Shown here: positions 1 through 64,000 of the stretch, in pieces
How positions within the stretch are numbered: position 1 is the stretch's first letter
How the letters are laid out: the number at the start of each line of letters is the position of its first letter
IMG/VR virus record: IMGVR_UViG_3300020419_000923
Location: 1-64,000 of that record
DNA length: 64,000 nucleotides
DNA from: a virus
Reading direction: 5' to 3' (one strand)
Position numbers and translations under genes: made by a program
The notes under the pieces: model-generated
What the model was told of the DNA's origin: nothing
What the model saw: only the letters and a program-made list of their open reading frames with translations
The model's database searches: none

Positions 1-534
1 AAACTGTACAACTTCGCCGACAAGGACAATGTGTTGGTGTTTGATGACTGTGACTCAGTACTGTTGGATGACCTTTCTCTGAACATATTGAAGGCGGCGT
101 TGGACTCTAAGAAGAGCAGACGTATACATTGGAACACGGATTCATTCAAGCTACGTAATGAGGGTGTTCCGGATTCTTTCGAGTTCAAGGGTTCCGCGAT
201 ATTCATTACGAACATCAAGTTCGATAACGTTAAGAGCAAGAAGCTTAGGGATCACCTGGAAGCACTTGAGAGCAGATGTCACTACATTGATCTAACCATT
301 GATACTGAGCGAGAGAAGATGCTGAGAATCAAGCAGATCACTGGTGATGGCATGCTTAACGAATACATGTTGGGCGAAGGCGTTGTGGACGATATCGTTG
401 ACTTCGTTGACATCAACAAGAAGAGATTACGTGAGCTATCGTTACGTACGGTGCTCAAGGTAGCAGACTTAGCTAAAGCATTCCCTGATAGATGGGAAGC
501 TATGGCGGAGAACACCGTGATGCGTCGAGGCTAA
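1..534 (+). CDS. AAA+ ATPase, C-terminal part (5' end outside window)
   Basis: The reading frame is open from base 1, so the gene starts upstream of the window; a GTG at 31 is only an internal codon. A Walker B-like segment (VLVFDDCD, about residues 11-18 of the visible part) is followed by a sensor-1-like strand (AIFITN) and an arginine-rich helical C-terminus, the order expected for an AAA+ ATPase. The P-loop must lie upstream. Similar AAA+ proteins of unknown role occur in many marine phages; CobS-type ATPases are one alternative, but I see no specific evidence for that. A double hairpin follows the stop codon. Confidence 0.7.
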   Translation, partial: KLYNFADKDNVLVFDDCDSVLLDDLSLNILKAALDSKKSRRIHWNTDSFKLRNEGVPDSFEFKGSAIFITNIKFDNVKSKKLRDHLEALESRCHYIDLTIDTEREKMLRIKQITGDGMLNEYMLGEGVVDDIVDFVDINKKRLRELSLRTVLKVADLAKAFPDRWEAMAENTVMRRG

Positions 535-549
535 CTCCGCACACGGATT

Positions 550-633
550 GAAGCAGGACTATCTTAGCCCTCACGTTCTGCTTCACACTAGCCCGGGTCA
601 GGACATGCCCTCGTCCATATGGCCCGGGCTTTT
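550..633 (+). terminator. tandem hairpin terminator
   Basis: Two consecutive stem-loops follow the ATPase gene. The first pairs 550-559 with 575-584 (10 bp with one G-T). The second pairs AGCCCGGG at 590-597 with CCCGGGCT at 623-630 and runs directly into TTT. The second is the likely rho-independent terminator. Confidence 0.7.
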
Positions 634-643
634 ACATTAGGGG

Positions 644-673
644 TTGACAAAACACACGATCAGACCTTATAAT
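644..673 (+). promoter_or_regulatory. sigma70-type promoter
   Basis: A consensus -35 TTGACA (644-649) and consensus -10 TATAAT (668-673) are separated by 18 nt. The promoter lies just after a terminator and 29 nt before the next start codon, which also has a purine-rich ribosome binding site (GAAGGAAGG). Confidence 0.8.
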
Positions 674-702
674 AATATTATAATTAGAAGGAAGGGCACT
701 AT

Positions 703-1032
703 ATGACATACATGATGGACAGATGGAACGAAGGCGATGTTAGGTTTGTTGACGGAGCTGTTGGTTGGATTATGAAGGATGGAGAGTTCCGTCCGCTTAT
801 GAGTGACGCTGTAGCTGAGCTACATGACGCTGGATACATAAGCTCAATAACAGTAGAGGCAACACGCATAGCTAGGGACAAGTACACACAGCGAACACTG
901 GCTGAGTATGCTGTGGCACAGCAGAACCGTACACCAGAGCAGATAGCAGAGGAACGTGCTGAAGCTAGGGCCGCTATGGGTCCGGGTGTGGACATGGTCA
1001 ACATGTTTACGGGCGAACGCTACACAACATAG
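703..1032 (+). CDS. hypothetical protein, 109 aa
   Basis: Unrecognised soluble protein. It starts at ATG 703 behind a good Shine-Dalgarno sequence and its own promoter. The C-terminal third is rich in Glu, Arg and Ala and probably helical (EQIAEERAEARAAM). The next gene has a separate promoter starting 4 nt after this stop codon, so each of these small genes appears to be its own transcription unit. Function unknown. Confidence 0.6.
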   Translation: MTYMMDRWNEGDVRFVDGAVGWIMKDGEFRPLMSDAVAELHDAGYISSITVEATRIARDKYTQRTLAEYAVAQQNRTPEQIAEERAEARAAMGPGVDMVNMFTGERYTT

Positions 1033-1035
1033 GGG

Positions 1036-1063
1036 TTGACATATAGCATATTGATGCTATTAT
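1036..1063 (+). promoter_or_regulatory. sigma70-type promoter
   Basis: TTGACA at 1036-1041 is followed after 16 nt by TATTAT (1058-1063), with a second TATA-rich stretch immediately downstream (TATAAG, 1063-1068). It lies 37 nt before the start of the 71-residue gene. Confidence 0.65.
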
Positions 1064-1100
1064 ATAAGAGTAATTAACAACAACAGAAGGGCTAAACACA

Positions 1101-1316
1101 ATGACAATGCTAGTAACAGGTTATACAAGTAAGAAGGAACTTAAGGCAAGCATAGGCGAGCAACTACAGTACGAGGAGACCAGCATGTTTGGTCCGGAGT
1201 ACAAGAGCACAGGTAGCTTTGTAGTAGCACACCGTCCGCTAGTAACAGGGCTTAAGGGACGCGAGTTCTTTGCTAAGGTTACAATGGCAGACGATAAGAT
1301 TGCGGCAGTTTCATAA
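1101..1316 (+). CDS. hypothetical protein, 71 aa
   Basis: Small unrecognised protein starting at ATG 1101, preceded by AGAAGG. It has its own promoter and a strong terminator, so it is a monocistronic unit. No membrane segment or cysteine motif is visible. The isolated, strongly promoted arrangement suggests an early host-takeover gene, but that is inference only. Confidence 0.6.
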   Translation: MTMLVTGYTSKKELKASIGEQLQYEETSMFGPEYKSTGSFVVAHRPLVTGLKGREFFAKVTMADDKIAAVS

Positions 1317-1335
1317 CACAAAATAAAATAAAAAT

Positions 1336-1361
1336 AAAAAGGTCCTTCGGGGCCTTTTTTT
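1336..1361 (+). terminator. rho-independent terminator with UUCG loop
   Basis: GGTCC and GGGCC pair (one T-G) around a TTCG tetraloop at 1341-1354, flanked by an A-run upstream and seven T residues downstream, so it could work in both directions. Confidence 0.85.
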
Positions 1362-1536
1362 ATGACCGAGAGGCAGAGAAAAAAAATTTCTTTCGAGAGG
1401 CGTGAGGCATAGTAAGTTGTGCAACTTGAGCTAGTAGCTACGAGCTAGGTGGTGTCAAATCACCAACCAGATTCTGTAAGTACTTCTTATAAATTTTCCG
1501 CGATCAATATTTTTTGGGCACAGGACCCATTTCGGA
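1362..1536. other. noncoding gap with small hairpins
   Basis: About 175 bases between convergent genes with no convincing reading frame. Short inverted repeats are visible (AAGTT..AACTT near 1412-1425 and TGGTG..CACCA near 1450-1470). I could not fit a tRNA cloverleaf to it. Confidence 0.4.
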
Positions 1537-1854
1537 CTACTCCACGTAGCCAGTTGGTCTACTACGCAGTTTCCTATACAGCATTGGTAGATATATGCCT
1601 ATTGACACTGATCCCCAGTATACTGCTAACAGTAACGAGTACAGCTTCCAGTTGTCAAAGTCTAGATAGTAGCCCAGTGCTATGAATCCTATCCAACTCC
1701 AATCTGTAAAACCGTGTATACGCTTGATGCGTTCTCTTCCGAATCGTTCGTGTAACTGTTTGCGTTTACCCGCAAACCAAGGTGATACATGTCTAAGTAT
1801 AACGAAACCTTCGTTAAAAAACATTATGGTGTATCCTATAGCAAATGCTATCAT
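1537..1854 (-). CDS. small membrane protein, 105 aa
   Basis: Unrecognised integral membrane protein. A hydrophobic N-terminal helix (IAFAIGYTIMFF) and a second hydrophobic region (WIGFIALGYYL..YSLLLAVYWGSVSIGIYLP) flank a basic cytoplasmic-type loop, suggesting two to three membrane passes. The ATG at 1854 overlaps the stop of the upstream zinc-finger gene as ATGA; an ATG four codons upstream (1866) is the alternative. Function unknown. Confidence 0.55.
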   Translation of the reverse strand: MIAFAIGYTIMFFNEGFVILRHVSPWFAGKRKQLHERFGRERIKRIHGFTDWSWIGFIALGYYLDFDNWKLYSLLLAVYWGSVSIGIYLPMLYRKLRSRPTGYVE

Positions 1855-2135
1855 GTTATGCTCCATTTAAACTTCTGTTTGTTCATTATAACTCCCTGTT
1901 CACCGTATACACACACAGTAGCATGTTCAGTAAACTCATTCCAATCAAAGAACACCTTATCACACTCAGGACAACAACACCAACCTATCTTACTGTACAG
2001 CTTGTGTTCATCGCTGAAGTGTTGCTTTAACGCATCTGGTCCAGTAGGTGTCCGTAGTTGCTTAGGAATGGCTTTGGATCCTTTGGGTCGCAACCCACCG
2101 CTTGAAGCATTCTTACGCCCTTTTCTGTCAACCAT
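1851..2135 (-). CDS. C2H2-like zinc finger protein, 94 aa
   Basis: The C-terminal half carries a zinc-finger-like pattern (CCCPEC, then HATVC about 15 residues later), while the N-terminal half is basic and rich in Gly and Lys, as in a nucleic-acid-binding tail. The start at ATG 2135 is chosen because AAGGAAGG lies six bases upstream. This start sits inside the upstream gene, in another frame, giving an unusually long same-strand overlap of 109 nt. Function unknown; possibly DNA or RNA binding. Confidence 0.5.
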   Translation of the reverse strand: MVDRKGRKNASSGGLRPKGSKAIPKQLRTPTGPDALKQHFSDEHKLYSKIGWCCCPECDKVFFDWNEFTEHATVCVYGEQGVIMNKQKFKWSIT

Positions 2136-2308
2136 ATGTGTCCTTCCTTGTTGGTACCAATATAGCCCTTGTCGTAGTAGGGCTGTAATCTTTTCATTGC
2201 CTCTTTTTCTGCCTTTACCCAATGACCTGATTTAGCGTTGATGATCAGCTTGTAGTCTTCGTACTTCAAGTCTGGATCTTCATACTGTGCTAGTTGCTGT
2301 GGTGTCAT
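2027..2308 (-). CDS. hypothetical protein, 93 aa, possible winged-helix fold
   Basis: The ATG at 2308 has a very strong Shine-Dalgarno sequence (AAGGAGG). The middle of the protein (helix ending in RLQPYYDKGYI, then HIWLTEKGVRML) resembles the helix-plus-wing pattern of winged helix-turn-helix proteins, as in LTxxG-type wings; this is a weak similarity. Its 3' part encodes the N-terminus of the zinc finger gene in another frame. A small regulator is possible. Confidence 0.5.
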   Translation of the reverse strand: MTPQQLAQYEDPDLKYEDYKLIINAKSGHWVKAEKEAMKRLQPYYDKGYIGTNKEGHIWLTEKGVRMLQAVGCDPKDPKPFLSNYGHLLDQMR

Positions 2309-2397
2309 ACTAGATCCTCCTTACAGTACTTATCAGTGACGAAGTCTTCTGATGCCGTCCTGGCCAAATCTCCGCTACCGTTACTACGCTGATCGCT

Positions 2398-2447
2398 AAC
2401 GCTTCGCGTTTGTCTAAATCTGGCTTAACCGCTTCGCGGCCGTTTTT
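2398..2447 (+). terminator. paired GC-rich hairpins, possible terminator
   Basis: Two short stems share the core GCTTCGCG: AACGC/GCGTT at 2398-2410 and CCGC/GCGG at 2429-2439. The second is followed within three bases by TTTTT (2443-2447). No plus-strand gene precedes them, so they may instead insulate the heme oxygenase gene from the divergent minus-strand genes. The rest of the 2309-2483 gap shows nothing else clear. Confidence 0.35.
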
Positions 2448-2470
2448 AAACCGCTGGAGGCTCCGCCTGG

Positions 2471-2478
2471 AGTAAATA
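2471..2478 (+). promoter_or_regulatory. late-type promoter candidate, heme oxygenase
   Basis: AGTAAATA lies exactly five bases before the ATG at 2484, the same spacing seen for GATAAATA in front of virion genes here. The GGAG at 2469-2472 could also act as a ribosome binding site, so the call is tentative. Confidence 0.35.
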
Positions 2479-2483
2479 TACAC

Positions 2484-3017
2484 ATGAGCAAACTTAAAGA
2501 ACTTACATGGGAAAACCACAAGAAGGCTGAACGCATGACACATGCTCGTAAGCTACTCAAGGGCATGGAGCCAGGAGAATACTATCGCTTTGTGTACAAC
2601 CAATCGGTACAGTACGGAGCGTTGGAAGAACAAGCACGATCAAGAGGACTGTTGGCGGGCATTGAATCAATAGCACGTCTGGACAACATGCGCCAGGATC
2701 TAGCTGAACTGGAAACACAGCACGGATACACGCAGGACCCAGATCTGCTCACACCCGTGGTTGATGAGTACGTGGACTATGTAAAGACACTGGACGATGA
2801 AGGCATACTAGCACACCTATACGTAAGGCACTTTGGAGAACTGCATGGCGGACAGATGATCAAGAAGCGAGCACCAGGATCAGGAACCATGTACGACTTT
2901 GATGATGCTCCTGGAATCATAGCCAAGGTAAGAGCCAAACTGCATGATGGCATGGCTGATGAAGCCAATGTGTGTTTCGAATACGCAATGCGTACATTTC
3001 AAGAGCTGGATCGTTGA
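2484..3017 (+). CDS. ho1: heme oxygenase (biliverdin-producing type)
   Basis: Cleaves heme to biliverdin, CO and Fe(II) using reduced ferredoxin in bacteria. The N-terminal helix carries the expected proximal histidine (ENHKKAER, H12), and the distal helix has the Gly-rich signature in the form RHFGELHGGQMIKK (about residues 114-127), matching the GDLSGGQ region of the HO family. At 177 aa it is shorter than cyanobacterial HO1 (about 240 aa) and lacks the C-terminal extension. Heme oxygenases are known in marine T4-like cyanophages, where they feed bilin synthesis; no bilin reductase is visible here, so iron release or heme turnover is equally possible. A small membrane gene overlaps its stop, and a TonB-dependent receptor unit converges on it. 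Confidence 0.88.
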   Translation: MSKLKELTWENHKKAERMTHARKLLKGMEPGEYYRFVYNQSVQYGALEEQARSRGLLAGIESIARLDNMRQDLAELETQHGYTQDPDLLTPVVDEYVDYVKTLDDEGILAHLYVRHFGELHGGQMIKKRAPGSGTMYDFDDAPGIIAKVRAKLHDGMADEANVCFEYAMRTFQELDR

Positions 3018-3199
3018 TAGTTTTTGGCTACATCCTAGTAGCAGTATGGATCACTACCACTGGTGACATACAAGGCGAAGCAGTGGATTACTTTTACTCG
3101 GAAAGCGACTGCTGGGAAGCAGTGGCATATGAATGGGAAAACAGAACCATTGGCGAGAGCTTTACCTGTATAGCAGAAGGCGTAAACGAAACTCCCTAG
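3014..3199 (+). CDS. small membrane-anchored protein, 61 aa
   Basis: The TTG start at 3014 overlaps the heme oxygenase stop (TTGA), implying translational coupling. The N-terminus is one hydrophobic helix (VFGYILVAVWI), followed by a mostly acidic domain with two cysteines (SDCWEA, SFTCIA) that could form a disulfide outside the cytoplasm. No known family recognised. Longer starts reaching back into the heme oxygenase gene are less likely. Confidence 0.5.
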   Translation: MIVFGYILVAVWITTTGDIQGEAVDYFYSESDCWEAVAYEWENRTIGESFTCIAEGVNETP

Positions 3200-3318
3200 A
3201 CATAAACATGGTGTTTAAAACGCATTTAAACGCCTTTTTAGCACGTTCAAACAGTAAACAGCATAACTGTACTCAGAATCACAAGAACCATGAAATAAGA
3301 GCCATTTAGGTGGGAAAA

Positions 3319-3347
3319 CCATAGGCGACAGATGTCTGTCGCCATGG
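3319..3347. terminator. bidirectional terminator
   Basis: A long hairpin pairs GGCGACAG (3324-3331) with CTGTCGCC (3336-3343), extended by CCAT/ATGG across a one-base bulge. It lies between convergent genes and is followed by TTTT on the minus strand. Confidence 0.75.
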
Positions 3348-3367
3348 TGTGTTTTGAGCCTTGCTTT

Positions 3368-5161
3368 TTAGAATTTCTTCTTATAGCTTAAAAACCAAGT
3401 TCTACCGTTTTGATTGTAGCCGTCTGGTTTTTGGTAATCTTCATCAGTCACGTTCATTAAACTGGCAGTGATTGATGTTGATTCATCGAAGTTTATTGAA
3501 TGGTGTAGGTCAAACAGATGTACTCCTGACATGTCCTTACGGGCATAGGTGCTGGCATCTAGATCAACATGCTCACCAGTGTATGCGTGGGTCACAGTGG
3601 TTGTGAACTTGCCTGTCATCTCCTGCCTTACAAAACTTTGATTGAATGACCATTTTGGTCTACGTAAAAGCTGTGTACCGCTTGAGTCTTCAGCAATGCT
3701 CCAGTGTGCTCCGAGGTTGTGTTGCCACTCGTTGTTAAACGCATAGTTGTAGTTTGTTTCCAATCCCTTGCGTTCGCTAGTGCCTGACACGTTCGAATAC
3801 GTGGAGTTACCATACGTGATGGCATTGTCGATGTCCGTGGTGTAGTATACCATGTCAAATCTCTTGTAGGTAAAGCCAACGTCCAAGGTCTTGCCTTTTT
3901 CTACATCCAGCGTCGGGTTACCCGAGTAACCATAACTGTCCGCACCGTACTTTTCATACAGGGTAGGTGTTCGCACACTATTGCTCCAATTGGATCTCAG
4001 TTTGAGATCTTCGGTCAACATGTAGTATCCGCCCAGCTTGTATGTGTAGTAGTCATCATAGTCTTCCAAGTGATCCAAACGTACTCCTGAACTGATCATT
4101 CCGTTCTCTACCACTCTCCAGTTGCTGTTTACAAAGTAACCAGTGTTCCAATGATCAGCGTCAACTGAACTGGTGTATGATCCTCTGTTATTAAACTTGG
4201 CTTCCTGGCTTTCGTATTCTATACCTGGAACTATGTCTACGTTGTCCTTGACGATGGTTTGGCTCAACAGTATGTTTGTGCTGTTACTGTCATACTCATC
4301 TATCTCTGAACCGTTAGTGTATGTTCTATCATAGGTTGTGTGTCCAATAGCAAAGTCCATGTGTCCGTGCTTGTTGTTCTTCTTACCTATAATTTGATAC
4401 ACGTTGTTCTTGTTGTTAGCAACATAGTCCGGATCATCTGAGCTACCATCAAGGTCACTGTCGTTATCCTTGTGTAGTATGTTTGTTTTGATATGACCAT
4501 CTTCTAATCTCGTGTAAGTTCCTATGCTGAAGTTACGCACAGAATATCCGTCGTCTTCAGTTCCTTCCTTAACACTGATACCATCACTGTCCGTACCACT
4601 TGCTGTTATAAACAAATGTGTACCGTTCTTGGTTTGATTGTGTACTCGCAGTTCCATACCTTTTGTGTTGTTTGATCCTGCCTTAAATGTTATTGAGTTT
4701 TCATAAAACTCACCTGTGATAAAGTTAACAACTCCACCTATTGAATTTGGTCCTACCATAGCACCGCTTGGATTTTTTACGATCTCAATTGCTGATATGC
4801 TAGACATAAAGTCTTGTCCAAAGTCATGTAGTCCGTTTGTGGTAGAAGCGTCCTTTATAGGCAATCCGTTCATTGTTACCAATGTGTGATTGCTATCACC
4901 CCCACGCATGAACAAACTTACGTTCTGTCCTGTTGGTCCACTCTGGGTCATACTTAATCCAGTTACTCTATTCACTGCTTGTACGAAGTCCTGAGTGTTC
5001 TCTACTTCCAATGTGTACTTGTCTACGTAATCATATGTCGTAGTAGCCGTTGCTTGATCAGTATTACTACGAGTCAAGTAGATGGTAATCTCCATCATAG
5101 CTGAAGCCACACTTGAATAAGTTATTCCTAAAAATAGAAATATTAAAAATAGTTTACGCAT
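3368..5161 (-). CDS. TonB-dependent outer-membrane receptor, BtuB-like
   Basis: A complete outer-membrane receptor of 597 aa (E. coli BtuB is 614). Residues 1-21 form a signal peptide ending in SVASA. A TonB-box-like stretch follows (EITIYLT), then a plug domain (LFMRGGDSNHTLVTMNG, VEIVKNPSG-type and IGGVVNFIT motifs, residues about 75-150), then a beta-barrel ending in a C-terminal phenylalanine (SYKKKF), the BAM assembly signal. The C-terminal third matches BtuB motifs as I remember them (RKGLE, LLRRPKWSF, NVTDEDYQ, GRTW). In bacteria such proteins import cobalamin, siderophores or heme with energy from TonB. It overlaps the upstream DUF6580-like gene by 8 nt. The substrate is not determinable; B12 is the best guess. 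No frameshift or missing domain is seen, so it looks functional. Confidence 0.88.
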   Translation of the reverse strand: MRKLFLIFLFLGITYSSVASAMMEITIYLTRSNTDQATATTTYDYVDKYTLEVENTQDFVQAVNRVTGLSMTQSGPTGQNVSLFMRGGDSNHTLVTMNGLPIKDASTTNGLHDFGQDFMSSISAIEIVKNPSGAMVGPNSIGGVVNFITGEFYENSITFKAGSNNTKGMELRVHNQTKNGTHLFITASGTDSDGISVKEGTEDDGYSVRNFSIGTYTRLEDGHIKTNILHKDNDSDLDGSSDDPDYVANNKNNVYQIIGKKNNKHGHMDFAIGHTTYDRTYTNGSEIDEYDSNSTNILLSQTIVKDNVDIVPGIEYESQEAKFNNRGSYTSSVDADHWNTGYFVNSNWRVVENGMISSGVRLDHLEDYDDYYTYKLGGYYMLTEDLKLRSNWSNSVRTPTLYEKYGADSYGYSGNPTLDVEKGKTLDVGFTYKRFDMVYYTTDIDNAITYGNSTYSNVSGTSERKGLETNYNYAFNNEWQHNLGAHWSIAEDSSGTQLLRRPKWSFNQSFVRQEMTGKFTTTVTHAYTGEHVDLDASTYARKDMSGVHLFDLHHSINFDESTSITASLMNVTDEDYQKPDGYNQNGRTWFLSYKKKF

Positions 5162-5627
5162 AAATCCTCCTTTGTATCGTAACTATTGATTTTATAATCA
5201 AAGTGTAAAATAATGTGCCTGTTAGTGTGTTAGCAAAGAACGGTATAGCCGCTATGTAACATGCTATAAGTCCTTGCCAAGTTAATCCATAATATCCTGT
5301 AAGCCATACAGCAAAGTTGGTAATCACAAAAAACAACACACTAGCAGTTGATCCTGCTAGGTATGCGTTGTTGATGTACCTTGGTATGAAACTACATAAT
5401 GCTATGGACATGTATACCACCCCCAACGTACTGTGCCAACCAAAATATAAATCGCTTAACATCATTGAACCTAATGCTATTGCTATTCCTGATAATGTTG
5501 CTCCTGTAATCATTGGAGCCATTACTGCTACTGCTAGTATTGGTGTAAAGTTGGGTGGGTGTGGTATTATTCTACTCAAGGCGATAGTAGACACGAATAC
5601 TATCAAGTAAAATAAATTTTTGCTCAT
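5154..5627 (-). CDS. DUF6580-like integral membrane protein
   Basis: A 157-aa hydrophobic protein with about five membrane helices. The first helix is followed by the segment PHPPNFTPILA (about residues 23-33), the signature I associate with the DUF6580 family, sometimes described as resembling substrate-binding (S) components of ECF vitamin transporters. It is the first gene of a two-gene unit with the BtuB-like receptor, overlapping it by 8 nt, and has its own promoter 10 nt upstream. The pairing suggests outer- plus inner-membrane uptake of the same small molecule; this is inference from context. Confidence 0.7.
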   Translation of the reverse strand: MSKNLFYLIVFVSTIALSRIIPHPPNFTPILAVAVMAPMITGATLSGIAIALGSMMLSDLYFGWHSTLGVVYMSIALCSFIPRYINNAYLAGSTASVLFFVITNFAVWLTGYYGLTWQGLIACYIAAIPFFANTLTGTLFYTLIIKSIVTIQRRIYA

Positions 5628-5636
5628 CTTTTCTAT

Positions 5637-5665
5637 ACTATACTACGAGTTGGTTGTTTTGTCAA
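5637..5665 (-). promoter_or_regulatory. sigma70-type promoter for receptor unit
   Basis: Reading on the minus strand, TTGACA (5665-5660) and TATAGT (5642-5637) are separated by exactly 17 nt. The -10 ends 9 nt before the ATG at 5627, leaving almost no leader. There is therefore no room for a cobalamin riboswitch. Confidence 0.8.
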
Positions 5666-6453
5666 GTACTTTCGGTAAAGCACTCTTTTGGTAACGAGTT
5701 ACCAGGTCCCTTTGCTTTTTCTATCAGTTCAGGTAGTAGACCCGGGTGTGATAGTTTTTGTTTGTGTGTTAAGAAGCCTGTTTCAAACCCAGACTCTAAA
5801 TCTAATTCTTTCTTATTGCTTATACTTTGTATAATTTTCTCAGCGAATATAGAATGGTTAGCAAGTGTCATATGATTTGCTCTAGTATCTATACTTTGAT
5901 TATACCATAACAACATCTCTTCTTCGGATGTAAATTCTCTATCACATACATGGAAAGTCATGTTACCTATTACCGGTATAAGGTCTGTCCACTCGATGTT
6001 TAAATTAAAACTTGGAATCAGCAGTAGGTGTAATTCGTTTTCAATCTGCTTTACACGTATGCTGTCAATCATTTGTTCTATACGCAATTGATCTATATCA
6101 TCACGTTGTAGGTACAGCCAATAGTCCATAACAGCTCTATACTTTTCTGGCTCAGCAGTTTCAAGGGATTTAGCATCGTGTGTTTCTGTGATACTAGCTA
6201 GATTGCTTAGATGAGGTCTGTCTTTGAAAAACCATTGACGTGAATGTTCTGTTGTAAAGAATATTACAATGTCACCTGGCTGTTGTTTGTCATCACGGAA
6301 CTGCATAGCACTCCATTCATTTGATGAACCAGCACAGGCTTGGTTGACTACTCTATCTATTCTCAAGTACCCTGCTAATTGCCTTTGCCAACACCAATCT
6401 ACTTTCCAGTCAACAGCAAAGCTATCACCATATATCCATAATGTTTTAGTCAA
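5662..6453 (-). CDS. SGNH/GDSL-like hydrolase
   Basis: The N-terminus LWIYGDSFAVDW carries the GDS nucleophile block, and block II glycine fits NQACAGSSNEW (about residues 38-48). Near the C-terminus TLANHSIFAEKI supplies a candidate catalytic His in an LxNH context. SGNH enzymes are esterases or acyl/acetyl hydrolases, often acting on polysaccharide O-acetyl groups. The canonical DxxH is altered, so activity is less certain than the fold. Last gene of a coupled operon, overlapping the nitrilase gene by 8 nt; its stop overlaps the -35 of the receptor promoter. Confidence 0.65.
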   Translation of the reverse strand: MTKTLWIYGDSFAVDWKVDWCWQRQLAGYLRIDRVVNQACAGSSNEWSAMQFRDDKQQPGDIVIFFTTEHSRQWFFKDRPHLSNLASITETHDAKSLETAEPEKYRAVMDYWLYLQRDDIDQLRIEQMIDSIRVKQIENELHLLLIPSFNLNIEWTDLIPVIGNMTFHVCDREFTSEEEMLLWYNQSIDTRANHMTLANHSIFAEKIIQSISNKKELDLESGFETGFLTHKQKLSHPGLLPELIEKAKGPGNSLPKECFTEST

Positions 6454-7225
6454 TGTTTATCTCCGCTGTTACGCTGTCCATTCCTACGTCTTCGCATTTC
6501 TTTACCCATTCGCCGTTTGGATCTATTATACCACTAGGACATTGTATCTTTTCATTTGTTTGTTCACCCTTCATATCAGTACATGCTGAACTTACAACCG
6601 TGTGTACGTTAAACTGTCGGCTTAACAATCTAAGATGTGATTCGTGGTAGTTGTATACAAGTTCGTCATGTTTATCTGTACAACAGTTTACAGAAACAAA
6701 AACTATTCTCGCTCCATGCTGACTTATTTCTCTATAAAAATATGGATTACCCTTAGGACTTACCTGTGGAAAGGCCCATACGTCATTACAAATTAATGCC
6801 GACGCTTTGAATTTATTAAGAGGGTCAAGGTAAAAGTATCCACACGTATTGCCGGGGGCATAAAAATAATACTCACCCATAGCATCTATATTATTAGTTA
6901 ACAGTTGTTTATTGTATACCCCTATACATATTCCTTCTCTATAAACACGTACCTGGTTATAGGGTAAGCCGTCTGGCTCTATATGCCCAGTGCCTAATAG
7001 TAAATTTCTTTTATTATCTAGTAAATGTTTTTCAAGTTTAGCCAGGGCCTCGTTGTAATCTTTATTCTTCTGTTCATGGGTCTGATTCAAACAGTACCCA
7101 CTTAAACTACCTTCTGGAGTTAGTATCCAATCTGAATCCTTATTGGTATCTATTACGTCTATCAAACATTCTAAGTTTTCTTTTACTTCTGCGAATACAG
7201 GCTGTTGGCTAGTTGTTATTTTCAT
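6446..7225 (-). CDS. carbon-nitrogen hydrolase (nitrilase superfamily), copy 1
   Basis: Hydrolyses or transfers C-N bonds (amidase, carbamoylase or nitrilase type). The Glu-Lys-Cys triad is visible: E in LTPEGSLSGY (about 38), K in VYNKQLL (about 103) and C in SALICNDVW (about 146). Length (259 aa) matches single-domain family members. It is clearly paralogous to the gene at 10699-11544, sharing QQPVF, NLEC, ALICND, PKGNPY and GMDSVTAE. ATGA-coupled to the thioesterase gene upstream. Substrate unknown. Confidence 0.85.
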   Translation of the reverse strand: MKITTSQQPVFAEVKENLECLIDVIDTNKDSDWILTPEGSLSGYCLNQTHEQKNKDYNEALAKLEKHLLDNKRNLLLGTGHIEPDGLPYNQVRVYREGICIGVYNKQLLTNNIDAMGEYYFYAPGNTCGYFYLDPLNKFKASALICNDVWAFPQVSPKGNPYFYREISQHGARIVFVSVNCCTDKHDELVYNYHESHLRLLSRQFNVHTVVSSACTDMKGEQTNEKIQCPSGIIDPNGEWVKKCEDVGMDSVTAEINID

Positions 7226-7581
7226 TTTGTTATTCCGTGTGGCGCTGGCTTTCCGTCTTTACCTAAATTTACAAATACAATTTTGTCAACACTTGTAATT
7301 GTTTTCTCTGTTCTCTTATTTCTTACATCACATTGTACTGTAATACTTGTCTTTCCAAGTTCAACAGTTTCCATTCCTATTTCGATTATGTCTCCTCTAA
7401 TAGCACTATGATGGAAATCTATATTACTCATGCTTCTAGTAACCACTCTGTCATTATCTAATTGACAACTACAGTATATGTATGCTTCTTCGTCTATCCA
7501 ATCTAACACACGCCCACCGAACAATGTTCCGTTACTATTAAGATCTTTATGGGCAATCATTTTTCTTGTAAAGTATTTCAT
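7222..7581 (-). CDS. hotdog-fold acyl-CoA thioesterase
   Basis: A 119-aa protein with the acyl-CoA thioesterase (YciA/BFIT-like) signature: DLNSNGTLFGGRVLDWIDE (about residues 13-31), containing the catalytic Asn/Asp region and the central helix, followed by the DFHHSAIRGDII strand. It would hydrolyse acyl-CoA to free acid and CoA in the cytoplasm. The ATG at 7581 overlaps the stop of the preceding 25-residue peptide gene (ATGA); a TTG eight codons upstream is less likely. Thioesterases of this type are unusual in phages. A substrate preference cannot be read from sequence. Confidence 0.82.
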   Translation of the reverse strand: MKYFTRKMIAHKDLNSNGTLFGGRVLDWIDEEAYIYCSCQLDNDRVVTRSMSNIDFHHSAIRGDIIEIGMETVELGKTSITVQCDVRNKRTEKTITSVDKIVFVNLGKDGKPAPHGITK

Positions 7582-7655
7582 TTTTTTATTTTTTTTATTA
7601 TCCAAGTTATAAAGGCCATTATCGCAGTTACTAATACACCAATGCCTATTTTCAT
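7578..7655 (-). CDS. 25-residue membrane peptide
   Basis: A tiny frame encoding one hydrophobic helix (GIGVLVTAIMAFITWII) capped by a basic tail (KKIKK). Both ends are coupled: its ATG overlaps the upstream stop as ATGA and its TGA overlaps the thioesterase ATG as ATGA. That double coupling in an otherwise gap-free operon is the main argument that it is translated. It may anchor or recruit the neighbouring soluble enzymes; unknown. Confidence 0.6.
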   Translation of the reverse strand: MKIGIGVLVTAIMAFITWIIKKIKK

Positions 7656-8365
7656 TTAAACTTTTTCTTCTTGTGAAATATTCTTGCGTATGCGTTTGTT
7701 AGGAAAAATTTAAGACTTGTATCTCTTTTTACATTTTGCTCATCAACAATAGTTTCCATTTCCCATTCATCTCTCTTGAAAGGTAAAACCTGCATAATAG
7801 GAGTACCTGGAGGTATGATTACTTTTTCACCTGCCTTAGTATTCATATGCCCAGGCCAGTTACTCCAAGGTACATCAATTACATCAGTATCAACTATCCC
7901 TGGAAATAAAGTAAATCTTTTTTCAAATTGGTAATATGGTGGTTGTATCAAACATGAATATCCTGGAGGTGTTTCTATGCGCCACGGAACAGAGAAAGTA
8001 ATATAATCTCTCCGTTCATCTTCGTTCACATGTATAGGACATTGTTCATGCATGTGACCTTCTTGTGGTTCTTGATTTTCCCACGCATCTGGAAATCTTC
8101 TTTGAAACGCAGTAATTTCTTCTTCTCCTGAATTACTTGGCCTTATTCCAGAGTGTATTTCCATTTCAACTGGATTGTAAATAATATACCCTGAAGTGAT
8201 ATGATCATATATTGGCATACACTTCTTAACTGTAGGAGGAGATGTCATAGGCTCACCTAGCCATCCACCTAGCTTATTATACCAATCAGGCCTTTCCTTA
8301 CTTGCTGGAACAGGCGGAAAGTGTTTTGCTACATGCCTGTCTCCACATATAAATTTAATTTTCAT
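7652..8365 (-). CDS. conserved protein with dUTPase-fold-like C-terminus, copy 1
   Basis: 237 aa, paralogous to the gene immediately upstream (shared FPPVPA..PDWY, TVKKCMP, GYSC.I..PYY, DTDVIDVPW.NWP, PF.R..W). The central part follows the strand order of trimeric dUTPase/dCTP deaminase folds: PPGYSC, then PGIVDTDVI, then AGEKVIIPPGTPIMQVLPF, resembling the GxIDxDYRG and G.rIAQl.f motifs. The catalytic YRG is missing, so dUTPase activity is doubtful. I recall similar unassigned proteins (DUF6065-like) in marine phages. ATGA-coupled on both sides. Confidence 0.6.
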   Translation of the reverse strand: MKIKFICGDRHVAKHFPPVPASKERPDWYNKLGGWLGEPMTSPPTVKKCMPIYDHITSGYIIYNPVEMEIHSGIRPSNSGEEEITAFQRRFPDAWENQEPQEGHMHEQCPIHVNEDERRDYITFSVPWRIETPPGYSCLIQPPYYQFEKRFTLFPGIVDTDVIDVPWSNWPGHMNTKAGEKVIIPPGTPIMQVLPFKRDEWEMETIVDEQNVKRDTSLKFFLTNAYARIFHKKKKFK

Positions 8366-9036
8366 TTAAATCTCTTTTTGTTATGCATCATTCTAGCATA
8401 ACCATCTTGTTGTGTATTACATATTGTATCTTGTAACATCATACTAGTATCTATCTCAATAGACATATTCCAATCTTCTCTTCTGAAAGGAATAATCTGT
8501 GCTACAGGCTCGCCGGCTTTTATTGTAAAGCTATGTTCAAATATTTTAGCAGGCCAATTATGCCACGGAACATCAATTACATCAGTATCTATAACTGCTG
8601 TCATTACTTCAAATCTACTATCAAAATGATAGTATGGTTTTTGGATAATACATGAATATCCCGGAGGTGTTTTTATCTGCCAAGGTACACTTATTACCAT
8701 GTAATCTTTTGGTTGCCCAATAGGACATTGAGCAAATGGATGTCCTTCTTGTTCACTAAATTCTTTCCAACCATCAGGATAGTATCTGGAGAATCCTTCT
8801 GTACCTTCATCAAAATTTGGTTGCGTATGTATGTCTTGATCGACTGCGTTGAACATAATATAACCGCAAGTCATTGCGTCATACACAGGCATACATTTCT
8901 TTACAGTAGGAAAAGTTTTTTCATTATCTAGATACGTATCTAGTTTTGAATACCAGTCTGGTTTAAATGTGTTAGCAGGCACAGGCGGAAATTTTTGTGC
9001 TTCTTCTTTACCACAAGTAAACTTTATGTCAATCAT
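8362..9036 (-). CDS. conserved protein with dUTPase-fold-like C-terminus, copy 2
   Basis: 224 aa, tandem paralog of the following gene, with the same motif order (PPVPANTFKPDWY, PPGYSCII, VIDTDVIDVPWHNWP, KAGEPVAQIIPF). The start at ATG 9036 is preferred because it overlaps the polymerase-like gene's stop as ATGA and has GGAG upstream; a GTG two codons earlier is also open. Tandem duplication with divergence suggests a heteromeric or subfunctionalised pair. Function unknown; a nucleotide-binding role near a polymerase homologue would be plausible. Confidence 0.6.
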   Translation of the reverse strand: MIDIKFTCGKEEAQKFPPVPANTFKPDWYSKLDTYLDNEKTFPTVKKCMPVYDAMTCGYIMFNAVDQDIHTQPNFDEGTEGFSRYYPDGWKEFSEQEGHPFAQCPIGQPKDYMVISVPWQIKTPPGYSCIIQKPYYHFDSRFEVMTAVIDTDVIDVPWHNWPAKIFEHSFTIKAGEPVAQIIPFRREDWNMSIEIDTSMMLQDTICNTQQDGYARMMHNKKRFK

Positions 9037-10661
9037 CTCCACTCCGCAAATGTATAACTTTTAACATCACTACTATCTATGTAGTCCGAATTATTAGAAT
9101 GTTTTACTCTTCCTGATCCATGTACTATGTCACCATCTCTATAAGCAAATGGTTTTTGGATTACCACATCAATGTATTCTCCGTAGTCTATACCTAGTGT
9201 AAGAAAAGTAACCCAGCGTCCTTTCTTACCACGATAGCATCTACCATTTGCTATTACACCTGAGAACTCAACACGATCCATCCATTGTTGTTTTACTCCA
9301 AGTCTTTTCGGAAAGCCATGCCACCACCAACCTGATTTAGTTGGAATGTTTAGTCTATGTGCTTCGCATTGATATACCCATGATCGATAAGATCCTTGAC
9401 AATGTTTTATGTTTGCTTTCCAAAACTCTTTTTTATTATGAGCCTTTTGATATGCTAATGCCCATATAAGACGTCCAAGATTAACAGCATGGGCTCTACA
9501 TAGTCCAAACCCTGATAGTTCTTGTAGTGCGGCCATAGCTTCTTGCTTACGTGGATGTCCGCCCATCTTCTCTACAAACTCAAGTATCTTCTCATCATTC
9601 TTTTTAGCAAAGGCTCTACGATACATATCAGCTTCGTACATGTCTACACCTATGATGTTTGATATAATATCTATAGCGTCATCTTCAAACACGATACTGT
9701 CCTGTACTGCTTCTTGTGACCAGTCTTGGAACATAGCGGCCTTTTGTCTACCACTCATTGCTACTGGTCGTATCATAGCTGTAGCAAATACACAGTCGTA
9801 TACTGACTTAGGTTGTAATGCTCTAAACAGTCTACGCATCGCAGGAGACTCTCCTTGTGTAACACCTAGCACATCTCCTCTACAGAGTAATTGACTTGTA
9901 GCTTCATCTTGTTCAGGATAGTATTCTAGTTTTGTTATTTCGTCTATTTCTAATAGTTGTGATAATCCTCTGTTTGCTAATATGTCAACTTTCAAATGTT
10001 CTAGATCTTCTACTTCGTATTTGTCTAGCAGTATTTGATTGTCTTGTGATATTAAACTCTTAGGTAACTGTCTTGTAAACATAACTATGCCACCACAATG
10101 TTTTGATATAGCTCGTTTCTTTCCTATTAGTTTTCTTTCAATACGTTTTGCTTCTCTTGGATCAACTCCAACTGATTCATATGTAAAGTTGCGTGGAAGA
10201 TTGCCTTTGGCTCCTAATCGTTTAGCCGCTTCCTTCCTAGCACTCTTTTCTCTAAACATAACATAGTTTGATAGTCGAGCAGTCTTGCCTGGCCATCTTT
10301 TAAATATTCTATTCATTACTTCGAGTTGTTGCCAATGCTGAAAGTCAATGTCAACATCAGGCAAGTCGTCACGTAATGGATTCATAAAACGTGCTACGGG
10401 TATATTCCATTTGATAGGATCAACATCGGTTATACCTAGTAGATAGCAAACCAAACTGCTACCTGCTGAGCCACGAGTCATGTGTGTGAGATCTTGGGTG
10501 ATATCTATTATATCGCAAATTTGTAGGAAGTAATCAGTAAATCTCTGATTAAGAATAAGTTCAAATTCTTCTGCTAGCCTTATCTTATAATTTTCTTTAT
10601 CCGGTACTGGCCTTTTAAATCTATCCAAGAGTAGTTGTATGTTTTCTAAGTCTGTTTTCAT
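9033..10661 (-). CDS. C-family (DnaE-like) DNA polymerase III alpha homologue, PHP domain absent
   Basis: 542 aa. Residues 60-107 match the DnaE palm start (RGSAGSSLVCYLLGITDVDP, ARFMNPLRDDLPDVDIDF), including the two catalytic aspartates of PDxDxDF. The third palm aspartate fits HLKVDILANRGL (about D226). The thumb/finger motifs follow (DVLGVTQGESPAMRRLFRALQP, then AMIRPVAMSG). The N-terminal PHP domain and most of the C-terminal beta-binding, OB and tau-binding regions of full DnaE (about 1,160 aa) are missing. ATG 10661 follows GGAGG by five bases; a TTG four codons earlier is less likely. The T4 group normally replicates with a B-family polymerase, which is not in this window. Repair, translesion or accessory synthesis is possible. 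Confidence 0.8.
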   Translation of the reverse strand: MKTDLENIQLLLDRFKRPVPDKENYKIRLAEEFELILNQRFTDYFLQICDIIDITQDLTHMTRGSAGSSLVCYLLGITDVDPIKWNIPVARFMNPLRDDLPDVDIDFQHWQQLEVMNRIFKRWPGKTARLSNYVMFREKSARKEAAKRLGAKGNLPRNFTYESVGVDPREAKRIERKLIGKKRAISKHCGGIVMFTRQLPKSLISQDNQILLDKYEVEDLEHLKVDILANRGLSQLLEIDEITKLEYYPEQDEATSQLLCRGDVLGVTQGESPAMRRLFRALQPKSVYDCVFATAMIRPVAMSGRQKAAMFQDWSQEAVQDSIVFEDDAIDIISNIIGVDMYEADMYRRAFAKKNDEKILEFVEKMGGHPRKQEAMAALQELSGFGLCRAHAVNLGRLIWALAYQKAHNKKEFWKANIKHCQGSYRSWVYQCEAHRLNIPTKSGWWWHGFPKRLGVKQQWMDRVEFSGVIANGRCYRGKKGRWVTFLTLGIDYGEYIDVVIQKPFAYRDGDIVHGSGRVKHSNNSDYIDSSDVKSYTFAEWR

Positions 10662-10698
10662 TATAGCCTCCAATTGCCTAAGTGCCTAAGCAGAGTAT

Positions 10699-11544
10699 TT
10701 ATGATCGGCTAAAGATGGCGTCGGTGGCTTTTTGGATTGTAACTCTTGGCTTAATTTCTACTTCTGCTGTAACGCTGTCCATGCCTTTGTTCTTACATTT
10801 CACAATCCAATTACCATCTGGACCTATGATACCAGACGAACATTGAATGTAATCTGTTTCTTTATGTTGGACAGTTGTAGCACTATTTGAATGAACAATA
10901 TAAAACCCAAACTCTTTGGCAAAGATTTGTAAATGATTTTCGTTCCATACTTTTGCTAATGGATCTAGTTCTTCTCCGTTACAATTAGATGCTACAAATA
11001 ATACATCAACATTGTTCTTAGCTAACTCAATTGGTAGATAAGGATTGCCCTTAGGAGCACTTCTTGGCATACACCATATGTCATTACAAATAAGAGCAGA
11101 TGCTTTTACTTGTTCATGTTCATCTAAATAAAAGTAACTAGGAACCTGTCCAGCTAGGTAACTATGTAATTCACCTCCGCCTTCCCATCCTTGCGTAAGT
11201 AATCTTTTTTTATAAACAGATACATGTTCACCTGCTTTGTTATAAAATAAAATTCCGTTATATGGAAAAGTGTCTTTGCCTCTTATGCTTGAACCAATAC
11301 CTATGCCCACTCCTAGTTCTTTAGCTCGTTCTGCTATCTTTGTTATAGCTAGTTCTACATGCTGTACTTGAACAGTCACGGGTTGATATAACACAGGCGG
11401 CTGACAATATCCGCTTACGGCACATTCAGGAGTAAGTATCCAGTCTGTGTCTTTGTTTGCCTCTATCATATCCAGAGTACATTCTAAATTTTCTAACGGT
11501 TCTCTAAAGACAGGTTGTTGGAATGCTGTAAGTTTAATCTTCAT
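10699..11544 (-). CDS. carbon-nitrogen hydrolase (nitrilase superfamily), copy 2
   Basis: 281 aa with the Glu-Lys-Cys triad: E in LTPECAVSGY, K in VYKKRLL, C in SALICNDIW. It is a paralog of the gene at 6446-7225 but about 20 residues longer, carrying an extra helical segment after the Glu motif (QHVELAITKIAERAKELG) that is typical of full-length family members. The second ATG (11544) has AGGAGG at good spacing. It lies between gp41 and the DnaE-like gene. Substrate unknown; C-N hydrolases include amidases, N-carbamoylases and NAD+ synthetase glutaminases. Confidence 0.85.
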   Translation of the reverse strand: MKIKLTAFQQPVFREPLENLECTLDMIEANKDTDWILTPECAVSGYCQPPVLYQPVTVQVQHVELAITKIAERAKELGVGIGIGSSIRGKDTFPYNGILFYNKAGEHVSVYKKRLLTQGWEGGGELHSYLAGQVPSYFYLDEHEQVKASALICNDIWCMPRSAPKGNPYLPIELAKNNVDVLFVASNCNGEELDPLAKVWNENHLQIFAKEFGFYIVHSNSATTVQHKETDYIQCSSGIIGPDGNWIVKCKNKGMDSVTAEVEIKPRVTIQKATDAIFSRS

Positions 11545-12973
11545 CATCGCCTCCTAGATTTGCTAGGAACGATCTTAGTTTTGTAGAATCTGCTTCTGCT
11601 TTTATCTTACCAACACTATCACCTGTCTTAGGATTAACATCAGCTTCTACAACTTCTTTGTCTTCACCGGACATTGTGTTACGTTTTAATCCTTCATATA
11701 TTGTAGACTTACGTTTATCAAACTCTTGATAATCATCATCTTCTGCTAAGTCTCGGATCCGTAAACTGTCTACGTCAAATTCTAAATCTACCTTACTGCC
11801 AACACCACTAGAACTTCTAGTCTTCATAAGTTGTATTTGATACCTGCCACGTTCACGCATAGCTCTACTTGTAAAGATTCCAATAACATTGTCAGCAGTT
11901 TGTATCTTACTTAAACCACCACTGATGTGCGAATGATCAAATTCAATTTCTTCAACACTTGCTCTGTTTAACTGCGATGCTGTAACGAACACACAGTTAA
12001 GTTCCATAGCCAAGTTACGTAGTTCTTCAGATACAAACTTATCTTTGATAAACAAGTTCTCAGCACTAACTTTAGCACCATTAGGCATTAACAAATCTAA
12101 ATAGTCAATTAGTAAAACATCAACTTTCCTATTCATTTTTATTTCATATTCTTTTAAGTAAGCTCTAATATCATTAGGAGTCTTACCACTAGGCATATAT
12201 TTGACTTGTAATGCTCCTGCCTTCTTACCAATCATTTTTACTTTCATTTCAACTTCGTCAACATCTTTAAAAATATCTCTTGTTGGTATATCAGTAACCA
12301 TACTGTCTACACGCATACTAACCAAGTTCTCTGAAAGTTCAAGTGTAAGATATAATACATTCATTCCTGCTAGTGCCCAGTTGACTCCTAAGTTTGCTAA
12401 GAACAAACTCTTACCAGCGCCACTACCACCAGCAAAGATATTAAGCTCGCCTCTATTAAAGCCGCCAAATAATTTCTTATCTAAACTATCCCAACCTGTA
12501 CTCACTTGTCCATTGTTACTCTTAATTGCTAAAAGTCTTTCTTTAGGATTCAACCAATAGTCTGTTCCTAAGTCTTTTTGTAAACCTATTTGTACAGCAT
12601 TTTTAATCTTCTGTTCAACAGGACCATATTGTCCTTTTTCTAACAAGTCAGCACTTTCAAGTATTGCTTTCTCTAAAGATTTATGTCTAGTAAATGTTTC
12701 AAAGTCAGCAAGTAGCCAATCATAGTGACTTTCTTGTAAACCTGTTGGCACTTCTAAGTTTACTTGGCTGGCCGCATTGACTATTTCTTGTGTAGGCAAA
12801 ACATTATGTTCACCAACATATTCATAAATGAACTGTGCCGCTTTTTGTAATCTTCTATCAAATAAACTGTGATCAAATACACCTTGACATCTTACAAAAC
12901 TTTCAGCGTCACTCAGCATCATCTCGAGATATACTTTTTGTATATCATATCCATAGTCAGTGTTTTGCTTCAT
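11534..12973 (-). CDS. 41: replicative DNA helicase, gp41/DnaB-like
   Basis: 479 aa hexameric 5'-3' helicase that unwinds the replication fork with the gp61 primase. An N-terminal helical domain (1-130) precedes a RecA-like core: Walker A GGSGAGKS (182-189), Walker B VLLIDYLDLL, and the DnaB-like segment TASQLNRASVEE with the arginine-finger-bearing C-terminal strand. The acidic tail (GGDDED) is typical of phage replisome proteins. It overlaps the downstream nitrilase gene by about 11 nt and a 53-residue upstream gene by 17 nt. Confidence 0.93.
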   Translation of the reverse strand: MKQNTDYGYDIQKVYLEMMLSDAESFVRCQGVFDHSLFDRRLQKAAQFIYEYVGEHNVLPTQEIVNAASQVNLEVPTGLQESHYDWLLADFETFTRHKSLEKAILESADLLEKGQYGPVEQKIKNAVQIGLQKDLGTDYWLNPKERLLAIKSNNGQVSTGWDSLDKKLFGGFNRGELNIFAGGSGAGKSLFLANLGVNWALAGMNVLYLTLELSENLVSMRVDSMVTDIPTRDIFKDVDEVEMKVKMIGKKAGALQVKYMPSGKTPNDIRAYLKEYEIKMNRKVDVLLIDYLDLLMPNGAKVSAENLFIKDKFVSEELRNLAMELNCVFVTASQLNRASVEEIEFDHSHISGGLSKIQTADNVIGIFTSRAMRERGRYQIQLMKTRSSSGVGSKVDLEFDVDSLRIRDLAEDDDYQEFDKRKSTIYEGLKRNTMSGEDKEVVEADVNPKTGDSVGKIKAEADSTKLRSFLANLGGDDED

Positions 12974-13118
12974 CTAATGCCTTTACCAATTCTTCTAATG
13001 TTTCTATAAATTTATATACCACTGCCTTCTTCTTTGCTTCTGGTAGATCTGAACCGAACCTTACAGCATGTAACAGTTTTGGATACTCTCTATTCAATTT
13101 TTTGTTTACTTCATCCAA
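12957..13118 (-). CDS. small helical protein, 53 aa
   Basis: The TTG start at 13118 overlaps the stop of the upstream membrane gene (TTGGATGA), and the frame ends 17 nt inside gp41. The product is charged and helical (KKLNREYPKLLHAV, then TLEELVKALDEAK). Placement directly before the helicase could make it a replisome accessory, but no homologue is recognised. The non-ATG start makes the call moderate. Confidence 0.5.
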   Translation of the reverse strand: MDEVNKKLNREYPKLLHAVRFGSDLPEAKKKAVVYKFIETLEELVKALDEAKH

Positions 13119-13419
13119 AATAAAAGTTCATCAATCCCATTAGTAATACAGTTGCTAGAGCACCGTTCAACATTGTCAAAGCTCTATCGTGCCATAACAT
13201 GCCCACCCAAAGCCAACCTAATGTACCTACCAAACTAAACCACAAATCAATAAGTGGAATAGTGCCTACACTACGAGCCGCTACGGCTGTTAGTATAAAG
13301 AAGCTGGCTGTCCATTTTACATACCAAGACAAATCTCCTTTAGGCGTAACCTTCTTGAACACTCTTGTTGAATTCAACTCTTTTATCTTTTCATCTAATT
13401 TTTTATACACTTCATTCAT
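13111..13419 (-). CDS. membrane protein, 102 aa
   Basis: A basic amphipathic N-terminus (YKKLDEKIKEL) precedes three hydrophobic helices: WTASFFILTAVAARS, LWFSLVGTLGWLWVGMLW and LNGALATVLLMGLMNFYF. ATG 13419 is chosen because it lies 7 nt after the -10 of a perfect-spacer promoter; longer starts would run through the promoter. First gene of the gp41 operon. Similar small multi-pass proteins of unknown role occur in marine myoviruses. Confidence 0.65.
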   Translation of the reverse strand: MNEVYKKLDEKIKELNSTRVFKKVTPKGDLSWYVKWTASFFILTAVAARSVGTIPLIDLWFSLVGTLGWLWVGMLWHDRALTMLNGALATVLLMGLMNFYFG

Positions 13420-13420
13420 A

Positions 13421-14386
13421 TTAACTAGTATACCATATCTTGTCATTATAGTCAACCTGTTTTTTGATTCTGGTTAATACTGCTCCAATACAACTACCTG
13501 GATCTCCAGGGTTTTTTGGAACATACAAGTTTTTCCAATCTGCTTCAATCTTTTGGTTGGCTGTTTTATTTAAAGCACAACCTCCTGTAATGATTAAATT
13601 TTTACTTGGTAGTTTTTTCTTACACCAATCACTATTTGATTTCAATATCTTTTCATAAACGGCCTGTGTAGCAAATGCCATTTCAATATTATCATCTAGT
13701 TCAGGAAGTATATGTTTGCCTCCTCTATGTAGATTGATGTTAAAATGTACTCCTGGCATACTACCGTCTAGTTCTTCATTTACTAAAGTTTTCTCTAGTG
13801 CATTAACATAAGCACCCTTGGCTCCTTTAGCAAAATCAACTATTTTAAATTCTTCTTTGTTTGGTTCTAATCCACATCGCTGAGTCATAGCACTATAAAA
13901 TAATCCTACACTATGTGGATATTTTTGAGAATAAACTTTCTTAAGTTTGTCTCCAACACCTTTCCATATTGTTAAACTTTCCCATTCACCTATACTGTCC
14001 ATACAAAGTATAGTTGCGTTTTTAAATCCACTTGTATAATAACCGTAAGCGGCATGAGCATGATGATGCCATGCGTATTCTATAGGAGCATCAATACCCC
14101 AGTTGCTTAGATACTTGTCAATATTATTTTCTTTTGCTAGCCAACCTTGACCAGCCCACCATTGTCTTGTGGTTTTCCAAAAAGGTTTTTCGTACCATAT
14201 AATTCTATCAGGTTTGCCATAGGCTTGGTTTGCGGCTTCTATCATAGTCCAATGGAAATCTGGATGGTTGTCTTTCATCTTAGCATGGTCAAAGTCTTTT
14301 GCCATACATGCCCATACAGGTTTATTATGTAGGAAGACTGCTAAACTAGCGTCATGGCTATTGCCTACCATTCCCCACGTAACCAT
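13421..14386 (-). CDS. carbamoyltransferase (NodU/CmcH family), short form
   Basis: Family members transfer the carbamoyl group of carbamoyl phosphate to a hydroxyl of a sugar or other acceptor. Kae1-like domain motifs are present: GNSHDAS (residues 8-14), HHHAHAAYGYY (about 107-117), CMDSIGEW, LEPNKEEFKIVDFAKGAKG and the ATP-site LIITGGCALN. At 321 aa it is much shorter than typical CmcH/TobZ enzymes (about 550-600 aa) and lacks the C-terminal domain. Carbamoyltransferases occur in many marine T4-like phages and could modify glycans or nucleotides. The ATG overlaps the upstream stop as TAATG. Confidence 0.85.
   Translation of the reverse strand: MVTWGMVGNSHDASLAVFLHNKPVWACMAKDFDHAKMKDNHPDFHWTMIEAANQAYGKPDRIIWYEKPFWKTTRQWWAGQGWLAKENNIDKYLSNWGIDAPIEYAWHHHAHAAYGYYTSGFKNATILCMDSIGEWESLTIWKGVGDKLKKVYSQKYPHSVGLFYSAMTQRCGLEPNKEEFKIVDFAKGAKGAYVNALEKTLVNEELDGSMPGVHFNINLHRGGKHILPELDDNIEMAFATQAVYEKILKSNSDWCKKKLPSKNLIITGGCALNKTANQKIEADWKNLYVPKNPGDPGSCIGAVLTRIKKQVDYNDKIWYTS
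13427..13455 (-). promoter_or_regulatory. sigma70-type promoter for gp41 operon
   Basis: On the minus strand, TTGACT (13455-13450), a 17-nt spacer and TATACT (13432-13427). The -10 ends 7 nt before the ATG at 13419, implying a leaderless or nearly leaderless message. It lies inside the 3' end of the carbamoyltransferase gene. Confidence 0.75.
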
Positions 14387-14613
14387 TAACTATATTTCTT
14401 CCATAATTTATGTAACACATAAAACCATACAGAGTTTACTGCTGGTTCAATTATTGCTACAGCACCAGCTTCCCATATACTAGCACCTGTTACTAAACTT
14501 ACAACAGTCATAGCAATTATGATGTGACCAATGAAAAATATAATAGCAAGTATCAAACTTTCATCCATCTTATCTTTTACGGCATTAACAATGCCTTTTG
14601 TTATTTCAGTCAT
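14386..14613 (-). CDS. DUF2061-like membrane protein, 75 aa
   Basis: Two hydrophobic helices around a Gly/Ala-rich turn (LAIIFFIGHIIIAMTVVSLVTG, then AGAVAIIEPAVNSVWFYVLHKLW). The pattern of an EPxxNxxxYYxHxxxW-type second helix fits the DUF2061 family of small inner-membrane proteins. ATG 14613 is preferred over GTG 14628. Role unknown; it lies between a 47-residue peptide gene and the carbamoyltransferase gene. Confidence 0.65.
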   Translation of the reverse strand: MTEITKGIVNAVKDKMDESLILAIIFFIGHIIIAMTVVSLVTGASIWEAGAVAIIEPAVNSVWFYVLHKLWKKYS

Positions 14614-14632
14614 CAATGTCCATCCCACCTTT

Positions 14633-14776
14633 CTATTTGTATATAAACGGATCTCGTTTTTGAAGTTCTTTTATCTTCTTTTGTAGTTCACGTTGTTTTT
14701 TCTTTTCCTTAAAAAGTTCTATATAGAACCTAATGGGAAATGTTATAAAATCCCAAAATGCTTTTAACCAAACCAT
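14633..14776 (-). CDS. small amphipathic/coiled-coil protein, 47 aa
   Basis: ATG 14776 lies inside the 3' end of the primase gene (13-nt overlap), with AGGAG about six bases upstream. The N-terminal half is aromatic and hydrophobic (VWLKAFWDFITFPIRFYIELF), and the rest is a highly charged helix (KEKKKQRELQKKIKELQKR). It looks like a peripheral membrane protein with a short coiled coil. Function unknown. Confidence 0.6.
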   Translation of the reverse strand: MVWLKAFWDFITFPIRFYIELFKEKKKQRELQKKIKELQKRDPFIYK

Positions 14777-15762
14777 TTCTTTGCTCCTAGCTTTATTTTT
14801 AGTTCATTAAATTCAGCACTACCTACAATAGTATGTAGTGTGTATATTTTTCCATATTTCTGAACAGCTTCATTTACATCTTTTATTTCTTTATCCCAGT
14901 TCGGCATACTAACTCCCCAACCTAGTTCTAAAGCCTGTTCAACTATTTTTTCTCCTGATTCATCTCTGTCAGGAACAACAATCACTTTAGTATTTAAACT
15001 ATTAATCAACATAGCCTGTTGATCTTTGATTTCACTTCCTAACAAGGCTACACCTTCAACAGCAATAGCATCAAAAGGTCCTTCTACCACAACTGTGTAT
15101 ACACGACCATAACGTTGACTGTCTAAGTTAAAAACGTATCCTGGTTGTTGATCGCTTATGTACTTTGGATTTCCTTCTTTTATTTTTCTAGCTGTATATC
15201 CTACAACACGTTTGTCAGAATAGAAAGGAACAATCAGTCTATCTGAATATCCATTTAAAGGTGACCAATGAAAGTTATAATCATCAAAGTATAACTGCCG
15301 TGACTGTAAGTACTCAAATACTTTTAGTAAGTTTTTATCTACTCCTGTAGATTCCATAGCACGATAATCTGCCCACTCTTGTAAAGGCTTTGCGCCTTCA
15401 GGTAATTCTTTATTCATAAACTTGGGTAGTATAGTCTGGTCATTAGTCTTAAGTTCTTCAGTTTCTAAAACTTGTAAACTTATTTTTGTAATAGTATCAT
15501 CAGGAATGTTAAGCCATTGCATCAATCTTTTCATTTTGTAGCTTATTCTTCTACCAGGCTTCCAACTTGCCGTGAAGCCACAATTAAAACAATGATAGCT
15601 TACACCTCCACCTTCGCCTGTTTTTACTCCTGCTCGTTGTCTTGTATCAGCACTAGTGCCATTATGTACACAACACGGAGCATTAAAACTTAACCAACCA
15701 GAAGGCGTTTGCTTACGCTTATGGGGCAGGTGAAATGTTAGGGTTTCATACACTATACTCAT
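14764..15762 (-). CDS. 61: DNA primase, gp61-like
   Basis: Synthesises RNA primers with the gp41 helicase. The N-terminal zinc-binding domain has CC at 30-31 with H33, and CFNC at 58-61. The TOPRIM core is clear: VVVEGPFDAIAV (E227 region) and VVPDRDESG (D265, D267). Length, 332 aa, matches T4 gp61 (342 aa). It has its own promoter with the -10 six bases from the ATG, so primase and helicase are transcribed from separate promoters. Confidence 0.9.
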   Translation of the reverse strand: MSIVYETLTFHLPHKRKQTPSGWLSFNAPCCVHNGTSADTRQRAGVKTGEGGGVSYHCFNCGFTASWKPGRRISYKMKRLMQWLNIPDDTITKISLQVLETEELKTNDQTILPKFMNKELPEGAKPLQEWADYRAMESTGVDKNLLKVFEYLQSRQLYFDDYNFHWSPLNGYSDRLIVPFYSDKRVVGYTARKIKEGNPKYISDQQPGYVFNLDSQRYGRVYTVVVEGPFDAIAVEGVALLGSEIKDQQAMLINSLNTKVIVVPDRDESGEKIVEQALELGWGVSMPNWDKEIKDVNEAVQKYGKIYTLHTIVGSAEFNELKIKLGAKKWFG

Positions 15763-15768
15763 ACATGT

Positions 15769-15797
15769 ATTATAGTATAGAACTTTCAGATTGTCAA
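15769..15797 (-). promoter_or_regulatory. consensus sigma70-type promoter for primase
   Basis: On the minus strand, TTGACA (15797-15792), a 17-nt spacer and TATAAT (15774-15769): fully consensus. Only six bases (ACATGT) separate the -10 from the ATG, so transcription should begin at or near the start codon. Confidence 0.85.
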
Positions 15798-16562
15798 CTA
15801 GTTTCTTATCAAAATCTTATCAACAGTACCAGAATTTCCAGATGAATTGGTAACTTTGAATCTTAAATTACTGAACACTCCATTAAAGTTCACATGGTGT
15901 GGTTGTGTTGGAGTTGCCAGTGTTTCGGTTGCTATATCAAACCAGCTTGTGGTATTGTTAGCATCTAGTGTACCTTGTACGATTACTGTGCCGTCAAATC
16001 CTGTAGTATAAAACGCCGCTGTATGTAAGGCACTATTACTATTGGTATGCGGTTCTCCATCTATGACGGAACTGATTCCATCAACAAATGTACTCACTGT
16101 TTTACTATCTATAGCACCAGGAAAAGCTTCGCTTGTAAGCTCTATAGTGCCAGTAATGCCGTATTGTGTATCAGAATAGGTAAGGGAGTTAGTGCCACTA
16201 GTGTTTGTAAGATATACGGTGTATGAAAGATATTGTGCGTCTAAGTTTATTGTATCAGCGTCTGTTATTGTTATTGTAAATTGTCCTTTATAGGAAGGCG
16301 TAGTTGTCTCTTTTATAGTTCCTATATATTTTTTTAATAATACATTATCCTCAGTAAAAACCTCTACATAAGGGGTATACGTATTAAGTATTGACACTGG
16401 TTTCTGATCGTGATTTTTCACTTCAAAAGTAATGACATTGTCTATTCCTTTTGCTATTTTTAAGTTTCTTTGATACACTTTTCTATACTCCGTTAGATTA
16501 CCCGTGCCATCTAAGACGACCACGGTGTGATTTGTTAATAAATACCTTGACACTTGTTGCAT
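15798..16562 (-). CDS. virion structural protein (putative)
   Basis: 254 aa, beta-rich, with many Thr, Asn and Ser residues (TVYLTNTSGTNSLTYSDTQYG, FSNLRFKVTNSSGNSG), typical of tail or fibre-associated proteins. ATG 16562 follows AAGGAAG; the frame is open further upstream but those codons precede the late promoter. A late-type promoter supports expression with virion genes. I recall similar proteins in marine T4-like virions but cannot give a T4 equivalent. The C-terminal half (FDGTVIVQGTLDANNTTSW) looks like a carbohydrate-binding-type beta sandwich; inference only. Confidence 0.6.
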   Translation of the reverse strand: MQQVSRYLLTNHTVVVLDGTGNLTEYRKVYQRNLKIAKGIDNVITFEVKNHDQKPVSILNTYTPYVEVFTEDNVLLKKYIGTIKETTTPSYKGQFTITITDADTINLDAQYLSYTVYLTNTSGTNSLTYSDTQYGITGTIELTSEAFPGAIDSKTVSTFVDGISSVIDGEPHTNSNSALHTAAFYTTGFDGTVIVQGTLDANNTTSWFDIATETLATPTQPHHVNFNGVFSNLRFKVTNSSGNSGTVDKILIRN

Positions 16563-16567
16563 AAATA
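16560..16567 (+). promoter_or_regulatory. late promoter CATAAATA, plus strand
   Basis: CATAAATA matches the T4-late-type -10 (TATAAATA family) and lies 28 nt before the ATG at 16596. It forms a divergent pair with the minus-strand late promoter at 16583-16590, so the two transcripts would overlap at their 5' ends. Confidence 0.6.
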
Positions 16568-16582
16568 ACTTCCTTACTAGTG

Positions 16583-16590
16583 TATTTATT
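16583..16590 (-). promoter_or_regulatory. late promoter AATAAATA, minus strand
   Basis: Reading leftward, AATAAATA precedes AAGGAAG and the ATG at 16562 of the putative virion gene by 20 nt. Confidence 0.55.
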
Positions 16591-16595
16591 GAGAT

Positions 16596-16964
16596 ATGTT
16601 GAGAAAAGAGATAGAAGAAAAGTTCCCGTTTTTGTCCGTAGTAACATACGGTGGCCAAGAATTCATTGGTATAGTAAATAACCAAGACAATTTAACCACC
16701 ACTATGTATGTTTACAGTGATGTACTTACGGCAAAAGAAAAAGCAAAGCTAGTAGAGCTAGGCGAAATATGGTGGTGGGAATCAAATAGGATGTTACCCA
16801 TCAATATTTTTTTACGTAAAGAGATGGGTCCTTTTAAACACATACAAAGAACTATGAATAGCAAAGATGTAAAGGTTACTCATGGTCCTACTGTGAACCT
16901 AAATAAACTTACTGTAAAACGTATCAAAAGAAAATCTGTACAACTACTTAAAAAGCCAAAGTGA
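16596..16964 (+). CDS. conserved phage protein, 122 aa
   Basis: Starts at ATG 16596 downstream of a plus-strand late promoter. A compact N-terminal domain (FPFLSVVTYGGQEFIGIVNNQD) is followed by a Trp-rich segment (GEIWWWESNRMLPINIFL) and a strongly basic tail (VKRIKRKSVQLLKKPK). I recognise it as a type of conserved unknown protein of T4-like marine phages. The basic tail suggests nucleic acid contact. Its stop overlaps the next ATG (TGATG). Confidence 0.6.
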   Translation: MLRKEIEEKFPFLSVVTYGGQEFIGIVNNQDNLTTTMYVYSDVLTAKEKAKLVELGEIWWWESNRMLPINIFLRKEMGPFKHIQRTMNSKDVKVTHGPTVNLNKLTVKRIKRKSVQLLKKPK

Positions 16965-17143
16965 TGAACTTAGAAGAAAGAGTTTTTAAGATTAAAAATA
17001 AATTAGCTGAACTTTATACTAGGCTTGGGTATAATGCTGATGGAAGTTCAAAGAAAACTAAAATCGATGATCGTCCTGCTTCCAACGAAGATAAGAAGTA
17101 TAATCTACAAGCAAAACTAAAAACATTATATAAGAAGCAGTAA
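16964..17143 (+). CDS. small lysine-rich protein, 59 aa
   Basis: The ATG at 16964 overlaps the upstream stop (TGATG). The protein has two Lys/Leu helices (VFKIKNKLAELYTRLGY and KKYNLQAKLKTLYKK) separated by a charged linker, an internally repetitive helix-linker-helix pattern. Its 3' 86 nt are antisense to the membrane gene at 17058-17297, so one of the two could be spurious; coupling favours this one. Confidence 0.45.
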   Translation: MNLEERVFKIKNKLAELYTRLGYNADGSSKKTKIDDRPASNEDKKYNLQAKLKTLYKKQ

Positions 17144-17297
17144 ACAGAGTACCAAAGAAAGTCATCGGTACTAGTATTACCCAAAAGACCATCCTCCAAA
17201 GATATGAGCTAGCCAGTTCTCTTGGCACTTGCCAATCTATCCACTCTACGTCCTTCTTAGGATCCTTCTTCCTGTAATCTTTTACTTCCCAATCCAT
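17058..17297 (-). CDS. membrane protein, 79 aa
   Basis: A charged N-terminal 30 residues (RKKDPKKDVEW) are followed by two hydrophobic helices (MVFWVILVPMTFFGTLFTASYIMFLVLLV). ATG 17297 has GAGGA upstream and overlaps the miniature DnaE-like gene by 41 nt. The 3' end is antisense to the plus-strand 59-residue gene. Function unknown. Confidence 0.5.
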   Translation of the reverse strand: MDWEVKDYRKKDPKKDVEWIDWQVPRELASSYLWRMVFWVILVPMTFFGTLFTASYIMFLVLLVDYTSYLRWKQDDHRF

Positions 17298-17847
17298 TTA
17301 GTTCCTCGCATATTAAGTTGATGTGTACCACAATAGCATGTGCGTATGCTACTGCGTGAGCCTTCTTAAAATAGTATCCGTCCTTAGGTTTAGTCCAAAC
17401 ACTTTGGAATATTTCTTCCCAACTTTTATCTTGAAGGTGTCTTTTTGCTGGTCGTATAATTGCTAGTACTGCCGCAAGTTGTTTTATGTTCTTTGGCTTT
17501 AGTTTCTTAATTAGTGAATGATGTCCAGACACATGAAAAACAAGATCACAAAAATCCTTTGTTTCTAAAAGTTCCCACATTGGTTCTTTATTCATAAGAG
17601 TTTTAAGATGGTCCTCATCTTTTACTTTTTCATATATACTTACGTTTAGAAAATCTAATTTAAAGTATCCTCTATCTTCTGCTGTTTCATAGTCAATAGT
17701 CGACAACATGTCTACAGGATTATGAGGTATCTCTGTTACATATACTCCCGTGTTATGTTTTTTCTTAGTGTCAAGTCTTGCTGTTCTGTGTTTTAGTTTT
17801 CCTAAAACATCATTTCTGTCAGCAAAGTCTATATCAATATCAGGCAT
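17257..17847 (-). CDS. miniature C-family polymerase (DnaE-like) protein, 196 aa
   Basis: Opens directly with the catalytic palm motif MPDIDIDFADRND. The third palm aspartate fits GYFKLDFLNVSIYE (about D65). A shortened thumb/finger part follows: LVFHVSGHHSLIKKLKP, then AIIRPAKRHLQDKSW, then KKAHAVAYAHAIVVHINLI, each alignable by eye with DnaE motifs (VFQLES.G, ALxRPGP, NKSHxxAYAL). Everything else of DnaE is absent. It is a second, far smaller relative of the 542-aa protein at 9033-10661. Its start lies 8 nt inside a 52-residue gene. With all three aspartates kept, it may still bind metal; polymerase activity is uncertain. Confidence 0.7.
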   Translation of the reverse strand: MPDIDIDFADRNDVLGKLKHRTARLDTKKKHNTGVYVTEIPHNPVDMLSTIDYETAEDRGYFKLDFLNVSIYEKVKDEDHLKTLMNKEPMWELLETKDFCDLVFHVSGHHSLIKKLKPKNIKQLAAVLAIIRPAKRHLQDKSWEEIFQSVWTKPKDGYYFKKAHAVAYAHAIVVHINLICEELNGLGSKRLQEEGS

Positions 17848-17998
17848 CTTCCTTAGCCTTTATATGTTTGTAATCTAAATAATCTTCACACCATTCATAA
17901 AACGCACGATCAGTATCAGGCCAGCACTCAGCGAACACTGGATCTTTTCTATGTTCTTTAAATTCTGCCCTTACTTGTTTTTCAGTTAGTTGACTCAT
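17840..17998 (-). CDS. small acidic protein, 52 aa
   Basis: The ATG at 17998 overlaps the deformylase stop (ATGA), and the stop lies 8 nt inside the next gene (ATGCCTGA), so it is tightly coupled on both sides. The sequence is charged and aromatic (VFAECWPDTDRAFYEWCEDYLDYK) with two cysteines 16 residues apart. Unrecognised; possibly a partner of the miniature polymerase-like protein encoded next. Confidence 0.6.
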   Translation of the reverse strand: MSQLTEKQVRAEFKEHRKDPVFAECWPDTDRAFYEWCEDYLDYKHIKAKEDA

Positions 17999-18501
17999 TC
18001 AGCCTCTGCTTGTGCTTGTGCTTTTTTAAATTCGATAGGTGAAACATAATTATCAAATGTTATTCCGTCTAAGTGATCTAATTCATGTAAAAAACACCTA
18101 GCATCATATCCGTATAGAGTTTCATTTATCTCTTTTCCGTTTTCGTTTATCCAAGTAGCTTTAATTTTTGAATGTCTTTTTACATACAAATTAACTTTTG
18201 GAAAACTTAAACAGCCCTCCCACATCTCTACTTCTGGATCAATTAATTCGACCACTTTCGGATTTATACACATGTTTACTCTTTCAGCACTTAAATTTTG
18301 TAGTGCCTCAGCATGAAATATAAACAGTCTCTTGTCTAACCCAACTTGATTAGCACTTAGGCCTATGCCTTTATGCTCTTTCATTACTCTATCCATTTCC
18401 GCTTTTATTTCATGTATGTCTTCCGGAATGTTATCAGGATCCATAGGTTCTATTTTCTTTTGTAGCCATTCATTTGGCGCTTTTATAAGTTCTAGTTTCA
18501 T
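17995..18501 (-). CDS. def: peptide deformylase
   Basis: Removes the N-formyl group from nascent proteins. All three metal-site motifs are present: GIGLSANQVG (about residues 45-54), EGCLSFP (about 94-100, metal Cys) and HELDHLDG (about 136-143, two metal His and catalytic Glu). At 168 aa it is a full-length type similar to bacterial enzymes. ATG 18501 overlaps the upstream stop (ATGA). Deformylases are known in marine phages, where they are thought to keep photosystem or membrane-protein production going; no photosystem gene is present here. Confidence 0.93.
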   Translation of the reverse strand: MKLELIKAPNEWLQKKIEPMDPDNIPEDIHEIKAEMDRVMKEHKGIGLSANQVGLDKRLFIFHAEALQNLSAERVNMCINPKVVELIDPEVEMWEGCLSFPKVNLYVKRHSKIKATWINENGKEINETLYGYDARCFLHELDHLDGITFDNYVSPIEFKKAQAQAEAE

Positions 18502-18776
18502 AAGAACAACCTCCATAACGCAATAGCATTCATTATAGTAAACCACGAACAAAGAACTATTACAAATGCCGCTTTTCTAATTATAGCACTAATTATTCCT
18601 AATATACTTCCTACGAAATATAATGGAATAAAGATTTTTGTAGCAGGAGCTAAAACGGTATAAGTCAGTATAGCACTAGCACTTATTAAGAATGTTGCTT
18701 CTGCCATTTCGCAAAAGAAAGCAATTTTGCTGTTCGTGTAACTTTCTTTTACAAATTTTTTTATTACTTTAAACAT
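18498..18776 (-). CDS. membrane protein, 92 aa
   Basis: Three hydrophobic helices: FLISASAILTYTVLA, IFIPLYFVGSILGIISAII and AFVIVLCSWFTIMNAIALW, after a basic amphipathic N-terminus (FKVIKKFVKESY). It starts where the 2OG oxygenase gene ends and is ATGA-coupled to the deformylase gene. Unknown function. Confidence 0.6.
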   Translation of the reverse strand: MFKVIKKFVKESYTNSKIAFFCEMAEATFLISASAILTYTVLAPATKIFIPLYFVGSILGIISAIIRKAAFVIVLCSWFTIMNAIALWRLFL

Positions 18777-19336
18777 TACTTATCCTCATAAAAATAGTCG
18801 ACTACAAAAATTCTTTTGTTGTCTCTTACAGGATAGCTACCATGTAATACTGTGCTTTTGAATATTAACATATCGCCTCTGTTTGGTTTGTAACATAAAT
18901 CATGAGTGTTCCCTTCTCCATCATATAGGTAGGCAAACGTTCCTCCATGAAAGGTTGTAGTATCTGGATCGCTATCAGTAAGATAAACCACAGCACTTAT
19001 TTTCTTTACATTAGGATCACCATGTCTGTGTGCCTTTTGCCAGCCACCTTTTTTGTATTCTATGATCCACAAAGCACATAGATCAGTAAGTGTAATAGGA
19101 AGTCCAACTTCGTCTATAATACCTTGTAAATGCGGTTTAAACTTCCATTCGTTGACATAAGCATCAGGATGAATATTAAATTGTTTACCTCGATATGTAC
19201 TTGTTTGATCACTAACATCTTCTCGTGTTTCACTAGGAAAAACTTTTTTATCCCAATGAAAATCAAATTCTTCTTTGTCTTCGTAATGAGACTCTATTAT
19301 CCATTGGTGTATGTTTCCTAGTAAATGTGTTTTCAT
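18776..19336 (-). CDS. 2OG-Fe(II) oxygenase
   Basis: 186 aa with the double-stranded beta-helix signature: iron ligands H and D in HRHGD (about residues 103-107), distal His in VLHGSYPV (about 165) and the 2-oxoglutarate-binding Arg shortly after (NKRIFVVDY). The family hydroxylates proteins, nucleic acids or small molecules; related proteins are frequent in cyanophages. It is ATGA-coupled to the upstream zinc-finger gene. Substrate unknown. Confidence 0.8.
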   Translation of the reverse strand: MKTHLLGNIHQWIIESHYEDKEEFDFHWDKKVFPSETREDVSDQTSTYRGKQFNIHPDAYVNEWKFKPHLQGIIDEVGLPITLTDLCALWIIEYKKGGWQKAHRHGDPNVKKISAVVYLTDSDPDTTTFHGGTFAYLYDGEGNTHDLCYKPNRGDMLIFKSTVLHGSYPVRDNKRIFVVDYFYEDK

Positions 19337-20019
19337 AATTTTGATTCCTTAGCAACTTCCTTTACAACTTCTACATCAGCTTGTTTCTTTCTAAACTTCA
19401 TTGCCCAATGCTTTGGATCTATAACTGTGTACACAAACTCTAATTGTTCATCATTAAACTGTGATAGCATCTTCTTACCTGATCCGCAGTTTAACATAAG
19501 CCAGGGACTAATCTTTCCATCCTTGATATCTCTTGTTACTCTATTTAATGTTGCGTGTCTAAAGTAATCGTTCCAAGGTGCTTCTTTCTCTTCACCCCAA
19601 GACATCATAGTATCAATAGTTCTTTCTACTGCTGTCTCCATGCTTTCTTTTAAAATATATTCGTTAACATACTTTTCATACAGTTCATCTCTACACCAAT
19701 GATCAAGTTTAACTCCGCCTGTTACAACCCAATCAATATAGTTTTCCATATACAAAGGTTTCACGTTGTTTAACCAACTTCCGAACTTAACAAACGCATT
19801 GTAGTAAGGACTGTCACAAAATTGCTTATATGTTTTTTCTGTCTTAGTACCAGCACTTAATTTGTAAAATCTAGTAAATCCATAAAATCCAAGTTGTACA
19901 TGTTTTTCATTCTTTTGTAAGTGTCTACGTTTTTTCTCACACATATGAACTGCTAAAGTCTTTTCTCTAGTAAAAGCCGATCCACAATATTCACAGACGT
20001 ATGGCTTAGATGTCGACAC
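19333..20019 (-). CDS. conserved phage protein with N-terminal zinc finger
   Basis: A C2H2-type finger lies at the N-terminus (YVCEYCGSAFTREKTLAVH, then a Cys and a basic KKRRH). The rest is a helical domain of about 190 aa (SPWLMLNCGSGKKMLSQF) that I recognise only as conserved in T4-like marine phages. The GTG at 20019 is my preferred start because it puts the finger at the N-terminus; an ATG at 20085 would give a longer overlap with the upstream gene. Probably nucleic-acid binding, given the replication neighbours. Confidence 0.6.
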   Translation of the reverse strand: MSTSKPYVCEYCGSAFTREKTLAVHMCEKKRRHLQKNEKHVQLGFYGFTRFYKLSAGTKTEKTYKQFCDSPYYNAFVKFGSWLNNVKPLYMENYIDWVVTGGVKLDHWCRDELYEKYVNEYILKESMETAVERTIDTMMSWGEEKEAPWNDYFRHATLNRVTRDIKDGKISPWLMLNCGSGKKMLSQFNDEQLEFVYTVIDPKHWAMKFRKKQADVEVVKEVAKESKL

Positions 20020-20461
20020 TTTTCTTATCCATTCCGTATGCTTCTCCAAGGGCAAACAATTCTTTTTTTGTAGATATTCTAGCAAGTAATTCTACCTCAT
20101 CTTTTTTCATGTTAGGAAATAACTTTTCTAAAAATTTTACATTCTTACTGTTTGATCCTGTTTTCTTCTTATAACCAATCCATTCATGATACTGTATATT
20201 CTTTGTGTTACCAGCCATACAAATAAGTTGCCATAACAGTTTCTTATGTTTTTGTAAATTAAAAAAGTTTTTATTATAGTATTCATTCGTTTTAAATACT
20301 GCTAATTCTTGATTATCTCTATTACCTTTTTGTGAACTTACATATCTATTAAGGAGATAAAAACTTACTTGTTTCTTTTCGTCATTAGATAGTTCGTCCC
20401 AAACTTCTTTGGCTCCCATATCAACTGCCGCAAGTATATCTTTTAAAGGTAACTTATTCAT
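20006..20461 (-). CDS. conserved phage protein, possible clamp-loader small subunit (gp62-like)
   Basis: 151 aa, helical, with segments FYLLNRYVSSQKGN, KHKKLLWQLICMAGN, YHEWIGYKKK and a C-terminal ELLARISTKKELFALGEAYG. The FLLNR plus WIGyKKK pattern recalls the small clamp-loader subunit of marine T4-like phages, but similarity to T4 gp62 itself is not visible, so this is a weak proposal. It has its own consensus promoter with the -10 five bases from the ATG. Confidence 0.45.
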   Translation of the reverse strand: MNKLPLKDILAAVDMGAKEVWDELSNDEKKQVSFYLLNRYVSSQKGNRDNQELAVFKTNEYYNKNFFNLQKHKKLLWQLICMAGNTKNIQYHEWIGYKKKTGSNSKNVKFLEKLFPNMKKDEVELLARISTKKELFALGEAYGMDKKSVDI

Positions 20462-20466
20462 AATTT

Positions 20467-20495
20467 ATTATAACCTAATTTGCTTAAAAAGTCAA
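20467..20495 (-). promoter_or_regulatory. sigma70-type promoter
   Basis: On the minus strand, TTGACT (20495-20490), a 17-nt spacer and TATAAT (20472-20467), ending five bases before the ATG at 20461. It overlaps the 3' end of kdsB. Confidence 0.8.
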
Positions 20496-21187
20496 CCATT
20501 TTTATATTCAAAACCGTGTTTGTAGTTCCATTCATAGATATCTTCTTGTGTATTGATTTCGGTTCCATTAAATTCAACATGCGAACATCCAATATCCCAG
20601 CCGTTCTTTAACCAACGTAGTTGTTCTAGCTTTTCAACATCTTCTTCAATAGGGACCTCTAAGGTTGGATACAATTCTAAAGCCTCACGTCTATAACCAT
20701 AAACACCAAGATGCCAATCACCATATCCTGTCATTCCTCTGCCAAACCAAAGTGCTTTGTCTCCAGCACGTACCATCTTAACACTTTCTGGTCTATCTTG
20801 TTCTTCCTTACGCATTGTTGTATAAACAGTACTGACAGAGTAGTGCTTCAACCAATCTACGCATTGGTTTATCATATTAGCTGTTACATCTGGCATGTCA
20901 CCTTGTACATTTACAAACGTATCGTATGCTTTAAAAAATCTACTTGAAATGGCACCAGCACATCTAGCCGTTCCATTTTCATATGGTTTTTCTTCAATCC
21001 AACAATATTGTGCATCAAATAATGAAAATATTTCCATACTATCTGTTACTACAAATGTATCATAACCTGTTTCAACACATGCGTCATAAACATATTTTAT
21101 CATAGGCTTGCCGTCTAACTCGACAAGCATCTTATTAGCGTATCTTTTACTTTCCAGTCTTGCTGGAATTAGAATAGCTGTATTCAT
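20492..21187 (-). CDS. kdsB: CMP-Kdo synthetase (3-deoxy-manno-octulosonate cytidylyltransferase)
   Basis: Activates Kdo with CTP to CMP-Kdo, the donor for Kdo transferases of LPS and capsule. Motifs: IPARLESKRYANKML (residues 7-21, nucleotide loop), RCAGA, NVQGDMP (about 93-99, metal Asp; E. coli has NVQGDEP) and EKLEQLRWLKNGWDI near the C-terminus. 231 aa versus about 248 in E. coli. The ATG lies 41 nt inside kdsA, so the two are translated together. kdsA upstream makes a complete activation route from Kdo-8-phosphate apart from the phosphatase KdsC, which I do not see. Confidence 0.9.
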   Translation of the reverse strand: MNTAILIPARLESKRYANKMLVELDGKPMIKYVYDACVETGYDTFVVTDSMEIFSLFDAQYCWIEEKPYENGTARCAGAISSRFFKAYDTFVNVQGDMPDVTANMINQCVDWLKHYSVSTVYTTMRKEEQDRPESVKMVRAGDKALWFGRGMTGYGDWHLGVYGYRREALELYPTLEVPIEEDVEKLEQLRWLKNGWDIGCSHVEFNGTEINTQEDIYEWNYKHGFEYKNG

Positions 21188-21944
21188 GTATTTCTCCTAC
21201 TACTTTATGGAAGTCTTGTAAATGAAGCATGTTGGGTCCATCGCTAGGTGCGTTATCAGGATCTCTATGAACTTCTAAAAAGAAATTTGTAATGCCCAAA
21301 GCACTACCGGCCCGGCATAAGCCAGGAACGTAATCGCGATTGCCGCCGCTACTGTCTCCATTACCGCCTGGTTTCTGTACCGAGTGGGTGGCATCAAGTA
21401 CGATAGGATTATCGTAATTGTTAAGCATGTAGTCCATGCCAGTGAAGTCAACAACAAGGGTATTGTAACCAAAACTTGTTCCTCTCTCTGTAATCCAAAC
21501 TTCTTTAGCACCTTCTGTTTTTGATAGAATACCTTTTACGTCCCAGGGTGCTAAGAATTGGCCTTTCTTGATGTTTACTATCTTACCTGTAGCACAAGCG
21601 GCTGTTATTAAGTCTGTTTGTCTACATAAGAACGCAGGAATCTGTAATACATCAACTGTCTCAGAATAACTAGAATTTATTAACTCGACCTGTTCTACCG
21701 TGTGTACATCTGTCAATATTTTAAGATGTCCACCGTGTTTGTTTTTAATTAGGTTAAAGTCTCGCATTGTTTTTTCGAAACCTATTCCTCTTACTCCATC
21801 TTTACTACTTCTATTCGCTTTATCAAAACTTGCTTTAAAAATATATTCAATATCTAATTCTTTACAAACGTTTCTACAATGAGAAGCTATTTCAAAAGAT
21901 TCTAAAACACTTTCATGTTGGCATGGTCCTGCTATTATTCTCAT
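21147..21944 (-). CDS. kdsA: Kdo-8-phosphate synthase
   Basis: Condenses phosphoenolpyruvate with arabinose-5-phosphate to Kdo-8-phosphate. Motifs: IAGPC (C8), FKASFDKANRSS, TDVH, QIPAFLCRQTDL, NIKKGQFLAPWD, TERGTSFGYN, DATHSVQKPGG and EVHRDPDNAPSDGP. The metal-ligand set Cys/His/Glu/Asp of the metal-dependent class (as in Aquifex) is intact, whereas the metal-independent E. coli type has Asn in place of the Cys. 265 aa is somewhat short but complete. The ATG overlaps the upstream stop as ATGA. Confidence 0.93.
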   Translation of the reverse strand: MRIIAGPCQHESVLESFEIASHCRNVCKELDIEYIFKASFDKANRSSKDGVRGIGFEKTMRDFNLIKNKHGGHLKILTDVHTVEQVELINSSYSETVDVLQIPAFLCRQTDLITAACATGKIVNIKKGQFLAPWDVKGILSKTEGAKEVWITERGTSFGYNTLVVDFTGMDYMLNNYDNPIVLDATHSVQKPGGNGDSSGGNRDYVPGLCRAGSALGITNFFLEVHRDPDNAPSDGPNMLHLQDFHKVVGEIHEYSYSNSSKTGK

Positions 21945-22150
21945 TTAATACTTCCAATCATTACTAAAATTGCGACATAAAAAAGTGCGAAAATAAAGAC
22001 CGGTGTAGCATTTGAAACTTGCTTATTGCTCTTTGGTTCTGGCTTCACCCAATCTGCTGGCATGATATCTCTATCCCAGGCATCTCGCCTTGTATCTTGT
22101 TTGCGTTGATCTACATGTATTGATCTTGGATCTACTTTGTAATCTGTCAT
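21941..22150 (-). CDS. small tail-anchored membrane protein, 69 aa
   Basis: A hydrophilic, Asp/Arg/Lys-rich N-terminal 45 residues are followed by a single C-terminal membrane helix (VFIFALFYVAILVMIGSI). ATGA-coupled on both sides, between the zinc protein and kdsA. A tail-anchored topology with the soluble part in the cytoplasm is likely. Unknown function. Confidence 0.6.
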   Translation of the reverse strand: MTDYKVDPRSIHVDQRKQDTRRDAWDRDIMPADWVKPEPKSNKQVSNATPVFIFALFYVAILVMIGSIK

Positions 22151-22311
22151 TCTTCTTCCTTCTTACGCATAAATTTTATATCGCAGTAATTACACTTAAC
22201 ATAACCTTCTTCAGGAACAGCATAATATACCTTTGGATGGTCCATGTCTTCGCCCATACACCATGTGTTGTCTCCGTCAACATATTTTATTGTCTCAGGA
22301 TATTCATTCAT
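22147..22311 (-). CDS. CHCC zinc-finger protein, 54 aa
   Basis: A 54-residue frame with the order Cys-His-Cys-Cys: WCMGEDMDHPKVYY then VKCNYCDIKF. This resembles the zf-CHCC domain (NDUFS6-like zinc ribbons; HPxVYY ... CxYC). The start overlaps the upstream gene and the stop overlaps the downstream ATG, both as ATGA. Similar small zinc ribbons are common in Alphaproteobacteria, so acquisition from a host is possible. Function in the phage unknown. Confidence 0.65.
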   Translation of the reverse strand: MNEYPETIKYVDGDNTWCMGEDMDHPKVYYAVPEEGYVKCNYCDIKFMRKKEEE

Positions 22312-22568
22312 TTAGATTCCTTGAGTATGTAATAAGTTGTCCTTACCTTTTCAATTAGTTTTCTAAGAGTTACGTTTTTTTCGGATGTCATCATTATATC
22401 TTTCCACTCATCATAATCTATGATACCCATTGCTTCTGCTACTGCTTTTGGATCACCTCCTACTATCCAACGTTCGATCATGTTATGCGGAGGGTCACGA
22501 TACCGAGCATACGTTATACCATTAGCTCTTTCGTAAATAAGAGTCTGTCCTGGTATAAGTTTGGTCAT
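22308..22568 (-). CDS. conserved phage protein, 86 aa
   Basis: Segments GQTLIYERANGITYARYRDPP and RWIVGGDPKAVAEAMGI, then a charged C-terminal helix (LRKLIEKVRTTYYIL). I recall proteins of this pattern in T4-like marine phages but no function. ATGA overlap with both neighbours. Confidence 0.6.
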   Translation of the reverse strand: MTKLIPGQTLIYERANGITYARYRDPPHNMIERWIVGGDPKAVAEAMGIIDYDEWKDIMMTSEKNVTLRKLIEKVRTTYYILKESK

Positions 22569-22921
22569 CCATTCTTGACCTTTGTACCTACAGTACGTCT
22601 AACAATATCGTTATGGTTAAATTCAGCCCAATACAATTCAAAAGCAACTCCATCTTCGAGTCCTTCAAACTGATGTATTTTTCCGGGCTTCACCTGTGTA
22701 AAGTCTCCTGCTTTTAGTATAGTTTCATCCATTAAACCATCTTGATCGTCTTGCCAAACTCTAACAATCATCTTTCCGGATTCAACAAAGAATCCATTCC
22801 ATTTAAATTTATGTTCGTGTTCTGAACACTTGAAACCTTTTTTAAATTCTATTCTATGAAACTCAAGCACACCATTAGCATGAATAAGTTCTGTCTGTCC
22901 CCAAATTTTTCCAGCTTTCAT
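22565..22921 (-). CDS. cupin-domain protein, 118 aa
   Basis: A single small beta-barrel with the two cupin motifs: motif 1 HEHKFKWNGFFVESGKM (His/His/Glu-type metal site) and motif 2 PGKIHQFEGLED (second His). Such cupins act as sugar-nucleotide epimerases/isomerases or small-molecule sensors. It lies near kdsA/kdsB, so a sugar-related role is possible. Starts as TAATG against the upstream gene. Confidence 0.75.
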   Translation of the reverse strand: MKAGKIWGQTELIHANGVLEFHRIEFKKGFKCSEHEHKFKWNGFFVESGKMIVRVWQDDQDGLMDETILKAGDFTQVKPGKIHQFEGLEDGVAFELYWAEFNHNDIVRRTVGTKVKNG

Positions 22922-23427
22922 TAAAATAATTCTCCGTATTTTATAACTTCTGTTTGTCTAGTAATATCCTTGATAAAGAAAGCACACATCGGTTTATCTT
23001 TGTTTTCAACTGGTATACTTAAAAGTTGTGCGTTTCTTACTTTTGGAAAGTACCATTTAACATCATTGTAATAATTAATTACCTTTACAGGAGTAAAGTC
23101 AGGTTTGAAGCTGGTAAGCGGGTTAAAAATAAATGCTTCAAATCCTCTGTCTCCTATACTGGTCAATGGCAATATTTCTATATCGTTTCCGCTATCCGGA
23201 CATCCAACTGCTATATGCCAATCTATAGGCATTTGGACTTCGAAACCTCCTATGTCTAATACACAACTCGGTGAACTAAAAGATTCTAAAAATATTAATG
23301 GAACATAAAAGAAATCTGGATTGTTTGAATCTGAATTATCTAATATGCTAAATCTAATATCTTCTTCTATTTGATCTGGTAGTGTATTAAGGTCTAGAGG
23401 TTTATTTTCTAATGTAAGTATTTTCAT
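22921..23427 (-). CDS. conserved phage protein, 168 aa
   Basis: Beta-rich protein with segments YVPLIFLESF, PIDWHIAVGCPDSGNDIEILPLTS, GFEAFIFNPL and WYFPKVRNAQLLSIPV. I recognise the type as a conserved unknown next to uvsW in marine T4-like phages. It starts one base after the uvsW stop codon in the transcript. No catalytic motif is evident. Confidence 0.6.
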   Translation of the reverse strand: MKILTLENKPLDLNTLPDQIEEDIRFSILDNSDSNNPDFFYVPLIFLESFSSPSCVLDIGGFEVQMPIDWHIAVGCPDSGNDIEILPLTSIGDRGFEAFIFNPLTSFKPDFTPVKVINYYNDVKWYFPKVRNAQLLSIPVENKDKPMCAFFIKDITRQTEVIKYGELF

Positions 23428-23428
23428 T

Positions 23429-24886
23429 CTAGTTCCATTCTACTTTTTCTATTGTAAATGGGTATTGGGCTTCCTTATAAAACTTTTTTCGTTGAGTAAG
23501 GTGCCGCTTCGCGAACTTACATGTTGAAGTAAGATCCCATATCTGTACGAAGTCTTTGTCTTTCGCCTTTCTTACGCCTCTGCCTATTGATTGTATTACC
23601 CTTACAAAAGACTTGCCAGGCTCAATAAGGACGAGATTAAAAATGCGAGGAATATTAATTCCCACCGCCGCAACTCCATAGGTTGCGATAACCACATGGT
23701 TAGTACCTTCATTGATTTCATCGTATGCTTCTTTCCTGTCTTTAAGTTTAACATCACCTTTTACAAACTGTGATCCTGGTATTGCTTGTTGTAATTTTTC
23801 TCCTGCTGATATTCTATCTACTAGTATTAATGTGTTGCCTGATGCTTTAATTTTGTTTAATAATTTGCCTAAGTAATCTACTCTTGGATCATTAGTCACA
23901 AGATATTTTAATTCTTCTTGGTAGTTTGAATGTACAGGAGTATCAATTAGTTGAACTATGTTTACATGACACTGACTTAATACACCTTTATCCTGTAATT
24001 CTTTAGCACTTATTTGTCCTATCACAGGACCAATTCCAGCATGTATAGCCTCAAACTCAAACTTTTCTTTTGGTATTGTACCTGTAAGTCCCCAACGTAT
24101 TGGAGCATTACGTAAGTTAAGTGTTAATAACTTTTTCAAAACTTCTGCTTTTGCTTGGTGTACTTCGTCAACGATTATTGTTGAAACACCTTCTAAGAAT
24201 TCAGCAAGACTCAATACAGCATCTCCGTACTTGCTTTTTTTGTCTAATATATTTAAACTTTGCCAAGTACAAATTGTATGAGTCTTACCTAGTTCTTTCC
24301 TATCACCAAAATACACACCTACATCAAGCCCACAGTTTACATAATCTTCCTCTGTTTGTGTGACCAAACTCTTATTGGGAACAATTACCAGGCTACGCCC
24401 GTATGTTTCTGTAAGCCTGCTCAATGTCGCAGTTATGATAGTTTTTCCTGCTCCGGTAGCAACTTCCTGTAATGATTGTGGATTTTCTAAGAAGTTATTG
24501 ATTACCTCGACTTGATAATCACGCAACCGAATTGTTTCGCCTTCAGCAGGATGTCCTTTGGGCCACGTTTTATCTCCCCAAAAGTCTTCTGTAATTGTTT
24601 GAAAATTTAAATCGACCTTTTGTCTTTGGTCGTCAATCTCGTCTATTTGTATTCCGCACTTATGAAGTACAGTATTTATTGTGTCCAAATGATTAACATA
24701 TCCTGAACCGCCAAGACCAAAGAATCCTACTTTGCCGTCCCACCGTCCTAGTTTATACTGTGGCATATAACGAGCATATGGCACTTCAAACTTAAGACTG
24801 TTGCTGATCTTTCTACGTACATCAACCGGTAGTCCTTCTATCTTAATATTTACTTCGTCTTGTATAACTAACCTACAACTAGGCAT
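23429..24886 (-). CDS. uvsW: ATP-dependent recombination helicase UvsW
   Basis: SF2 helicase that branch-migrates recombination intermediates, unwinds R-loops and helps switch from origin- to recombination-dependent replication. A T4 UvsW-like N-terminal DNA-binding domain (1-105) precedes RDYQ, Walker A EVATGAGKT (about 141-149), DEVH box (about 245), LTGT motif III and QSIGRGVR motif VI. 485 aa versus 503 in T4. It overlaps the upstream 414-aa gene by 8 nt. Confidence 0.93.
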   Translation of the reverse strand: MPSCRLVIQDEVNIKIEGLPVDVRRKISNSLKFEVPYARYMPQYKLGRWDGKVGFFGLGGSGYVNHLDTINTVLHKCGIQIDEIDDQRQKVDLNFQTITEDFWGDKTWPKGHPAEGETIRLRDYQVEVINNFLENPQSLQEVATGAGKTIITATLSRLTETYGRSLVIVPNKSLVTQTEEDYVNCGLDVGVYFGDRKELGKTHTICTWQSLNILDKKSKYGDAVLSLAEFLEGVSTIIVDEVHQAKAEVLKKLLTLNLRNAPIRWGLTGTIPKEKFEFEAIHAGIGPVIGQISAKELQDKGVLSQCHVNIVQLIDTPVHSNYQEELKYLVTNDPRVDYLGKLLNKIKASGNTLILVDRISAGEKLQQAIPGSQFVKGDVKLKDRKEAYDEINEGTNHVVIATYGVAAVGINIPRIFNLVLIEPGKSFVRVIQSIGRGVRKAKDKDFVQIWDLTSTCKFAKRHLTQRKKFYKEAQYPFTIEKVEWN

Positions 24887-26123
24887 TTATTACTTTCCTT
24901 AATCTCTTGTTCCAGTAAACTGACGAGCTGTCATCTTCATAAACTATTTGAAGATCAAACTGTTGAATATAGTTTGTTACATTGTTAAAGTTAAGACTCT
25001 TACCTCCAAAACTTATAATAGCTCTAGGAGAAAATCCTTTCTGTAACAAAGGCTTAGGCAGTTTACTATTATTAATATACACTATTTGGCTGTATTTGTC
25101 AACCGGATTATTTAAACCTTTTTCGCTTACCATTAAATTGAAAGGATCTCTTTCGTCTGTATTTGGTTTTCTAAAACATACACTTATCTTGTCATTACTA
25201 ATAATATTCCTAAAATGGTTATAACAAACTGTAAGTTCATCTAGTGCGTTCTTTTCATTTAAAACTATCAATAACGGAAATCTTTTTAGTTCTACAAGCG
25301 ATTGTATCAATTGATCAATCGTGTGTGTCTTTGATTGTAACACTATTGTTGGGTCTTTACGTTGTATTATCTTATTTGTCAATACAGATAACTTGGCATA
25401 GCTTTGTGATATTTTTGCCATATCAAAATATTTTAATCCAAAAAGTTCTCTACGATCATAATATAAAGGAAGGGTATCTTCATTACATTCGCCTATTTCA
25501 GAAAGTAAAATATCTTTTACTGTATCCGGAATATTTTTAATCTTATAATCATAGATGCCTGGAACGTATTTTTCTTTTGAAGATTCAAATAATATACATC
25601 TTTCATATATATCTTTTATGTTTTTATCTACTTCAAACTTATATTCAAACTTGTGTGCTATCTCAACCAACTTAACCAAGGTTTGGGGAGAATAAGAAAA
25701 TTTGTGAATGTTATCTCCGTAACTATGACTTATAGGATCAACTCGTCTTACTTCTTCTATCCTGTCTATAATCTTTCTATTAAACGGAAATCTAATCACT
25801 AATTTTTCTTCTTCGTCAAACTTTAAAAAATGTGATCTGTCTATTTCTCTTAAAGGATACATTAACTTGTCTTTGTAATGATCAATATTAATACCTTTGT
25901 TTAAAAATTGATCTCTATAATTTTCAAGTTTTGTTATCACAAGGTTATACTGTCTATCAGTCAATGGTATTCCTTTTGACAGTTGCTTGGCAATACTTTT
26001 TAGTATCTTAGCATCACTATCTAAAAGTTTATATCCGTGATCTATTATCTTTAGGTTAATCGGTCTAGGAATAGTTATTCCTGTAAGAAGCGATATTAAA
26101 CCTTCACAATTTTCCTGTATCAT
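24879..26123 (-). CDS. conserved phage protein, 414 aa, unknown
   Basis: Large unrecognised protein transcribed with uvsW. The N-terminal region (SIAKQLSKGIPLTDRQYNLV) resembles the small DNA-contact segment of some phage replication proteins. The middle and C-terminal parts alternate strands and helices in a way that suggests a degenerate RecA-like fold (LIVLNEK, QIVYINNSKLPK, RAIISFGGKSLNF), but no P-loop or DExx box is present. It may be a catalytically dead helicase-like partner of UvsW. Own consensus promoter with six bases between -10 and ATG. Confidence 0.6.
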   Translation of the reverse strand: MIQENCEGLISLLTGITIPRPINLKIIDHGYKLLDSDAKILKSIAKQLSKGIPLTDRQYNLVITKLENYRDQFLNKGINIDHYKDKLMYPLREIDRSHFLKFDEEEKLVIRFPFNRKIIDRIEEVRRVDPISHSYGDNIHKFSYSPQTLVKLVEIAHKFEYKFEVDKNIKDIYERCILFESSKEKYVPGIYDYKIKNIPDTVKDILLSEIGECNEDTLPLYYDRRELFGLKYFDMAKISQSYAKLSVLTNKIIQRKDPTIVLQSKTHTIDQLIQSLVELKRFPLLIVLNEKNALDELTVCYNHFRNIISNDKISVCFRKPNTDERDPFNLMVSEKGLNNPVDKYSQIVYINNSKLPKPLLQKGFSPRAIISFGGKSLNFNNVTNYIQQFDLQIVYEDDSSSVYWNKRLRKVINA

Positions 26124-26129
26124 AAATGT

Positions 26130-26158
26130 ATTATAGTTGATTATAGACTAGATGTCAA
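26130..26158 (-). promoter_or_regulatory. consensus sigma70-type promoter
   Basis: On the minus strand, TTGACA (26158-26153), a 17-nt spacer and TATAAT (26135-26130). The six bases ACATTT then lead straight to the ATG at 26123. It lies inside the 3' end of the first glycan gene. Confidence 0.85.
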
Positions 26159-26992
26159 GCGTTTTAAAGGAAGTCCTTGCTCAATTTCTTCTAAGGTCCA
26201 TTCGGTATAGGCAAGATCATTTAGCCATTGTGTTCTGTCTGGCATCAAAGGAGCATTAATTCCTGCTAGATTTGTATTGCCAACATCAAAGGCTAAACTG
26301 TCAGGACCAACAAACACAGGTATTCCTTGTATCACTGCTTGTGTTGCTGGGTTACTAGACCAGTTAACAACCGCGTATGCCTTGATTGGATCAAAGTCGA
26401 AGTCATCGTATGTGTTAGGTATTTGTGTAGGTGACTGTAGTTCTACATTTTTAAATTCATGTTGAATGCCCGGAATAGGACTTCTAGGGTGAGGTCTAAC
26501 AATTATTTTTCTATTTGTATGTTGTCTAATAAGTTTTATCGAATCGTACACCCAAGTTTGTACGGTTTTTTGATTGCGCCACTGATGACTATGAGCATGT
26601 TGACAAGCAATGATAATATCACCATATTCGTTATTTAATTGCCAGTGTTTTAATTTTAAACCTAATTTATTAACTCTTGAATCGTCATTGTTCATTGGAC
26701 CAAAGTTGGCTTCTCTATTAATGCCATTCAATCCTACTTTCCAAGTAGTACCTCTTTGAATTCCACCAACTTCTAGAACTATTACAGGTCTTCCTTGTGC
26801 TTTTGCTCTTTCCCATACAGCTTTGTTCTCAGCCATTCTACCATACCATAAAACGCTCCAAATAACATCGATATCACAATCCATATCGTTGTAGCCCACA
26901 GTATGACCATGAGAAAGAACACTAGTAGCAAAGGCAGTAAAAATAGGTTTAGAATTAAGTGCACCGTTATTTGTCCATAAGCTAAATTTCAT
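26141..26992 (-). CDS. KpsC/KpsS-like glycosyltransferase, copy 1
   Basis: 283 aa. The C-terminal half has the hallmark arrangement of capsule-synthesis Kdo transferase-like proteins: IIVRPHPRSP, then VVNWSSNPATQAVIQGIPVFVGPDSLAFDVGNTNLAGI, then a closing R..WL..LAYTEWTLEEI segment. KpsC and KpsS use CMP-Kdo, which this phage could make with kdsA/kdsB. Three further relatives lie in this cluster. Last gene of the glycan operon, overlapping the upstream gene by 11 nt. Exact activity is inferred. Confidence 0.7.
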   Translation of the reverse strand: MKFSLWTNNGALNSKPIFTAFATSVLSHGHTVGYNDMDCDIDVIWSVLWYGRMAENKAVWERAKAQGRPVIVLEVGGIQRGTTWKVGLNGINREANFGPMNNDDSRVNKLGLKLKHWQLNNEYGDIIIACQHAHSHQWRNQKTVQTWVYDSIKLIRQHTNRKIIVRPHPRSPIPGIQHEFKNVELQSPTQIPNTYDDFDFDPIKAYAVVNWSSNPATQAVIQGIPVFVGPDSLAFDVGNTNLAGINAPLMPDRTQWLNDLAYTEWTLEEIEQGLPLKRLTSSL

Positions 26993-27833
26993 TCCAGTAT
27001 GCTTCTGTCCTATCTATCATTAGATCTTTTTTTAAACTTTTCTTTGTATTTTTTCTATTGCCCTTCATGTGGTCAATCCATTTACCTAATTCACTATTGA
27101 TAAGTGGATGTCCACCACCGCCTGTTTTAGCAGTTGTAATATACATTTCAGCACTATAATCTAAAACTTGTGGATAGTAATCACGCATTGCGTTAAGTAT
27201 GTTTCCAAATACAAAACTATCATGCCATTCTTCTAATTTAAAAATACCATTCTCGGCATCTTCATATACACGTTCAAATTCATTAATAAAATCTTGACAA
27301 ATGATATCTTTCATGTTTAATCCGTAAAATCCACACTCAGGCCATGTCTGTGATCCTTTACCTCTACCTACATAGGTTATCCATTTATTATTAGGTAACA
27401 GCTTCATAAAATCTTCATATGTCCAGTTGCTATGTACAAATGTATCAGCATCCATCCATACTACCCATTTGTCTTTGTGTTTAGCACAAGCATCATATAC
27501 AGCATAAGTTTTGTTAGCAAATCTAATAGCGTCCCATTTAAATTTTTTATGCCAGTCTCTTGGTCTTCTTGCTTTTATCTCGTCAGGTGGGATTCCATTT
27601 GCTCTAGGATCATCTTTCCATTTTGATTTAAAAGCGTTTAGTTTAGGTAGCTCTTGTTTCGCATCATATATAATAATTTGCTCTGGAGCTGGATTAATAG
27701 GAGCACAATCTTCAGCATATACAAGTAGCTTTATTTTGTTGTCTACTTTATCAGCGAAAGAATTCAAAAATCTCTGCCCATATAAATCTAAACCTTCCTT
27801 ATGAAAGGTTGTTAATACTACTGCTTCGCCCAT
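26982..27833 (-). CDS. GT-A type glycosyltransferase
   Basis: 283 aa. A DxD metal/nucleotide-sugar motif sits in VVWMDADTFVHS; an N-terminal VVLTTFHKEGLDLYGQRF strand-helix opens the Rossmann-like domain, and WHDSFVFGNIL supplies a likely acceptor-site acidic residue. ATG 27833 is preferred, with GGAGG upstream; an ATG seven codons earlier is also open. Donor and acceptor unknown. Confidence 0.75.
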   Translation of the reverse strand: MGEAVVLTTFHKEGLDLYGQRFLNSFADKVDNKIKLLVYAEDCAPINPAPEQIIIYDAKQELPKLNAFKSKWKDDPRANGIPPDEIKARRPRDWHKKFKWDAIRFANKTYAVYDACAKHKDKWVVWMDADTFVHSNWTYEDFMKLLPNNKWITYVGRGKGSQTWPECGFYGLNMKDIICQDFINEFERVYEDAENGIFKLEEWHDSFVFGNILNAMRDYYPQVLDYSAEMYITTAKTGGGGHPLINSELGKWIDHMKGNRKNTKKSLKKDLMIDRTEAYWNEI

Positions 27834-28759
27834 TGTCTCATATGCCTCCAACATTCACCTGATCTAACTTCATCTAATCTCCAATGGCTCATAGCTACTC
27901 TTCTAAGCCACGTTTCTCTATCAAATTCATAATTAGGTTTTTCTATCTCTGACAGATTTGTATTTGCTACTTCTTTGGCTTGACTTCTACTAGGATCTAA
28001 TAAGAATATAGGAACCCCTTCTATTGCTGATACTACACCCGGACTGCTATTATGACTTATTACACAGTAAGCATCATGAAGCTCTTTTAGTAAACTTATT
28101 GTAGGCGAACTAAATCTTACTTTATGTCCTATAGCTTGTAACTGCATCATATGTTTGGCTAGTTTTTTATCTCCAGGATGAAACCTAACCATAATTGGTC
28201 GATCTGTTAAATTTTTAAGTTTCATTAATAGCAAGTGTAACCATTCTATGACCGATTGTCCATTCATGCTCCAACCACCGTCTCTCTGGCATGTGATTAA
28301 TATATAGTCTCCGTGCTTCTTCCAAGGCTTTATAGATAAACCAAGTATGTCTCTCATCCTTGCCCACCTTTGTGGATCAACTTTAGAATCACAGTACTCT
28401 CCTGTGTTAGGAAAAATACCATCGTAACTATATCTTAAATATGTTTGCTTATTCCCAGGATCATATTGTAAAAATAAATTAGCATCAGCAATTATAGTTC
28501 TACCGCCAATTGCTTTTTGTTTATCTAACACATCACGTCTTAAATTTAAATGAGGCACATGTTTGCTACCAGGATGTACATACCCTTGTAGTATAGCTAC
28601 ATCAGCAGGTTCATGTTGATAAGAATTAATTAACATTGACTTATCACCCGACTTGTTAACGCCTTCAACAAAATATTCTAGTAGTTTAGGCTTTTCTGGA
28701 TTTTTATTTCCTGGAGGAATTGCTTTCAAGTAAGCACAAACTCTTAACTTATCTGTCAT
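27818..28759 (-). CDS. KpsC/KpsS-like glycosyltransferase, copy 2
   Basis: 313 aa. Motifs: ILITCQRDGGWSMNG (loop seen in this GT-B type), PIMVRFHPGDKK, CVISHNSSPGVVSAIEGVPIFLLDPSRSQAKEVANTNLSEI and WLRRVAMSHWRLDEVRSG. The C-terminal order matches copies 1, 3 and 4. Probably a Kdo- or related sugar transferase acting in the cytoplasm or at the inner membrane. Overlaps both neighbours. Confidence 0.72.
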   Translation of the reverse strand: MTDKLRVCAYLKAIPPGNKNPEKPKLLEYFVEGVNKSGDKSMLINSYQHEPADVAILQGYVHPGSKHVPHLNLRRDVLDKQKAIGGRTIIADANLFLQYDPGNKQTYLRYSYDGIFPNTGEYCDSKVDPQRWARMRDILGLSIKPWKKHGDYILITCQRDGGWSMNGQSVIEWLHLLLMKLKNLTDRPIMVRFHPGDKKLAKHMMQLQAIGHKVRFSSPTISLLKELHDAYCVISHNSSPGVVSAIEGVPIFLLDPSRSQAKEVANTNLSEIEKPNYEFDRETWLRRVAMSHWRLDEVRSGECWRHMRQWAKQ

Positions 28760-29618
28760 ATAATTTAAACTCCTCTATCATTCTAAGAGCTTGGCCTGAT
28801 GAAAACTCTACTAAATTAAATTGGCAATAAGAAAGATATGCTAGTAAGTTTAAAAATTTATCTGGATCTGGATACATAGGATTTTCTATTTTAGATAAGT
28901 CTTTGTTAGCTACGCTTTCTACACAGCAAGGAGCCATTGTAAAAGCAGGAATTCCATAATGTATTGCTTCTAATGCCGCCATACTTTGATAAGTTACAAC
29001 ACTATGTATTTTTTCTCTTTGGCATTGAGAAGCAACACTACCAGTCTTAATTCTATCTGGACGTAACCCCTTATCTCGAATTACTATAGGTCTATCAGTA
29101 TATTTTTTTAATTCTGTAATAGTATTAGTTACCCAATCATCTCTTTTTATATTGTAAAAGGCACATGGCTTTTCTGAAGGCGTCACTAATAGTATAGCGC
29201 CGTCCTGTTGGCTTTTTTGTTTTTGTCCTGTGTAGTACATATAGGGAGCTAGTCTACATAACTCTGTAAATCTATCTATTGGCCATTTAGTTTCTGTACC
29301 CATAAACAATGGAACTTTTGTATGTTGTATATTATTTTTTACAACCCTGTACCAACGTTTTTTCTTATCTAGGTTACCCATGTATCCATTATCTATATAA
29401 TAGAAAGGCCTACCAGTGTCCCAACACTTCCATATTTCTTTACGTTTAGTCATGCTTCTAAAAGATACAGGAATTTCAATAGGCCATGGACTTTCGTCAA
29501 TTTTACTAGAAATTTGTTTTCTATCTATGACTAAAGCATTTGTCCCATTGCGCCAATGTTTAAGGATCTCGTCTGATCCGTCGATCATTAACATAGTTGG
29601 AGGTACAGCATCATTCAT
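28749..29618 (-). CDS. KpsC/KpsS-like glycosyltransferase, copy 3
   Basis: 289 aa. Contains FYYIDNGYMGNL followed by YRVVKNNIQHT, a segment shared with copy 4, then PIVIRDKG, SVVTYQSMAALEAIHYGIPAFTMAP and the ANKDLSKIE...LAYLSYCQFNLVEFSSG ending. ATG 29618 is chosen because GGAG lies six bases upstream; an ATG four codons before is weaker. It overlaps the adjoining genes by a few bases. Confidence 0.72.
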   Translation of the reverse strand: MNDAVPPTMLMIDGSDEILKHWRNGTNALVIDRKQISSKIDESPWPIEIPVSFRSMTKRKEIWKCWDTGRPFYYIDNGYMGNLDKKKRWYRVVKNNIQHTKVPLFMGTETKWPIDRFTELCRLAPYMYYTGQKQKSQQDGAILLVTPSEKPCAFYNIKRDDWVTNTITELKKYTDRPIVIRDKGLRPDRIKTGSVASQCQREKIHSVVTYQSMAALEAIHYGIPAFTMAPCCVESVANKDLSKIENPMYPDPDKFLNLLAYLSYCQFNLVEFSSGQALRMIEEFKLYDR

Positions 29619-30297
29619 CTTTTGCTCCATGCATCATATTGTGTAATTCATTTTTCCATAACTGATGATACTCACAGTATCTATAATTTTCAAACCAAGG
29701 ACCACCTTCTGTATAATGTATCAATTTTGGTTTTTCTATATCGCTGTATACTCCCATCAAATAATTCCATGTATGATTAAGGCTACCAATTTCTTCATCT
29801 TTTAACCAACTAAATCTATGTAGGTATGCTCCTGTAATTTCAGGATTGTTAACAAAATCTTTTGTTACTGTCTTATTACTCGGGTGTCCACAATTCCATA
29901 GTACCATGCTTGACCAATTCTTTCTTGGATAGATTGTTTGTTTTTGCCCGTCCATCTTTGTACTCTCAGTTACTTTGTAATCATGCTGTACGCACATTAC
30001 TGCGTATTGATCATCTGCTTGATCAAACAGTTCTTTTATGTCTGTGGTAAGAATCATGTCACTGTCCATGAACACAGCCCAGCCCTCATAATTAGTAAGT
30101 TCCGGTATTAAAAATCTTGTAAAAGTAAATTCCGTTGATGCTAGTTTATCAATTGGTCGTGTATACCATCCTGTATCTCTTAGCTCTTGTTGTCTAAGTG
30201 GACGCACATCAATGTCCTTGTTTCTAGCAATAATGCTGTGCTTACATACTTGGTATGCTATATCTTCTCTTGTATCGTAACCTACAAATACTTTCAT
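29611..30297 (-). CDS. glycosyltransferase, GT8-like
   Basis: 228 aa. MKVFVGYDTREDIAYQV opens a GT-A domain; the metal-binding DxD is in AVFMDSDMILT (about residues 87-97), and KLIHYTEGGPWF is the usual C-terminal metal His region of GT8 proteins. ATG 30297 overlaps the upstream stop as TAATG. Likely UDP-sugar dependent. Confidence 0.8.
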   Translation of the reverse strand: MKVFVGYDTREDIAYQVCKHSIIARNKDIDVRPLRQQELRDTGWYTRPIDKLASTEFTFTRFLIPELTNYEGWAVFMDSDMILTTDIKELFDQADDQYAVMCVQHDYKVTESTKMDGQKQTIYPRKNWSSMVLWNCGHPSNKTVTKDFVNNPEITGAYLHRFSWLKDEEIGSLNHTWNYLMGVYSDIEKPKLIHYTEGGPWFENYRYCEYHQLWKNELHNMMHGAKDE

Positions 30298-31061
30298 TAG
30301 TCCCTTCTTTCTATGTCTTCTTCTATACATTCACCCCATTGTACTTCAAGTACATGGGCATCTTCCTTGCCAATGTTTGATGCTTTATGCCAAACTTCTT
30401 TGCCTATTTGATAAGCTATACTATTAGGTTTAAGGTAAACCTCAGTCTTTCTATCTTGCCACTCGGTTACCATACATACTGATCCTTCAAGCACAGTCCA
30501 TACTTCACTGCGTTTGAAATGCTTTTGATCACTCAAACATTTACCAGGATATATTACAAGTTCTTTTACCTTATATCCTTTTGACGGCTTGTCATCTAAC
30601 ACTCTCCAATAACCCCAGTCTCTATTTGTTTTTTGTGTTTTCCATTCGTCTAATATCCAACTAGAAGAATTTAATTTGTTTTCTCCACCTACTCCGTACA
30701 CGAATTTTATTTGATTACTATAAATCATTTCTTCTGGTACAACACCTTTTTTTCTATCGCCGCCATTAGCAAAAATAATATCGTGTCCACTACCGCTAGT
30801 ACACATCAACTTAAAAATAGCATGATTAGCTGTATCGTCATCATCCTCAAAAGAAATTACATCATCTACCATTTCAAGAGATTGTATAATTTTAAGTCTT
30901 TCTTGGAATGGTAAAAAGGGTCTACCTTTTTTTCTAGTTAGCCAATCATCTGAATTGATTCCTACAACCAAAATATCTCCAAGTTTCTTTGCTTCAGTAA
31001 AATACTCAATGTGGCCTGAATGAACAGGATCGAAACCTCCAGTTACCAAAACTACTTTCAT
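30297..31061 (-). CDS. nucleotidyltransferase-cupin fusion
   Basis: 254 aa in two domains. Residues 1-135 form a cytidylyltransferase-type Rossmann domain with GGFDPVHSGHIEYF (HxGH) and a conserved NSDDWLTRKKG-like segment. Residues 150-254 form a cupin similar to type II mannose-6-phosphate isomerases: VKELVIYPGKCLSDQKHFKRSEVWTVL, EGS, then EVWHKASN. The first domain probably activates a sugar or polyol phosphate as a CDP or ADP derivative; the cupin may isomerise or sense the sugar. A fused pair is unusual. First gene of this segment with a short 20-nt gap upstream. Confidence 0.78.
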   Translation of the reverse strand: MKVVLVTGGFDPVHSGHIEYFTEAKKLGDILVVGINSDDWLTRKKGRPFLPFQERLKIIQSLEMVDDVISFEDDDDTANHAIFKLMCTSGSGHDIIFANGGDRKKGVVPEEMIYSNQIKFVYGVGGENKLNSSSWILDEWKTQKTNRDWGYWRVLDDKPSKGYKVKELVIYPGKCLSDQKHFKRSEVWTVLEGSVCMVTEWQDRKTEVYLKPNSIAYQIGKEVWHKASNIGKEDAHVLEVQWGECIEEDIERRD

Positions 31062-31081
31062 AACTATACTTATTTTTCCTT

Positions 31082-31753
31082 TTACTTACTGGTTGTTGAT
31101 TTGATACCTTGGCACTTGGTTATATAAGGTTTATAACTTCTTATCCATGGACATAACTGTTTACACATAATCGCATCGTTAGGCCACCAACCTATTTCTT
31201 CTTGTAATCGCATGATCTCTCTGGCCGCATCTGGATAAAGTACATAAGCACTATGTCCTGGAAGTCCCTGAGGTATATTTTTATCAGCTAACCAAGGTAC
31301 TTCGTTAATACCTTCTTCTAGTGCTCTATCATATTCTTTTGCTGAAAAGGTTGCTCCAATGGGATCGTTAATACTTACAGCACCTTCTCCTGGCCACCAA
31401 TCCATAATTTTCATATCAAACTTTTTTATAAAAATAGCATCATGTTCTAATATAAGAATGGGTCTATTTAATGTAGCACACTTACGCCATAACATGTAAT
31501 GACTCTGTGCCGCCGCTATGCGTTTATTGTTATCATAAGTTTTATACGCTGACAGTAGTAGTTTTGTCTTTTCACACACTTTCTTTTTACGTAATGGCCA
31601 TGTGTAATTTACTTGCCACATGTTTTCTGGAGTGATTGCTGGAAACTTTTCTACTGTTAATTCTGATTCAGTATCAATAATACTTTGTACACAACGGTCA
31701 GAAAACTTTTCACTATCCTCGTGTCCTTGTATGTATATTACGTATGCTTCCAT
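31082..31753 (-). CDS. glycosyltransferase family 25-like, copy 1
   Basis: 223 aa. N-terminal AYVIYIQGHEDSEKFSDRCV, a central AAAQSHYMLWRKC helix, the ILEHDAIF motif (ExD type, about residues 99-106) and a GLPGHSAYVLYPDAAREIM segment follow the GT25 (LPS biosynthesis) pattern. A paralog of the same type is at 35644-36213. It overlaps the methyltransferase gene by 16 nt. Confidence 0.75.
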   Translation of the reverse strand: MEAYVIYIQGHEDSEKFSDRCVQSIIDTESELTVEKFPAITPENMWQVNYTWPLRKKKVCEKTKLLLSAYKTYDNNKRIAAAQSHYMLWRKCATLNRPILILEHDAIFIKKFDMKIMDWWPGEGAVSINDPIGATFSAKEYDRALEEGINEVPWLADKNIPQGLPGHSAYVLYPDAAREIMRLQEEIGWWPNDAIMCKQLCPWIRSYKPYITKCQGIKSTTSK

Positions 31754-32346
31754 TTGACTTTTAATATATAACTATCTGGAACATTCTTGCTACTAAAATC
31801 ATGATGGCTTACTTCATGTTTGTTTATAACACTCATAAGTTGGTTATATTTTTCCATTGTAAAATCATTAGGGTGACTCTTTATCCAATGGTGATTTAAG
31901 TCTACCTTATCTAGCATCCATACATCTTCAATATAGTAACTTCCTTGTGGTTTAAGGAATTCAAATAATCTTTGAAATGTAAGGCGTTGTCCTTCTGGAG
32001 TATGTAATCCATCATCTATAATAAAATCAAACTTTAATCCTTGATTTAAAAAATGTTTATTACATGAGTCTGCTGTACTATCTAATTGGGCCCATTGTAC
32101 TCTTGGATCTTCTAAGCATGGTAAATCTTTAGCTTCTACCCTTTCAAAAGTATCTATAGTGTAAATCTTGGCTTGTGGAAAATACTCTAACCAAGCGTTA
32201 GTGCTTTCTCCTTTGAACGTTCCTATTTCTAATATGTTGATATTATCATTTTTATATTTTGTAAAATCTTCTTGATACAATTCCCAATATCTATGCTTCA
32301 TACCTTTATCGCATTTATGTTTTACAAAAACTTCTTTAAGATTCAT
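31738..32346 (-). CDS. class I SAM-dependent methyltransferase
   Basis: 202 aa. SAM motif I is ILEIGTFKGES (about residues 38-48), the post-I acidic residue is in YTIDTF, and FDFIIDDGLHTPEGQ gives the motif II aspartates with a His, as in CmcI-like and macrocin O-methyltransferase-like proteins. The setting suggests O-methylation of a sugar in the phage-made glycan. Confidence 0.82.
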   Translation of the reverse strand: MNLKEVFVKHKCDKGMKHRYWELYQEDFTKYKNDNINILEIGTFKGESTNAWLEYFPQAKIYTIDTFERVEAKDLPCLEDPRVQWAQLDSTADSCNKHFLNQGLKFDFIIDDGLHTPEGQRLTFQRLFEFLKPQGSYYIEDVWMLDKVDLNHHWIKSHPNDFTMEKYNQLMSVINKHEVSHHDFSSKNVPDSYILKVKWKHT

Positions 32347-32361
32347 AATCTTTTCTCCATG

Positions 32362-33054
32362 TTATTTAATCTCTTTAGCAAAACCATGTACACTGGTGTG
32401 AATTCCACCATATGGCGCACTCAGCACTTGATACCAACCCCATTCGTTTGGCAAAAGCTCACAGTTTTTGTTAAGCTGTAATACACTAGCAGTATCAAAA
32501 TGTTTTCGATGATGTATGATTAAAGAACTAGGTAAAAAATGAAACCAATCGTTGTTGATGTCATTTTCGTCTTTTGGAAGTTCATGAAGTTTGCCTGATC
32601 CAAAATTTGGTCCTCTATTATCTCTTACCATAAAGCCAATAGGTCCTTGCTCAAAGGCTTTTCTATACCAATGATGTAGATCAACCTGTCTATCTATTTG
32701 TGTATTCCAATCAAGTCTAATTATTAGATTAAATTCTTTAGGAATTTTTCTTAATAGATCACAATGCTGTAGAATAGGTACAGTACCAAAATATAACTTA
32801 TCCCAACTTAATTTTTTTTCAACATAGTTTTTAAACTTTCCATGCTTACATATATTTGCTACTTCCATTGGATGATAATGCCATTTTGGATAGTGCATGG
32901 TAAACAAATTATCATGTAGTTCTTTAGGAATAAGATTAGTTTTGTTAGTAAATGTATGATAAAAATAAGTTGCTTCAGGAACCTTTTCCTTCATAAACTT
33001 TACTATACGACTATTTTTATCATTTACACCAGATATACAAACTGCTAGTCGCAT
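32362..33054 (-). CDS. putative glycosyltransferase
   Basis: 230 aa. RLAVCISGVNDKNSR at the N-terminus and LIIRLDWNTQID (possible DxN/DxD-type site, about residue 112) suggest a GT-A-like fold; a His/Trp-rich middle (HYPKWHYHPMEV) is distinctive. I cannot assign a family; the call rests on the fold pattern and its position between transferase genes. Confidence 0.5.
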   Translation of the reverse strand: MRLAVCISGVNDKNSRIVKFMKEKVPEATYFYHTFTNKTNLIPKELHDNLFTMHYPKWHYHPMEVANICKHGKFKNYVEKKLSWDKLYFGTVPILQHCDLLRKIPKEFNLIIRLDWNTQIDRQVDLHHWYRKAFEQGPIGFMVRDNRGPNFGSGKLHELPKDENDINNDWFHFLPSSLIIHHRKHFDTASVLQLNKNCELLPNEWGWYQVLSAPYGGIHTSVHGFAKEIK

Positions 33055-33065
33055 TACATTTTTTC

Positions 33066-33557
33066 CTACAATTCAGCTACAGCGTAAAAAGAATGATTTA
33101 AATCATATCCATGTGTTACAAATACCTTGCTAAATTTCTTTGACTGAAAGTAATCTTCTATATGCTTTGGTTCTAATATGTGTACGTGCTTTCTATTATT
33201 CCAAGGCTTCCAATATCTTTGATCAGGATGAGGAAGATATAAAAAAATAATTCCTCCCTTATGTAATCTAGTAGACCAATGATTCAATGCTCCGACCCAG
33301 TCATTCAAATGTTCTAAACAATGAGAAGAAAATATATAATCAAATTTTTCATTTGGTAAATTAAAAGCATCATACTCATCTGGTATGACTAAATCTATCA
33401 TTCTTGCTCCAGGAAATGCCCATTCTTTTCTATTTGGTCCAATGTCTATACCTTTTCCTGTTAGCACTTGTTTAGCAAAAGGAAACGCATATTGTGCCGC
33501 ATATCCTTTAGATTGTAATTCTAAATATTCTTTTCCGTCATACTTAATAGTATTCAT
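33066..33557 (-). CDS. SAM-dependent methyltransferase, small
   Basis: 163 aa. GKGIDIGPNRKEWAF stands for motif I, and FDYIFSSHCLEHLNDWVGALNHW is the motif typical of Methyltransf_11/23 proteins, followed by KGGIIFLYLPHPD. Likely methylates a sugar or other small acceptor in the glycan route. Overlaps the upstream gene by 14 nt. Confidence 0.78.
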   Translation of the reverse strand: MNTIKYDGKEYLELQSKGYAAQYAFPFAKQVLTGKGIDIGPNRKEWAFPGARMIDLVIPDEYDAFNLPNEKFDYIFSSHCLEHLNDWVGALNHWSTRLHKGGIIFLYLPHPDQRYWKPWNNRKHVHILEPKHIEDYFQSKKFSKVFVTHGYDLNHSFYAVAEL

Positions 33558-34329
33558 TTATCTTAACCCCGTTATCTTTAAACATCTTTAAATGATGTTC
33601 CCATTTATCCCATGGTCTGTTAGTATATATGTATATGTCTTCCGGCTTAAAGAAACACTGAGACAGATGCATATAACCGCTGTCTACACCAATATGAGCT
33701 CTAGCTTTACTCATAGCATAACCTGCCATAGGTGCTCTCTGTAGCAATGGATGTGTAGCCTGTCCACCTAAGTAAATTGGCTTGTATCCTTTTGTAATCC
33801 AAAAGTTTAAAATGTTATTCATTTGATCTGGTTTTAGCATACGTTTTTTACTTCCAGCATCTACTTGAACTGTAACAAATTTTTCTGGCAACAAACTTTT
33901 TTCTGCTTCTGGATACGGACATTCTGGTTTCAAACAAGGATAAGATTTCATATATTCGTCGACATAAAAACTTGGCTGAATGACTTTTTGAATCTTACCA
34001 GGATATTTTTCGTAGTAATGTAAAACTGCGTCTGGATGTTCTTGTTTTACTAAATCAAAAAATCCTTGATCCTGATTAGTCTCAGATTTATATCTATACC
34101 ATTTTAATTGTACACTATCTTTAGGAAATAAATTAATTACTTCTGTCCATGTTTGAGGCTTATCTCTATTGTATTGATGCCCTGCTATATGTAACGTTGC
34201 CGGTTCATTAAAGGCTTGTCCGTAGTTATAAGTTAATAAAGTTGAGTGTACAATATCTCCAAATCCAGGACAACCGTAAGGAAGATCCTTAATCCTTGTA
34301 CTCATATATCTCATTACAACGTGTTTCAT
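33544..34329 (-). CDS. GT9/heptosyltransferase-like glycosyltransferase
   Basis: 261 aa, GT-B type. GCPGFGDIVHSTLL near the N-terminus resembles the acceptor loop of heptosyltransferases, and the C-terminal half has FVTVQVDAGSKKRMLKPDQ, YKPIYLGG and MSKARAHIGVDSGYMHLSQ, matching the ADP-heptose-binding D(S/T)G..H region. ATG 34329 overlaps the upstream stop as TAATG. This suits the hldE/hldD-like genes at the right end of the window. Confidence 0.72.
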   Translation of the reverse strand: MKHVVMRYMSTRIKDLPYGCPGFGDIVHSTLLTYNYGQAFNEPATLHIAGHQYNRDKPQTWTEVINLFPKDSVQLKWYRYKSETNQDQGFFDLVKQEHPDAVLHYYEKYPGKIQKVIQPSFYVDEYMKSYPCLKPECPYPEAEKSLLPEKFVTVQVDAGSKKRMLKPDQMNNILNFWITKGYKPIYLGGQATHPLLQRAPMAGYAMSKARAHIGVDSGYMHLSQCFFKPEDIYIYTNRPWDKWEHHLKMFKDNGVKINEYY

Positions 34330-34865
34330 TATCTTCTCTCTAAGACACAATATCCGTAACTTTTGTCGTCTAAGATATTCATTTTATATTTTCCCCTAGC
34401 AACACATTCGTCTATAGCTCTTTTTATTTCGTGGTAATTACTATCATGGAAAACTAGATACTTAGATATACTGTTTTCATATCTACGTATTTCTTTATTT
34501 ACATGCTTGTAATGATGCATACTATCAATCAAAGTCATTTCGCATTCATTAACAGGACACACTAGACTGTCGCTTTCAACAAATGAAACATTGTATCCGT
34601 CAAATACATGTTTATGATTATTAAGATGTTGGAAGCTTCTGTCTATCAACTCTGCTTTTATATTAGCATTACCTGATAACACCGCCGCGGCTGATCCGCC
34701 TTGCATTACTCCTAGCTCTCTATAACTATTACATTCACCTGCTAGTTTTTGTAAAGTATCGTAGTATCTTAAAAAATCGTCTTTATAATGACTACGATAA
34801 AATTCTCTTATTTCATTATAAAACTGTTTTAGGTCTTTACAGTGACCAAACTCGTTTACGTTCAT
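34329..34865 (-). CDS. SAM-dependent methyltransferase-like protein
   Basis: 178 aa. SYRELGVMQGGSAAAVL fits motif I, AELIDRSF the second strand, TLIDSMHHYKHVNKEI the acidic/His motif and KYLVFHDSN the fourth strand, as in CmcI/rhamnosyl O-methyltransferase-like folds. The glycine pattern is less canonical than in its neighbours. Probably acts on a sugar. Confidence 0.65.
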   Translation of the reverse strand: MNVNEFGHCKDLKQFYNEIREFYRSHYKDDFLRYYDTLQKLAGECNSYRELGVMQGGSAAAVLSGNANIKAELIDRSFQHLNNHKHVFDGYNVSFVESDSLVCPVNECEMTLIDSMHHYKHVNKEIRRYENSISKYLVFHDSNYHEIKRAIDECVARGKYKMNILDDKSYGYCVLERR

Positions 34866-35647
34866 TTGATTGCCTCCATTAGTGTTGAAACGTTTTCTCC
34901 TCTTTCAGGAAGCAGATCTTTTAGGAAAAAATGTACAAAAAATGCTTCTGATAGTCTGTTGTCTTCTATTCCTTTGTATAGGCCGTTATATCTCCAGTCT
35001 AAATTCTTAGTAGGTATACCTTCTTTTTTTACCCACCAGTTTAATAACATTTGGTCAGTTGACCATTTTTTATAACCGACGCCGTCTACAAAGTCTTTGA
35101 ATTCTGGTCTTGAAATAAATTCTTTAGCAGTTTGATTTTTTAAGTATGGTAAAAACTTTTTACTATTCATTACCATTAATCCCATATTGTAAAATTCTGC
35201 TCCTAGATGATTCCATTTCCAATCAACATCATCTAGATGTTCAAATGCCGCTTTAGAATATTTTCTTATTTTAGATTTATATTTTTTAGCACAAGGTAAT
35301 TCTCTTTCTGCTACTGCTCCAAATGCGTACTCTTCAGTTAGAGAATCAAAAATATTAGGAGCACCTTCTTTTATATAAATGTCACTATCTATTATAGCAA
35401 TTTGATCGTAATTTTTTAAATGAGTAAAAGCATTCTCTTTTTCATATATAGGAAGATATCCTAGTCTATTAACTGCTTCTTTACTTCTTCCTGTTCTAGT
35501 TTCGTCTGGACGTATTTTAAGTATTGGTTCGTTTTGTACAATGTGTATTATGCCAAACTTGGCACAGTATTTACTAACACTCTCTATACAATGTAGATAT
35601 AACTTGCTTTGTGATCCCACAGCTACTTGATAAATCATTCTATTCAT
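34862..35647 (-). CDS. glycosyltransferase, GT8-like
   Basis: 261 aa. The metal-binding motif is IAIIDSDIYIKEGAP (about residues 86-100); YNMGLMVMNSKKFLPYL and WSTDQMLLNWWVKKEG follow the usual GT-A donor/acceptor order, and AFFVHFFLKD supplies a C-terminal His. The ATG is ATGA-coupled upstream. Confidence 0.75.
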   Translation of the reverse strand: MNRMIYQVAVGSQSKLYLHCIESVSKYCAKFGIIHIVQNEPILKIRPDETRTGRSKEAVNRLGYLPIYEKENAFTHLKNYDQIAIIDSDIYIKEGAPNIFDSLTEEYAFGAVAERELPCAKKYKSKIRKYSKAAFEHLDDVDWKWNHLGAEFYNMGLMVMNSKKFLPYLKNQTAKEFISRPEFKDFVDGVGYKKWSTDQMLLNWWVKKEGIPTKNLDWRYNGLYKGIEDNRLSEAFFVHFFLKDLLPERGENVSTLMEAIK

Positions 35648-36213
35648 GATAGGTCCCTAGTAAAGCTAACATCTGATTGAAATGTAACTTTGTTGTTTTT
35701 ATCAAATTTCATATCTACAATACCATCACACAGCATCCAGTCTGCTGGCATGGCTCCATTTTCAAATACCCAGTCTAGTAGTTTTCTAGCACCGTCTGGT
35801 GTTATATGATATGCTCTAGCACCCTCATACCAATTACCTGGTTTTATAGGTTTAGCTTTGTTAAATCCTTCAAACTTGTATACATCACAGTCTTCTATTT
35901 CTCCCATAGGTCTTTTAAAAATGACATCGTGTTCAAATATACACATAGGAGTCTGTGAAACAAAACACTTTTCCCATAATAGATATTGACTTAGGAAGCA
36001 ACCTTGTGTGCCGGGACGTTCTAGCAATCGCTGACACTTTTTATTAACTAAGGACGATCTTAAATTATAATCTTCTAATTTTACATTTGTACCATTGACT
36101 CCTTCGTATAGTTGCACTTTCCAACCATGTTTCTTAGCACTTTCCATTGCTCGTAAAGCCATAGCAACACTATCCTTGTAGTCTGGTAGATATATTAAAT
36201 AACCTTGTGTCAT
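35644..36213 (-). CDS. glycosyltransferase family 25-like, copy 2
   Basis: 189 aa. YLIYLPDYKDSVAMALRAM, the FLSQYLLWEKC helix, MCIFEHDVIFKRP (ExD motif) and GARAYHITPDGARKLLDWV match the GT25 layout of the gene at 31082-31753. Shorter than typical GT25 enzymes (about 250 aa), with the C-terminal part reduced. Confidence 0.72.
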   Translation of the reverse strand: MTQGYLIYLPDYKDSVAMALRAMESAKKHGWKVQLYEGVNGTNVKLEDYNLRSSLVNKKCQRLLERPGTQGCFLSQYLLWEKCFVSQTPMCIFEHDVIFKRPMGEIEDCDVYKFEGFNKAKPIKPGNWYEGARAYHITPDGARKLLDWVFENGAMPADWMLCDGIVDMKFDKNNKVTFQSDVSFTRDLS

Positions 36214-36377
36214 CTGTCTTTAAGTTCCTTCAAGTTTTTAATCTTCCATTCATCTGTTGTACTTTGTAATCCCCATTTTTCAATCTCTTCACTTGTTCTA
36301 TTACAAGCTACACAAAAGCCACTATCTTCGTCAATACTACAAACACTTATACAAGGACTTTTAATTTCTTCTGGCAT
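36210..36377 (-). CDS. DUF1289-like cysteine protein, 55 aa
   Basis: SPCISVC, then GFCVAC about 8 residues later, followed by TSEEIEKW: the CxxxC...CxxC plus EIxxW pattern of DUF1289, presumed metal-binding proteins common in Proteobacteria. ATG 36377 lies five bases past the upstream stop; an in-frame ATG at 36425 would lengthen the N-terminus. Its presence inside a glycan operon is unexplained. Confidence 0.7.
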   Translation of the reverse strand: MPEEIKSPCISVCSIDEDSGFCVACNRTSEEIEKWGLQSTTDEWKIKNLKELKDR

Positions 36378-36382
36378 ACATT

Positions 36383-37231
36383 TTATGGAAGATTTAACAC
36401 TTCCTTTTTTATAATTTCTTTCCAATGTTCAGGAAGCCAATTCATCTGGGCCGCCTTAAATCTTCTATCGTCTTTTTTACTTCCTTTGCCTGTTGAAAAA
36501 ATATCATATCTTTTCTGTCCCCAAGCATTCCATTGGTACGGAATATATTCAAATTTTTCTTCCATATTATTCCATTCGGTCATTGTTGCTCTTAACACAT
36601 CTTGATCTACAAACCAATAAATTTCTCTTTTAAAAGCCTCTATCATATTGTTACTAAAAAGTTTTCTAAACTTGATTCCTGTACTGCCTTGACCTAAGCA
36701 AAGTGCACTAGCAATAAAAACTCCTGGATCTTTTGGCTTGGGCATGACTGCTACATTTTTTGCCATGTCTCTAAAATCCTTTTGATGGAATCCGTTTCTT
36801 AGTACTGTATCACAATCTAATTGAAATATATATTGGTCGTCAGCTTTAAACAATTCATGTAATCGCATAAATCTAGCACTTGCTAGATATGTTCTTCTAG
36901 CTATATAATCTAAATCGCCTGTCTTAAATATGTCTTGACCTTCCTTCATTCTTTTTGTATTTTTCTTCAAGTCTTTGTAAAGTTGTTCCGAAACGTGTTC
37001 GTACGAATACGTAAAATTGAATTGTCTAGTTAGGTCATCTAACACTATTTGGTTCATATTACCTTCGTTAATTATATGGCAGTGAACGTGTATCCAACCT
37101 ATTGTTCTGTTTATACTTTGTGCTAATGCGTATCCGTGCCTATCAAAATAATCGTAGTCACAACTAAAAAATATAATATCTTTTGCTTTGTTAGGAACAT
37201 TATGTCCATGTAGTTTTGGTAGCTCAAACAT
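36383..37231 (-). CDS. glycosyltransferase, GT8-like
   Basis: 282 aa. DIIFFSCDYDYFDRHGYALAQSI opens the domain, YIFQLDCDTVLRNG gives the DxD site (about residues 136-149) and VDQDVLRATM the second acidic motif. The C-terminus is basic (WKEIIKKEVL). Overlaps the FkbM gene by 8 nt. Confidence 0.75.
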   Translation of the reverse strand: MFELPKLHGHNVPNKAKDIIFFSCDYDYFDRHGYALAQSINRTIGWIHVHCHIINEGNMNQIVLDDLTRQFNFTYSYEHVSEQLYKDLKKNTKRMKEGQDIFKTGDLDYIARRTYLASARFMRLHELFKADDQYIFQLDCDTVLRNGFHQKDFRDMAKNVAVMPKPKDPGVFIASALCLGQGSTGIKFRKLFSNNMIEAFKREIYWFVDQDVLRATMTEWNNMEEKFEYIPYQWNAWGQKRYDIFSTGKGSKKDDRRFKAAQMNWLPEHWKEIIKKEVLNLP

Positions 37232-37904
37232 CTGGACTCATTTCTGGTCTATATGCTAATACTGCATTTTTTTCGCCCTTGCCTAATTTTCTAACCATTC
37301 TATATCCTATGTCCATAAGTACACTTCTTATACTTTCTCTTTCGAACCCATATCTAGCAGGGTGATCTTTTCTTTCATATAAAATTATTGGTTTACATCT
37401 TTTTAAGGTTTCAATTGCTCCTTTAGCAATCAACGGTTCATATCCTTCTGCGTCAATTTTAATGAAGTCTACGTTTTGTAAATTAAAAGAATCTAATGTT
37501 TTGACTTTATATTTTCCTTTAGTAGCATTGGGGTCTACATGAGTACTAAAACTTTTATGTGTTTCAATAATGTCTACATCTTTTTCTGTATCACCAAGAC
37601 CAACAGGATGAGTTGTTACATTATAAACTTTTTTCATATCTAGATTATATAATAAACTGGGTAATAGTTTTGTGTTTACTTCATAAGCGTGAACGTGTTC
37701 AAATGATTGACTTAATCTAAAAGAAGTTATTCCGACATGAGCTCCGATATCTACTGCTATTCTAAGTTTAGCACAGTGAGAAATTGCTGTTTGTAATTCC
37801 CAATTTTGATATTCCTCAATTTTTCCGTTGCCTTGTTTTTTAGCACTTTTAAGACAAATGTCTTGAGGTATAGTTCTCCAACCATCTAGTTCTACATAAC
37901 TCAT
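37224..37904 (-). CDS. FkbM-family methyltransferase
   Basis: 226 aa. AVDIGAHVGITSFRLS is SAM motif I (about residues 51-66), VHAYEVN the second strand, and the FkbM signature VDFIKIDAEGYEPLIAKGAIETL (about 145-167, split here for reading as IDAEGYE) is intact. FkbM enzymes O-methylate sugars and polyketides. ATGA-coupled to the KpsC-like gene upstream. Confidence 0.88.
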   Translation of the reverse strand: MSYVELDGWRTIPQDICLKSAKKQGNGKIEEYQNWELQTAISHCAKLRIAVDIGAHVGITSFRLSQSFEHVHAYEVNTKLLPSLLYNLDMKKVYNVTTHPVGLGDTEKDVDIIETHKSFSTHVDPNATKGKYKVKTLDSFNLQNVDFIKIDAEGYEPLIAKGAIETLKRCKPIILYERKDHPARYGFERESIRSVLMDIGYRMVRKLGKGEKNAVLAYRPEMSPDV

Positions 37905-38680
37905 CTATTAACCTGATACTCAAATGTTAGGTCCCATGCTATGCCATTAGTATATTCATCTCTATTGAATTGGCTCCATGCTATGTGTTCTAACATTTCC
38001 TTTCTATTAAAATTTGTTTTATTTTGCCAGTGTTGAACAGCACTTTGTCCTAGTATTTCAATTGGTTTTCCTAAACACAATGCTTCAACAGCCGCCATGC
38101 TATGATACGTTATAACTTTTTTTGAGTTTGACATCATAGGCAAAATTTCTTCATATCTTTTCCTGCGTTTCTTTTTCCCTTTTTCTCTTACAACTAAAGG
38201 AACATCTAATGAACTATAATAGTCTAACGTTTTTTGTTTCCAACTATCATAATCTTCTCCTAAGTATTTAAAGATATTGGACTGGTTGGGTAGCACAATC
38301 AGGTTGTAATCTCCATCTAGATTCCAATCATCAGACCAAAGTTTATCATCAATTTCAAGAAGATTAATCCTGCTATGAGATACTTTTTTTACTGTGGTAT
38401 TTTGTAAAGAATTGTAACTTATTCTATAGTGCCAAGGTGTTTTATGCCTATGGTTACCTATATATCCGTTATCAATATGAAAGAAGTTTATTTTCTTATC
38501 TTTAATAATAGCATCAAACACCCAATCATCAAAAGGATGACTGAATGCTAGATACCTATCTTTTTCTATTTCTTCAGGACCACTGATTGTTTTTACATCA
38601 CAAAGCCTATATAGGTGTGTGAAAAGTTGTCCTCTTAATTTTCTACTATTTTCTGGAACTTGAAACTTATAATGACGCAT
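37901..38680 (-). CDS. KpsC/KpsS-like glycosyltransferase, copy 4
   Basis: 259 aa and the first gene of the glycan operon. FHIDNGYIGN and YRISYNSLQNT correspond to FYYIDNGYMGN and YRVVKNNIQHT of copy 3. Later, PLVVREKGKKKRR, KVITYHSMAAVEALCLGKPIEIL and MLEHIAWSQFNRDEYTNG match the family ending. Overlaps the uvsY gene by 14 nt, so glycan genes are physically joined to the recombination operon. Confidence 0.72.
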   Translation of the reverse strand: MRHYKFQVPENSRKLRGQLFTHLYRLCDVKTISGPEEIEKDRYLAFSHPFDDWVFDAIIKDKKINFFHIDNGYIGNHRHKTPWHYRISYNSLQNTTVKKVSHSRINLLEIDDKLWSDDWNLDGDYNLIVLPNQSNIFKYLGEDYDSWKQKTLDYYSSLDVPLVVREKGKKKRRKRYEEILPMMSNSKKVITYHSMAAVEALCLGKPIEILGQSAVQHWQNKTNFNRKEMLEHIAWSQFNRDEYTNGIAWDLTFEYQVNR

Positions 38681-39122
38681 CTTCCATGCCTGCTACTCTT
38701 AACTTGACTACATTGGTTATCTGCCACTGTTTTTGATCAAGTCCTTTTAACAAGCCAAGCCATTTATTTCTTAGAAGTGCAAACTCATTGATAATTTTTT
38801 CGTAGTCTACTATATCAGCTTCTCCGTCAACATATTTTTCAACATCTCTACTAGAAAGAGCTCTTTGATAGTTTTCTAAATATTTCTTGAAATATGTACT
38901 TCGTAGCCTACGTAATTCGATATTTAGATAATTTAAAATTGCTTCAATTTCTTGAAGTTGCTGGAAACGCTGTTCTACTATGCCAGGAAGTTCAGCCGCC
39001 GCACGTTCAACATTACCTTTCAGCTTTGTTTCTACTCTTGCGGCACTCAACTCACTTTCAAAGTGTTGAATAGCGTCTGGTATCTTATTGATATCTCTTG
39101 CTACATCAGAGTAATATCCCAT
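38667..39122 (-). CDS. uvsY: recombination mediator UvsY
   Basis: Loads UvsX onto gp32-covered single-stranded DNA. 151 aa (T4 UvsY is 137), helical, with the marine-phage UvsY segment LRRLRSTYFKKYLENYQRALSSRDVEKY (recognised around residues 71-98, cited here only by its LRRLRS and SSRDVEKY parts) and a C-terminal WQITNVVKLRVAG. It lies in the conserved neighbourhood with uvsX and gene 32. Confidence 0.85.
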   Translation of the reverse strand: MGYYSDVARDINKIPDAIQHFESELSAARVETKLKGNVERAAAELPGIVEQRFQQLQEIEAILNYLNIELRRLRSTYFKKYLENYQRALSSRDVEKYVDGEADIVDYEKIINEFALLRNKWLGLLKGLDQKQWQITNVVKLRVAGMEDASL

Positions 39123-39368
39123 TTACCTATCCCAGTCTTCTGGGTCCTGTTCGTCATAATCTTCAGGATCTTCCATATCTAAATAATATGAAATTGCCGC
39201 ATCAAGATTATCACAGTTACCCATAGCATCTCTAAAAGCAGTATCGTCTGTTCCAAAGTCAGCACATACGTCTACATATCTTTCTGCTACTGTTTCAATA
39301 GCTTTCTTATCGATATTTTCTTTGAATGTATTCCAGATATCGACTATCATACTTGATTCCATTGTCAC
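39123..39368 (-). CDS. conserved acidic phage protein, 81 aa
   Basis: A helical N-terminal part (VDIWNTFKENIDKKAIETVAERYV) and a very acidic tail (MEDPEDYDEQDPEDWDR). It sits between uvsX and uvsY, overlapping uvsX by ATGA, and starts the uvsY ATG right after its stop. The acidic tail could mimic DNA or bind recombination proteins; inference. Confidence 0.6.
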   Translation of the reverse strand: MTMESSMIVDIWNTFKENIDKKAIETVAERYVDVCADFGTDDTAFRDAMGNCDNLDAAISYYLDMEDPEDYDEQDPEDWDR

Positions 39369-40429
39369 TCCTGTTCGGTTTTTACTGGTTCTTCGACCTT
39401 GGTATTTACCACAGAATCATCTTTGGCGTGTAAATTAGACATAATCATATCCAACATGTCACCTGTCCAGTTTTTTCGATATTCCTTATGTTCTTCGCCT
39501 TTGACATCAATGTATTTTAGCCTATTTCCATCCTTTACTAGTAAGCCTTTTTTCTCAAACAAATCAACCAATCCACTATATGGATTCATTCCTGTCTCGT
39601 ATGGAATTTTAACTTGTACGCCTTCAAACGGTTTAGCATATCTAGTTTTCATTACCTTACAGCCAGCTCTGATACCACGTACATCAGTTACTTTGTTGCC
39701 GTCTTCGTCTTCTTTTAGTTTTAGTTTTTTCATTGCTACAACAATACTAGACGCATATATAAAGCCTTGTCCACCTGATATTTTATCATCAGGATCAAAC
39801 ATATCTTGTGATGCGTAAGTATGATTAGTACATACTAGTCCTACATTATGCGAACCAATCATGTTAACAGTATTTCTTACAAGTGATGTAAGTGCCTTAG
39901 GTTTTCTACCCATGTCACCTTTCATATCACCTTTGTTAAACTGATCTACGTCTGTAGGAGTAAGTAACATACCCAAACTATCAATAACAAATAATACCTT
40001 AGGACGATCTTCCTCTGGCATTGCTTTGTAGTCTATCATAAATGTTGATACTGTTTTAGCAACATCATCAATCATTGACATATTAAGTTTAAGTAGTTTT
40101 TCTTCGCTTGTATCAACGTCTAGTGCTTGTAACCAAGTTTCATCTAGTGCGTTTTCTGAATCGATTAATACAACAAAGATTCCTTGTTCCTGTGCCGCTT
40201 TTACAATGTTACCAGCACAGATATAACTTTTACCTGCTCCTGATTCACCTGCGAACACAGTTACCTTACCCATTGGAACTCCTTTGTGAAAGTCTCCTGA
40301 GATAAGATAGTTGAGTGCGTAGTTACCTGTACTAATCCAATCAGTCGGGTCATTGAATCCCGCACTCATGCCTGTAATGGATTTTGTTAGTTGTGTCCTA
40401 AATTTGCTAGGATCAAAAGTTTTTGCCAT
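39365..40429 (-). CDS. uvsX: RecA-like recombinase UvsX
   Basis: Strand-exchange recombinase. Walker A is GESGAGKS (61-68), the glutamate-bearing strand is VVLIDSENALDE, Walker B is VLFVIDSL (145-152), and ISGGQGFIYASS fits DNA-binding loop 2. 354 aa versus 391 in T4. The acidic, Glu-rich C-terminus is typical. A hairpin separates it from gene 32 upstream, and AAGGAGG precedes its ATG. Confidence 0.95.
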   Translation of the reverse strand: MAKTFDPSKFRTQLTKSITGMSAGFNDPTDWISTGNYALNYLISGDFHKGVPMGKVTVFAGESGAGKSYICAGNIVKAAQEQGIFVVLIDSENALDETWLQALDVDTSEEKLLKLNMSMIDDVAKTVSTFMIDYKAMPEEDRPKVLFVIDSLGMLLTPTDVDQFNKGDMKGDMGRKPKALTSLVRNTVNMIGSHNVGLVCTNHTYASQDMFDPDDKISGGQGFIYASSIVVAMKKLKLKEDEDGNKVTDVRGIRAGCKVMKTRYAKPFEGVQVKIPYETGMNPYSGLVDLFEKKGLLVKDGNRLKYIDVKGEEHKEYRKNWTGDMLDMIMSNLHAKDDSVVNTKVEEPVKTEQE

Positions 40430-40448
40430 AATGCCTCCTTAAAATAGC

Positions 40449-40472
40449 CTAGTGGGGGTTTAACCCCACTAG
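40449..40472 (-). terminator. intercistronic hairpin between genes 32 and uvsX
   Basis: CTAGTGGGG (40449-40457) pairs with CCCCACTAG (40464-40472), a 9-bp stem. On the minus strand it is followed by GCTATTTT, a weak U-tract, so it probably attenuates rather than stops transcription or stabilises the gene 32 mRNA end. Confidence 0.65.
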
Positions 40473-40481
40473 TATATATTT

Positions 40482-41456
40482 TTAGTTTTGTTGCCTTGCT
40501 CTTATCATGGAAAGAATGTCTTCAGCCTTTCCACTTGGTTGAGCTGGTTCTTCAGCTTTAGGAGCTTCTACCTTTGGGGCTTCTGCTACCGGAGCCGTTT
40601 CCTGCTTTGGGGAAGTATCCGCCTTAGGAGCAGTATTGCCTCGAGTCATAGGATCACCTGTTCTCGCAGACATACCTGCTGGACGAAAGTATTGTCCAAA
40701 ACGATCCATATCGTATGGTTCACCATCGACACTCGCTTCAAACATTTCTTTCATTACCTTAACTTCAACTTCACCTGGCTTCTTAGGAAGGAAGTCTGGT
40801 AAGTTAAACAAACCATTTGTTTCAATGGCTTTCATTTCAGCATCCGATAATGGACGCTCACGTCTTGCCCAACTTGAAGTTGAGTAATCTGCGTATCCGC
40901 CTTTTGTAGTTTTATTCAGACGAAAGTCTACACCAGCAGTATAATCTGTTGGTAACTCTTCCATGTCAGGATCCATAAGAGCCTGTTTGATGATTTGGAA
41001 AATCTGTGGACCAATAATAAAACGTCTAATTGGATTTTCAGGAGTTGTATCGTCGCTTAATGCGTTCTCAGTTACAAATCCTTGGAAGATATATGATCTC
41101 TTCTTCCAATATTTTCGACCCATGTCTTCAAGACTTGCGTCTTTAAACCAGCCACGAACTTCGTTAAGAATTTCACAGCTATCACCATACATTTCCATAC
41201 AAGGAACTTGTACTTGTACAGGACGAGAATCAGTCTCACCCTTTACACCTGCGAAAGGCAGTTTGATCATCAAACGTTCTTTCCAGAAAAATGTGTTGGA
41301 TTCGTCACCATCAGGAAGGAAACGAAGCGTTGAGCTTTCGCTTTCTTTCATATTCCAGAATGGAAAAATTGCGTTGTCCCCGCCGGAGCTTTGTGAACCA
41401 CTTGTGCGTGATTCTTGTTCTTTCAGTTTAGCTCTGATTTCTGCTAATGTTGCCAT
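40482..41456 (-). CDS. 32: single-stranded DNA-binding protein, gp32
   Basis: 324 aa (T4 gp32 is 301). The basic N-terminus (LAEIRAKLKEQESR) is the cooperativity domain; the core OB fold includes FPFWNMKESESSTLRFLPDGD and RSYIFQGFVTE. The T4 zinc site is reduced to VPCMEMYGDSCE. The C-terminus is a Pro/Ala/Glu-rich acidic linker (KVEAPKAEEPAQ) ending in a conserved helix (AEDILSMIRARQ), the protein-interaction tail. Both an early-type and a T4-late-type promoter lie upstream. Confidence 0.93.
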   Translation of the reverse strand: MATLAEIRAKLKEQESRTSGSQSSGGDNAIFPFWNMKESESSTLRFLPDGDESNTFFWKERLMIKLPFAGVKGETDSRPVQVQVPCMEMYGDSCEILNEVRGWFKDASLEDMGRKYWKKRSYIFQGFVTENALSDDTTPENPIRRFIIGPQIFQIIKQALMDPDMEELPTDYTAGVDFRLNKTTKGGYADYSTSSWARRERPLSDAEMKAIETNGLFNLPDFLPKKPGEVEVKVMKEMFEASVDGEPYDMDRFGQYFRPAGMSARTGDPMTRGNTAPKADTSPKQETAPVAEAPKVEAPKAEEPAQPSGKAEDILSMIRARQQN

Positions 41457-41514
41457 AATAAGCCTCCTTTAAATTAGCCTTTGTATTGTGCCTAAAAGTG
41501 TAGCACATAAACAT

Positions 41515-41543
41515 ATACTACACGATATTATTTATAAAGTCAA
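41515..41543 (-). promoter_or_regulatory. overlapping early and late promoters for gene 32
   Basis: On the minus strand, TTGACT (41543-41538), a 17-nt spacer and TAGTAT (41520-41515). Inside the spacer lies an exact T4 late -10, TATAAATA (41536-41529). Gene 32 would therefore be available to both the host-type and late transcription machineries. Confidence 0.65.
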
Positions 41544-41573
41544 GTGTTTTTTTGCTTTATTTGTGGTTTTTGG

Positions 41574-43862
41574 TTATCTTAGTCCAGCAAGGTGTTGGAT
41601 TCTAGCCATTTCTTCATCTTGACCTGATAATAGTTCTTCAATCATTTGGCCTGCTTCCCTAACAGCTTTCTCTCCGTACTTCTTTTGTACCGCTGTCAAT
41701 ACTGCTGTCTCGCCTTTTGGAAAAGCATTTTGAGTATAATCATACATGCTTTTAACAAATTCGTCTAAAGGTGTTTCTTTAGGAGCCTTTAGTTCGTCTC
41801 CTTGCCCTTTTGGACTTATGTCTATAGTTGTAGAATCTTTATCATCACCTTCTTGTGGAACCGGCTCTTTATCTTTGCCAAATAGTTTCTGTGCTACTTT
41901 GTAACCACCTAGTGCCACAGCCGCTACCACCGCCGCTGGTAAAGCATATTGTTTACCAATCGCCGCTAATTGATCTAAATTAGGTACGTTTGGCATCATT
42001 CCTTTTAAGTCATCTGCTGTCTGGACCACTTTATCACCAACTTTATCAATAGCATCTTTAGCTTTATCCATTACTTCGCCAGCACCGTCAACTGCTCCTT
42101 TAATAGCTTTTCCAGTATCATATGCGCCTTTGACAGCACTTCTACCAGTGTCTGTACCTGCTACTCCTGTTGCTACTGTCGCTTTTACCGGATTACGTTT
42201 AGCCCAATTCATAATAGCTTTGGCACCTTTTGTACCTCCTTTAATTGCTAAAGGAGTAAGCACTCTTGCCGCTGTTGTTGCCGCTGGAATCAATAAAGGA
42301 AGAAACGCAAATTCGTCAAGCTGTGCTTCTTTTACATCGCTTTCACCAACATAGTCTTGGATAAGTGCGTCAACATCTCCGCCGGCAAATGTAAGCATTC
42401 TACTAAACCTTTTTTGATCCATGTTCATCATTACACGAAGAGCATCTTCACCTTTGGTTTTGTATATTTTCATCAACTGATCAGCTGTTGGCTTATCGCC
42501 TTCATTAGTTTGGCTATCAGCTAATAATTTTGCCGCTGTTGCTTTATTCATCTTTGTAGGATGTTTCTTACCTGATCCTGCTGGATATTCAAATTCTTTT
42601 TCACCCTTTGCCGCCGCATTCGCCGCCGCCATTTTAAAATCTTCAAATGCTTGTTCTTCTGCTGTCATGGGTGCTTCTTGATTGAACTTTGCTCCATTTA
42701 CAATAGCATCAGCTTGAGGTTCAAAACTATATTGATCTTCTCCAAAGTCGCTATCATCACGATAATCTTCATCATTTACTTTATCCCAAATATCAACATT
42801 GCGTTCGCCGTGTTTCAGCATAAATTCTCTACGGTCCATGTCCTGGGCATCATCTTCCATGTCCATCATGTATCCTTTTACTTTACCTTCATCGATTAAA
42901 TCTTCAGGTCCAAGGTCTTGTACTTTGTTTGCTTCACTTACTAATCTATAAATGTACGGAAAGACACCTTTGAGCTCTTCGTTAAACTGTCTAATAGTAA
43001 GTTCATCAATCCAGCTATTTGAAACATCTTCTGGAACTTCTTCAAGCACGGTATTGTCGAAGTTGTCGAATGCTTCTTTATATTTTGCTTTTGACTGTAA
43101 CGCATGTGTCGATTTCTTTACGGCCTCGATTCTTTCATTTACAACGTCCATATAACCAGCAAGTCCTTCAGCCATTACACTTGAGCGATTCATGTAAGTT
43201 TTGAATTTGCGTAGTTTTGAAAGTTCTTCGGATAGTCCAATGATGTGTTTACCAAAGTCATCATATGGTGTTCCGCCTTCAGCAACGTGCATTGACATTG
43301 CCCTTGCTCCGTTTAAGTGTTTCATAGGATACTTAAATCTTTCTCCTGATTCACTTTCAATGTAAATCCCAGCAATGTCTCTTGTTCTACCTGCTGGTTG
43401 TTCTCGATTGATCTGCTGTGAATGCTTCACAATCATTTTAGCTGAACCAATGTCTTGAAAACTGGTTCTGCTTGTTCCGTATAGTTTCGATTCGCTCATT
43501 TGTTTCTCCGTGCTTAGATATTCATAATCTCTTTTGTCTAAACTGTTTTTTGTAATATCTCTTGTATCAAAGTTTAACATTCTTTTTTTAGCAAATGTTC
43601 TAAGTTCTTTTAAAAAACTAAACCAATTGCTCTTTAAACTAGCATCATTAGAATCAAACAGTTTATTGCTAAACATTACAGCAATTCCATCTTCATCTAA
43701 ACTAATACTTACTTTTTTTCCTGGTTGGAAATCAAATTCAAAGAATCTGCCCTGGGCAGGCATATTAGTTATAGTTGCTTCATTATCACCAACTGTAACT
43801 GAAGGATATCTTCCTCTGATCTTGTTAAAAAGTTCGTCTGCTATGTATTCAAGGTTTTTCAT
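41574..43862 (-). CDS. large virion-associated protein, 762 aa
   Basis: Begins with KNLEYIADELFNKIRGRYPS and FDTRDITKNSLD, segments I recognise from large conserved proteins next to gene 17 in marine T4-like phages. Residues about 340-420 are acidic; about 525-690 hold Ala/Gly-rich hydrophobic stretches (PLLIPAATTAARVLTPLAI, YALPAAVVAAVALGGYKVA) that could be membrane-active; the tail ends with MARIQHLAGLR. A late promoter five bases upstream supports a virion role. An ejected internal or membrane-penetrating protein would fit, by inference. Confidence 0.6.
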   Translation of the reverse strand: MKNLEYIADELFNKIRGRYPSVTVGDNEATITNMPAQGRFFEFDFQPGKKVSISLDEDGIAVMFSNKLFDSNDASLKSNWFSFLKELRTFAKKRMLNFDTRDITKNSLDKRDYEYLSTEKQMSESKLYGTSRTSFQDIGSAKMIVKHSQQINREQPAGRTRDIAGIYIESESGERFKYPMKHLNGARAMSMHVAEGGTPYDDFGKHIIGLSEELSKLRKFKTYMNRSSVMAEGLAGYMDVVNERIEAVKKSTHALQSKAKYKEAFDNFDNTVLEEVPEDVSNSWIDELTIRQFNEELKGVFPYIYRLVSEANKVQDLGPEDLIDEGKVKGYMMDMEDDAQDMDRREFMLKHGERNVDIWDKVNDEDYRDDSDFGEDQYSFEPQADAIVNGAKFNQEAPMTAEEQAFEDFKMAAANAAAKGEKEFEYPAGSGKKHPTKMNKATAAKLLADSQTNEGDKPTADQLMKIYKTKGEDALRVMMNMDQKRFSRMLTFAGGDVDALIQDYVGESDVKEAQLDEFAFLPLLIPAATTAARVLTPLAIKGGTKGAKAIMNWAKRNPVKATVATGVAGTDTGRSAVKGAYDTGKAIKGAVDGAGEVMDKAKDAIDKVGDKVVQTADDLKGMMPNVPNLDQLAAIGKQYALPAAVVAAVALGGYKVAQKLFGKDKEPVPQEGDDKDSTTIDISPKGQGDELKAPKETPLDEFVKSMYDYTQNAFPKGETAVLTAVQKKYGEKAVREAGQMIEELLSGQDEEMARIQHLAGLR

Positions 43863-43867
43863 ATTAA

Positions 43868-43875
43868 TATTTATC
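43868..43875 (-). promoter_or_regulatory. late promoter GATAAATA
   Basis: GATAAATA ends five bases (TTAAT) before the ATG at 43862, within the 3' end of gene 17. With T4-type spacing the transcript would start at the ATG itself. Confidence 0.7.
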
Positions 43876-45457
43876 CTAAACCGCCTGTAACGTAGATAGG
43901 CATAGGTGGTTCAAATACCTCTTCTCCGTCTGCTTGACTGAAGGAATTGTAAATCCTTGGATCCCAGTCCTTTAAAACAGCCATCATTCTTAGTGCTAAT
44001 AGTGTAGCACTTACTAAATCGTCTGTTTGTCCTACTTTAGCCCTAAAGCTAGTGCCAGTAGCAACATAATTTTTAAGTTCTGTTATTAAAGCCGCACTAT
44101 TCAGCTTAATTTTATCGTTTTCAATCATTGTTTTTAATCTACTACATGCGGTAATTTTTGTACCATGTGTAGTGTTAAATCCTTTTCTAAATTTTCTTAC
44201 GTGTCCTTTTCGCATAGGTTCACTTATAAACAAGCCTGGAATATTCTCTTCACCGTAATCATTTATTACAATTAGAGCCGCTTCTCCTATAGCGTTGTTC
44301 TCTACGCTCCAGTATATATTAGTACCTTGGTTCTTACACTTGTCTTTTAGATGCTGACATATATCCTTCAATATTCTAATTTGAGCAGGTATAGGTGTTT
44401 CATTATGTCGCCATTCCGCTACTTGTTTGTAGCTAGGAACTTCATAAACTTGAATAGCCGCGAAGTCTCCTCCTGTACCCATACTAGGATCAAGTGCTAC
44501 AACATAGTTTTCTGATCCGTTTATTTCTTCATACCACCTAGTTTGACCCATATTCATCTTAGGTTTCTTTGGTTCTAATGTAGAAAGTTTTATAGAGTTA
44601 ATTAAAGTTTCGTCATAAACTAAAAATTCACAACCATATTCTCTTCTAAATCTTTCCTCACCAATTCTACCTATTTCTGCTTCACGCCATTTATCATCTC
44701 TATCTGGGTGTTCGTTCCATTTAGCAGTAAATCCATGAAAGCCGTTTATACCAACTGTTTGCTCATTTCCATTAGCATCAAATTTATTTTGACTTTCTTT
44801 CCAAATTATAGCAAACGTGTCTTCATCAGAATTAGGTGTACTTGTAATAATAGCACGACCACCTGTTGCTAGTGTAGGTGAAATAGATGTCCAAAATTCA
44901 TCTGCGATACTAGGACTTACAAACGCAAACTCATCACAGTATAGTAAAGATATTGACATACCTCTTCCTGTGTTACCTGTTGTAGTAGCACTAACAATTC
45001 TACTGCCATTTTCAAATTCCATTGACCCTTTGTTGTAGTTTGTTACACCTGCCCTAATAAAATCAGGACATAATTCATAACCGTATCTTATACGTTGCAT
45101 TATTTCTTGGGCACCTGTATATTTGTGTGCGGCAATTAATATTGTTTGATCTGGATGAAACATAGCATACCATAACAAGTAACCTGCGGCAGTAGTTGTC
45201 TTTCCGCTTTGCCTTGGTAGCATGTTGATATTAAATCTATGATCGTGATAACTGTTTAGTAGCTTTTGTTGGTATTCATATGGTGAAAACAACATCTTTC
45301 CAGCAACAGGATGTTGTATGTTAAAAAACTTTTCACAAAAATAAAGATATCCTGTTTCAGGTTGCGTACAGGATTGTAAATCAGCGATTTGCTGTTCAGT
45401 AAATGTTTCACGTGTATTGGCTTTTTTTGTTAATACGCCATCTAAACTTTTAACCAT
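43871..45457 (-). CDS. 17: terminase large subunit, gp17
   Basis: DNA-packaging motor and nuclease. Walker A-like LPRQSGKTT (about residues 78-86), Walker B LLYCDEFAF (about 168-176), coupling TSTPNS motif, and the RNase H-like nuclease with ALDPSMGTGGD, SVENNAIGE and DDLVSATL aspartates. 528 aa versus 610 in T4; the C-terminus is shorter. A weak late promoter lies seven bases upstream. Confidence 0.95.
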   Translation of the reverse strand: MVKSLDGVLTKKANTRETFTEQQIADLQSCTQPETGYLYFCEKFFNIQHPVAGKMLFSPYEYQQKLLNSYHDHRFNINMLPRQSGKTTTAAGYLLWYAMFHPDQTILIAAHKYTGAQEIMQRIRYGYELCPDFIRAGVTNYNKGSMEFENGSRIVSATTTGNTGRGMSISLLYCDEFAFVSPSIADEFWTSISPTLATGGRAIITSTPNSDEDTFAIIWKESQNKFDANGNEQTVGINGFHGFTAKWNEHPDRDDKWREAEIGRIGEERFRREYGCEFLVYDETLINSIKLSTLEPKKPKMNMGQTRWYEEINGSENYVVALDPSMGTGGDFAAIQVYEVPSYKQVAEWRHNETPIPAQIRILKDICQHLKDKCKNQGTNIYWSVENNAIGEAALIVINDYGEENIPGLFISEPMRKGHVRKFRKGFNTTHGTKITACSRLKTMIENDKIKLNSAALITELKNYVATGTSFRAKVGQTDDLVSATLLALRMMAVLKDWDPRIYNSFSQADGEEVFEPPMPIYVTGGLG

Positions 45458-45464
45458 AGTAAAC

Positions 45465-45472
45465 TATTTACT
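45465..45472 (-). promoter_or_regulatory. late-type promoter variant, gene 17
   Basis: AGTAAATA seven bases before the gene 17 ATG, just downstream of a terminator hairpin. It differs from the GATAAATA consensus at positions 1 and 3, but the placement matches other late genes. Confidence 0.45.
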
Positions 45473-45473
45473 C

Positions 45474-45500
45474 AAAAAAATAGACTCCGGAGAGCCTATT
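45474..45500 (-). terminator. rho-independent terminator
   Basis: On the minus strand AATAG/CTATT plus CTC/GAG pair around one mismatch and a CCGG-type loop (45479-45500), followed by seven T residues. It would end transcripts from the upstream virion genes before gene 17. Confidence 0.75.
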
Positions 45501-45523
45501 TGATTCGCAAAGTTTTGGGGGAA

Positions 45524-45892
45524 TTATATTATGCCGTCGCCTGTAATAGCATCACCTGCTAAGCCGCCTAATGTGCCTCCAATGATAGTACCCACAGGTC
45601 CTGGAGCTACCATGTTTCCTAATACGGAGCCACCATATGCTCCAGCGGCACCGCCTAATGCTCCAGCTTTTAGATCAACATCATCTGGATCATCATCTTT
45701 TCCTGGATTTTTAGGATCGTCTATTTGTGCGGCCGATATTGGCTTTGTGTTAATGCCCATATTGTTCATTAATTTCATTAATTCACCAACTTCGTCGCAA
45801 TGGTCAGCTGTCATAGAAACATTCATTGTAGCTTGTTCATTGACTGGTGTATTAATAGAGTCAATCTTATCTAAAAGATCACGCATTTTCAT
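45524..45892 (-). CDS. small glycine-zipper protein with SMTAD domain, 122 aa
   Basis: N-terminal domain MNVSMTADHCDEVGELMKLMNNMGINTKPI matches, by eye, the N-terminus of the next upstream gene (SMTADDAGQVGQLMSMMKNAG). After an acidic linker (DDDPDDVD) the C-terminus is a glycine zipper (GGAAGAYGGSVLGNMVA, GTIIGGTLGGLAGD), a membrane-insertion-like pattern. Starts as TAATG against the upstream gene. Likely virion-associated; glycine zippers occur in ejected phage proteins. Confidence 0.6.
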   Translation of the reverse strand: MKMRDLLDKIDSINTPVNEQATMNVSMTADHCDEVGELMKLMNNMGINTKPISAAQIDDPKNPGKDDDPDDVDLKAGALGGAAGAYGGSVLGNMVAPGPVGTIIGGTLGGLAGDAITGDGII

Positions 45893-46809
45893 TACATTTT
45901 ACCCATGTGTGGATAGTCGCTATCGTCGGCACCGTCTAAAATATCAATAGCATCTTGTGCCTTAGACATACTTTGGTTCATACCGCCATCAGCATCATCA
46001 CCAACGTCCTCAGGTTCAATTCCTCTTAGAGCCTTGAATGCATTGATATAAACTTTATCACCGGATTTTTTAACCATATCAAACATGCTGTTTAACTCAT
46101 CAAGGATGTAATCGTACCTATGCTTTCCGTCTTTAATTTCCTGTGCAAACACAAACAATTGATCACCAATTTCTCCATGTTCTTTACCAAAGTGACCTTC
46201 AGGTACTTGGTATTCCTTATACAAGCCGGCAAGCTCTTCCTTAATTTTATCTGCTAGGTTCATTGGATTATCTCCACCTGCTACCTTTGGATAAGATTTT
46301 TTAGATTTATTTAGATCATTTCCGCTTTTAATAACGTCTGTATACGGAGCATAATCTTCATCTGGAGAATTAGCGTAATCGCCTTCGTTTTCAACATCGT
46401 CTCCTAGTGACTGACCAACTAATGCTCCTCCAACTAGTCCAGCTGGACCACCTAATGCTCCACCTATGCCTGCAGTACCTAAAGTTGTCAATGCTTTTCC
46501 AATACCTGCTTTAAGATCCATGTCTCCTGGTACATCATCTTTACCTGGAATACTTGGGTTGTCATATTTTGGACCTACTGCCGCTCTAAATTTATCAATA
46601 TCTTTTCTCATTGGCATAGGCATATCTGATGCTACTGGTTTAGCATTCATACCAGCATTTTTCATCATTGACATTAACTGTCCAACTTGTCCAGCATCAT
46701 CAGCTGTCATTGAAATGTTCATTGATGCTGACTCGTTAATTTTTTGTTTTTTTGCTTTTGCTTGATCCTCTATGTTTGTCATCTGTTGGATCATATCTTT
46801 CATGTTCAT
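45892..46809 (-). CDS. virion-associated protein with SMTAD domain, 305 aa
   Basis: Shares with its downstream neighbour the SMTAD...LM..MKNAGMNAKP domain (residues about 30-55) and the acidic-linker-plus-glycine-zipper (LGTAGIGGALGGPAGLVGGALVG, about 108-130). A further helical domain follows (KIKEELAGLYKEYQVPEGHF, DQLFVFAQEIKDGKHRYDYI), ending in an acidic tail. Related proteins are listed among structural proteins of marine T4-like phages as far as I recall. Function unknown. Confidence 0.6.
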   Translation of the reverse strand: MNMKDMIQQMTNIEDQAKAKKQKINESASMNISMTADDAGQVGQLMSMMKNAGMNAKPVASDMPMPMRKDIDKFRAAVGPKYDNPSIPGKDDVPGDMDLKAGIGKALTTLGTAGIGGALGGPAGLVGGALVGQSLGDDVENEGDYANSPDEDYAPYTDVIKSGNDLNKSKKSYPKVAGGDNPMNLADKIKEELAGLYKEYQVPEGHFGKEHGEIGDQLFVFAQEIKDGKHRYDYILDELNSMFDMVKKSGDKVYINAFKALRGIEPEDVGDDADGGMNQSMSKAQDAIDILDGADDSDYPHMGKM

Positions 46810-46810
46810 G

Positions 46811-47374
46811 TTACTTACTCCCTATAGGTGATTTTGTTCCAATATTGTCGCCTATATCCTTACTTTCAGGCGCTGGTTTTACATCAGCTATTGGACTGTT
46901 TTCTGTTTCTTTTCTAGCCGTCTCTAGTTCTTTCAAAAGACCCATAACTCTTTCACCACCAACAGTTTCTTGTGCTTTAGGATCTGCTTGACCCATGTCT
47001 GTCGTATCAAGTTTTGGTGTGTAAGGATTTTCTTCTTTTTGCGATTGGTACTCTATAGCAGGATCATTTTCTGTTCTAACTACTATATGAGCTCGCTCAA
47101 TGTTCGTACAATGTGGAATATATTCTGATAAAACTTGTGGTGTTGTTGGATAATTGACTGCTACTTCATAGTATGTAACTTCACTATTAGAAAGTTGTGG
47201 AAAATCTAATGGTTTTTCCTGTATTGGAGTCTTTTTTCCAGGGCTCATTGATACAACACTAAATCGTTGTAAAGCTGATTCCATCGAATCAGCAAACCCT
47301 TCAGGTAGCTCACCTGCTACACCGATTGAAAATTTATATTCTTTTTTTGCTTCTGTAAGGTATTTTTCAAACAT
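46811..47374 (-). CDS. conserved virion-region protein, 187 aa
   Basis: FEKYLTEAKKEYKFSIGVAGELPEGF at the N-terminus and YYEVAVNYPTTPQVLSEYIPHC with RAHIVVRTENDP in the middle form a small alpha/beta domain; the C-terminus is Pro/Glu/Lys-rich and probably disordered. A late promoter (47393-47400) and AAGGA precede it. Conserved beside gene 16 in marine T4-like phages to my recollection; function unknown. Confidence 0.6.
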   Translation of the reverse strand: MFEKYLTEAKKEYKFSIGVAGELPEGFADSMESALQRFSVVSMSPGKKTPIQEKPLDFPQLSNSEVTYYEVAVNYPTTPQVLSEYIPHCTNIERAHIVVRTENDPAIEYQSQKEENPYTPKLDTTDMGQADPKAQETVGGERVMGLLKELETARKETENSPIADVKPAPESKDIGDNIGTKSPIGSK

Positions 47375-47391
47375 ATTCCCGTCCTTATAAA

Positions 47392-47880
47392 TTATTTATC
47401 CATATTCTTAAGTTTTTCCAGCAAACTATTACGGTCTGTAACTATATAGCCCTCTCCTTGGACTATTGATTCTCCATCCGGTTTGCCGTCTTTATCAAGT
47501 TTTTCTTTTCTAAGTTGTAATTCAACCATTTTTAGTTTTTTATCTAGCTTTGCTACTTTGGAGTCTAAATTGGTTTTTAGCATTTGACCAGCTACTTCAA
47601 ATACTCTACCAGAATATCTTGACTCAACGTTCATACCCAAGTCCATTAGGTCTTCGTATGCTTCCATTGACTTTTCAGATACTTCATTTAGTTCCTTATC
47701 AGCCATTTCGCCCAGCCCTTTTACTTGGGGCAAAGCCGCTGAAATCTTGTCCATCTCTGCTATGTCACGTAAAGTATCATTCTGTTGTTGAATGACTTCG
47801 TGTTTTTCTTTGTCTTTTTCCTGTTTGATTAACTCTTTTGAATCAGGTAAATCTAACAGTTCTTCTAATTTTTTACTCAT
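47392..47880 (-). CDS. 16: terminase small subunit, gp16-like
   Basis: 162 aa, matching T4 gp16 (164 aa). Mostly helical: LEELLDLPDSKE N-terminus, a long central helix region (VSEKSMEAYEDLMDLGMNVESRYSGRVFEVAGQML, cited by its ESRYSGRVFEVAG core) and a charged coiled coil (KLDKKLKMVELQLRKEKLD). Regulates and guides gp17 during packaging. Several genes separate it from gene 17, unlike T4 where 16 and 17 are adjacent. Confidence 0.8.
   Translation of the reverse strand: MSKKLEELLDLPDSKELIKQEKDKEKHEVIQQQNDTLRDIAEMDKISAALPQVKGLGEMADKELNEVSEKSMEAYEDLMDLGMNVESRYSGRVFEVAGQMLKTNLDSKVAKLDKKLKMVELQLRKEKLDKDGKPDGESIVQGEGYIVTDRNSLLEKLKNMDK
47393..47400 (-). promoter_or_regulatory. late promoter GATAAATA
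   Basis: GATAAATA 18 bases before the ATG at 47374, overlapping the gene 16 stop region; AAGGA lies between promoter and start. Confidence 0.7.
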
Positions 47881-47906
47881 AGCTTAAATCCATTATATGC
47901 TAGTAT

Positions 47907-47914
47907 TATTTATC
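47907..47914 (-). promoter_or_regulatory. late promoter GATAAATA
   Basis: GATAAATA 26 bases before the gene 16 ATG at 47880. Confidence 0.65.
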
Positions 47915-48350
47915 ACTTACGTTTACCCTGATGGAACAATTCCATTTCAGTGATTACCCTAAATTTTATCCCTTTGGATTTGGCATATTTGTTAGCGGCT
48001 TCCCACTTTGCCATATTTAGTACGTATGATGCTTGATTTTGTTTATTCTTTCCAACGCTTTCTCGCATTGCTTGAGAACTGGGTTTGATCTCAATTAGTT
48101 CTACCTTTGCTCTGCCTTTTTTATCTTTATATTGAATAAAAAAGTCTGGTACATATACAGTGGGTTTACCAGTCAAAGGACTTCTATAAGGAATCTTAAT
48201 TGCTTCACTTGCCCATGATCCTATGGCAGGGTTTTCGTCACAAAATTTCATAAAATGGAATTCCCAACTTGACCTATAAGTAGGAGATTTATTACCTACA
48301 TACTTGTCTGGATGTTTAAGTGTAAATTTACCCTGGGCCCAACGCTTCAT
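47913..48350 (-). CDS. 4: head completion protein gp4
   Basis: 145 aa, close to T4 gp4 (150 aa). Motifs: KRWAQGKFTLKHPDKYVG, SPTYRSSWEFHFMKFCD, GSWASEAIKIPYRSPLTGK, VYVPDFFI and VELIEIKPS. The PDFF...EIKP arrangement is of the PD-(D/E)xK/TnsA nuclease-like fold. gp4 finishes filled heads for tail joining. Its TAA end region overlaps the gene 16 late promoter. Confidence 0.92.
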   Translation of the reverse strand: MKRWAQGKFTLKHPDKYVGNKSPTYRSSWEFHFMKFCDENPAIGSWASEAIKIPYRSPLTGKPTVYVPDFFIQYKDKKGRAKVELIEIKPSSQAMRESVGKNKQNQASYVLNMAKWEAANKYAKSKGIKFRVITEMELFHQGKRK

Positions 48351-48353
48351 TGG

Positions 48354-48728
48354 TTACCCCATGATGTTTCTTGATTCTGTAGGCTTACGTGTATCGGTTA
48401 CTCTATATCCTAGAGTACTTACTTTTTGTCTATTAAAATTTAATACTTGCGTTACAGTATAACTTAACTGTAATTTATCTAAGCCTTTTAATGTGTCTAA
48501 AAGTTCAAAAACTTTTACACCATCTATTTTAGCTTGTTGAAGAATTACTGTTCCTGTGCTTATTGCCGCGGCTTTGTCAAACCCTTTGTTCTCTAAAAAT
48601 CCAATTACAGCATCTACATCGTTGCTTGGAAAAGCAAGTTCTTTTCCATAATAACTATTGAAATACCTTTTGACAGTTGTTGCTGAATCTCTATTGTCAG
48701 GTTTTCTAGGTAAGTTTGCTTCAGCCAT
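48354..48728 (-). CDS. conserved virion-region protein, 124 aa
   Basis: Central segment FPSNDVDAVIGFLENKGFDKAAAISTGTVILQQAKIDGVKVFELLDTLKG (recognised by DVDAVIGF and AAISTGTVILQQAK) is highly conserved in marine T4-like phages as I remember; role unassigned. It starts nine bases after the upstream stop and ends three bases before gene 4. Predicted virion or assembly protein. Confidence 0.6.
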   Translation of the reverse strand: MAEANLPRKPDNRDSATTVKRYFNSYYGKELAFPSNDVDAVIGFLENKGFDKAAAISTGTVILQQAKIDGVKVFELLDTLKGLDKLQLSYTVTQVLNFNRQKVSTLGYRVTDTRKPTESRNIMG

Positions 48729-48736
48729 TATTTCTC

Positions 48737-49954
48737 CTAAGGCCCTATGTAGTTAGGGTCGTCATATCCTGGACCGTTTGTTCCACTAGCATCTGGAGAA
48801 GACTTAGATGAAATTGCTCCACTAGATGATGCGTTACTAAAAGCCTTTGCTCCTGCCATTGCTAAACCAGCCAATGCTAAGGTACTGGCGCCACCTCCGC
48901 CACCTCCGCCTTTAGGAAAAGCTACTCCTGCCACTCCACTTACATCTATTCCTGATGCTTGACCAATGGCATCTAAACCTTCACCTATTAATTCTCCGGT
49001 TATCCCTGCCTTTGATAAGTTGCCTAAGTTTTGAGCTGAGTTTGCCGCACGTAATACCGTTCCAAAATCAACAGTACCGCCTTGTATATCAGCAAGTACA
49101 GAACCTGCTCCTGCTAACACACCACCAGCACCTAATAAACTAGAAGCGCCTCCTCCTGATAAAGAATTAGGACTAGGACTTTTATCATAATGTTCTACAC
49201 CAAATCCCTTAGGACCTGCTTTACCAACTGGACCTCTACTGTAATGAACTGTTTCATATTCTAAAACCATTTGGTTAGCAACAGGAGTTTGGCCATCACT
49301 GTTATCCATAGTATCATGCGACCAACTTGAAATAATTGGATTAATAAGTGTCATTGCTGTATATCTTTTTCTTGACAATTGATATATCGTAATATTGTTA
49401 AAGAAAGGAGCAAAACTATCGTTGTCAAAACCGTATCTATACATTTTATCGCCGTATGCTTGACCTCTATTGTATGCGGCATGATTATGATATTCTTTGA
49501 TTGTTGGATCTGGTGCTCCTGCTGGCATTACCTTTGAATATTGTCCATCTCGAAAATAGTATCTATAGTAGGCTTCCCACATAGCAGTTGTTACACCAAA
49601 AGCATCATCATGAAATGTAACTGTAATAGGTTGATAATCTATTCTTTTTTGTACAACTCTTTTTCTATTGTATTGATGTTTTACGTCCACCTGCACATTA
49701 TAACGAGGAAGGTCAACTGATTTAACAAGCATGTTTAGTTCGTTAATATGTTTTTGTGCAAGTTGCGGTATTACAGAAGCCGCTTCTCTGTTTATATCTA
49801 TTGATACATGATAAAGAAATTTTACTTTAGGCGAAAGTCTATGACTATCATCAACGTATAGTCTAGCACCATGTTGATAATCCGCTAGGTTACCTTTTGG
49901 GTTCAACGCCCCTGATGCTATATTATCTAAAAAACCATTTAAAAAGTTTGCCAT
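48737..49954 (-). CDS. baseplate/tail tube protein, gp54- or gp48-like
   Basis: 405 aa. The N-terminal 235 residues have the tail-tube-like pattern FLYHVSIDINREA, MLVKSVDLPRYNVQVDVKHQYNRKR, IDYQPITVTFHDDAFG and WEAYYRYYF, comparable to gp19/gp54/gp48 tube proteins. The remainder is Gly/Ala/Ser-rich (KGGGGGGGAST, LALAGLAMAGAKAF). Probably the tube initiator or cap. GATAAATA lies five bases before the ATG. Confidence 0.7.
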   Translation of the reverse strand: MANFLNGFLDNIASGALNPKGNLADYQHGARLYVDDSHRLSPKVKFLYHVSIDINREAASVIPQLAQKHINELNMLVKSVDLPRYNVQVDVKHQYNRKRVVQKRIDYQPITVTFHDDAFGVTTAMWEAYYRYYFRDGQYSKVMPAGAPDPTIKEYHNHAAYNRGQAYGDKMYRYGFDNDSFAPFFNNITIYQLSRKRYTAMTLINPIISSWSHDTMDNSDGQTPVANQMVLEYETVHYSRGPVGKAGPKGFGVEHYDKSPSPNSLSGGGASSLLGAGGVLAGAGSVLADIQGGTVDFGTVLRAANSAQNLGNLSKAGITGELIGEGLDAIGQASGIDVSGVAGVAFPKGGGGGGGASTLALAGLAMAGAKAFSNASSSGAISSKSSPDASGTNGPGYDDPNYIGP

Positions 49955-49959
49955 ACTAA

Positions 49960-49967
49960 TATTTATC
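49960..49967 (-). promoter_or_regulatory. late promoter GATAAATA
   Basis: GATAAATA, five bases (TTAGT) and ATG 49954: the same compact arrangement as at 43868-43875. No ribosome binding site can fit. Confidence 0.7.
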
Positions 49968-49996
49968 TTATAGAATTAACTATGTATTTAATAAGA

Positions 49997-50437
49997 TCAG
50001 CAACCTACGCCAAATACGTCTATTTCTTCATTATCTTTAGCCATAGATTTGATTTCAAGTACATTGAAATTAGGATCTTCTACAAAAAATGTTTCTTGTT
50101 GGTATTCAGTGTTCTCAAATCTTATATACGGCGAATCTAAAAAGCCACCATTAGCTAATACTTTTTCTTTTACAACATGGAAGTCATCATATGCTAAATG
50201 TATGCCAAAATGTGGAACACAAACTTCTCCCATATCGACACTATGTCTTTCTCTTTCAGGACCTTTACTTTGTCTAGGGGTTGTTGAATGTAGAGTCAAC
50301 TCGTTACCCCAAAAATCAATGTCCTGCCATTTTCCTTCTTCTGCCATATCCAACTCACAACCTAGTACTTCCTGGTACCAAGGCACAGTGATAGATAAGT
50401 CGCCACCTTCAATGGCTAAATGAAATCTGTTACTCAA
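49997..50437 (-). CDS. VOC-family protein (COG3565-type predicted dioxygenase)
   Basis: 146 aa vicinal-oxygen-chelate fold. FHLAIEGGDLSITVPWYQEVLGCEL opens the first beta-alpha-beta-beta-beta unit (quoted by FHLAI and WYQEVLGCEL); VPHFGIHLAYDDFHVVKEKV and FFVEDPNFNVLEIKS form the second. Metal ligands fit H6, H in HFGIHL and E in VLEIKS. The start is TTG 50437 with AAGGAG six bases upstream. Function in the phage is unknown. It sits alone between the tube protein gene and a terminator, so it is an insertion in the tail gene block. Confidence 0.83.
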   Translation of the reverse strand: MSNRFHLAIEGGDLSITVPWYQEVLGCELDMAEEGKWQDIDFWGNELTLHSTTPRQSKGPERERHSVDMGEVCVPHFGIHLAYDDFHVVKEKVLANGGFLDSPYIRFENTEYQQETFFVEDPNFNVLEIKSMAKDNEEIDVFGVGC

Positions 50438-50492
50438 TGGAATCTCCTTTAGAATTTTTTTTGCTACTTGTAGATATTTAGTTTTAGGTCAT

Positions 50493-50521
50493 AAAAAAAG
50501 GGCCCCGGAAGGCCCTTTTTT
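50493..50521. terminator. strong bidirectional terminator
   Basis: GGGCC (50500-50504) pairs with GGCCC (50511-50515), extended by A-run/T-run pairing on both sides. It lies between gene 19 and the VOC gene. Confidence 0.88.
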
Positions 50522-50543
50522 GAATACTTTTTTAAATTAAATA

Positions 50544-51173
50544 TTAACCGTTTCCACCGCCTGTAATAGCTGTGTTAACTGTTCTACCAATTGCTGTTCC
50601 TATACCTGTACCTTGTGGTGTTTGTATAGCATTGTCGTATCTAATTGTAAGTGTAACAGTAACTGGTGCTGATTCAGCATAGTTTAATGTATTATAGTTA
50701 GCACTCTCAACATAACATCCGTATAGTTCAAATGTCTCTAGTACTGATGGAGCATTAGCACCGTTACCACCATCGAGTATTTCCATTCTGGTAACGAATT
50801 TGTAATCGCTTCCTGACGCCGCACTTGACATTTCAAAGAAGTCTAACTGTTTCTGTAATTGTTCACCGACAAATTTTTGTACGTTGTTGCTTACATCTTC
50901 ACGTAAAGTTAAAGTAATAGGCTCCCAAGTATGTTTACCTGCTAGGTATACTCTTGAGTTGTAAATGTCAACAGTCATTTGATCGAAACTTACGTTTGGT
51001 CTAGTTATGTCCATTACCTGTTTTGTTAATTCAGTTGTTGGACTTGATACTCCAAAATTTTCTAGCGATACCCTAAAACGGTATGCTAATTTTGGCATCA
51101 ATAACCCTTGGTTAGATGCACTCGCGTTACTATCTAAGGGTACTGTTAACTTTGAAAGTGTTGAAATTGCCAT
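50544..51173 (-). CDS. 19: tail tube protein gp19
   Basis: 209 aa. LAYRFRVSLENFG, TRPNVSFDQMTVDIYNSRVYLAGKHTWEPITLTLRED (quoted by VSFDQMTVDIYNSRVYLAGK) and FELYGCYVESANYNTLNYAES are typical of T4-like gp19 in marine phages. Polymerises into the tube inside the gp18 sheath. T4 gp19 is 163 aa; the extra length is a Gly/Thr-rich C-terminus (GTGIGTAIGRTVNTAITGG). A late promoter and GGAG precede it. Confidence 0.92.
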   Translation of the reverse strand: MAISTLSKLTVPLDSNASASNQGLLMPKLAYRFRVSLENFGVSSPTTELTKQVMDITRPNVSFDQMTVDIYNSRVYLAGKHTWEPITLTLREDVSNNVQKFVGEQLQKQLDFFEMSSAASGSDYKFVTRMEILDGGNGANAPSVLETFELYGCYVESANYNTLNYAESAPVTVTLTIRYDNAIQTPQGTGIGTAIGRTVNTAITGGGNG

Positions 51174-51194
51174 TCTATATGCTCCTATTACTTT

Positions 51195-51202
51195 TATTTA
51201 TC
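51195..51202 (-). promoter_or_regulatory. late promoter GATAAATA, gene 19
   Basis: GATAAATA 21 bases before the gene 19 ATG, with TAGGAG between. It lies a few bases beyond the gene 18 stop. Confidence 0.7.
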
Positions 51203-51205
51203 ATA

Positions 51206-54200
51206 TTATAGTCCTGCTATTTCACCTGTATTTTTAAGTCTCAATGGAATGTATATAAACTCCACTGCTTTTACTGGCTCTATAGCTATATCTACATAAA
51301 GTTCATTTCTATCAATTCTAGATGGTGTGTTGTTTGATTCATCACACACAACTAGGAAGTCATATAATGCTCTTTGTGAAACAAGTTCTAACATTAAACT
51401 ATCAACTTGTGCCTTGATCTCATCACGTGTAATCTTATCATTAGGTTCAAAGATGTAAGGCTTAGCAAGTTTCTTAAGTTGTGATCTCAAGTAAATTACT
51501 AAACGTGCTACGTTGATTCTATCTAACGCACTAGCATTTCTTGCTCTAGTTTTTTGTCCGAAGTTAACTAATCCTGCTCCTGTTAAGAACGTAATTGGAT
51601 TGATGTTTAAAGAATACAATGTATCTCTTTGACCTTCGTTCAATGCTATTGATTTAAATTCTCCTTCAGCATCAACAAATCCTGCCGCACTAGCGTTTGT
51701 AATGCCACCGCGTCTTGTTCCTGCTGGAGCAAACCATGGAAACGATACTTGATCACTTAATGCAAAAGTTCTCATTATAGCATGACTTGGTGGAACAACA
51801 ACATTATTTCCGGCATTGTCACTTGTGAATAAGCTAGGATAAAATACTCCTAAGTATTCATCTCTTGAAACAAGTCCATCGTCGTTATCTTCAACAGCAA
51901 GAGCAGTATTATTACCCCAGTTGTTTAAAGTTGTTCCATCTGATTTTAATCTAAATGGTGAGTCACCAATAATAAATGCTGTTAAGCCTCTATCATTGTT
52001 AAGTGAAATCATTTCACCTATTAGTTCTGGATAACCTGGAGTAGCCATTACGTTGAATAGTCTTGATTCATCGTCTCTAATCTCTTGGTTACTATTAACT
52101 AGTGATTGTAATGCTTGTATTACAACTTTACGTTGTGCTTTACGACCAAAGCTACCTTTACCGTTTGGTTGGTTAGCTGACTCAGTTACCCATCTGTGTG
52201 GATAATAAGTAGCCATGCTCTCGTCATTTTTTCTAACGTTTTTAGCTGTTAAGTCTACATAGTTTCTAACGAATTTTTTAACATTGAATCCGCTTCTACG
52301 TAAGTTCCATAACAACATGCCTTTTGGATAAAGTGCTGGATCCGGAGCATCAAAGTCTAAAAAGTCACTTACTAATAATTCAGCAATAGTTCCTTTAGGT
52401 GCTTCTCCATTTGTTCCGTTTGTTCCACCAGTTGTTCCATATCTAGCATCAGCAAATAAAATACCATCTTCAGTAGTTTGATCACCTTCATCTACAGCAA
52501 GCCATTTTTGAAGATCTGCGTTGTATTTGTAAACTTCTGGATAGCTTTCTAAGTCTGCTGTACTAATCCAAAGATCACCTGTTACCAATGGTGTAGTATC
52601 TGATTGTTGTGTAGGTTCTGTAGCACTTACTATTGGACCTGCTGGATCTGCTGAAGAGTATACGTTTGCGTAACCTTTCCAAGTAGTTCCATCGTGTACC
52701 AACATGTCAACTTCGTCAACAATTGAACTGTACCATAATCTACCGTTTGTTGTTAATGATGTTGGAGCATTTGGTCCAGCATTGTAAGTTAAAATTTTCC
52801 AATTTGTAGCATGGAAATCATAAGCACTATCACCTGTTGGTGCTGTGTAAAGATTCGCTGTTCCTAATTTTGTGCTGTAGTTGTAAGCACTAAATCCTGC
52901 GTTTTGGAAAGCATTGTCTGTATCTTTAATACGCATTTCACCACCATCATTGTGTGAAATAACAAGTCTATTACTTGCGTCTACACTTGCTTGTATATTT
53001 GTAAAGCCATGTGCGTTAATTGCGTCAGCAAATAAGTCAGCATCTGATGTAGCACCAGTTGCCGTAAATGCTAAAGCTACGCCTGCGTCTAAAGCCGCTT
53101 GGTTTACTTTACTTTCACCTAATGTAAAATTAAAAGTTCCTGCCGCAAAAGTACTTGCCGTAATTGCGTTTGAAGTAATAGTAGTTGATCCTGAAGCATT
53201 TCTAGCAAAAATTGTAAAATCAAATTCTTCATTTTCTGCTATTGTTGTATGTGCTTGAATATATGTAGCACCTACCGCAAGATTAATTCCACCACCTGCT
53301 TTATCTAAATTAAATAAAGCCGCTTCGTTTGTTTTGTAAACTGGAGCAGACTGATCTACCCATAGTTTAGTAGTTGTGTTGTATACTTTAACTTTGTAAT
53401 TAGCACCCAAGTTAGCATCTGTAGTTTTAAACCAAACAGAACCTGAAGGTCTTGTTTTTGTATCTGCAGTCTTGAACGCTGGAACAGCCGTATGTGGAGC
53501 AATTTCTAACGCAGGAGCAAAGTAAGTTCCTGCTGTGATACCTAAGTCTGCTAACAATGTACCAGTTTGTCCAGCCGCGATAGAAATGGCGCCATCGTCG
53601 TCTGTTGAACCGTCAGTTGTTGAGCTTCCGTCACTGTAGATATAAAGTTTTCCGTCTACGCTCTTAGCACTTACACCTGTAATTGCCGCATTAGTAATCG
53701 CTGTTACCATGTTAGCAACAGATGTCCCTGAAATTGATACAGTTGATCCGTTAATTATAATTGATTGACCAGTTGACAAAGTTGGATTAGCAGTTGATCC
53801 TTGTATTGTTGGCCAACTTTTTACCCAATCTGATGATCCAACTTTTACCCAAGCACCGTCTGTGTTCTTGTAGTAAACTTTGTTAATTGTAGTTGTTGTA
53901 ACAACAGCATAACCGCCTACTTGCCCTACTGAACCTTTTGGTATACCTGTAATAGATTCACCTACTAAATTTGTTTTAGATGTGATTACTGTTGGAACTT
54001 TATTTGTAAATGCTTGTCCGCCTGTTACAGTTACAGCATTTCCGTTCCATTCAAAAATTCCGTATTTTGTTAAAGCAGTATCAAACCAAAATGTTCCGTT
54101 TGCTGGTGCCGCCGCTGGCGCACTTGAACTTGGTGAAATTTCATTTAGGTCTATGTCGGCTCTTGTTACAAAAGCTCTGTTCGCAACACCTAAGAAAGAA

Positions 54201-54496
54201 TAAGCCGCTTGTAAACCATACTCGTTTAATTCGCCGCCGTTAATTGGATTGTTGTTGTTATCTGTTTCAAAGACTGGATCTCCGAACTTATCAGATAAGT
54301 CTCTTTGTGATGTAATAAGTTGTGGTACTCCAGCATTTGCTTTTGTAGTTCCACTAGCTGTTCCTGTCCCTGCCGCGTTTGTTTTATCTTGTCTAGATGC
54401 AACAAAAACCATAGGAGTCATTCCCGGTTCAGCTGGGGTGTAAAAACTTTCGTCTATAACACTAACATTTACACCTGGTGATATTAATGATGCCAT
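51206..54496 (-). CDS. 18: tail sheath protein gp18, greatly enlarged
   Basis: 1096 aa versus 659 in T4. Residues 1-130 (SPGVNVSVIDESFYTPAEPGM, NEYGLQAAYSFLGVANRAFVTRA) and about 700-1096 (FDAPDPALYPKGMLLWNLRRSGF, VNFGQKTRARNASALDRINVARL, PSRIDRNELYVDIAIEPVKAVEFIYIPL) form the conserved sheath core with the C-terminal handshake region. Residues 130-690 are a large Thr/Ala/Gly-rich insertion containing four W-type repeats, presumably outward-facing domains on the contractile sheath. Contracts to drive the tube through the envelope. A late-type promoter lies 31 bases upstream. Confidence 0.92.
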   Translation of the reverse strand: MASLISPGVNVSVIDESFYTPAEPGMTPMVFVASRQDKTNAAGTGTASGTTKANAGVPQLITSQRDLSDKFGDPVFETDNNNNPINGGELNEYGLQAAYSFLGVANRAFVTRADIDLNEISPSSSAPAAAPANGTFWFDTALTKYGIFEWNGNAVTVTGGQAFTNKVPTVITSKTNLVGESITGIPKGSVGQVGGYAVVTTTTINKVYYKNTDGAWVKVGSSDWVKSWPTIQGSTANPTLSTGQSIIINGSTVSISGTSVANMVTAITNAAITGVSAKSVDGKLYIYSDGSSTTDGSTDDDGAISIAAGQTGTLLADLGITAGTYFAPALEIAPHTAVPAFKTADTKTRPSGSVWFKTTDANLGANYKVKVYNTTTKLWVDQSAPVYKTNEAALFNLDKAGGGINLAVGATYIQAHTTIAENEEFDFTIFARNASGSTTITSNAITASTFAAGTFNFTLGESKVNQAALDAGVALAFTATGATSDADLFADAINAHGFTNIQASVDASNRLVISHNDGGEMRIKDTDNAFQNAGFSAYNYSTKLGTANLYTAPTGDSAYDFHATNWKILTYNAGPNAPTSLTTNGRLWYSSIVDEVDMLVHDGTTWKGYANVYSSADPAGPIVSATEPTQQSDTTPLVTGDLWISTADLESYPEVYKYNADLQKWLAVDEGDQTTEDGILFADARYGTTGGTNGTNGEAPKGTIAELLVSDFLDFDAPDPALYPKGMLLWNLRRSGFNVKKFVRNYVDLTAKNVRKNDESMATYYPHRWVTESANQPNGKGSFGRKAQRKVVIQALQSLVNSNQEIRDDESRLFNVMATPGYPELIGEMISLNNDRGLTAFIIGDSPFRLKSDGTTLNNWGNNTALAVEDNDDGLVSRDEYLGVFYPSLFTSDNAGNNVVVPPSHAIMRTFALSDQVSFPWFAPAGTRRGGITNASAAGFVDAEGEFKSIALNEGQRDTLYSLNINPITFLTGAGLVNFGQKTRARNASALDRINVARLVIYLRSQLKKLAKPYIFEPNDKITRDEIKAQVDSLMLELVSQRALYDFLVVCDESNNTPSRIDRNELYVDIAIEPVKAVEFIYIPLRLKNTGEIAGL
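52499..54100 (-). repeat. four degenerate W-type repeats inside the gp18 insertion
   Basis: Within the sheath insertion the pattern G-x-(L/V/F)-W-(F/Y/I)-x-T, about 8-16 residues, then a strand ending in x-W, occurs four times: residues 133-151 (GTFWFDT...IFEWNG), 350-380 (GSVWFKTTD...KLWVDQ), 583-607 (GRLWYSS...TTWKGY) and 639-666 (GDLWIST...QKWL). Similar single units occur near the C-termini of gp14 and gp15 here. Confidence 0.6.
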
Positions 54497-54527
54497 TTTG
54501 TTCTCCTGTATATCAACTGTTGTATGT

Positions 54528-54535
54528 ATTTAGTC
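54528..54535 (-). promoter_or_regulatory. late-type promoter variant ACTAAATA, gene 18
   Basis: ACTAAATA on the minus strand 31 bases before the gene 18 ATG, with an AGGAG site in between. Confidence 0.45.
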
Positions 54536-54601
54536 ATCTTAATAAAAATATACCAAGAAATAACATAATAAAAGGGGGCAAAAAGGTATGGTAAATACAG
54601 T

Positions 54602-54937
54602 ATGCGTCCTTTATGTTCATATTGTAAACAAAGACCTGCCGCAATAAATTATAAAAAAGCCGGCAAGACTTATTACAGGAGACAATGTGAGACTTGCTTA
54701 CACAATGGCAAGGAGCATGGTATACCTAGTTGGTTTAAGGCTGGTTATAGGATGAAACAAGAATGTGATAAGTGTGGATTCAAAGGCCACCCTGAGCAAT
54801 ATAATGTATATCATATTGATGGTAATTTAGTGAATACACACTACAGTAATTTAAAAACTATATGTGCTAATTGCCAGAGGCTTTTGCAGAAAAAAGGCGT
54901 AAAGTGGAAGCAAGGCGACCTCGTACCTGATTTTTAA
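54602..54937 (+). CDS. HNH-like zinc protein, 111 aa
   Basis: Three CxxC-type pairs (LCSYCKQR, CETCLHNG, CDKCGFKG) precede an HNH-like segment YHIDGNLVNTHYSNLKTICANCQ (key residues His, Asn and Asn/His; quoted by YHIDGN and NLKTICANC). This resembles small HNH endonuclease-like proteins with zinc knuckles seen in cyanophages and may be a homing or packaging nuclease. The last 71 nt are antisense to the gene 1 kinase. No clear promoter seen; GGGGG lies upstream. Confidence 0.65.
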   Translation: MRPLCSYCKQRPAAINYKKAGKTYYRRQCETCLHNGKEHGIPSWFKAGYRMKQECDKCGFKGHPEQYNVYHIDGNLVNTHYSNLKTICANCQRLLQKKGVKWKQGDLVPDF

Positions 54938-55493
54938 GATCTTCTATAGTACCTTCATTGTAGATATTATGTTCAAATGCTGTTTTTGCCCAACGCCATT
55001 CGCTAGGATGTATGTCCACAGGTTCTATATCTAAGTCTACATATTGCCTAAACCACAAAGGATCAGGACCACGTTTGACACACCATACCTTACCACTCAT
55101 TCCTTGGATAATTTCTGATTCATTTGAAAACCTAACATCCGGAATAACAAAATTTTTATCTGGATTATCTAAAATTTTTTTACGTACAAAACTTACCCAG
55201 ATTCCATCAAAGAATCCGTTACGCATACAGTCAGTGCCAAATTCTTGTAGAACTAATCTTGGTGTAATTTTTCTACCAGTTTCTTTGGTCCAAAAACTAT
55301 CTTCTTGCTCACGCCATACCCTGCTTTCAGGAGTTTCGCCTTCTAGCATATCTCTATCCCAGTCAAACATTGTAGCAACAGCATCTTTCAGCTTGTCGGC
55401 AAAACTTATTTTAACAAATTTGTGATCATCAACCAGGATGTCAGCAACAGTACCTTTACCACTTCCAATGAGTCCACATAAACCAATAATCAT
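54867..55493 (-). CDS. 1: deoxynucleoside monophosphate kinase (gene 1)
   Basis: Phosphorylates dNMPs, including modified hydroxymethyl-dCMP in T4. The P-loop is GLIGSGKGTVAD (residues 5-16). WDRDMLEGETPESRVWRE, LVLQEFGTDCMRNGFFDGIWV and NFVIPDVRFSNESEII are typical of phage dNMP kinases; T4 gp1 is 241 aa, this one 208. It has its own promoter 25 bases upstream. The 3' end overlaps the convergent HNH gene. Confidence 0.9.
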   Translation of the reverse strand: MIIGLCGLIGSGKGTVADILVDDHKFVKISFADKLKDAVATMFDWDRDMLEGETPESRVWREQEDSFWTKETGRKITPRLVLQEFGTDCMRNGFFDGIWVSFVRKKILDNPDKNFVIPDVRFSNESEIIQGMSGKVWCVKRGPDPLWFRQYVDLDIEPVDIHPSEWRWAKTAFEHNIYNEGTIEDLKNQVRGRLASTLRLFSAKASGN

Positions 55494-55518
55494 AGCGAGT
55501 CCTTATGTAATAGTAGTT

Positions 55519-55547
55519 ATTGTAACTGAAAAGTTTTAGTTTGTCAA
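55519..55547 (-). promoter_or_regulatory. sigma70-type promoter, gene 1
   Basis: On the minus strand, TTGACA (55547-55542), a 17-nt spacer and TACAAT (55524-55519), 25 bases before the ATG at 55493. It gives early expression to a gene embedded among late genes. Confidence 0.75.
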
Positions 55548-55554
55548 GTGGAAT

Positions 55555-56316
55555 TTAACCAATAGTAAAGGCGTAACCAGCGCCGCCACCAACCTGTGTG
55601 GCTACTTCTGCTTCTAGCTTTTCAATTTCTGACTGTGCTTCTGTTTTTAAAGCATCACCATTCATTGAAGATCCGCCCTGTGGTCCAGCTATCGTAGCAA
55701 ACTTTGAACGAGCTTCACCAAGCATGTACTTACATTTTGCGAGTGTATAATCTTTAATCCACTGTTGGGCTAGGTAATCATCTAATAACTCAAAGTCTGG
55801 TCTATAGTTGTAAGCATAAAGAAGTATTTCTTCATCTGATCGAGGACGTTGTAAAATAGATAATTTCTTTGTAACAGTATTCCATTTGAATTCAATAAAG
55901 GAACCAAACATTCTACCAACCAATTCTTGGTATCCTGCAAAAGCATTATAAGTTGCTAACCCGCCCATATTAGAACTAGCTAAAAGATATGTGTTTGTAT
56001 ACGCAAGGTTGAATGGTTCAAATAGTGTACCTCCGTCGCCACCACCTGATCTAGAACCAATACTTCTTCTAAATACCTGGCGTACTTCCATAACTTCTTG
56101 AGGTAGTGTATAATCATTTTGATCTATTACTAATGGTAAAAACATATAGGATTCTTCTACCGAATTATCTGAGCGTTGTCTGAACTTAGAAAGCGCCGCA
56201 TTAAGAGCTGTTTCGTAATGATCTGGATCTAACTCAACATCAATCATGCCTCCACCTAAATTTAGCTCAACATACTTGAATACTTCTTGTTTTTTCGTTT
56301 TTAAATTAGTTGCCAT
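55555..56316 (-). CDS. 13: neck protein gp13
   Basis: 253 aa. LGGGMIDVELDPDHYETALNAALSKFRQRSDNSVEESYMFL (quoted by ELDPDHYETALNAAL and RQRSDNSVEESY), YTLPQEVMEVRQVFRRSIGS, FNLAYTNTYLLASS and YNYRPDFELLDDYLAQQWIKDYTLA identify it. gp13 binds the portal and gp14 to close the packaged head. Transcribed away from gene 14, unlike T4. Late promoter CATAAATA and AAGGAAAG upstream. Confidence 0.88.
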   Translation of the reverse strand: MATNLKTKKQEVFKYVELNLGGGMIDVELDPDHYETALNAALSKFRQRSDNSVEESYMFLPLVIDQNDYTLPQEVMEVRQVFRRSIGSRSGGGDGGTLFEPFNLAYTNTYLLASSNMGGLATYNAFAGYQELVGRMFGSFIEFKWNTVTKKLSILQRPRSDEEILLYAYNYRPDFELLDDYLAQQWIKDYTLAKCKYMLGEARSKFATIAGPQGGSSMNGDALKTEAQSEIEKLEAEVATQVGGGAGYAFTIG

Positions 56317-56334
56317 ATTCTTTCCTTGCTACAG

Positions 56335-56342
56335 TATTTATG
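56335..56342 (-). promoter_or_regulatory. late promoter CATAAATA, gene 13
   Basis: CATAAATA reading leftward, 18 bases before the gene 13 ATG at 56316. It is back-to-back with the plus-strand late promoter for gene 14, four bases away. Confidence 0.65.
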
Positions 56343-56346
56343 CTCT

Positions 56347-56354
56347 GATAAATA
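56347..56354 (+). promoter_or_regulatory. late promoter GATAAATA, gene 14
   Basis: GATAAATA ends eight bases before the gene 14 ATG (56363), with no ribosome binding site between. Confidence 0.65.
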
Positions 56355-56362
56355 GTTATGTT

Positions 56363-57523
56363 ATGCCGAGACTCAGTTTATATAAACCCGAAAAAGGGAA
56401 AGATTATCAGTTTTTAGATAGGAACATTGAAGAGATGTTTACTATAGGTGGTACAGACGTATTTGTACACAAATACCTTGGTCCTAAAAATCCAGCCACA
56501 GGAGAAGCTACAGCAGGTACACCTGAATACAATGCTGTAAAAGAAACTAACATTCAAGACATGATATTTCTTGAAAATAGAGATAGAAAATATGATCCTA
56601 ATGTTTACAGTATAAGAGGTATTTACAATGTAGCAGATATAGACTTTGATCTATCGCAATTTGGACTTTTCTTATCCCAAGATATTGTGTTTATGACAGT
56701 ACCTATAAATTATACAGTAAAAGCTCTAGGTAGAAAAATTATGTCAGGCGATGTAATAGAATTACCGCATCTAAAGGATCCACATGCTTTAAATGATTTT
56801 GATTTAGCACTTAAAAGATTTTATGTTGTTGAAGATGTAAGTAGAGCAAGTGAAGGATTTACACAGACTTGGTACCCTCATTTATATAGAATTAAACTTA
56901 AACAGATAGTTGATTCACAGGAGTATAAAGATATACTTGATGCTAAAGCAGAAGAAGGAAGTGATAAGACACTTAGAGATTTACTTTCAACATATAACAA
57001 AGAAAAAGAAATCAATGATGCTGTAGTCAACCAAGCAGAAGCAGATGCTGGAAAAGCTGGATACGAAACAAATCACTTATACACCTTACAAGTTGATGAT
57101 AGAGGTGTAACAGAACTAGTTACAACAGATACAAGCACACTTGATGCTAGTACACAAAATGAACTTGCTGATAGAATTCATCAAACTCCAGAAAGAGAAG
57201 GATATGAAGGTTATCTAATAGGAGATGGTATAGCTCCTAATGGTGAAGCATTTGGTAGTGGTATAGGTTTTCCAACAGGTAGTGTAAAAGGAGATTACTT
57301 CCTTAGAACAGACTTATTTCCTAACAGACTGTTTAGATATGATGGACAAAGGTGGGTAAAAATGGAAGATAATATTAGAGTTAATTTAAGTAACACTGAT
57401 AGTAAACAAACACAAAGAAGTTCGTTTATTAATAACACAGCAACTTCAAGTATAGGTGGCGAAACAGTTAAAGAAAGACAGAGCTTATCAGACGCACTGA
57501 AAGCTAAACCGGATAACGAATAA
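56363..57523 (+). CDS. 14: neck protein gp14
   Basis: 386 aa versus 256 in T4. MPRLSLYKPEKGKDYQFLDRNIEEMFTIGGTDVFVHKYLGP (recognised by LSLYKPEKG and GGTDVFVHKYLG) and FSTPVNYT-like strands (FMTVPINYTVKAL), MSGDVIELPHLKD and FYVVEDVSRASEGFTQTWYPHLYRIK place it with gp14. The C-terminal extension holds one W-type unit (GDYFLRTD...RYDGQRWVK) like those in gp18. Starts at ATG 56363, since upstream codons precede the late promoter. Its stop overlaps the gene 15 ATG (TAATG). Confidence 0.88.
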   Translation: MPRLSLYKPEKGKDYQFLDRNIEEMFTIGGTDVFVHKYLGPKNPATGEATAGTPEYNAVKETNIQDMIFLENRDRKYDPNVYSIRGIYNVADIDFDLSQFGLFLSQDIVFMTVPINYTVKALGRKIMSGDVIELPHLKDPHALNDFDLALKRFYVVEDVSRASEGFTQTWYPHLYRIKLKQIVDSQEYKDILDAKAEEGSDKTLRDLLSTYNKEKEINDAVVNQAEADAGKAGYETNHLYTLQVDDRGVTELVTTDTSTLDASTQNELADRIHQTPEREGYEGYLIGDGIAPNGEAFGSGIGFPTGSVKGDYFLRTDLFPNRLFRYDGQRWVKMEDNIRVNLSNTDSKQTQRSSFINNTATSSIGGETVKERQSLSDALKAKPDNE

Positions 57524-59025
57524 TGCAACATTTTTATGACGGACAAATAAGAAGATATATCACCCAATTAATTAGGCTTTTTAGTAACTTCAAATACAAA
57601 GACGGTGAAGGCAAAGAAGTACAAGTTCCTGTAATGTATGGTGATATGACTAGACAAGTCTCTAATATTATAAGAGATAACAGTGAAAACAAAATACCTT
57701 CTGCGCCAAGAATGGCAGTCTATATAACTGCGTTAGAGCAGGACAGAACAAGGACAGCAGATTCTAGTTATACAAGTAAAGTACATATTAGAGAAAGAGC
57801 GTATGACAATAATAATAAAGAATATTTAAACACACAAGGAAAAAATTATACTGTAGAAAGAATAATGCCTTCTCCGTATACATTAGCAGTGAATGTAGAT
57901 ATTTGGTCAACTAATACAGAAATGAAATTACAAATTATGGAACAACTTTTAATGTTGTTTAATCCAAGTTTAGAAATACAAACTACGGACAATTATGTTG
58001 ATTGGTCAAGTTTGACTGTAGTCGAATTAACAAATTTAAACTTTTCAAGCAGAAGTATACCACAAGGTACTGAATCAGAAATAGACATTGCCAGTCTATC
58101 ATTTTCTACTCCGATTTATATTAATCTCCCGGCAAAAGTTAAAAAATTAGGAGTCATCACAAATGTTATTATGAGTATTTTTGATGAAACAAAAGGAACA
58201 ATTAATCTAGGCGCATCTATGCCTGAACTATCTGCTTATTCTGACACAGAAGCAAGTCAAGCTAAGACTGATCTACAAACAGGTAGAACAACCAAAGATG
58301 GTATTACAGTTACAGGTGGAAATTATAAAGATTATGATATTTTAGTTATGGGTACTACAGCACAAATTGTTGATAGAGGCAGAGTAGGAAGTATCGCTTG
58401 GGATCAAGTTATAGATCCACATCCTGGAGAATACAGAGCAGGATTATCGCAGATACAGATAAAAAGAAAATTACTTTCAGGAGAAAATACTACTATTAGT
58501 ATAAACGGTGGTATTACAATAAATGAACTAGATAGAACTAAATTACAGATAGTATGGGATGAAGATACAATTCCTACCAATTCTAGTTTAAACAGTCCTA
58601 GTGGCAGAAACAATACAGGTAGTGTTGATTTTATTATAGATCCACAAAAGTACAATCCAAACTCAACAACAAAAGTTGCTGGTTTAAGACTTTTACTACT
58701 GGGTAAAATAAATGATAGTGCGAATGTAGGTGGATTAATGACATTTGGACAGGATCCTAGCGACGGCAGTAGTCAAGACCCATATGACGGTCCAGATGCT
58801 TGGAAAAATACAGACGGAAGTGACTTTGTAGCAGGTCAAAATGACGTAGTTGAATGGGACGGATCTAAATGGCATATTGTTTTTGATTCTAGCTCAGATG
58901 ACGGAGCAACAACCAAATACTTAACTAACCTGAATACAGGCGTCCAATATAGGTGGACTGGTACAGAATGGATACTCAGCTGGGAAGGCGAGTATCAAAA
59001 AGGTACTTGGCGCCTAGCACTTTAA
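57523..59025 (+). CDS. 15: tail sheath stabiliser/terminator gp15
   Basis: 500 aa versus 272 in T4. MQHFYDGQIRRYITQLIRLFSNF, VPVMYGDMTRQVSNII, NYTVERIMPSPYTLAVNVDIWSTNTEMKLQIMEQLLMLFNPSLEI (quoted by MPSPYTLAVNVDIW and EQLLMLFNP) and SFSTPIYINLPAKVKKLGVI match gp15. The extra C-terminal part includes paired W-type units (VVEWDGSKWHIVF, YRWTGTEWILSW). Caps the sheath and joins tail to neck. TAATG-coupled to gene 14. Confidence 0.9.
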   Translation: MQHFYDGQIRRYITQLIRLFSNFKYKDGEGKEVQVPVMYGDMTRQVSNIIRDNSENKIPSAPRMAVYITALEQDRTRTADSSYTSKVHIRERAYDNNNKEYLNTQGKNYTVERIMPSPYTLAVNVDIWSTNTEMKLQIMEQLLMLFNPSLEIQTTDNYVDWSSLTVVELTNLNFSSRSIPQGTESEIDIASLSFSTPIYINLPAKVKKLGVITNVIMSIFDETKGTINLGASMPELSAYSDTEASQAKTDLQTGRTTKDGITVTGGNYKDYDILVMGTTAQIVDRGRVGSIAWDQVIDPHPGEYRAGLSQIQIKRKLLSGENTTISINGGITINELDRTKLQIVWDEDTIPTNSSLNSPSGRNNTGSVDFIIDPQKYNPNSTTKVAGLRLLLLGKINDSANVGGLMTFGQDPSDGSSQDPYDGPDAWKNTDGSDFVAGQNDVVEWDGSKWHIVFDSSSDDGATTKYLTNLNTGVQYRWTGTEWILSWEGEYQKGTWRLAL

Positions 59026-59038
59026 GATAATTATTTAC

Positions 59039-59488
59039 ATGAACAGTGAAATCACGTGTAGTGGAGCCTTATTCTATGCTTTAAAAACAAAGAGGTTTTT
59101 ACTATTACACAGAACACAAAGCAAACAAAAGAATGTTTGGGGATTAGTAGGCGGAACCAATGGAAAAAATGAGTATCCTTGGCCTGCTCTACAACGGGAA
59201 ATTACTGAAGAAATAGGAGCATTACCGAACATTTTAAAAACAATTCCATTAGAAACCTTTGTAAGTAGTGATCATAAATTTAGTTTTCATACATATCTTT
59301 GTGTTACTGCTGAAGAATTTTTACCTGATTTAAACGAAGAACACGACGGATATAGTTGGGTAAGTTTTGGTAAATGGCCTAAGCCGTTACACATGGGACT
59401 AAGAAATACACTACAAAATAAAACCAATCAAACAAAACTAAAAACAGTTTTTGACTTAATAGGATATTTAGAGAATGAAAAAAATTAA
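59039..59488 (+). CDS. Nudix hydrolase
   Basis: 149 aa. A perfect Nudix box Gx5Ex7REUxEExGU is present: G-TNGKN-E-YPWPALQ-REITEEIGA (about residues 38-60). Hydrolyses nucleoside diphosphates linked to another moiety; substrates could be oxidised dNTPs, NADH or nucleotide sugars. Located between the tail genes and the halogenases, overlapping the first halogenase gene by 14 nt, so it is co-translated with that module. Confidence 0.88.
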   Translation: MNSEITCSGALFYALKTKRFLLLHRTQSKQKNVWGLVGGTNGKNEYPWPALQREITEEIGALPNILKTIPLETFVSSDHKFSFHTYLCVTAEEFLPDLNEEHDGYSWVSFGKWPKPLHMGLRNTLQNKTNQTKLKTVFDLIGYLENEKN

Positions 59489-60977
59489 AAACATTACTAT
59501 TGTAGGCGGCGGATCAGCGGCTTGGTTAGCGGCAACCTACATACAAAACAATTTTTGGGACCTACCAGTAACAGTCATAGATAAGGAAGTAGGTAATCCT
59601 ATTGGAGTAGGCGAAGCGACTGTTTTAACTTTTCCTTCATTCCTACGACAATGTGGAATTAATTTGCCTCAATGGTTTCAAAATGTTGATGCTACATACA
59701 AGGCCGGTATTGATTTTCCAAACTGGGTAGAGCCAGGTAGAAAAATTTATCACCCATTCTTCTTAAATAGATCATATTTTGATTTGAAATGTACACAATA
59801 TGATATCTGGGCACAAAAACAAGATTTAGATTTTAGAGAATATAGTGTTCCTAGTTATCAAAATACTATGATGAACAAGGTCGACATATTCAATGCTTTT
59901 GAAACGTTAGCATATCATATAGATGCTGGCAAACTTGTAACTGAGTTACAAAACATTTGTGCTAACACAGTAAACATCATCAAGAGCGATGTAGTCAAAG
60001 TAAATAAAGACCTAGATGGCTATATAACCAGCCTTGATCTAAAGAATGGTACAACACACCAGTCAGACTTTTACCTGGACTGTACGGGCTTCTTATCGCT
60101 GTTAAAAGACCAGAAAAAGGTGGAGTTACTGGATACAGGCAGGTTGTTTACCAACGCCGCAGTAGCAGGACATGTGCCATATGAAGACTTTGAAAAAGAG
60201 TGTGTGCCATACGTAAGTTGCCCTGCTGTGGACCATGGATGGATTTGGAAAATACCAACACAATCAAGAATTGGTTCTGGTATGGTATTCAACAGTAACA
60301 TCACTGATCCAGAAGAAGCTAAAAAATATTTTTGTGAACATTGGAACAATAGAATAAAGCCGGAAGATTTAAAATTAATAGATTGGACACCGTACTATAG
60401 TGAAAACTTTTGGGAAAAGAATGTTGTATCAATTGGGTTAAGTGGAGGATTTATTGAACCACTAGAGTCAACAGGATTAGCCAGTATGACATATGGTGTA
60501 CAAGAACTTGCTTTACATATTCCGCAGTACGCATATACAGAAAATTCAATAGACATGTATAACAAAACAATGATGTCATGGTATGGTGATGCTGTTGATT
60601 TCGTTGGTAGCCATTATGCTGATAGTAAATGGGACACAAAGTTTTGGAATTATGTTAAAGAAAAACATGTAAAATCTGAAAGACATTTATTTTATGAAGA
60701 TTGGTTAAAAGATCCGCAAAGAACTTTTTATTCTGATGTGTCAAGTAAAACACTCTTTCATCCACAGAATTGGCAATTATGGTTAATACAAATGGGCTAT
60801 CCAGCAAACGTTGACCTAAACAGGTTAAGTCCAATGCAGATAGATTTTGCTATGCAAGAATTTATGGGATCAGAAGAAATAAGAAATAAATTAAGCATCT
60901 CACATAAAGATGCTATAGAAACAACCAATATGGGTTATGATTGGTATGTAAGATGTCATAGTACAGGAGACTTTTAG
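59475..60977 (+). CDS. FAD-dependent halogenase (tryptophan halogenase family), copy 1
   Basis: 500 aa. FAD-binding GGGSAAWLAA (11-20), IGVGEATV (43-50), catalytic lysine K76 in DATYKAGIDF (equivalent to PrnA K79), halogenase signature WxWxIP as WIWKIP (256-261), and FIEPLESTG with E331/S332 (PrnA E346/S347). These enzymes use FADH2, O2 and halide to form HOX, then a lysine haloamine, and halogenate aromatic substrates. A cyanophage halogenase (VirX1 of Syn10) that iodinates many substrates is known. No flavin reductase is visible, so one from the host is needed. Confidence 0.9.
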   Translation: MKKIKNITIVGGGSAAWLAATYIQNNFWDLPVTVIDKEVGNPIGVGEATVLTFPSFLRQCGINLPQWFQNVDATYKAGIDFPNWVEPGRKIYHPFFLNRSYFDLKCTQYDIWAQKQDLDFREYSVPSYQNTMMNKVDIFNAFETLAYHIDAGKLVTELQNICANTVNIIKSDVVKVNKDLDGYITSLDLKNGTTHQSDFYLDCTGFLSLLKDQKKVELLDTGRLFTNAAVAGHVPYEDFEKECVPYVSCPAVDHGWIWKIPTQSRIGSGMVFNSNITDPEEAKKYFCEHWNNRIKPEDLKLIDWTPYYSENFWEKNVVSIGLSGGFIEPLESTGLASMTYGVQELALHIPQYAYTENSIDMYNKTMMSWYGDAVDFVGSHYADSKWDTKFWNYVKEKHVKSERHLFYEDWLKDPQRTFYSDVSSKTLFHPQNWQLWLIQMGYPANVDLNRLSPMQIDFAMQEFMGSEEIRNKLSISHKDAIETTNMGYDWYVRCHSTGDF

Positions 60978-61093
60978 TGGGAACATTTACTTTAGCAAGT
61001 GGTCTTGGACTTTTATTCTGCGGTATAGTAGCTATGGCTGTAATAGGGTTTACAGGCCTTTGGATAGTTAACAAATTTAAGGACGAAGACTAA
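60977..61093 (+). CDS. 38-residue membrane peptide between halogenases
   Basis: The GTG start overlaps the first halogenase stop (TAGTG), and the TAA overlaps the second halogenase ATG (TAATG). One hydrophobic helix (LGLLFCGIVAMAVIGFTGLWIV) with a charged tail (NKFKDED). The precise joins at both ends support translation. It might tether the halogenases to the membrane; inference only. Confidence 0.6.
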   Translation: MGTFTLASGLGLLFCGIVAMAVIGFTGLWIVNKFKDED

Positions 61094-62574
61094 TGAAAAT
61101 AGTTATAGTAGGAGGCGGAACTGCTGGATGGTTGGCCGCTTTAATGTGTTCAAAAATTAGATCAGAACATTCTGTTACTGTAATAGAAAGTAGCAAAATA
61201 GGTATTATTGGAGCAGGAGAAGGTAGCACAGGCTCTTTAACTAATATCGTACAAAATGAAATGCATAACTTAGGTTGTGTAGAAGAAGAATTTATTAAAG
61301 AATGCGATGCCACAATAAAATTAGGGATTAAACATATAGGTTGGAATCCTGATACAGTAAGCCATTATTATGGCCCTATAGATGGTTCTCCTACAAGCTA
61401 TGATTCTACTGACTTAGTTTTCCAAAATGCGTTAGGATATAGAGAACAAAAACTTTTACATTTATCTACAGAGTTGGGCTACAAAATTCATCATAATAAA
61501 AATAGCTTTGTAGAAAATAATGGTAATCATGCTTATCACTTTGACGCACACAAAGTAGGAAAATATTTTAAAAGACTGTGTGACACCGTAAAGCATATTG
61601 ATTCTGAAGTAGATGAAGTAATTTTACATCCTGAAACAGGATATATTAAAGAACTAAGATTAAGTAACGGTAAAACCGAAGCAGGTGATATGTTTATAGA
61701 TGCTAGTGGCTTTGGACAAGTGCTTATGAAAGCATTAGGATCCAAATGGAAAAGCTACAAAGATAATTTACCAGTGAATAGTGCGTTACCTTTCCTGTTA
61801 CCTTATGATGATAATGAAATAATTGAACCAGTGACAAATGCCTGGGCACAAAAAAACGGTTGGTGCTGGCAAATACCTACATTAAATAGAAGAGGATGTG
61901 GTTATGTGTTTTGTGATGACTTTGTTACACCTGAACAAGCACAAGATGAATTAGAAAAAACTATAGGGAAAAAAGTAGATCCTATTAGGCTTTTAAAGTT
62001 TGAAAGTGGTAGACAAGAAACTTTATGGATCAAAAATTGTTTATCAATAGGACTGTGTGCGGCCTTTGCTGAGCCGCTAGAAGCAACAAGTATACATACA
62101 ACAATATTTCAATTAAAACATTTTGTATACGGTTGTATAGGCAGAGATATGGAGCAGACATGTAATGAAGGACAAGTAAATCATTACAACAATGTCAACG
62201 GACACTTGTACGATATCTTAAAAGATTTCTTAGTAGCTCATTATACCTGTGGCAGAAACGATACAGATTTTTGGAAGTATATTGACAGCGGAAAAACTAC
62301 GACACCTTTTGTTAGAGACATGCATGAAGTAAGTAAACACCGAGTGCCTAATCAGTCTATGTTTCCTAGACAAGAAGGATCAGCAGGTTGGCCTTTGTGG
62401 AGTTACATATTAGCAGGTACTGGTAAGCTGACTGACGAAACTTGTAGAAAAGATTTAATGTACAATAATTCTACGTTGCTATCTGATAAAGCGTATGTAC
62501 AACATATAGAAGAATTTGATTTGAAGACAAAAGATTTGCCAGATAACACAAAGTATATAAAGGATCATCAGTGA
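61093..62574 (+). CDS. FAD-dependent halogenase (tryptophan halogenase family), copy 2
   Basis: 493 aa. GGGTAGWLAA (7-16), GAGEGSTGSL (40-49), catalytic K76 in DATIKLGIKH, WCWQIP (257-262) and AEPLEATS (E330, with Ala in place of the usual Ser). It is clearly diverged from copy 1: a typical GEGSTG FAD loop versus GEATV there, and a longer His/Asn-rich C-terminal half. The second GEG-type loop is closest to classical tryptophan halogenases. GTGA-type overlap with hldE follows. Confidence 0.9.
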   Translation: MKIVIVGGGTAGWLAALMCSKIRSEHSVTVIESSKIGIIGAGEGSTGSLTNIVQNEMHNLGCVEEEFIKECDATIKLGIKHIGWNPDTVSHYYGPIDGSPTSYDSTDLVFQNALGYREQKLLHLSTELGYKIHHNKNSFVENNGNHAYHFDAHKVGKYFKRLCDTVKHIDSEVDEVILHPETGYIKELRLSNGKTEAGDMFIDASGFGQVLMKALGSKWKSYKDNLPVNSALPFLLPYDDNEIIEPVTNAWAQKNGWCWQIPTLNRRGCGYVFCDDFVTPEQAQDELEKTIGKKVDPIRLLKFESGRQETLWIKNCLSIGLCAAFAEPLEATSIHTTIFQLKHFVYGCIGRDMEQTCNEGQVNHYNNVNGHLYDILKDFLVAHYTCGRNDTDFWKYIDSGKTTTPFVRDMHEVSKHRVPNQSMFPRQEGSAGWPLWSYILAGTGKLTDETCRKDLMYNNSTLLSDKAYVQHIEEFDLKTKDLPDNTKYIKDHQ

Positions 62575-63821
62575 TATTAGTTTACGGTGATATCATGCTA
62601 GACCGATGGATAGTTGGTAATGCTGACAGAATAAGTCCCGAAGCTCCAGTGCCAGTACTACTAGAAGAATCACAACATTTTAGTATAGGAGGAGCAGGCA
62701 ATTTGGCTCTTAATATTCAATCTATCAATGGACAGGTTAAGCTATTTGGTAGTGTTGGACAAGATAAAGAAGGCTATAAATTAATAGAAATGATAGGCGA
62801 TACAGATTTACAATCTCGATTAGCTAAAGATCATTTAGTTACTACAACCAAAACTAGACTTGTCGGTCAAAACGGACAACACATAGTACGTTGGGATAAT
62901 GAACAAAAATACAATGGAACAAACGCATATGAAGAACTATTAGCAGAAGCTACAGTACATACATTAATCTGTATAAGTGATTACAACAAAGGAATTGTAC
63001 AGAAAAATACAGTATCTGAACTTGTCTCAAAAGGTTGTAAAGTGATAGTAGATCCTAAACAAGATCCACATACATATACTGGTGCGTTTTTAGTAAAACC
63101 CAATATGAAAGAATATGTTGCTTGGTTTGGAGAATTTACAATTGAATCTGCTTTAAAAAATATGCGAGAATATAAATGGAATTGGTTAGTAGTTACAGAT
63201 GGTGCTAACGGAATACACGTAATTAATACAGAAGGTGAATACAAACATTTTGTTGAACCTGTAAAAGAAGTTGCTGATGTTACAGGAGCAGGAGATACAG
63301 TTTTATCAGTAATTGCTTATGGAATTGAACACGGATTAAACATATTTGAATCTTGTAAACTTGCTTGTTTTGCCGCGGCTAGGATAGTAGAAAAACGCGG
63401 AGTAGCAGTGATTACACCAAAAGATTTGAGTACCGGAATAGTTTTTACAAACGGTGTTTTTGATATATTACATGTAGGACATTTAAAATTATTACGATAT
63501 GCCAAAACTTTAGGAAGTAAATTAGTAGTTGGCATAAACAGTGATGTAAGTGTAAAAAGAATTAAGGGTGATACTCGACCAATAAACAACGAATTTGTTA
63601 GAAAACAAGCACTAGAAGAACTTGGATTCATTGATGAAGTTGTTATTTTTAATGAAGATACACCTTTAGAAACTATGGAGAAAGTACAGCCTGATATAAT
63701 TGTCAAAGGTGGTGATTATATTCCAGAAACTGTTGTTGGAAATCATTTAGCTGAGGTTATAATATTCCCTACAATAGAAGGACATAGTACAACAAATATA
63801 ATAGGAAAAATGAAACAATGA
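62571..63821 (+). CDS. hldE: bifunctional heptose-7-phosphate kinase/heptose-1-phosphate adenylyltransferase
   Basis: 416 aa (E. coli HldE 477). Residues 1-285 are a PfkB-type sugar kinase (GDIMLDRWIVGNADRISPEAPVPVL at the start, IGGAGNLA, and the catalytic DVTGAGDTV at 236-244). Residues 290-416 are the adenylyltransferase (FTNGVFDILHVGHLKLL with HxGH, then KGGDYIPE). Makes ADP-D-glycero-beta-D-manno-heptose for LPS core. GTG start overlapping the halogenase stop (GTGA). An epimerase gene follows with ATGA coupling. Confidence 0.92.
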   Translation: MILVYGDIMLDRWIVGNADRISPEAPVPVLLEESQHFSIGGAGNLALNIQSINGQVKLFGSVGQDKEGYKLIEMIGDTDLQSRLAKDHLVTTTKTRLVGQNGQHIVRWDNEQKYNGTNAYEELLAEATVHTLICISDYNKGIVQKNTVSELVSKGCKVIVDPKQDPHTYTGAFLVKPNMKEYVAWFGEFTIESALKNMREYKWNWLVVTDGANGIHVINTEGEYKHFVEPVKEVADVTGAGDTVLSVIAYGIEHGLNIFESCKLACFAAARIVEKRGVAVITPKDLSTGIVFTNGVFDILHVGHLKLLRYAKTLGSKLVVGINSDVSVKRIKGDTRPINNEFVRKQALEELGFIDEVVIFNEDTPLETMEKVQPDIIVKGGDYIPETVVGNHLAEVIIFPTIEGHSTTNIIGKMKQ

Positions 63822-64000
63822 AAGTATTAGTCACAGGACATAAAGGTTTTATAGGAAGCCACATGGCACAATACCTTGTACATAAAGGGCATGAAGTAGA
63901 AGGATGGGACTGGGTAGAAAATGTTGTTCCTACAGTAGAACCATATGATTGGGTTATACATTGTGGAGCAATTTCGGACACAACAGAAAGAGATGTTGAC
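63818..64000 (+). CDS. NAD-dependent sugar epimerase, hldD-like (3' end outside window)
   Basis: Only the first 61 residues are visible: MKVLVTGHKGFIGSHMAQYL carries the GxxGxxG Rossmann loop of extended short-chain dehydrogenases, followed by YDWVIHCGAISDTTERD, where GAIS(D/S)TTE strongly recalls ADP-L-glycero-D-manno-heptose-6-epimerase (HldD). Position right after hldE (ATGA overlap) supports that assignment. The gene runs off the window. Confidence 0.75.
   Translation, partial: MKVLVTGHKGFIGSHMAQYLVHKGHEVEGWDWVENVVPTVEPYDWVIHCGAISDTTERDVD

Follow-up and report, generated by a model that had tools for sequence, protein, structure and literature searches.

A BtuB-like receptor and a DUF6580 membrane protein encoded side by side in phages: a probable cobalamin uptake cassette

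Phages are known to enter cells through BtuB and other TonB-dependent receptors. What, then, would a phage do with an intact receptor gene of its own, overlapped by the gene of a small membrane protein? Such a pair is found in the window (the whole stretch of DNA analysed here), which covers 64.0 kb of the 66.7-kb virus record IMGVR_UViG_3300020419_000923 (Table 1). Comparison with related loci indicates that the receptor and its partner, a DUF6580 protein, quite probably form a phage-borne cassette for the uptake of cobalamin (B12 or a related corrinoid) that is used during infection.

The gene pair and its phage surroundings

The pair is embedded among phage genes, including those for a terminase, a tail sheath and a DnaB-type helicase. 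The isolates closest to the window in terminase and helicase belong to the group of the 287-kb Pseudomonas phage PA5oct (54-56% identity) and a relative of the terminase lies on a 382-kb contig; it is thus likely that the record represents part of a jumbo phage genome. Genes of the Kdo and heptose type suggest a Gram-negative host. Together with glycosyltransferase-like genes, the Kds- and HldE-like proteins may allow the phage to remodel lipopolysaccharide; a long series of glycosyltransferase-like ORFs occupies 26-38 kb of the window. A chimeric assembly is refuted in practice, because an independent 38.7-kb viral contig (L082) has the same block. Both share the gene order heme oxygenase, receptor, DUF6580, hydrolase, pol III and helicase, with 71% identity between the receptors and 70% between the DUF6580 proteins.

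A full receptor had been claimed from the sequence-only reading, and the profile matches bear this out: both the Plug domain (PF07715, E 5.6e-15) and the barrel (PF00593, E 9.2e-26) score above the curated Pfam cut-offs. The assignment to BtuB, which had been based on motif similarity, is likewise backed by model and structure searches and by the riboswitches that precede homologous phage genes. The NCBIfam model of the B12 receptor BtuB, TIGR01779, aligns with residues 24-594 (E 7.5e-55), with a score of 186.6 bits that is below the equivalog cut-off of 599.7 bits. It outscores every other named receptor model on the window protein and on each of the nine further phage and bacterial receptors checked. 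The solved structure that matches best is E. coli BtuB (PDB 1nqe), over residues 56-593 (E 6.5e-21). An AlphaFold model built on a shallow alignment (5 sequences) has a mean pLDDT of 37.5, too low to judge a plug-in-barrel structure. Stretches resembling EITI or VTIY follow the signal sequence, as judged by eye, in most receptors of the phage pairs.

The membrane partner was correctly recognized as DUF6580-like: it matches PF20221 at profile positions 6-154 of 162 (E 1.5e-33; 116.8 bits, cut-off 27). Only three columns, R19, N26 and G119, are invariant in the DUF6580 alignment. The S-component-like character that had also been proposed finds no backing in sequence. A 30-sequence DUF6580 profile retrieved no PDB sequence at E<=10, hence none related to BtuM or an ECF S-component. 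The AlphaFold model from a shallow alignment (4 sequences) has a mean pLDDT of 46.6, too low for a comparison with the six-helix S-component fold.

The two reading frames do overlap, sharing 8 nt. The putative promoter, whose end is separated by 9 nt from the start codon of DUF6580, is the best of 12 promoter-like sites in the region. In L082 a site with 10 of 12 consensus letters stands at the same distance from the pair (4.5% of shuffles are equally good), and sites with 11-12 of 12 letters are found upstream of several other phage pairs. The number of promoter-like sites in the region is at shuffle level.

Table 1. Features of the window and of related viral loci
Feature	Locus	Position	Strand	Remark
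Heme oxygenase gene adjoining the pair	Window	2484-3017	+	Also in L082 and, elsewhere, L136
GC-rich terminator-like stem after receptor	Window	3324..3343	-	GGCGACAGACATCTGTCGCC; nearly identical stem after receptor in L082
BtuB-like TonB-dependent receptor	Window	3368..5161	-	597 aa, complete, C-terminal Phe; ORF and profile matches
TonB-box-like stretch	Window	5072..5092	-	EITIYLT, residues 24-30; by eye
Probable signal peptide	Window	5099..5161	-	MRKLFLIFLFLGITYSSVASA, residues 1-21; by eye from translation
DUF6580 membrane protein	Window	5154..5627	-	157 aa; PF20221
Ribosome-binding site of receptor gene	Window	5166..5171	-	AGGAGG, inside 3' end of DUF6580; sequence read directly
Sigma70-type promoter-like site	Window	5637..5665	-	TTGACA-17-TATAGT; 11/12 consensus letters
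Carbon-nitrogen hydrolases (two)	Window	6446-7225, 10699-11547	-	Same phage block as pair
YciA-like hotdog thioesterase	Window	7222-7605	-	Same phage block as pair
Shortened DNA polymerase III alpha-like protein	Window	9033-10673	-	NTPase and finger domains
Carbamoyltransferase-like gene	Window	13421-14386	-	Same phage block as pair
Second small ORF	Window	17257-17847	-	PDIDIDF motif; no Pfam match
KdsA-like, KdsB-like, HldE-like sugar genes	Window	20492-21944, 30297-31061, 62571-63821
Tryptophan-halogenase-type flavoenzymes (two, tandem)	Window	59475-60977, 61093-62574	+	Trp_halogenase E 1.6e-87, 3.6e-89
AdoCbl-II just 5' of second-family receptor	L144-L146, L149-L155, L157-L163, L166, L167, L171-L174, L176, L178
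Glutamine riboswitch (RF01739)	L083	7704-7751	+
Glutamine riboswitch (RF01739)	L084	7709-7755	+
Glutamine riboswitch (RF01739)	L094	7702-7749	+
Glutamine riboswitch (RF01739)	L096	7710-7757	+
Freshwater-2 RNA (RF02980)	L094	10506-10580	+	Directly after DUF6580
Freshwater-2 RNA (RF02980)	L096	10507-10586	+	Directly after DUF6580

Distribution among viruses and bacteria

Viral DUF6580 genes escape a single-sequence search, which returned no match; a profile search alone succeeded and gave 60 further viral loci. In 20 of these a receptor gene adjoins DUF6580 (DUF6580 first in 14, receptor first in 6), and the gene pair that the sequence-only reading had proposed to seek in viral metagenomes accordingly exists in both orders. 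Seven pair-bearing records contain a terminase match, some of them weak. Most viral loci carry DUF6580 with no receptor next to it, and a plug domain occurs anywhere in 2 of the 33 such records searched. A profile search with the receptor uncovered 37 further loci with phage receptors of a second family, about 535 aa long; DUF6580 is absent from all 14 of the second-family records that were tested. The CsgG gene of one second-family locus, L004, has its nearest matches in Pelagibacter phage HTVC008M and OM43 phage Melnitz. In kin, genes near second-family receptors include UroD-, IscU-, SufE- and Rieske-like ones.

Carriage of an intact receptor had been called unusual. This is true of isolated phages, since the isolate collection holds no DUF6580 record, but not of uncultivated ones, among which about 100 viral loci are now counted. 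Records with btuB that are listed as phages in the isolate collection (Acinetobacter phage MD-2021a, Salmonella assemblies) look cellular and were excluded as evidence; the MD-2021a records CAKLQH020000002.1 and CAKLQF020000003.1, with btuB present and kdsA on sister records, resemble a bacterial chromosome. Among 32 relatives of the terminase none has a plug domain or DUF6580, with second-family records as positive control; the cassette is hence an accessory element.

In the DUF6580 tree the phage members fall into phage-only groups save for one row, and all pair members lie inside a single set of 32 phage rows (support 99/99). Phage receptors occupy one side of a 100/100 branch that separates them from Bacteroidota receptors. 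Sampling of bacterial phyla other than Bacteroidota was slight. The window receptor groups with those of the riboswitch-bearing loci L092/L093 and L085/L090 (support 94/89); L092 and the window also have UvsW-, primase- and helicase-like genes in common. Both genes of the pair are under purifying selection (dN/dS 0.03-0.22, with dS saturated for the most distant pairs). Outside viruses, DUF6580 exceeds the cut-off in 59 of 148 genomes of Bacteroidota, the phylum of Runella.

Cobalamin riboswitches and the identity of the substrate

The strongest pointer to the substrate comes from RNA. Five loci (L085, L090, L092, L093 and L131) have a riboswitch of the AdoCbl-II class (RF01689) directly before DUF6580, and L121 and L125 have one between the two genes of the pair, with covariance-model scores of 71.7-84.2 bits against a gathering threshold of 36.5. 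A phage model built from five of these seven RNAs detects 33 loci in all (the seven pair loci, L104, which has DUF6580 alone, and 25 of the 37 second-family loci), although independent cases are fewer than 33 owing to near copies (L090/L131, L092/L093 and many second-family loci). Mostly the RNAs lie 22-25 nt 5' of the receptor start codon, adjoining the ribosome site. Their helices covary, with changes on both sides in 13 of 20 pairs, a level reached in 0 of 500 shuffles. In 44 loci of terminase relatives nothing scores above chance. Other structured RNAs occur in receptor-first pairs: glutamine riboswitches some 500 nt 5' of the receptor gene and, in two loci, freshwater-2 RNA (Table 1).

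Bacterial loci provide a second, independent line. The 40 DUF6580 regions that were read from Bacteroidota contain 18 cobalamin riboswitches in 16 loci, against 0.19 expected from about 1.6 cobalamin riboswitches detected per genome. L073 and L074 have separate riboswitches for DUF6580 and for the receptor, and in L070 the riboswitch directly precedes DUF6580. Taken together, the phage and bacterial RNAs argue for cobalamin as the substrate, and the option of cobalamin uptake, one of several offered by the sequence-only reading, is the one that these data favour. As sister viruses keep the same pair under B12-sensing switches, viruses that carry it probably make infected cells import scarce B12.

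The window itself has no riboswitch according to the Rfam gathering threshold, Rfam at E<=1 or an unfiltered model search, in which the top score of 9.4 bits is at chance level; a cobalamin riboswitch is also absent from L082, the nearest relative of the window. The substrate is therefore deduced through homologues, and the cobalamin reading is well supported by way of the relatives and only indirectly for the exact copy in the window. The riboswitch may have been lost, or never acquired, in this lineage, in which a host-type promoter would drive the pair.

An adjacent gene points elsewhere. If the receptor imported heme, the heme oxygenase encoded 350 bp away could free its iron or make bilin, and heme-receptor models do match the window receptor, but less well than TIGR01779 (86 against 186.6 bits). 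The heme oxygenase gene adjoins the receptor in both the window and L082; however, it is convergent and outside the operon, and it is present in no other pair-bearing phage locus examined. With the B12 receptor model on top for every receptor tested and riboswitches of the relatives indicating cobalamin, uptake of heme or iron appears very improbable; operon structure and the regulation in relatives led us to reject heme as the substrate.

An intact outer-membrane receptor could also serve phage competition, replacing, masking or acting as a decoy for the host receptor, so that superinfection is blocked or the protein is released in vesicles and uptake is incidental. Blocking and release had both been suggested for this locus and find no support here. 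Cobalamin-dependent regulation in sister phages and the repeated pairing with a conserved inner-membrane protein would be unexpected for a decoy, and the TonB-box-like stretch is conserved. We regard this explanation as highly unlikely.

Closer to cobalamin uptake is the import of another corrinoid (pseudocobalamin, cobinamide or some other salvage form), DUF6580 then acting as a partner in salvage and not as the transporter. The receptor has diverged too far for its exact ligand to be deduced, and in Runella (L010/L070) DUF6580 is adjoined by a DUF71/COG2102-like gene, identified from its sequence, whose family is linked to B12 salvage (PMC3541065). On the other side, the phage pairs read show no salvage enzyme among their neighbours. 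What AdoCbl-II riboswitches sense is the cofactor inside the cell, and they are therefore silent on the imported form either way. Import of a different corrinoid is, in our estimate, unlikely.

Proposed role and known systems

For a cobalamin cassette the following sequence of events can be proposed. The host-type promoter would allow joint transcription of DUF6580 and the receptor during infection. The receptor would then reach the host outer membrane, where the TonB system of the host would power entry of cobalamin into the periplasm. Because the receptor alone fills only the periplasm, we infer that DUF6580 acts at the inner membrane, where it would move cobalamin to the cytoplasm or support that step. 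The benefit to the phage would be that B12-dependent reactions are kept supplied, i.e., the methionine synthase of the host and, in sister phages, their own B12-binding radical SAM enzymes. In sister phages the AdoCbl-II riboswitch would turn the genes off at plentiful cobalamin, whereas the window lineage would have the promoter only.

As to consumers encoded by the phages, B12-binding radical SAM genes occur in 9 of 14 DUF6580-bearing phage records above 80 kb and in 1 of 7 controls, an excess that is not significant (P = 0.06); the co-occurrence is suggestive only. DUF6580-bearing records with such genes include L083, L096, L121, L125, L091, L100, L119 and L127, and two of the genes flank the cassette in L121. 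Several of the phage radical SAM proteins that were classified are nearest to KedN5-type methyltransferases. The 66.7-kb record itself yielded no B12-dependent enzyme. A B12-dependent ribonucleotide reductase was ruled out as a consumer, the phage reductases fitting class I models.

On a wider scale, large-phage lineages, both jumbo phages of the window type and HTVC008M/Melnitz-like phages, might share a B12 supply line of their own, consisting of a BtuB-like receptor, in part a DUF6580 one-component importer, and their own AdoCbl-II switch; we consider this proposal about as likely as not. If it holds, B12 shortage would directly limit phage replication, and RF01689, a riboswitch class that now gains a genomic home, would be in good part phage RNA. 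In their original description the AdoCbl-variant RNAs are entered simply as 'marine' (PMC2864571). Seawater contains little B12, which many microbes are unable to make; phage-borne uptake, combined in sister phages with a sensor of their own, would imply viral management of this vitamin in the infected cell.

The viral role in B12 has been discussed mainly via biosynthesis-type genes, e.g., cobS (PMC9301287). Within the open-access literature searched, neither a BtuB nor a cobalamin riboswitch had been described from a phage, and DUF6580 was not named. The megaphage Mar_Mega_1 is comparable in that the very large genome of this marine phage encodes a TonB-dependent receptor, of the SusC-like type (PMC9723777); however, that receptor is annotated for carbohydrates, and neither a partner nor a riboswitch is reported. 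Phage glutamine riboswitches are described as rare (PMC9004378). That of OM43 phage Melnitz is, like the AdoCbl-II RNAs, a phage-encoded riboswitch of marine phages but differs in ligand and genes; in the same study a cobalamin riboswitch appears solely in the host, before the host btuB (PMC9004378).

With BtuB itself the phage receptor shares the plug-barrel family, a near full-length alignment and chain length (597 aa vs. 594 aa), and its relatives share the B12 riboswitch upstream. In contrast to BtuB, it is phage-encoded, paired with DUF6580 and far under the equivalog cut-off, and the window copy departs from BtuB-type regulation in having no such riboswitch. BtuM, a solitary B12 transporter of the S-component type, is a small protein of the inner membrane; its gene is linked to btuB, and it is believed to bring in B12 independently of BtuCDF (PMC6072759). 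DUF6580 resembles it in the proposed role, not in sequence, and has no invariant cysteine whereas BtuM has an invariant cobalt-coordinating one. DUF6580 (PF20221), hitherto a family without known function, gains a testable one: the window protein is a clear member, bacterial members are tied to B12 riboswitches and BtuB-like receptors, and most phage members branch separately from the bacterial ones.

Follow-up and report, generated by a model that had tools for sequence, protein, structure and literature searches.

What do two flavin-dependent-halogenase-type enzymes do when a large marine phage encodes them side by side? Annotated halogenase genes have been on record from cyanophages for some two decades and, to our knowledge, have no established role. 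We analyzed such a pair, HalA and HalB, in positions 1-64,000 (the window, 64,000 nucleotides) of IMG/VR virus record IMGVR_UViG_3300020419_000923, and found that it belongs to a heptose-gene operon beside tail-fibre genes. The terminase of this phage shares 54% identity with that of PA5oct-type Pseudomonas phages, and its tail sheath 38-41% with those of Atu_ph07, Paride, and Phosso. Because of these matches, its assignment as a cyanophage is not supported, and the conserved operon described here was found in a large-phage lineage different from the cyanophages.

HalA (59475..60977, plus strand; 500 aa) and HalB (61093..62574, plus strand; 493 aa) match PF04820 over their full length (HalA: E 1.6e-87, 294.7 bits; HalB: E 3.6e-89, 300.2 bits; curated cut-off 21), and judging from these scores their similarity to the enzymes of this family is far above chance. 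They are 27% identical to each other, in agreement with the first-pass annotation of two divergent flavin-dependent-halogenase-family enzymes, whose coordinates, frames, and TAGTG and TAATG joints proved exact. Likewise, we recovered in both proteins the Lys76, the WxWxIP motif (WIWKIP at 256-261 in HalA, WCWQIP at 257-262 in HalB) and the active-site Glu (E331 in HalA, E330 in HalB) that it had described, along with the differing FAD loops (GEATV in HalA vs GEGST in HalB) and the Ser (HalA) or Ala (HalB) that follows the Glu. The GxGxxG motif it had assigned to both holds for HalB (GGGTAG) and fails for HalA, where the nucleotide-binding loop reads GGGSAA (GxGxxA), with the last Gly replaced by Ala also in the aligned HalA orthologues. 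The Lys and Glu, which correspond to PrnA K79 and E346, are invariant across 8 aligned sequences for HalA and 25 aligned HalB-family sequences, and both genes are under purifying selection (dN/dS 0.02-0.11 for HalA and 0.04-0.10 for HalB). HalA also carries His93, Phe95, and the FxxPxxSxG motif (FIEPLESTG, 326-334). The fold and core motifs of HalB are common to PrnA, PyrH, Thal, and RebH (AlphaFold2 model against Trp halogenases, TM (query) 0.82-0.87). Unlike these four enzymes, HalA and HalB lack the Trp4 substrate-binding motif that marks free-Trp halogenases (PMC8269204), neither group A nor group B of which was found in a loose-pattern search. A scan of genome contigs confirmed no bacterial relatives of HalA, a weak null because it used only two short patterns.

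The first-pass annotation had regarded a coupled viral halogenase pair as unknown. This is wrong because in cyanophage Syn10 the VirX1 gene itself is the second of two halogenase genes that overlap: VirX1 (6qgm) matches Syn10 CPUG_00131 over 530 residues, and CPUG_00131 overlaps the upstream halogenase CPUG_00132. Sequenced cyanophages already contained similar pairs; overlapping halogenase genes also occur in syn9, P-TIM40, P-RSM6, and S-RIM44, and two prnA copies in syn9 were already listed in a 2010 paper. The Syn9/Syn10 pair resembles HalA-HalB in consisting of overlapping tandem PF04820 genes near the tail genes of a marine myovirus, with a Lys/Glu active site. In the family tree, which contains four separate phage halogenase clades, HalA groups with S-SSM7 (100/100) and HalB with S-RIM44_209 (100/98), whereas VirX1 and its partner form a clade of their own (100/99) and share about 27-32% identity with HalA and HalB. 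The tree thereby rejects HalA and HalB as orthologues of the Syn9/Syn10 pair, and the phylogeny with VirX1 that had been proposed places neither enzyme in the VirX1 clade. With HalA and HalB placed in two clades apart from that of VirX1, the pair is, as read from this tree, of independent origin. We found a characterized or solved flavin-dependent halogenase (FDH) for neither of the two clades for which they stand.

The HalA-HalB pair, unlike the VirX1 pair, is set in an operon with NUDIX, HldE, and HldD genes, in the order tail-sheath stabilizer-NUDIX-HalA-HalB-HldE-HldD-cupin. The co-oriented genes start with a virion structural protein (56246..57523, plus strand; phrog_11591 head and packaging, E 5e-87), followed by a tail sheath stabilizer-like gene (57523..59025, plus strand; phrog_11196, E 4e-77; phrog_227 tail sheath stabilizer, E 7e-21) and, after a gap of 13 bp, a NUDIX hydrolase (59039..59488, plus strand; PF00293, E 3e-13) that overlaps HalA. 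Overlapping HalB by 4 bp is a gene for a putative bifunctional HldE-like heptose-7-P kinase/heptose-1-P adenylyltransferase (62571..63821, plus strand; PF00294 and PF01467; NCBIfam HldE match E 1e-102, 344 bits, under the 521-bit cut-off). An HldD-like ADP-heptose 6-epimerase (TIGR02197, E 9e-66, 222 bits vs a cut-off of 274.6) starts within the window (63818..64000, plus strand) and ends at contig position 64666, and a cupin lies 3' of it by ORF call (contig positions 64644-65054). HalA-HalB adjacency is conserved at 104 IMG/VR loci, with the NUDIX gene upstream in 97 of 97 testable loci, the HldE-like gene immediately 3' in 70 of 70, and HldD and the cupin each in 56 of 56. These observations support the view that HalA and HalB are divergent flavin-dependent-halogenase-family enzymes that are translationally coupled and conserved as a pair. 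In the contig or ten relatives, which may be fragments, we found no Flavin_Reduct gene (PF01613), a role that a host enzyme can serve, and the relatives yielded no GmhA-type SIS_2 gene (PF13580); host enzymes must therefore be assumed for both.

Facing this operon is a cluster in which HalC, a GmhB-like phosphatase (its score, like those of HldE and HldD, being under the curated equivalog cut-off), 2OG-Fe(II) oxygenases, a carbamoyltransferase, and a GT9 heptosyltransferase-like gene (hereafter GT) are interleaved with tail-fibre genes. HalC, a third halogenase-family gene about 14 kb from the pair and present in most relatives, has WMFRIP in place of WxWxIP and also lacks FxxPxxSxG. The modelled GT (pLDDT 79.5) matches GT9 heptosyltransferases in Foldseek (E 7e-9) and aligns with 3tov (VIA Z 22.1, 279 residues, rmsd 3.9) and with WaaF, WaaC, and TibC (Z 17.6-19; the protein heptosyltransferase TibC, Z 17.8), whereas GT-B proteins outside the GT9 fold group score Z 11.8 or less. 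Its predicted fold is thus that of GT9, although its sequence is only ~10% identical to WaaC/WaaF and TibC and has no Pfam match. The GT loci carry a Phage_tail_APC gene in 74 of 80 instances, a carbamoyltransferase in 79 of 80, and some halogenase in 60 of 80. A search of 50,697 phage records placed a Cys/Gly-rich fibre family in 8 of them, all of which carry the GT (55 GT-positive records), and the Phage_tail_APC family in 4, all from the same phages; the co-occurrence of the fibre family represents about four lineages. S-SSM7 and S-SSM6a have a corresponding cluster with Cys/Gly-rich fibre proteins, a Phage_tail_APC protein, DUF6445, the GT9-like gene, carbamoyltransferase, a HalA orthologue, HldE, cupin, and HldD (S-SSM7 identities: GT 60.6%, carbamoyltransferase 64.9%, HalA 41%, HldE 42/30%, HldD 42%). 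In the cyanophage cluster, HalA has no adjoining HalB and HldE is split, whereas the window lineage has HalA, HalB, and HalC together with NUDIX and GmhB, spread over two facing operons. The module also occurs in Sf-FS3, where the stretch examined carries no annotated halogenase, so halogenation is optional to the module. Sugar genes in large cyanophages have been suspected to be 'stuffer DNA'; the conserved operon, strong purifying selection, and the module common with S-SSM7 argue instead for a real function and narrow its target to the tail-fibre region. The gene neighbourhood may mislead, since the tail-fibre regions of large phages are hot spots of insertion.

We propose, at somewhat short of an even chance, that HalA and HalB act as tailoring enzymes in a module that makes a heptose-based decoration, possibly one for fibre proteins of the phage itself. 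The analysis shows the homology, catalytic residues, operon, its conservation, the separate clades, and the co-occurrence with module and fibre genes; the halogenation chemistry, late timing, acceptor, and final decoration are inferred. In this proposal, two anciently separate FDH-type enzymes would act from one coupled operon with tail and ADP-heptose-building genes. A host reductase would supply FADH2, from which each enzyme would form FAD-OOH with O2; halide would attack the FAD-OOH to give HOX, which would pass through the tunnel to Lys76, and an electron-rich aromatic group would be halogenated with assistance from the active-site Glu. The acceptor would most likely be an aromatic group on the module product rather than free tryptophan, and that product would be a carbamoylated, hydroxylated heptose decoration on Cys/Gly-rich tail-fibre proteins that the phage itself encodes. 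The most specific version, in which these phages put carbamoylated heptose (made and transferred by phage-encoded HldE, HldD, GmhB, and the GT9 transferase) on their own Cys/Gly- and aromatic-rich fibre proteins and halogenate the aromatics with up to three flavin halogenases, we consider rather unlikely as a whole. If fibre halogenation is true, a virus's own enzymes halogenate a virion protein and phage halogenases gain a function. Among the products suggested by the first-pass annotation, modified virion aromatics fit the surroundings best; our literature search found no paper joining halogenase, heptose, and phage.

In bacteria, HldE, HldD, and GT9 proteins are enzymes of LPS-core synthesis. 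The halogenases and heptose genes might accordingly change the polysaccharide on the host surface, or yield a secondary metabolite that is both halogenated and carbamoylated, and thereby keep out rival phages or bacteria during infection, a reading already published for the S-SSM6a-type carbamoyltransferase-halogenase-2OG-cupin cluster of jumbo cyanophages (PMC7824862). We hold this to be possible, on the unlikely side, because the small gaps and overlaps between the sheath stabilizer and the pair suggest that the genes are expressed late, at a stage when changes to the host surface would bring little benefit, and because the module is found together with a rare family of fibre proteins and has fibre genes inside its cluster.

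A further alternative concerns the chemistry. A review (PMC8407142) reports FxxPxxSxG, or a form of it in which a charged residue replaces the Gly, in all active FDHs. HalB has EPLEATS (FAEPLEATS, 325-333) instead of EPLESTG; the Ser and Gly of the motif are missing from HalB as well as from its relatives, and HalB may therefore have no halogenating activity. Unlike PrnA, it also lacks the His101/Phe103 pair, with Gly94 at the position of His101. HalB, and HalC with its missing WxWxIP, could then be flavin monooxygenases or other flavin oxidases, with halogenation by HalA only. Against this stand the invariant Lys76 and Glu330 (25 of 25 sequences) and the retention in HalB of F-x-[DE]-P-x-[EFL] and of WxWxIP, which is thought to prevent monooxygenation, and we judge it a minority prospect. 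Accordingly worded, HalB is a PF04820 family member and not a proven halogenase, and the predicted halogenation chemistry appears firmer for HalA. Less probable still is a pathway independent of the sugar genes in which HalA and HalB, as its two steps, act on free small molecules of the indole or phenol type to give a signal or antibiotic: variant A FDHs work on free small molecules and VirX1 takes a broad range of aromatics, but we saw no PKS, NRPS, or aromatic-precursor genes near the pair, and sugar genes are its fixed neighbours.

Between HalA and HalB lies an ORF (60977..61093, plus strand; GTG start, joints TAGTG and TAATG) for a 38-aa peptide with a single predicted membrane span (hydropathy maximum 2.34 over 19 residues), which had been described as a member of the unit. 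Across 119 loci and a degenerate DNA scan of IMG/VR contigs, it turned up in the contig of the window and in just three others, whose HalA is 98-100% identical, and we found no PHROG match, no Pfam match, and no relative in the phage collection. The suggested virome search for a three-gene unit thus recovered the pair (104 loci), with the peptide in 4 contigs only. Because all other HalA-HalB loci lack it, the peptide falls outside the conserved unit, and a membrane-anchored halogenase complex, refuted as a general feature, is highly improbable even though the peptide occupies exactly one cistron with both overlapping joints kept and shows 0 of 117 differences from locus L005, as against 53 of 1500 sites for HalA, an identity that may reflect recent acquisition or exchange. 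The peptide is a lineage-specific one-cistron insertion and would form no working part of the pair. In loci without it, HalA overlaps or directly adjoins HalB, and the AGGAG Shine-Dalgarno-like site inside the 3' end of HalA (60965..60969, plus strand), which precedes the peptide in the window, lies upstream of HalB in the relatives by sequence and junction comparison.

We found that HalA and HalB, two halogenase-family genes in the window, form a real pair of enzymes that is conserved, as is the operon around it. The first-pass annotation had placed the two enzymes, with a 38-residue membrane peptide between them, at 59475-62574, joined by TAGTG and TAATG; re-reading the sequence confirmed this span and both joints exactly, with HalA at 59475-60977, the peptide ORF at 60977-61093 and HalB at 61093-62574 (all on the + strand). 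The PF04820 profile covers both enzymes nearly full length, and both match phrog_2928 ('tryptophan halogenase'), with 27% identity between them. Lys76, WxWxIP and the active-site Glu are present in both, as had been claimed (WIWKIP, FIEPLESTG and Glu331 in HalA; WCWQIP, FAEPLEATS and Glu330 in HalB). The GxGxxG motif, also claimed for both, does not hold for HalA, which reads GGGSAA with Ala as the final residue, as do its orthologues. Since a motif search found in neither enzyme Trp4, the tryptophan-binding motif characteristic of tryptophan halogenases (PMC8269204), 'tryptophan halogenase' is here a mere family name. HalA retains FxxPxxSxG (PMC8407142) as well as the His/Phe pair seen in the PrnA pocket. 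In HalB the catalytic Lys, the catalytic Glu and WxWxIP are conserved and the halogenase fold is predicted (TM 0.82-0.87), but FxxPxxSxG is missing; putative halogenation by HalB is therefore less certain.

Two IMG/VR scans yielded 119 loci, whose genes were mapped by tblastn. HalB follows HalA in 104 of the 119 (a few being overlapping stretches of one contig), and the end of HalA in the relatives overlaps, or all but overlaps, the start codon of HalB (TAATG and similar). dN/dS against orthologues spans 0.02-0.11 (HalA) and 0.04-0.10 (HalB), rough values given saturated dS. The peptide had been read as part of a three-gene unit. Outside the window it is confined to L003, L004 and L005, three loci with a HalA 98-100% identical to that of the window, and scanning with a degenerate DNA pattern for the peptide's C-terminus added no further contigs. 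The related locus L012 reads ...AGGAGACTTT-TA-ATG...; relative to it, the window contains precisely one additional cistron, GTG...GACTA, between TA and ATG. In relatives an AGGAG site stands 5' of HalB; in the window this site lies 5' of the peptide, and AAGGA near the peptide end precedes HalB. The peptide is a lineage-specific addition that was over-read as part of the unit. It may well be translated, because it shows 0/117 differences to L005 while HalA shows 53/1500. Some loci (L034, L039, L040, L048 and L055, some cut by contig ends) instead carry a HalA-HalA'-HalB tandem, with HalA' 42-48% identical to HalA. L120 has two tandem HalB-type genes, which share 41% and 48% identity with HalB, as well as a distant HalA-type gene.

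A viral halogenase pair as such is not new, contrary to the earlier suggestion. The solved phage halogenase VirX1 (6qgm) matches Syn10 CPUG_00131 across all 530 residues, and this gene overlaps an upstream halogenase, CPUG_00132; overlapping pairs are also annotated in syn9, S-RIM44, P-TIM40 and P-RSM6. Sullivan et al. 2010 listed one genome with prnA genes of 1593 and 1524 bp (PMC3037559), the lengths of the two syn9 halogenase genes, and tryptophan halogenase genes occur in 20/153 cyanophages (PMC10452541). These tandems resemble HalA-HalB in being overlapping or adjacent pairs but differ by clade. A maximum-likelihood tree of 41 sequences contained four phage clades: HalA with S-SSM7_125; HalB with S-RIM44_209; HalC, a third halogenase-family gene, with P-SSM2_217 and AG-345-O18; and the VirX1 clade, with the tandem pairs of syn9, Syn10, P-TIM40, P-RSM6 and S-RIM44. 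HalA and HalB lie outside the VirX1 clade, and their pairing is therefore independent of VirX1 pairing. With HalA-HalB, a type of arrangement already known appears in a setting that is new, and the HalA and HalB clades are uncharacterised.

The operon begins with a virion structural gene and a tail sheath stabilizer, continues with NUDIX, HalA, (peptide), HalB, HldE and HldD, and ends with a cupin; neighbouring genes overlap or are separated by small gaps. Among loci with enough DNA, NUDIX accompanies the pair in 97/97, an HldE-like gene lies directly 3' of it in 70/70, and HldD and the cupin are present in 56/56. Many loci (among L033-L118) carry a divergent HldE-like protein (27-43% identity) in HldE's place, as if the function were kept but not the gene. 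Relatives usually have three halogenases, with HalC encoded on the opposite strand at a distance of ~14 kb from the pair. HalC, past the end of the window contig, is found in L137 (G004 24000-43000), L185 and L183, with WMFRIP and EPLEASS variants and with 2OG oxygenases and a GmhB-like phosphatase as neighbours. In L137, a near-identical contig, the facing operon encodes a Phage_tail_APC protein, a glycosyltransferase-like protein (GT, 356 aa), a carbamoyltransferase, two 2OG-Fe(II) oxygenases, a DUF6445 protein, HalC, an SGNH-like protein, the phosphatase and fibre genes. A Pfam search gave no match for GT; its AlphaFold2 model matches GT9 heptosyltransferases at Z 17.6-22.1, against at most 11.8 for other GT-B proteins. 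One of these GT9 matches, TibC, is a protein heptosyltransferase whose substrates are autotransporter adhesins (PMC4358343). Profile searches of the relatives found neither a PF01613 flavin reductase nor a GmhA-type isomerase, roles that host enzymes could serve.

The more interesting outcome than the pair itself is the heptose-carbamoyl-halogenase-fibre module shared with cyanophages. S-SSM7 carries the same set (GT 60.6%, carbamoyltransferase 64.9%, HalA 41%, cupin 38% and HldD 42% identity), differing in that HldE is two genes; Iyer et al. have described the S-SSM6a version. Next to the S-SSM7 module lie a fibre gene, a Phage_tail_APC protein (32%) and three Cys/Gly-rich proteins that share 34-40% identity with their counterparts in the relatives. 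Of 50,697 phage records, 8 contain the Cys/Gly-rich family, all 8 among the 55 GT-positive records, and 4 contain the Phage_tail_APC family, all among the same phages; several of these records are the same or sister phages, leaving ~4 independent lineages. The Cys/Gly-rich proteins form a tandem family (~265-280 aa; L139:96-2633, L140:482-3022, S-SSM7_114 to 116) that has a very high content of Cys, Gly and aromatic residues and is seen in this collection only in phages with a GT9-like gene. Because the pair lies in a structural operon and these fibre families co-occur with GT, we prefer the reading that the module decorates the phage's own fibre proteins, with its chemistry inferred; a change of the host surface and a diffusible metabolite are both less preferred on the same evidence.

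Two lineage markers of the window contig are the terminase (43871-45457) and the tail sheath (51206-54496). Based on matches of 54% to PA5oct-type Pseudomonas phages for the former and 38-41% to Atu_ph07, Paride and Phosso for the latter, the contig is placed, by sequence, in a PA5oct-related large-phage lineage.
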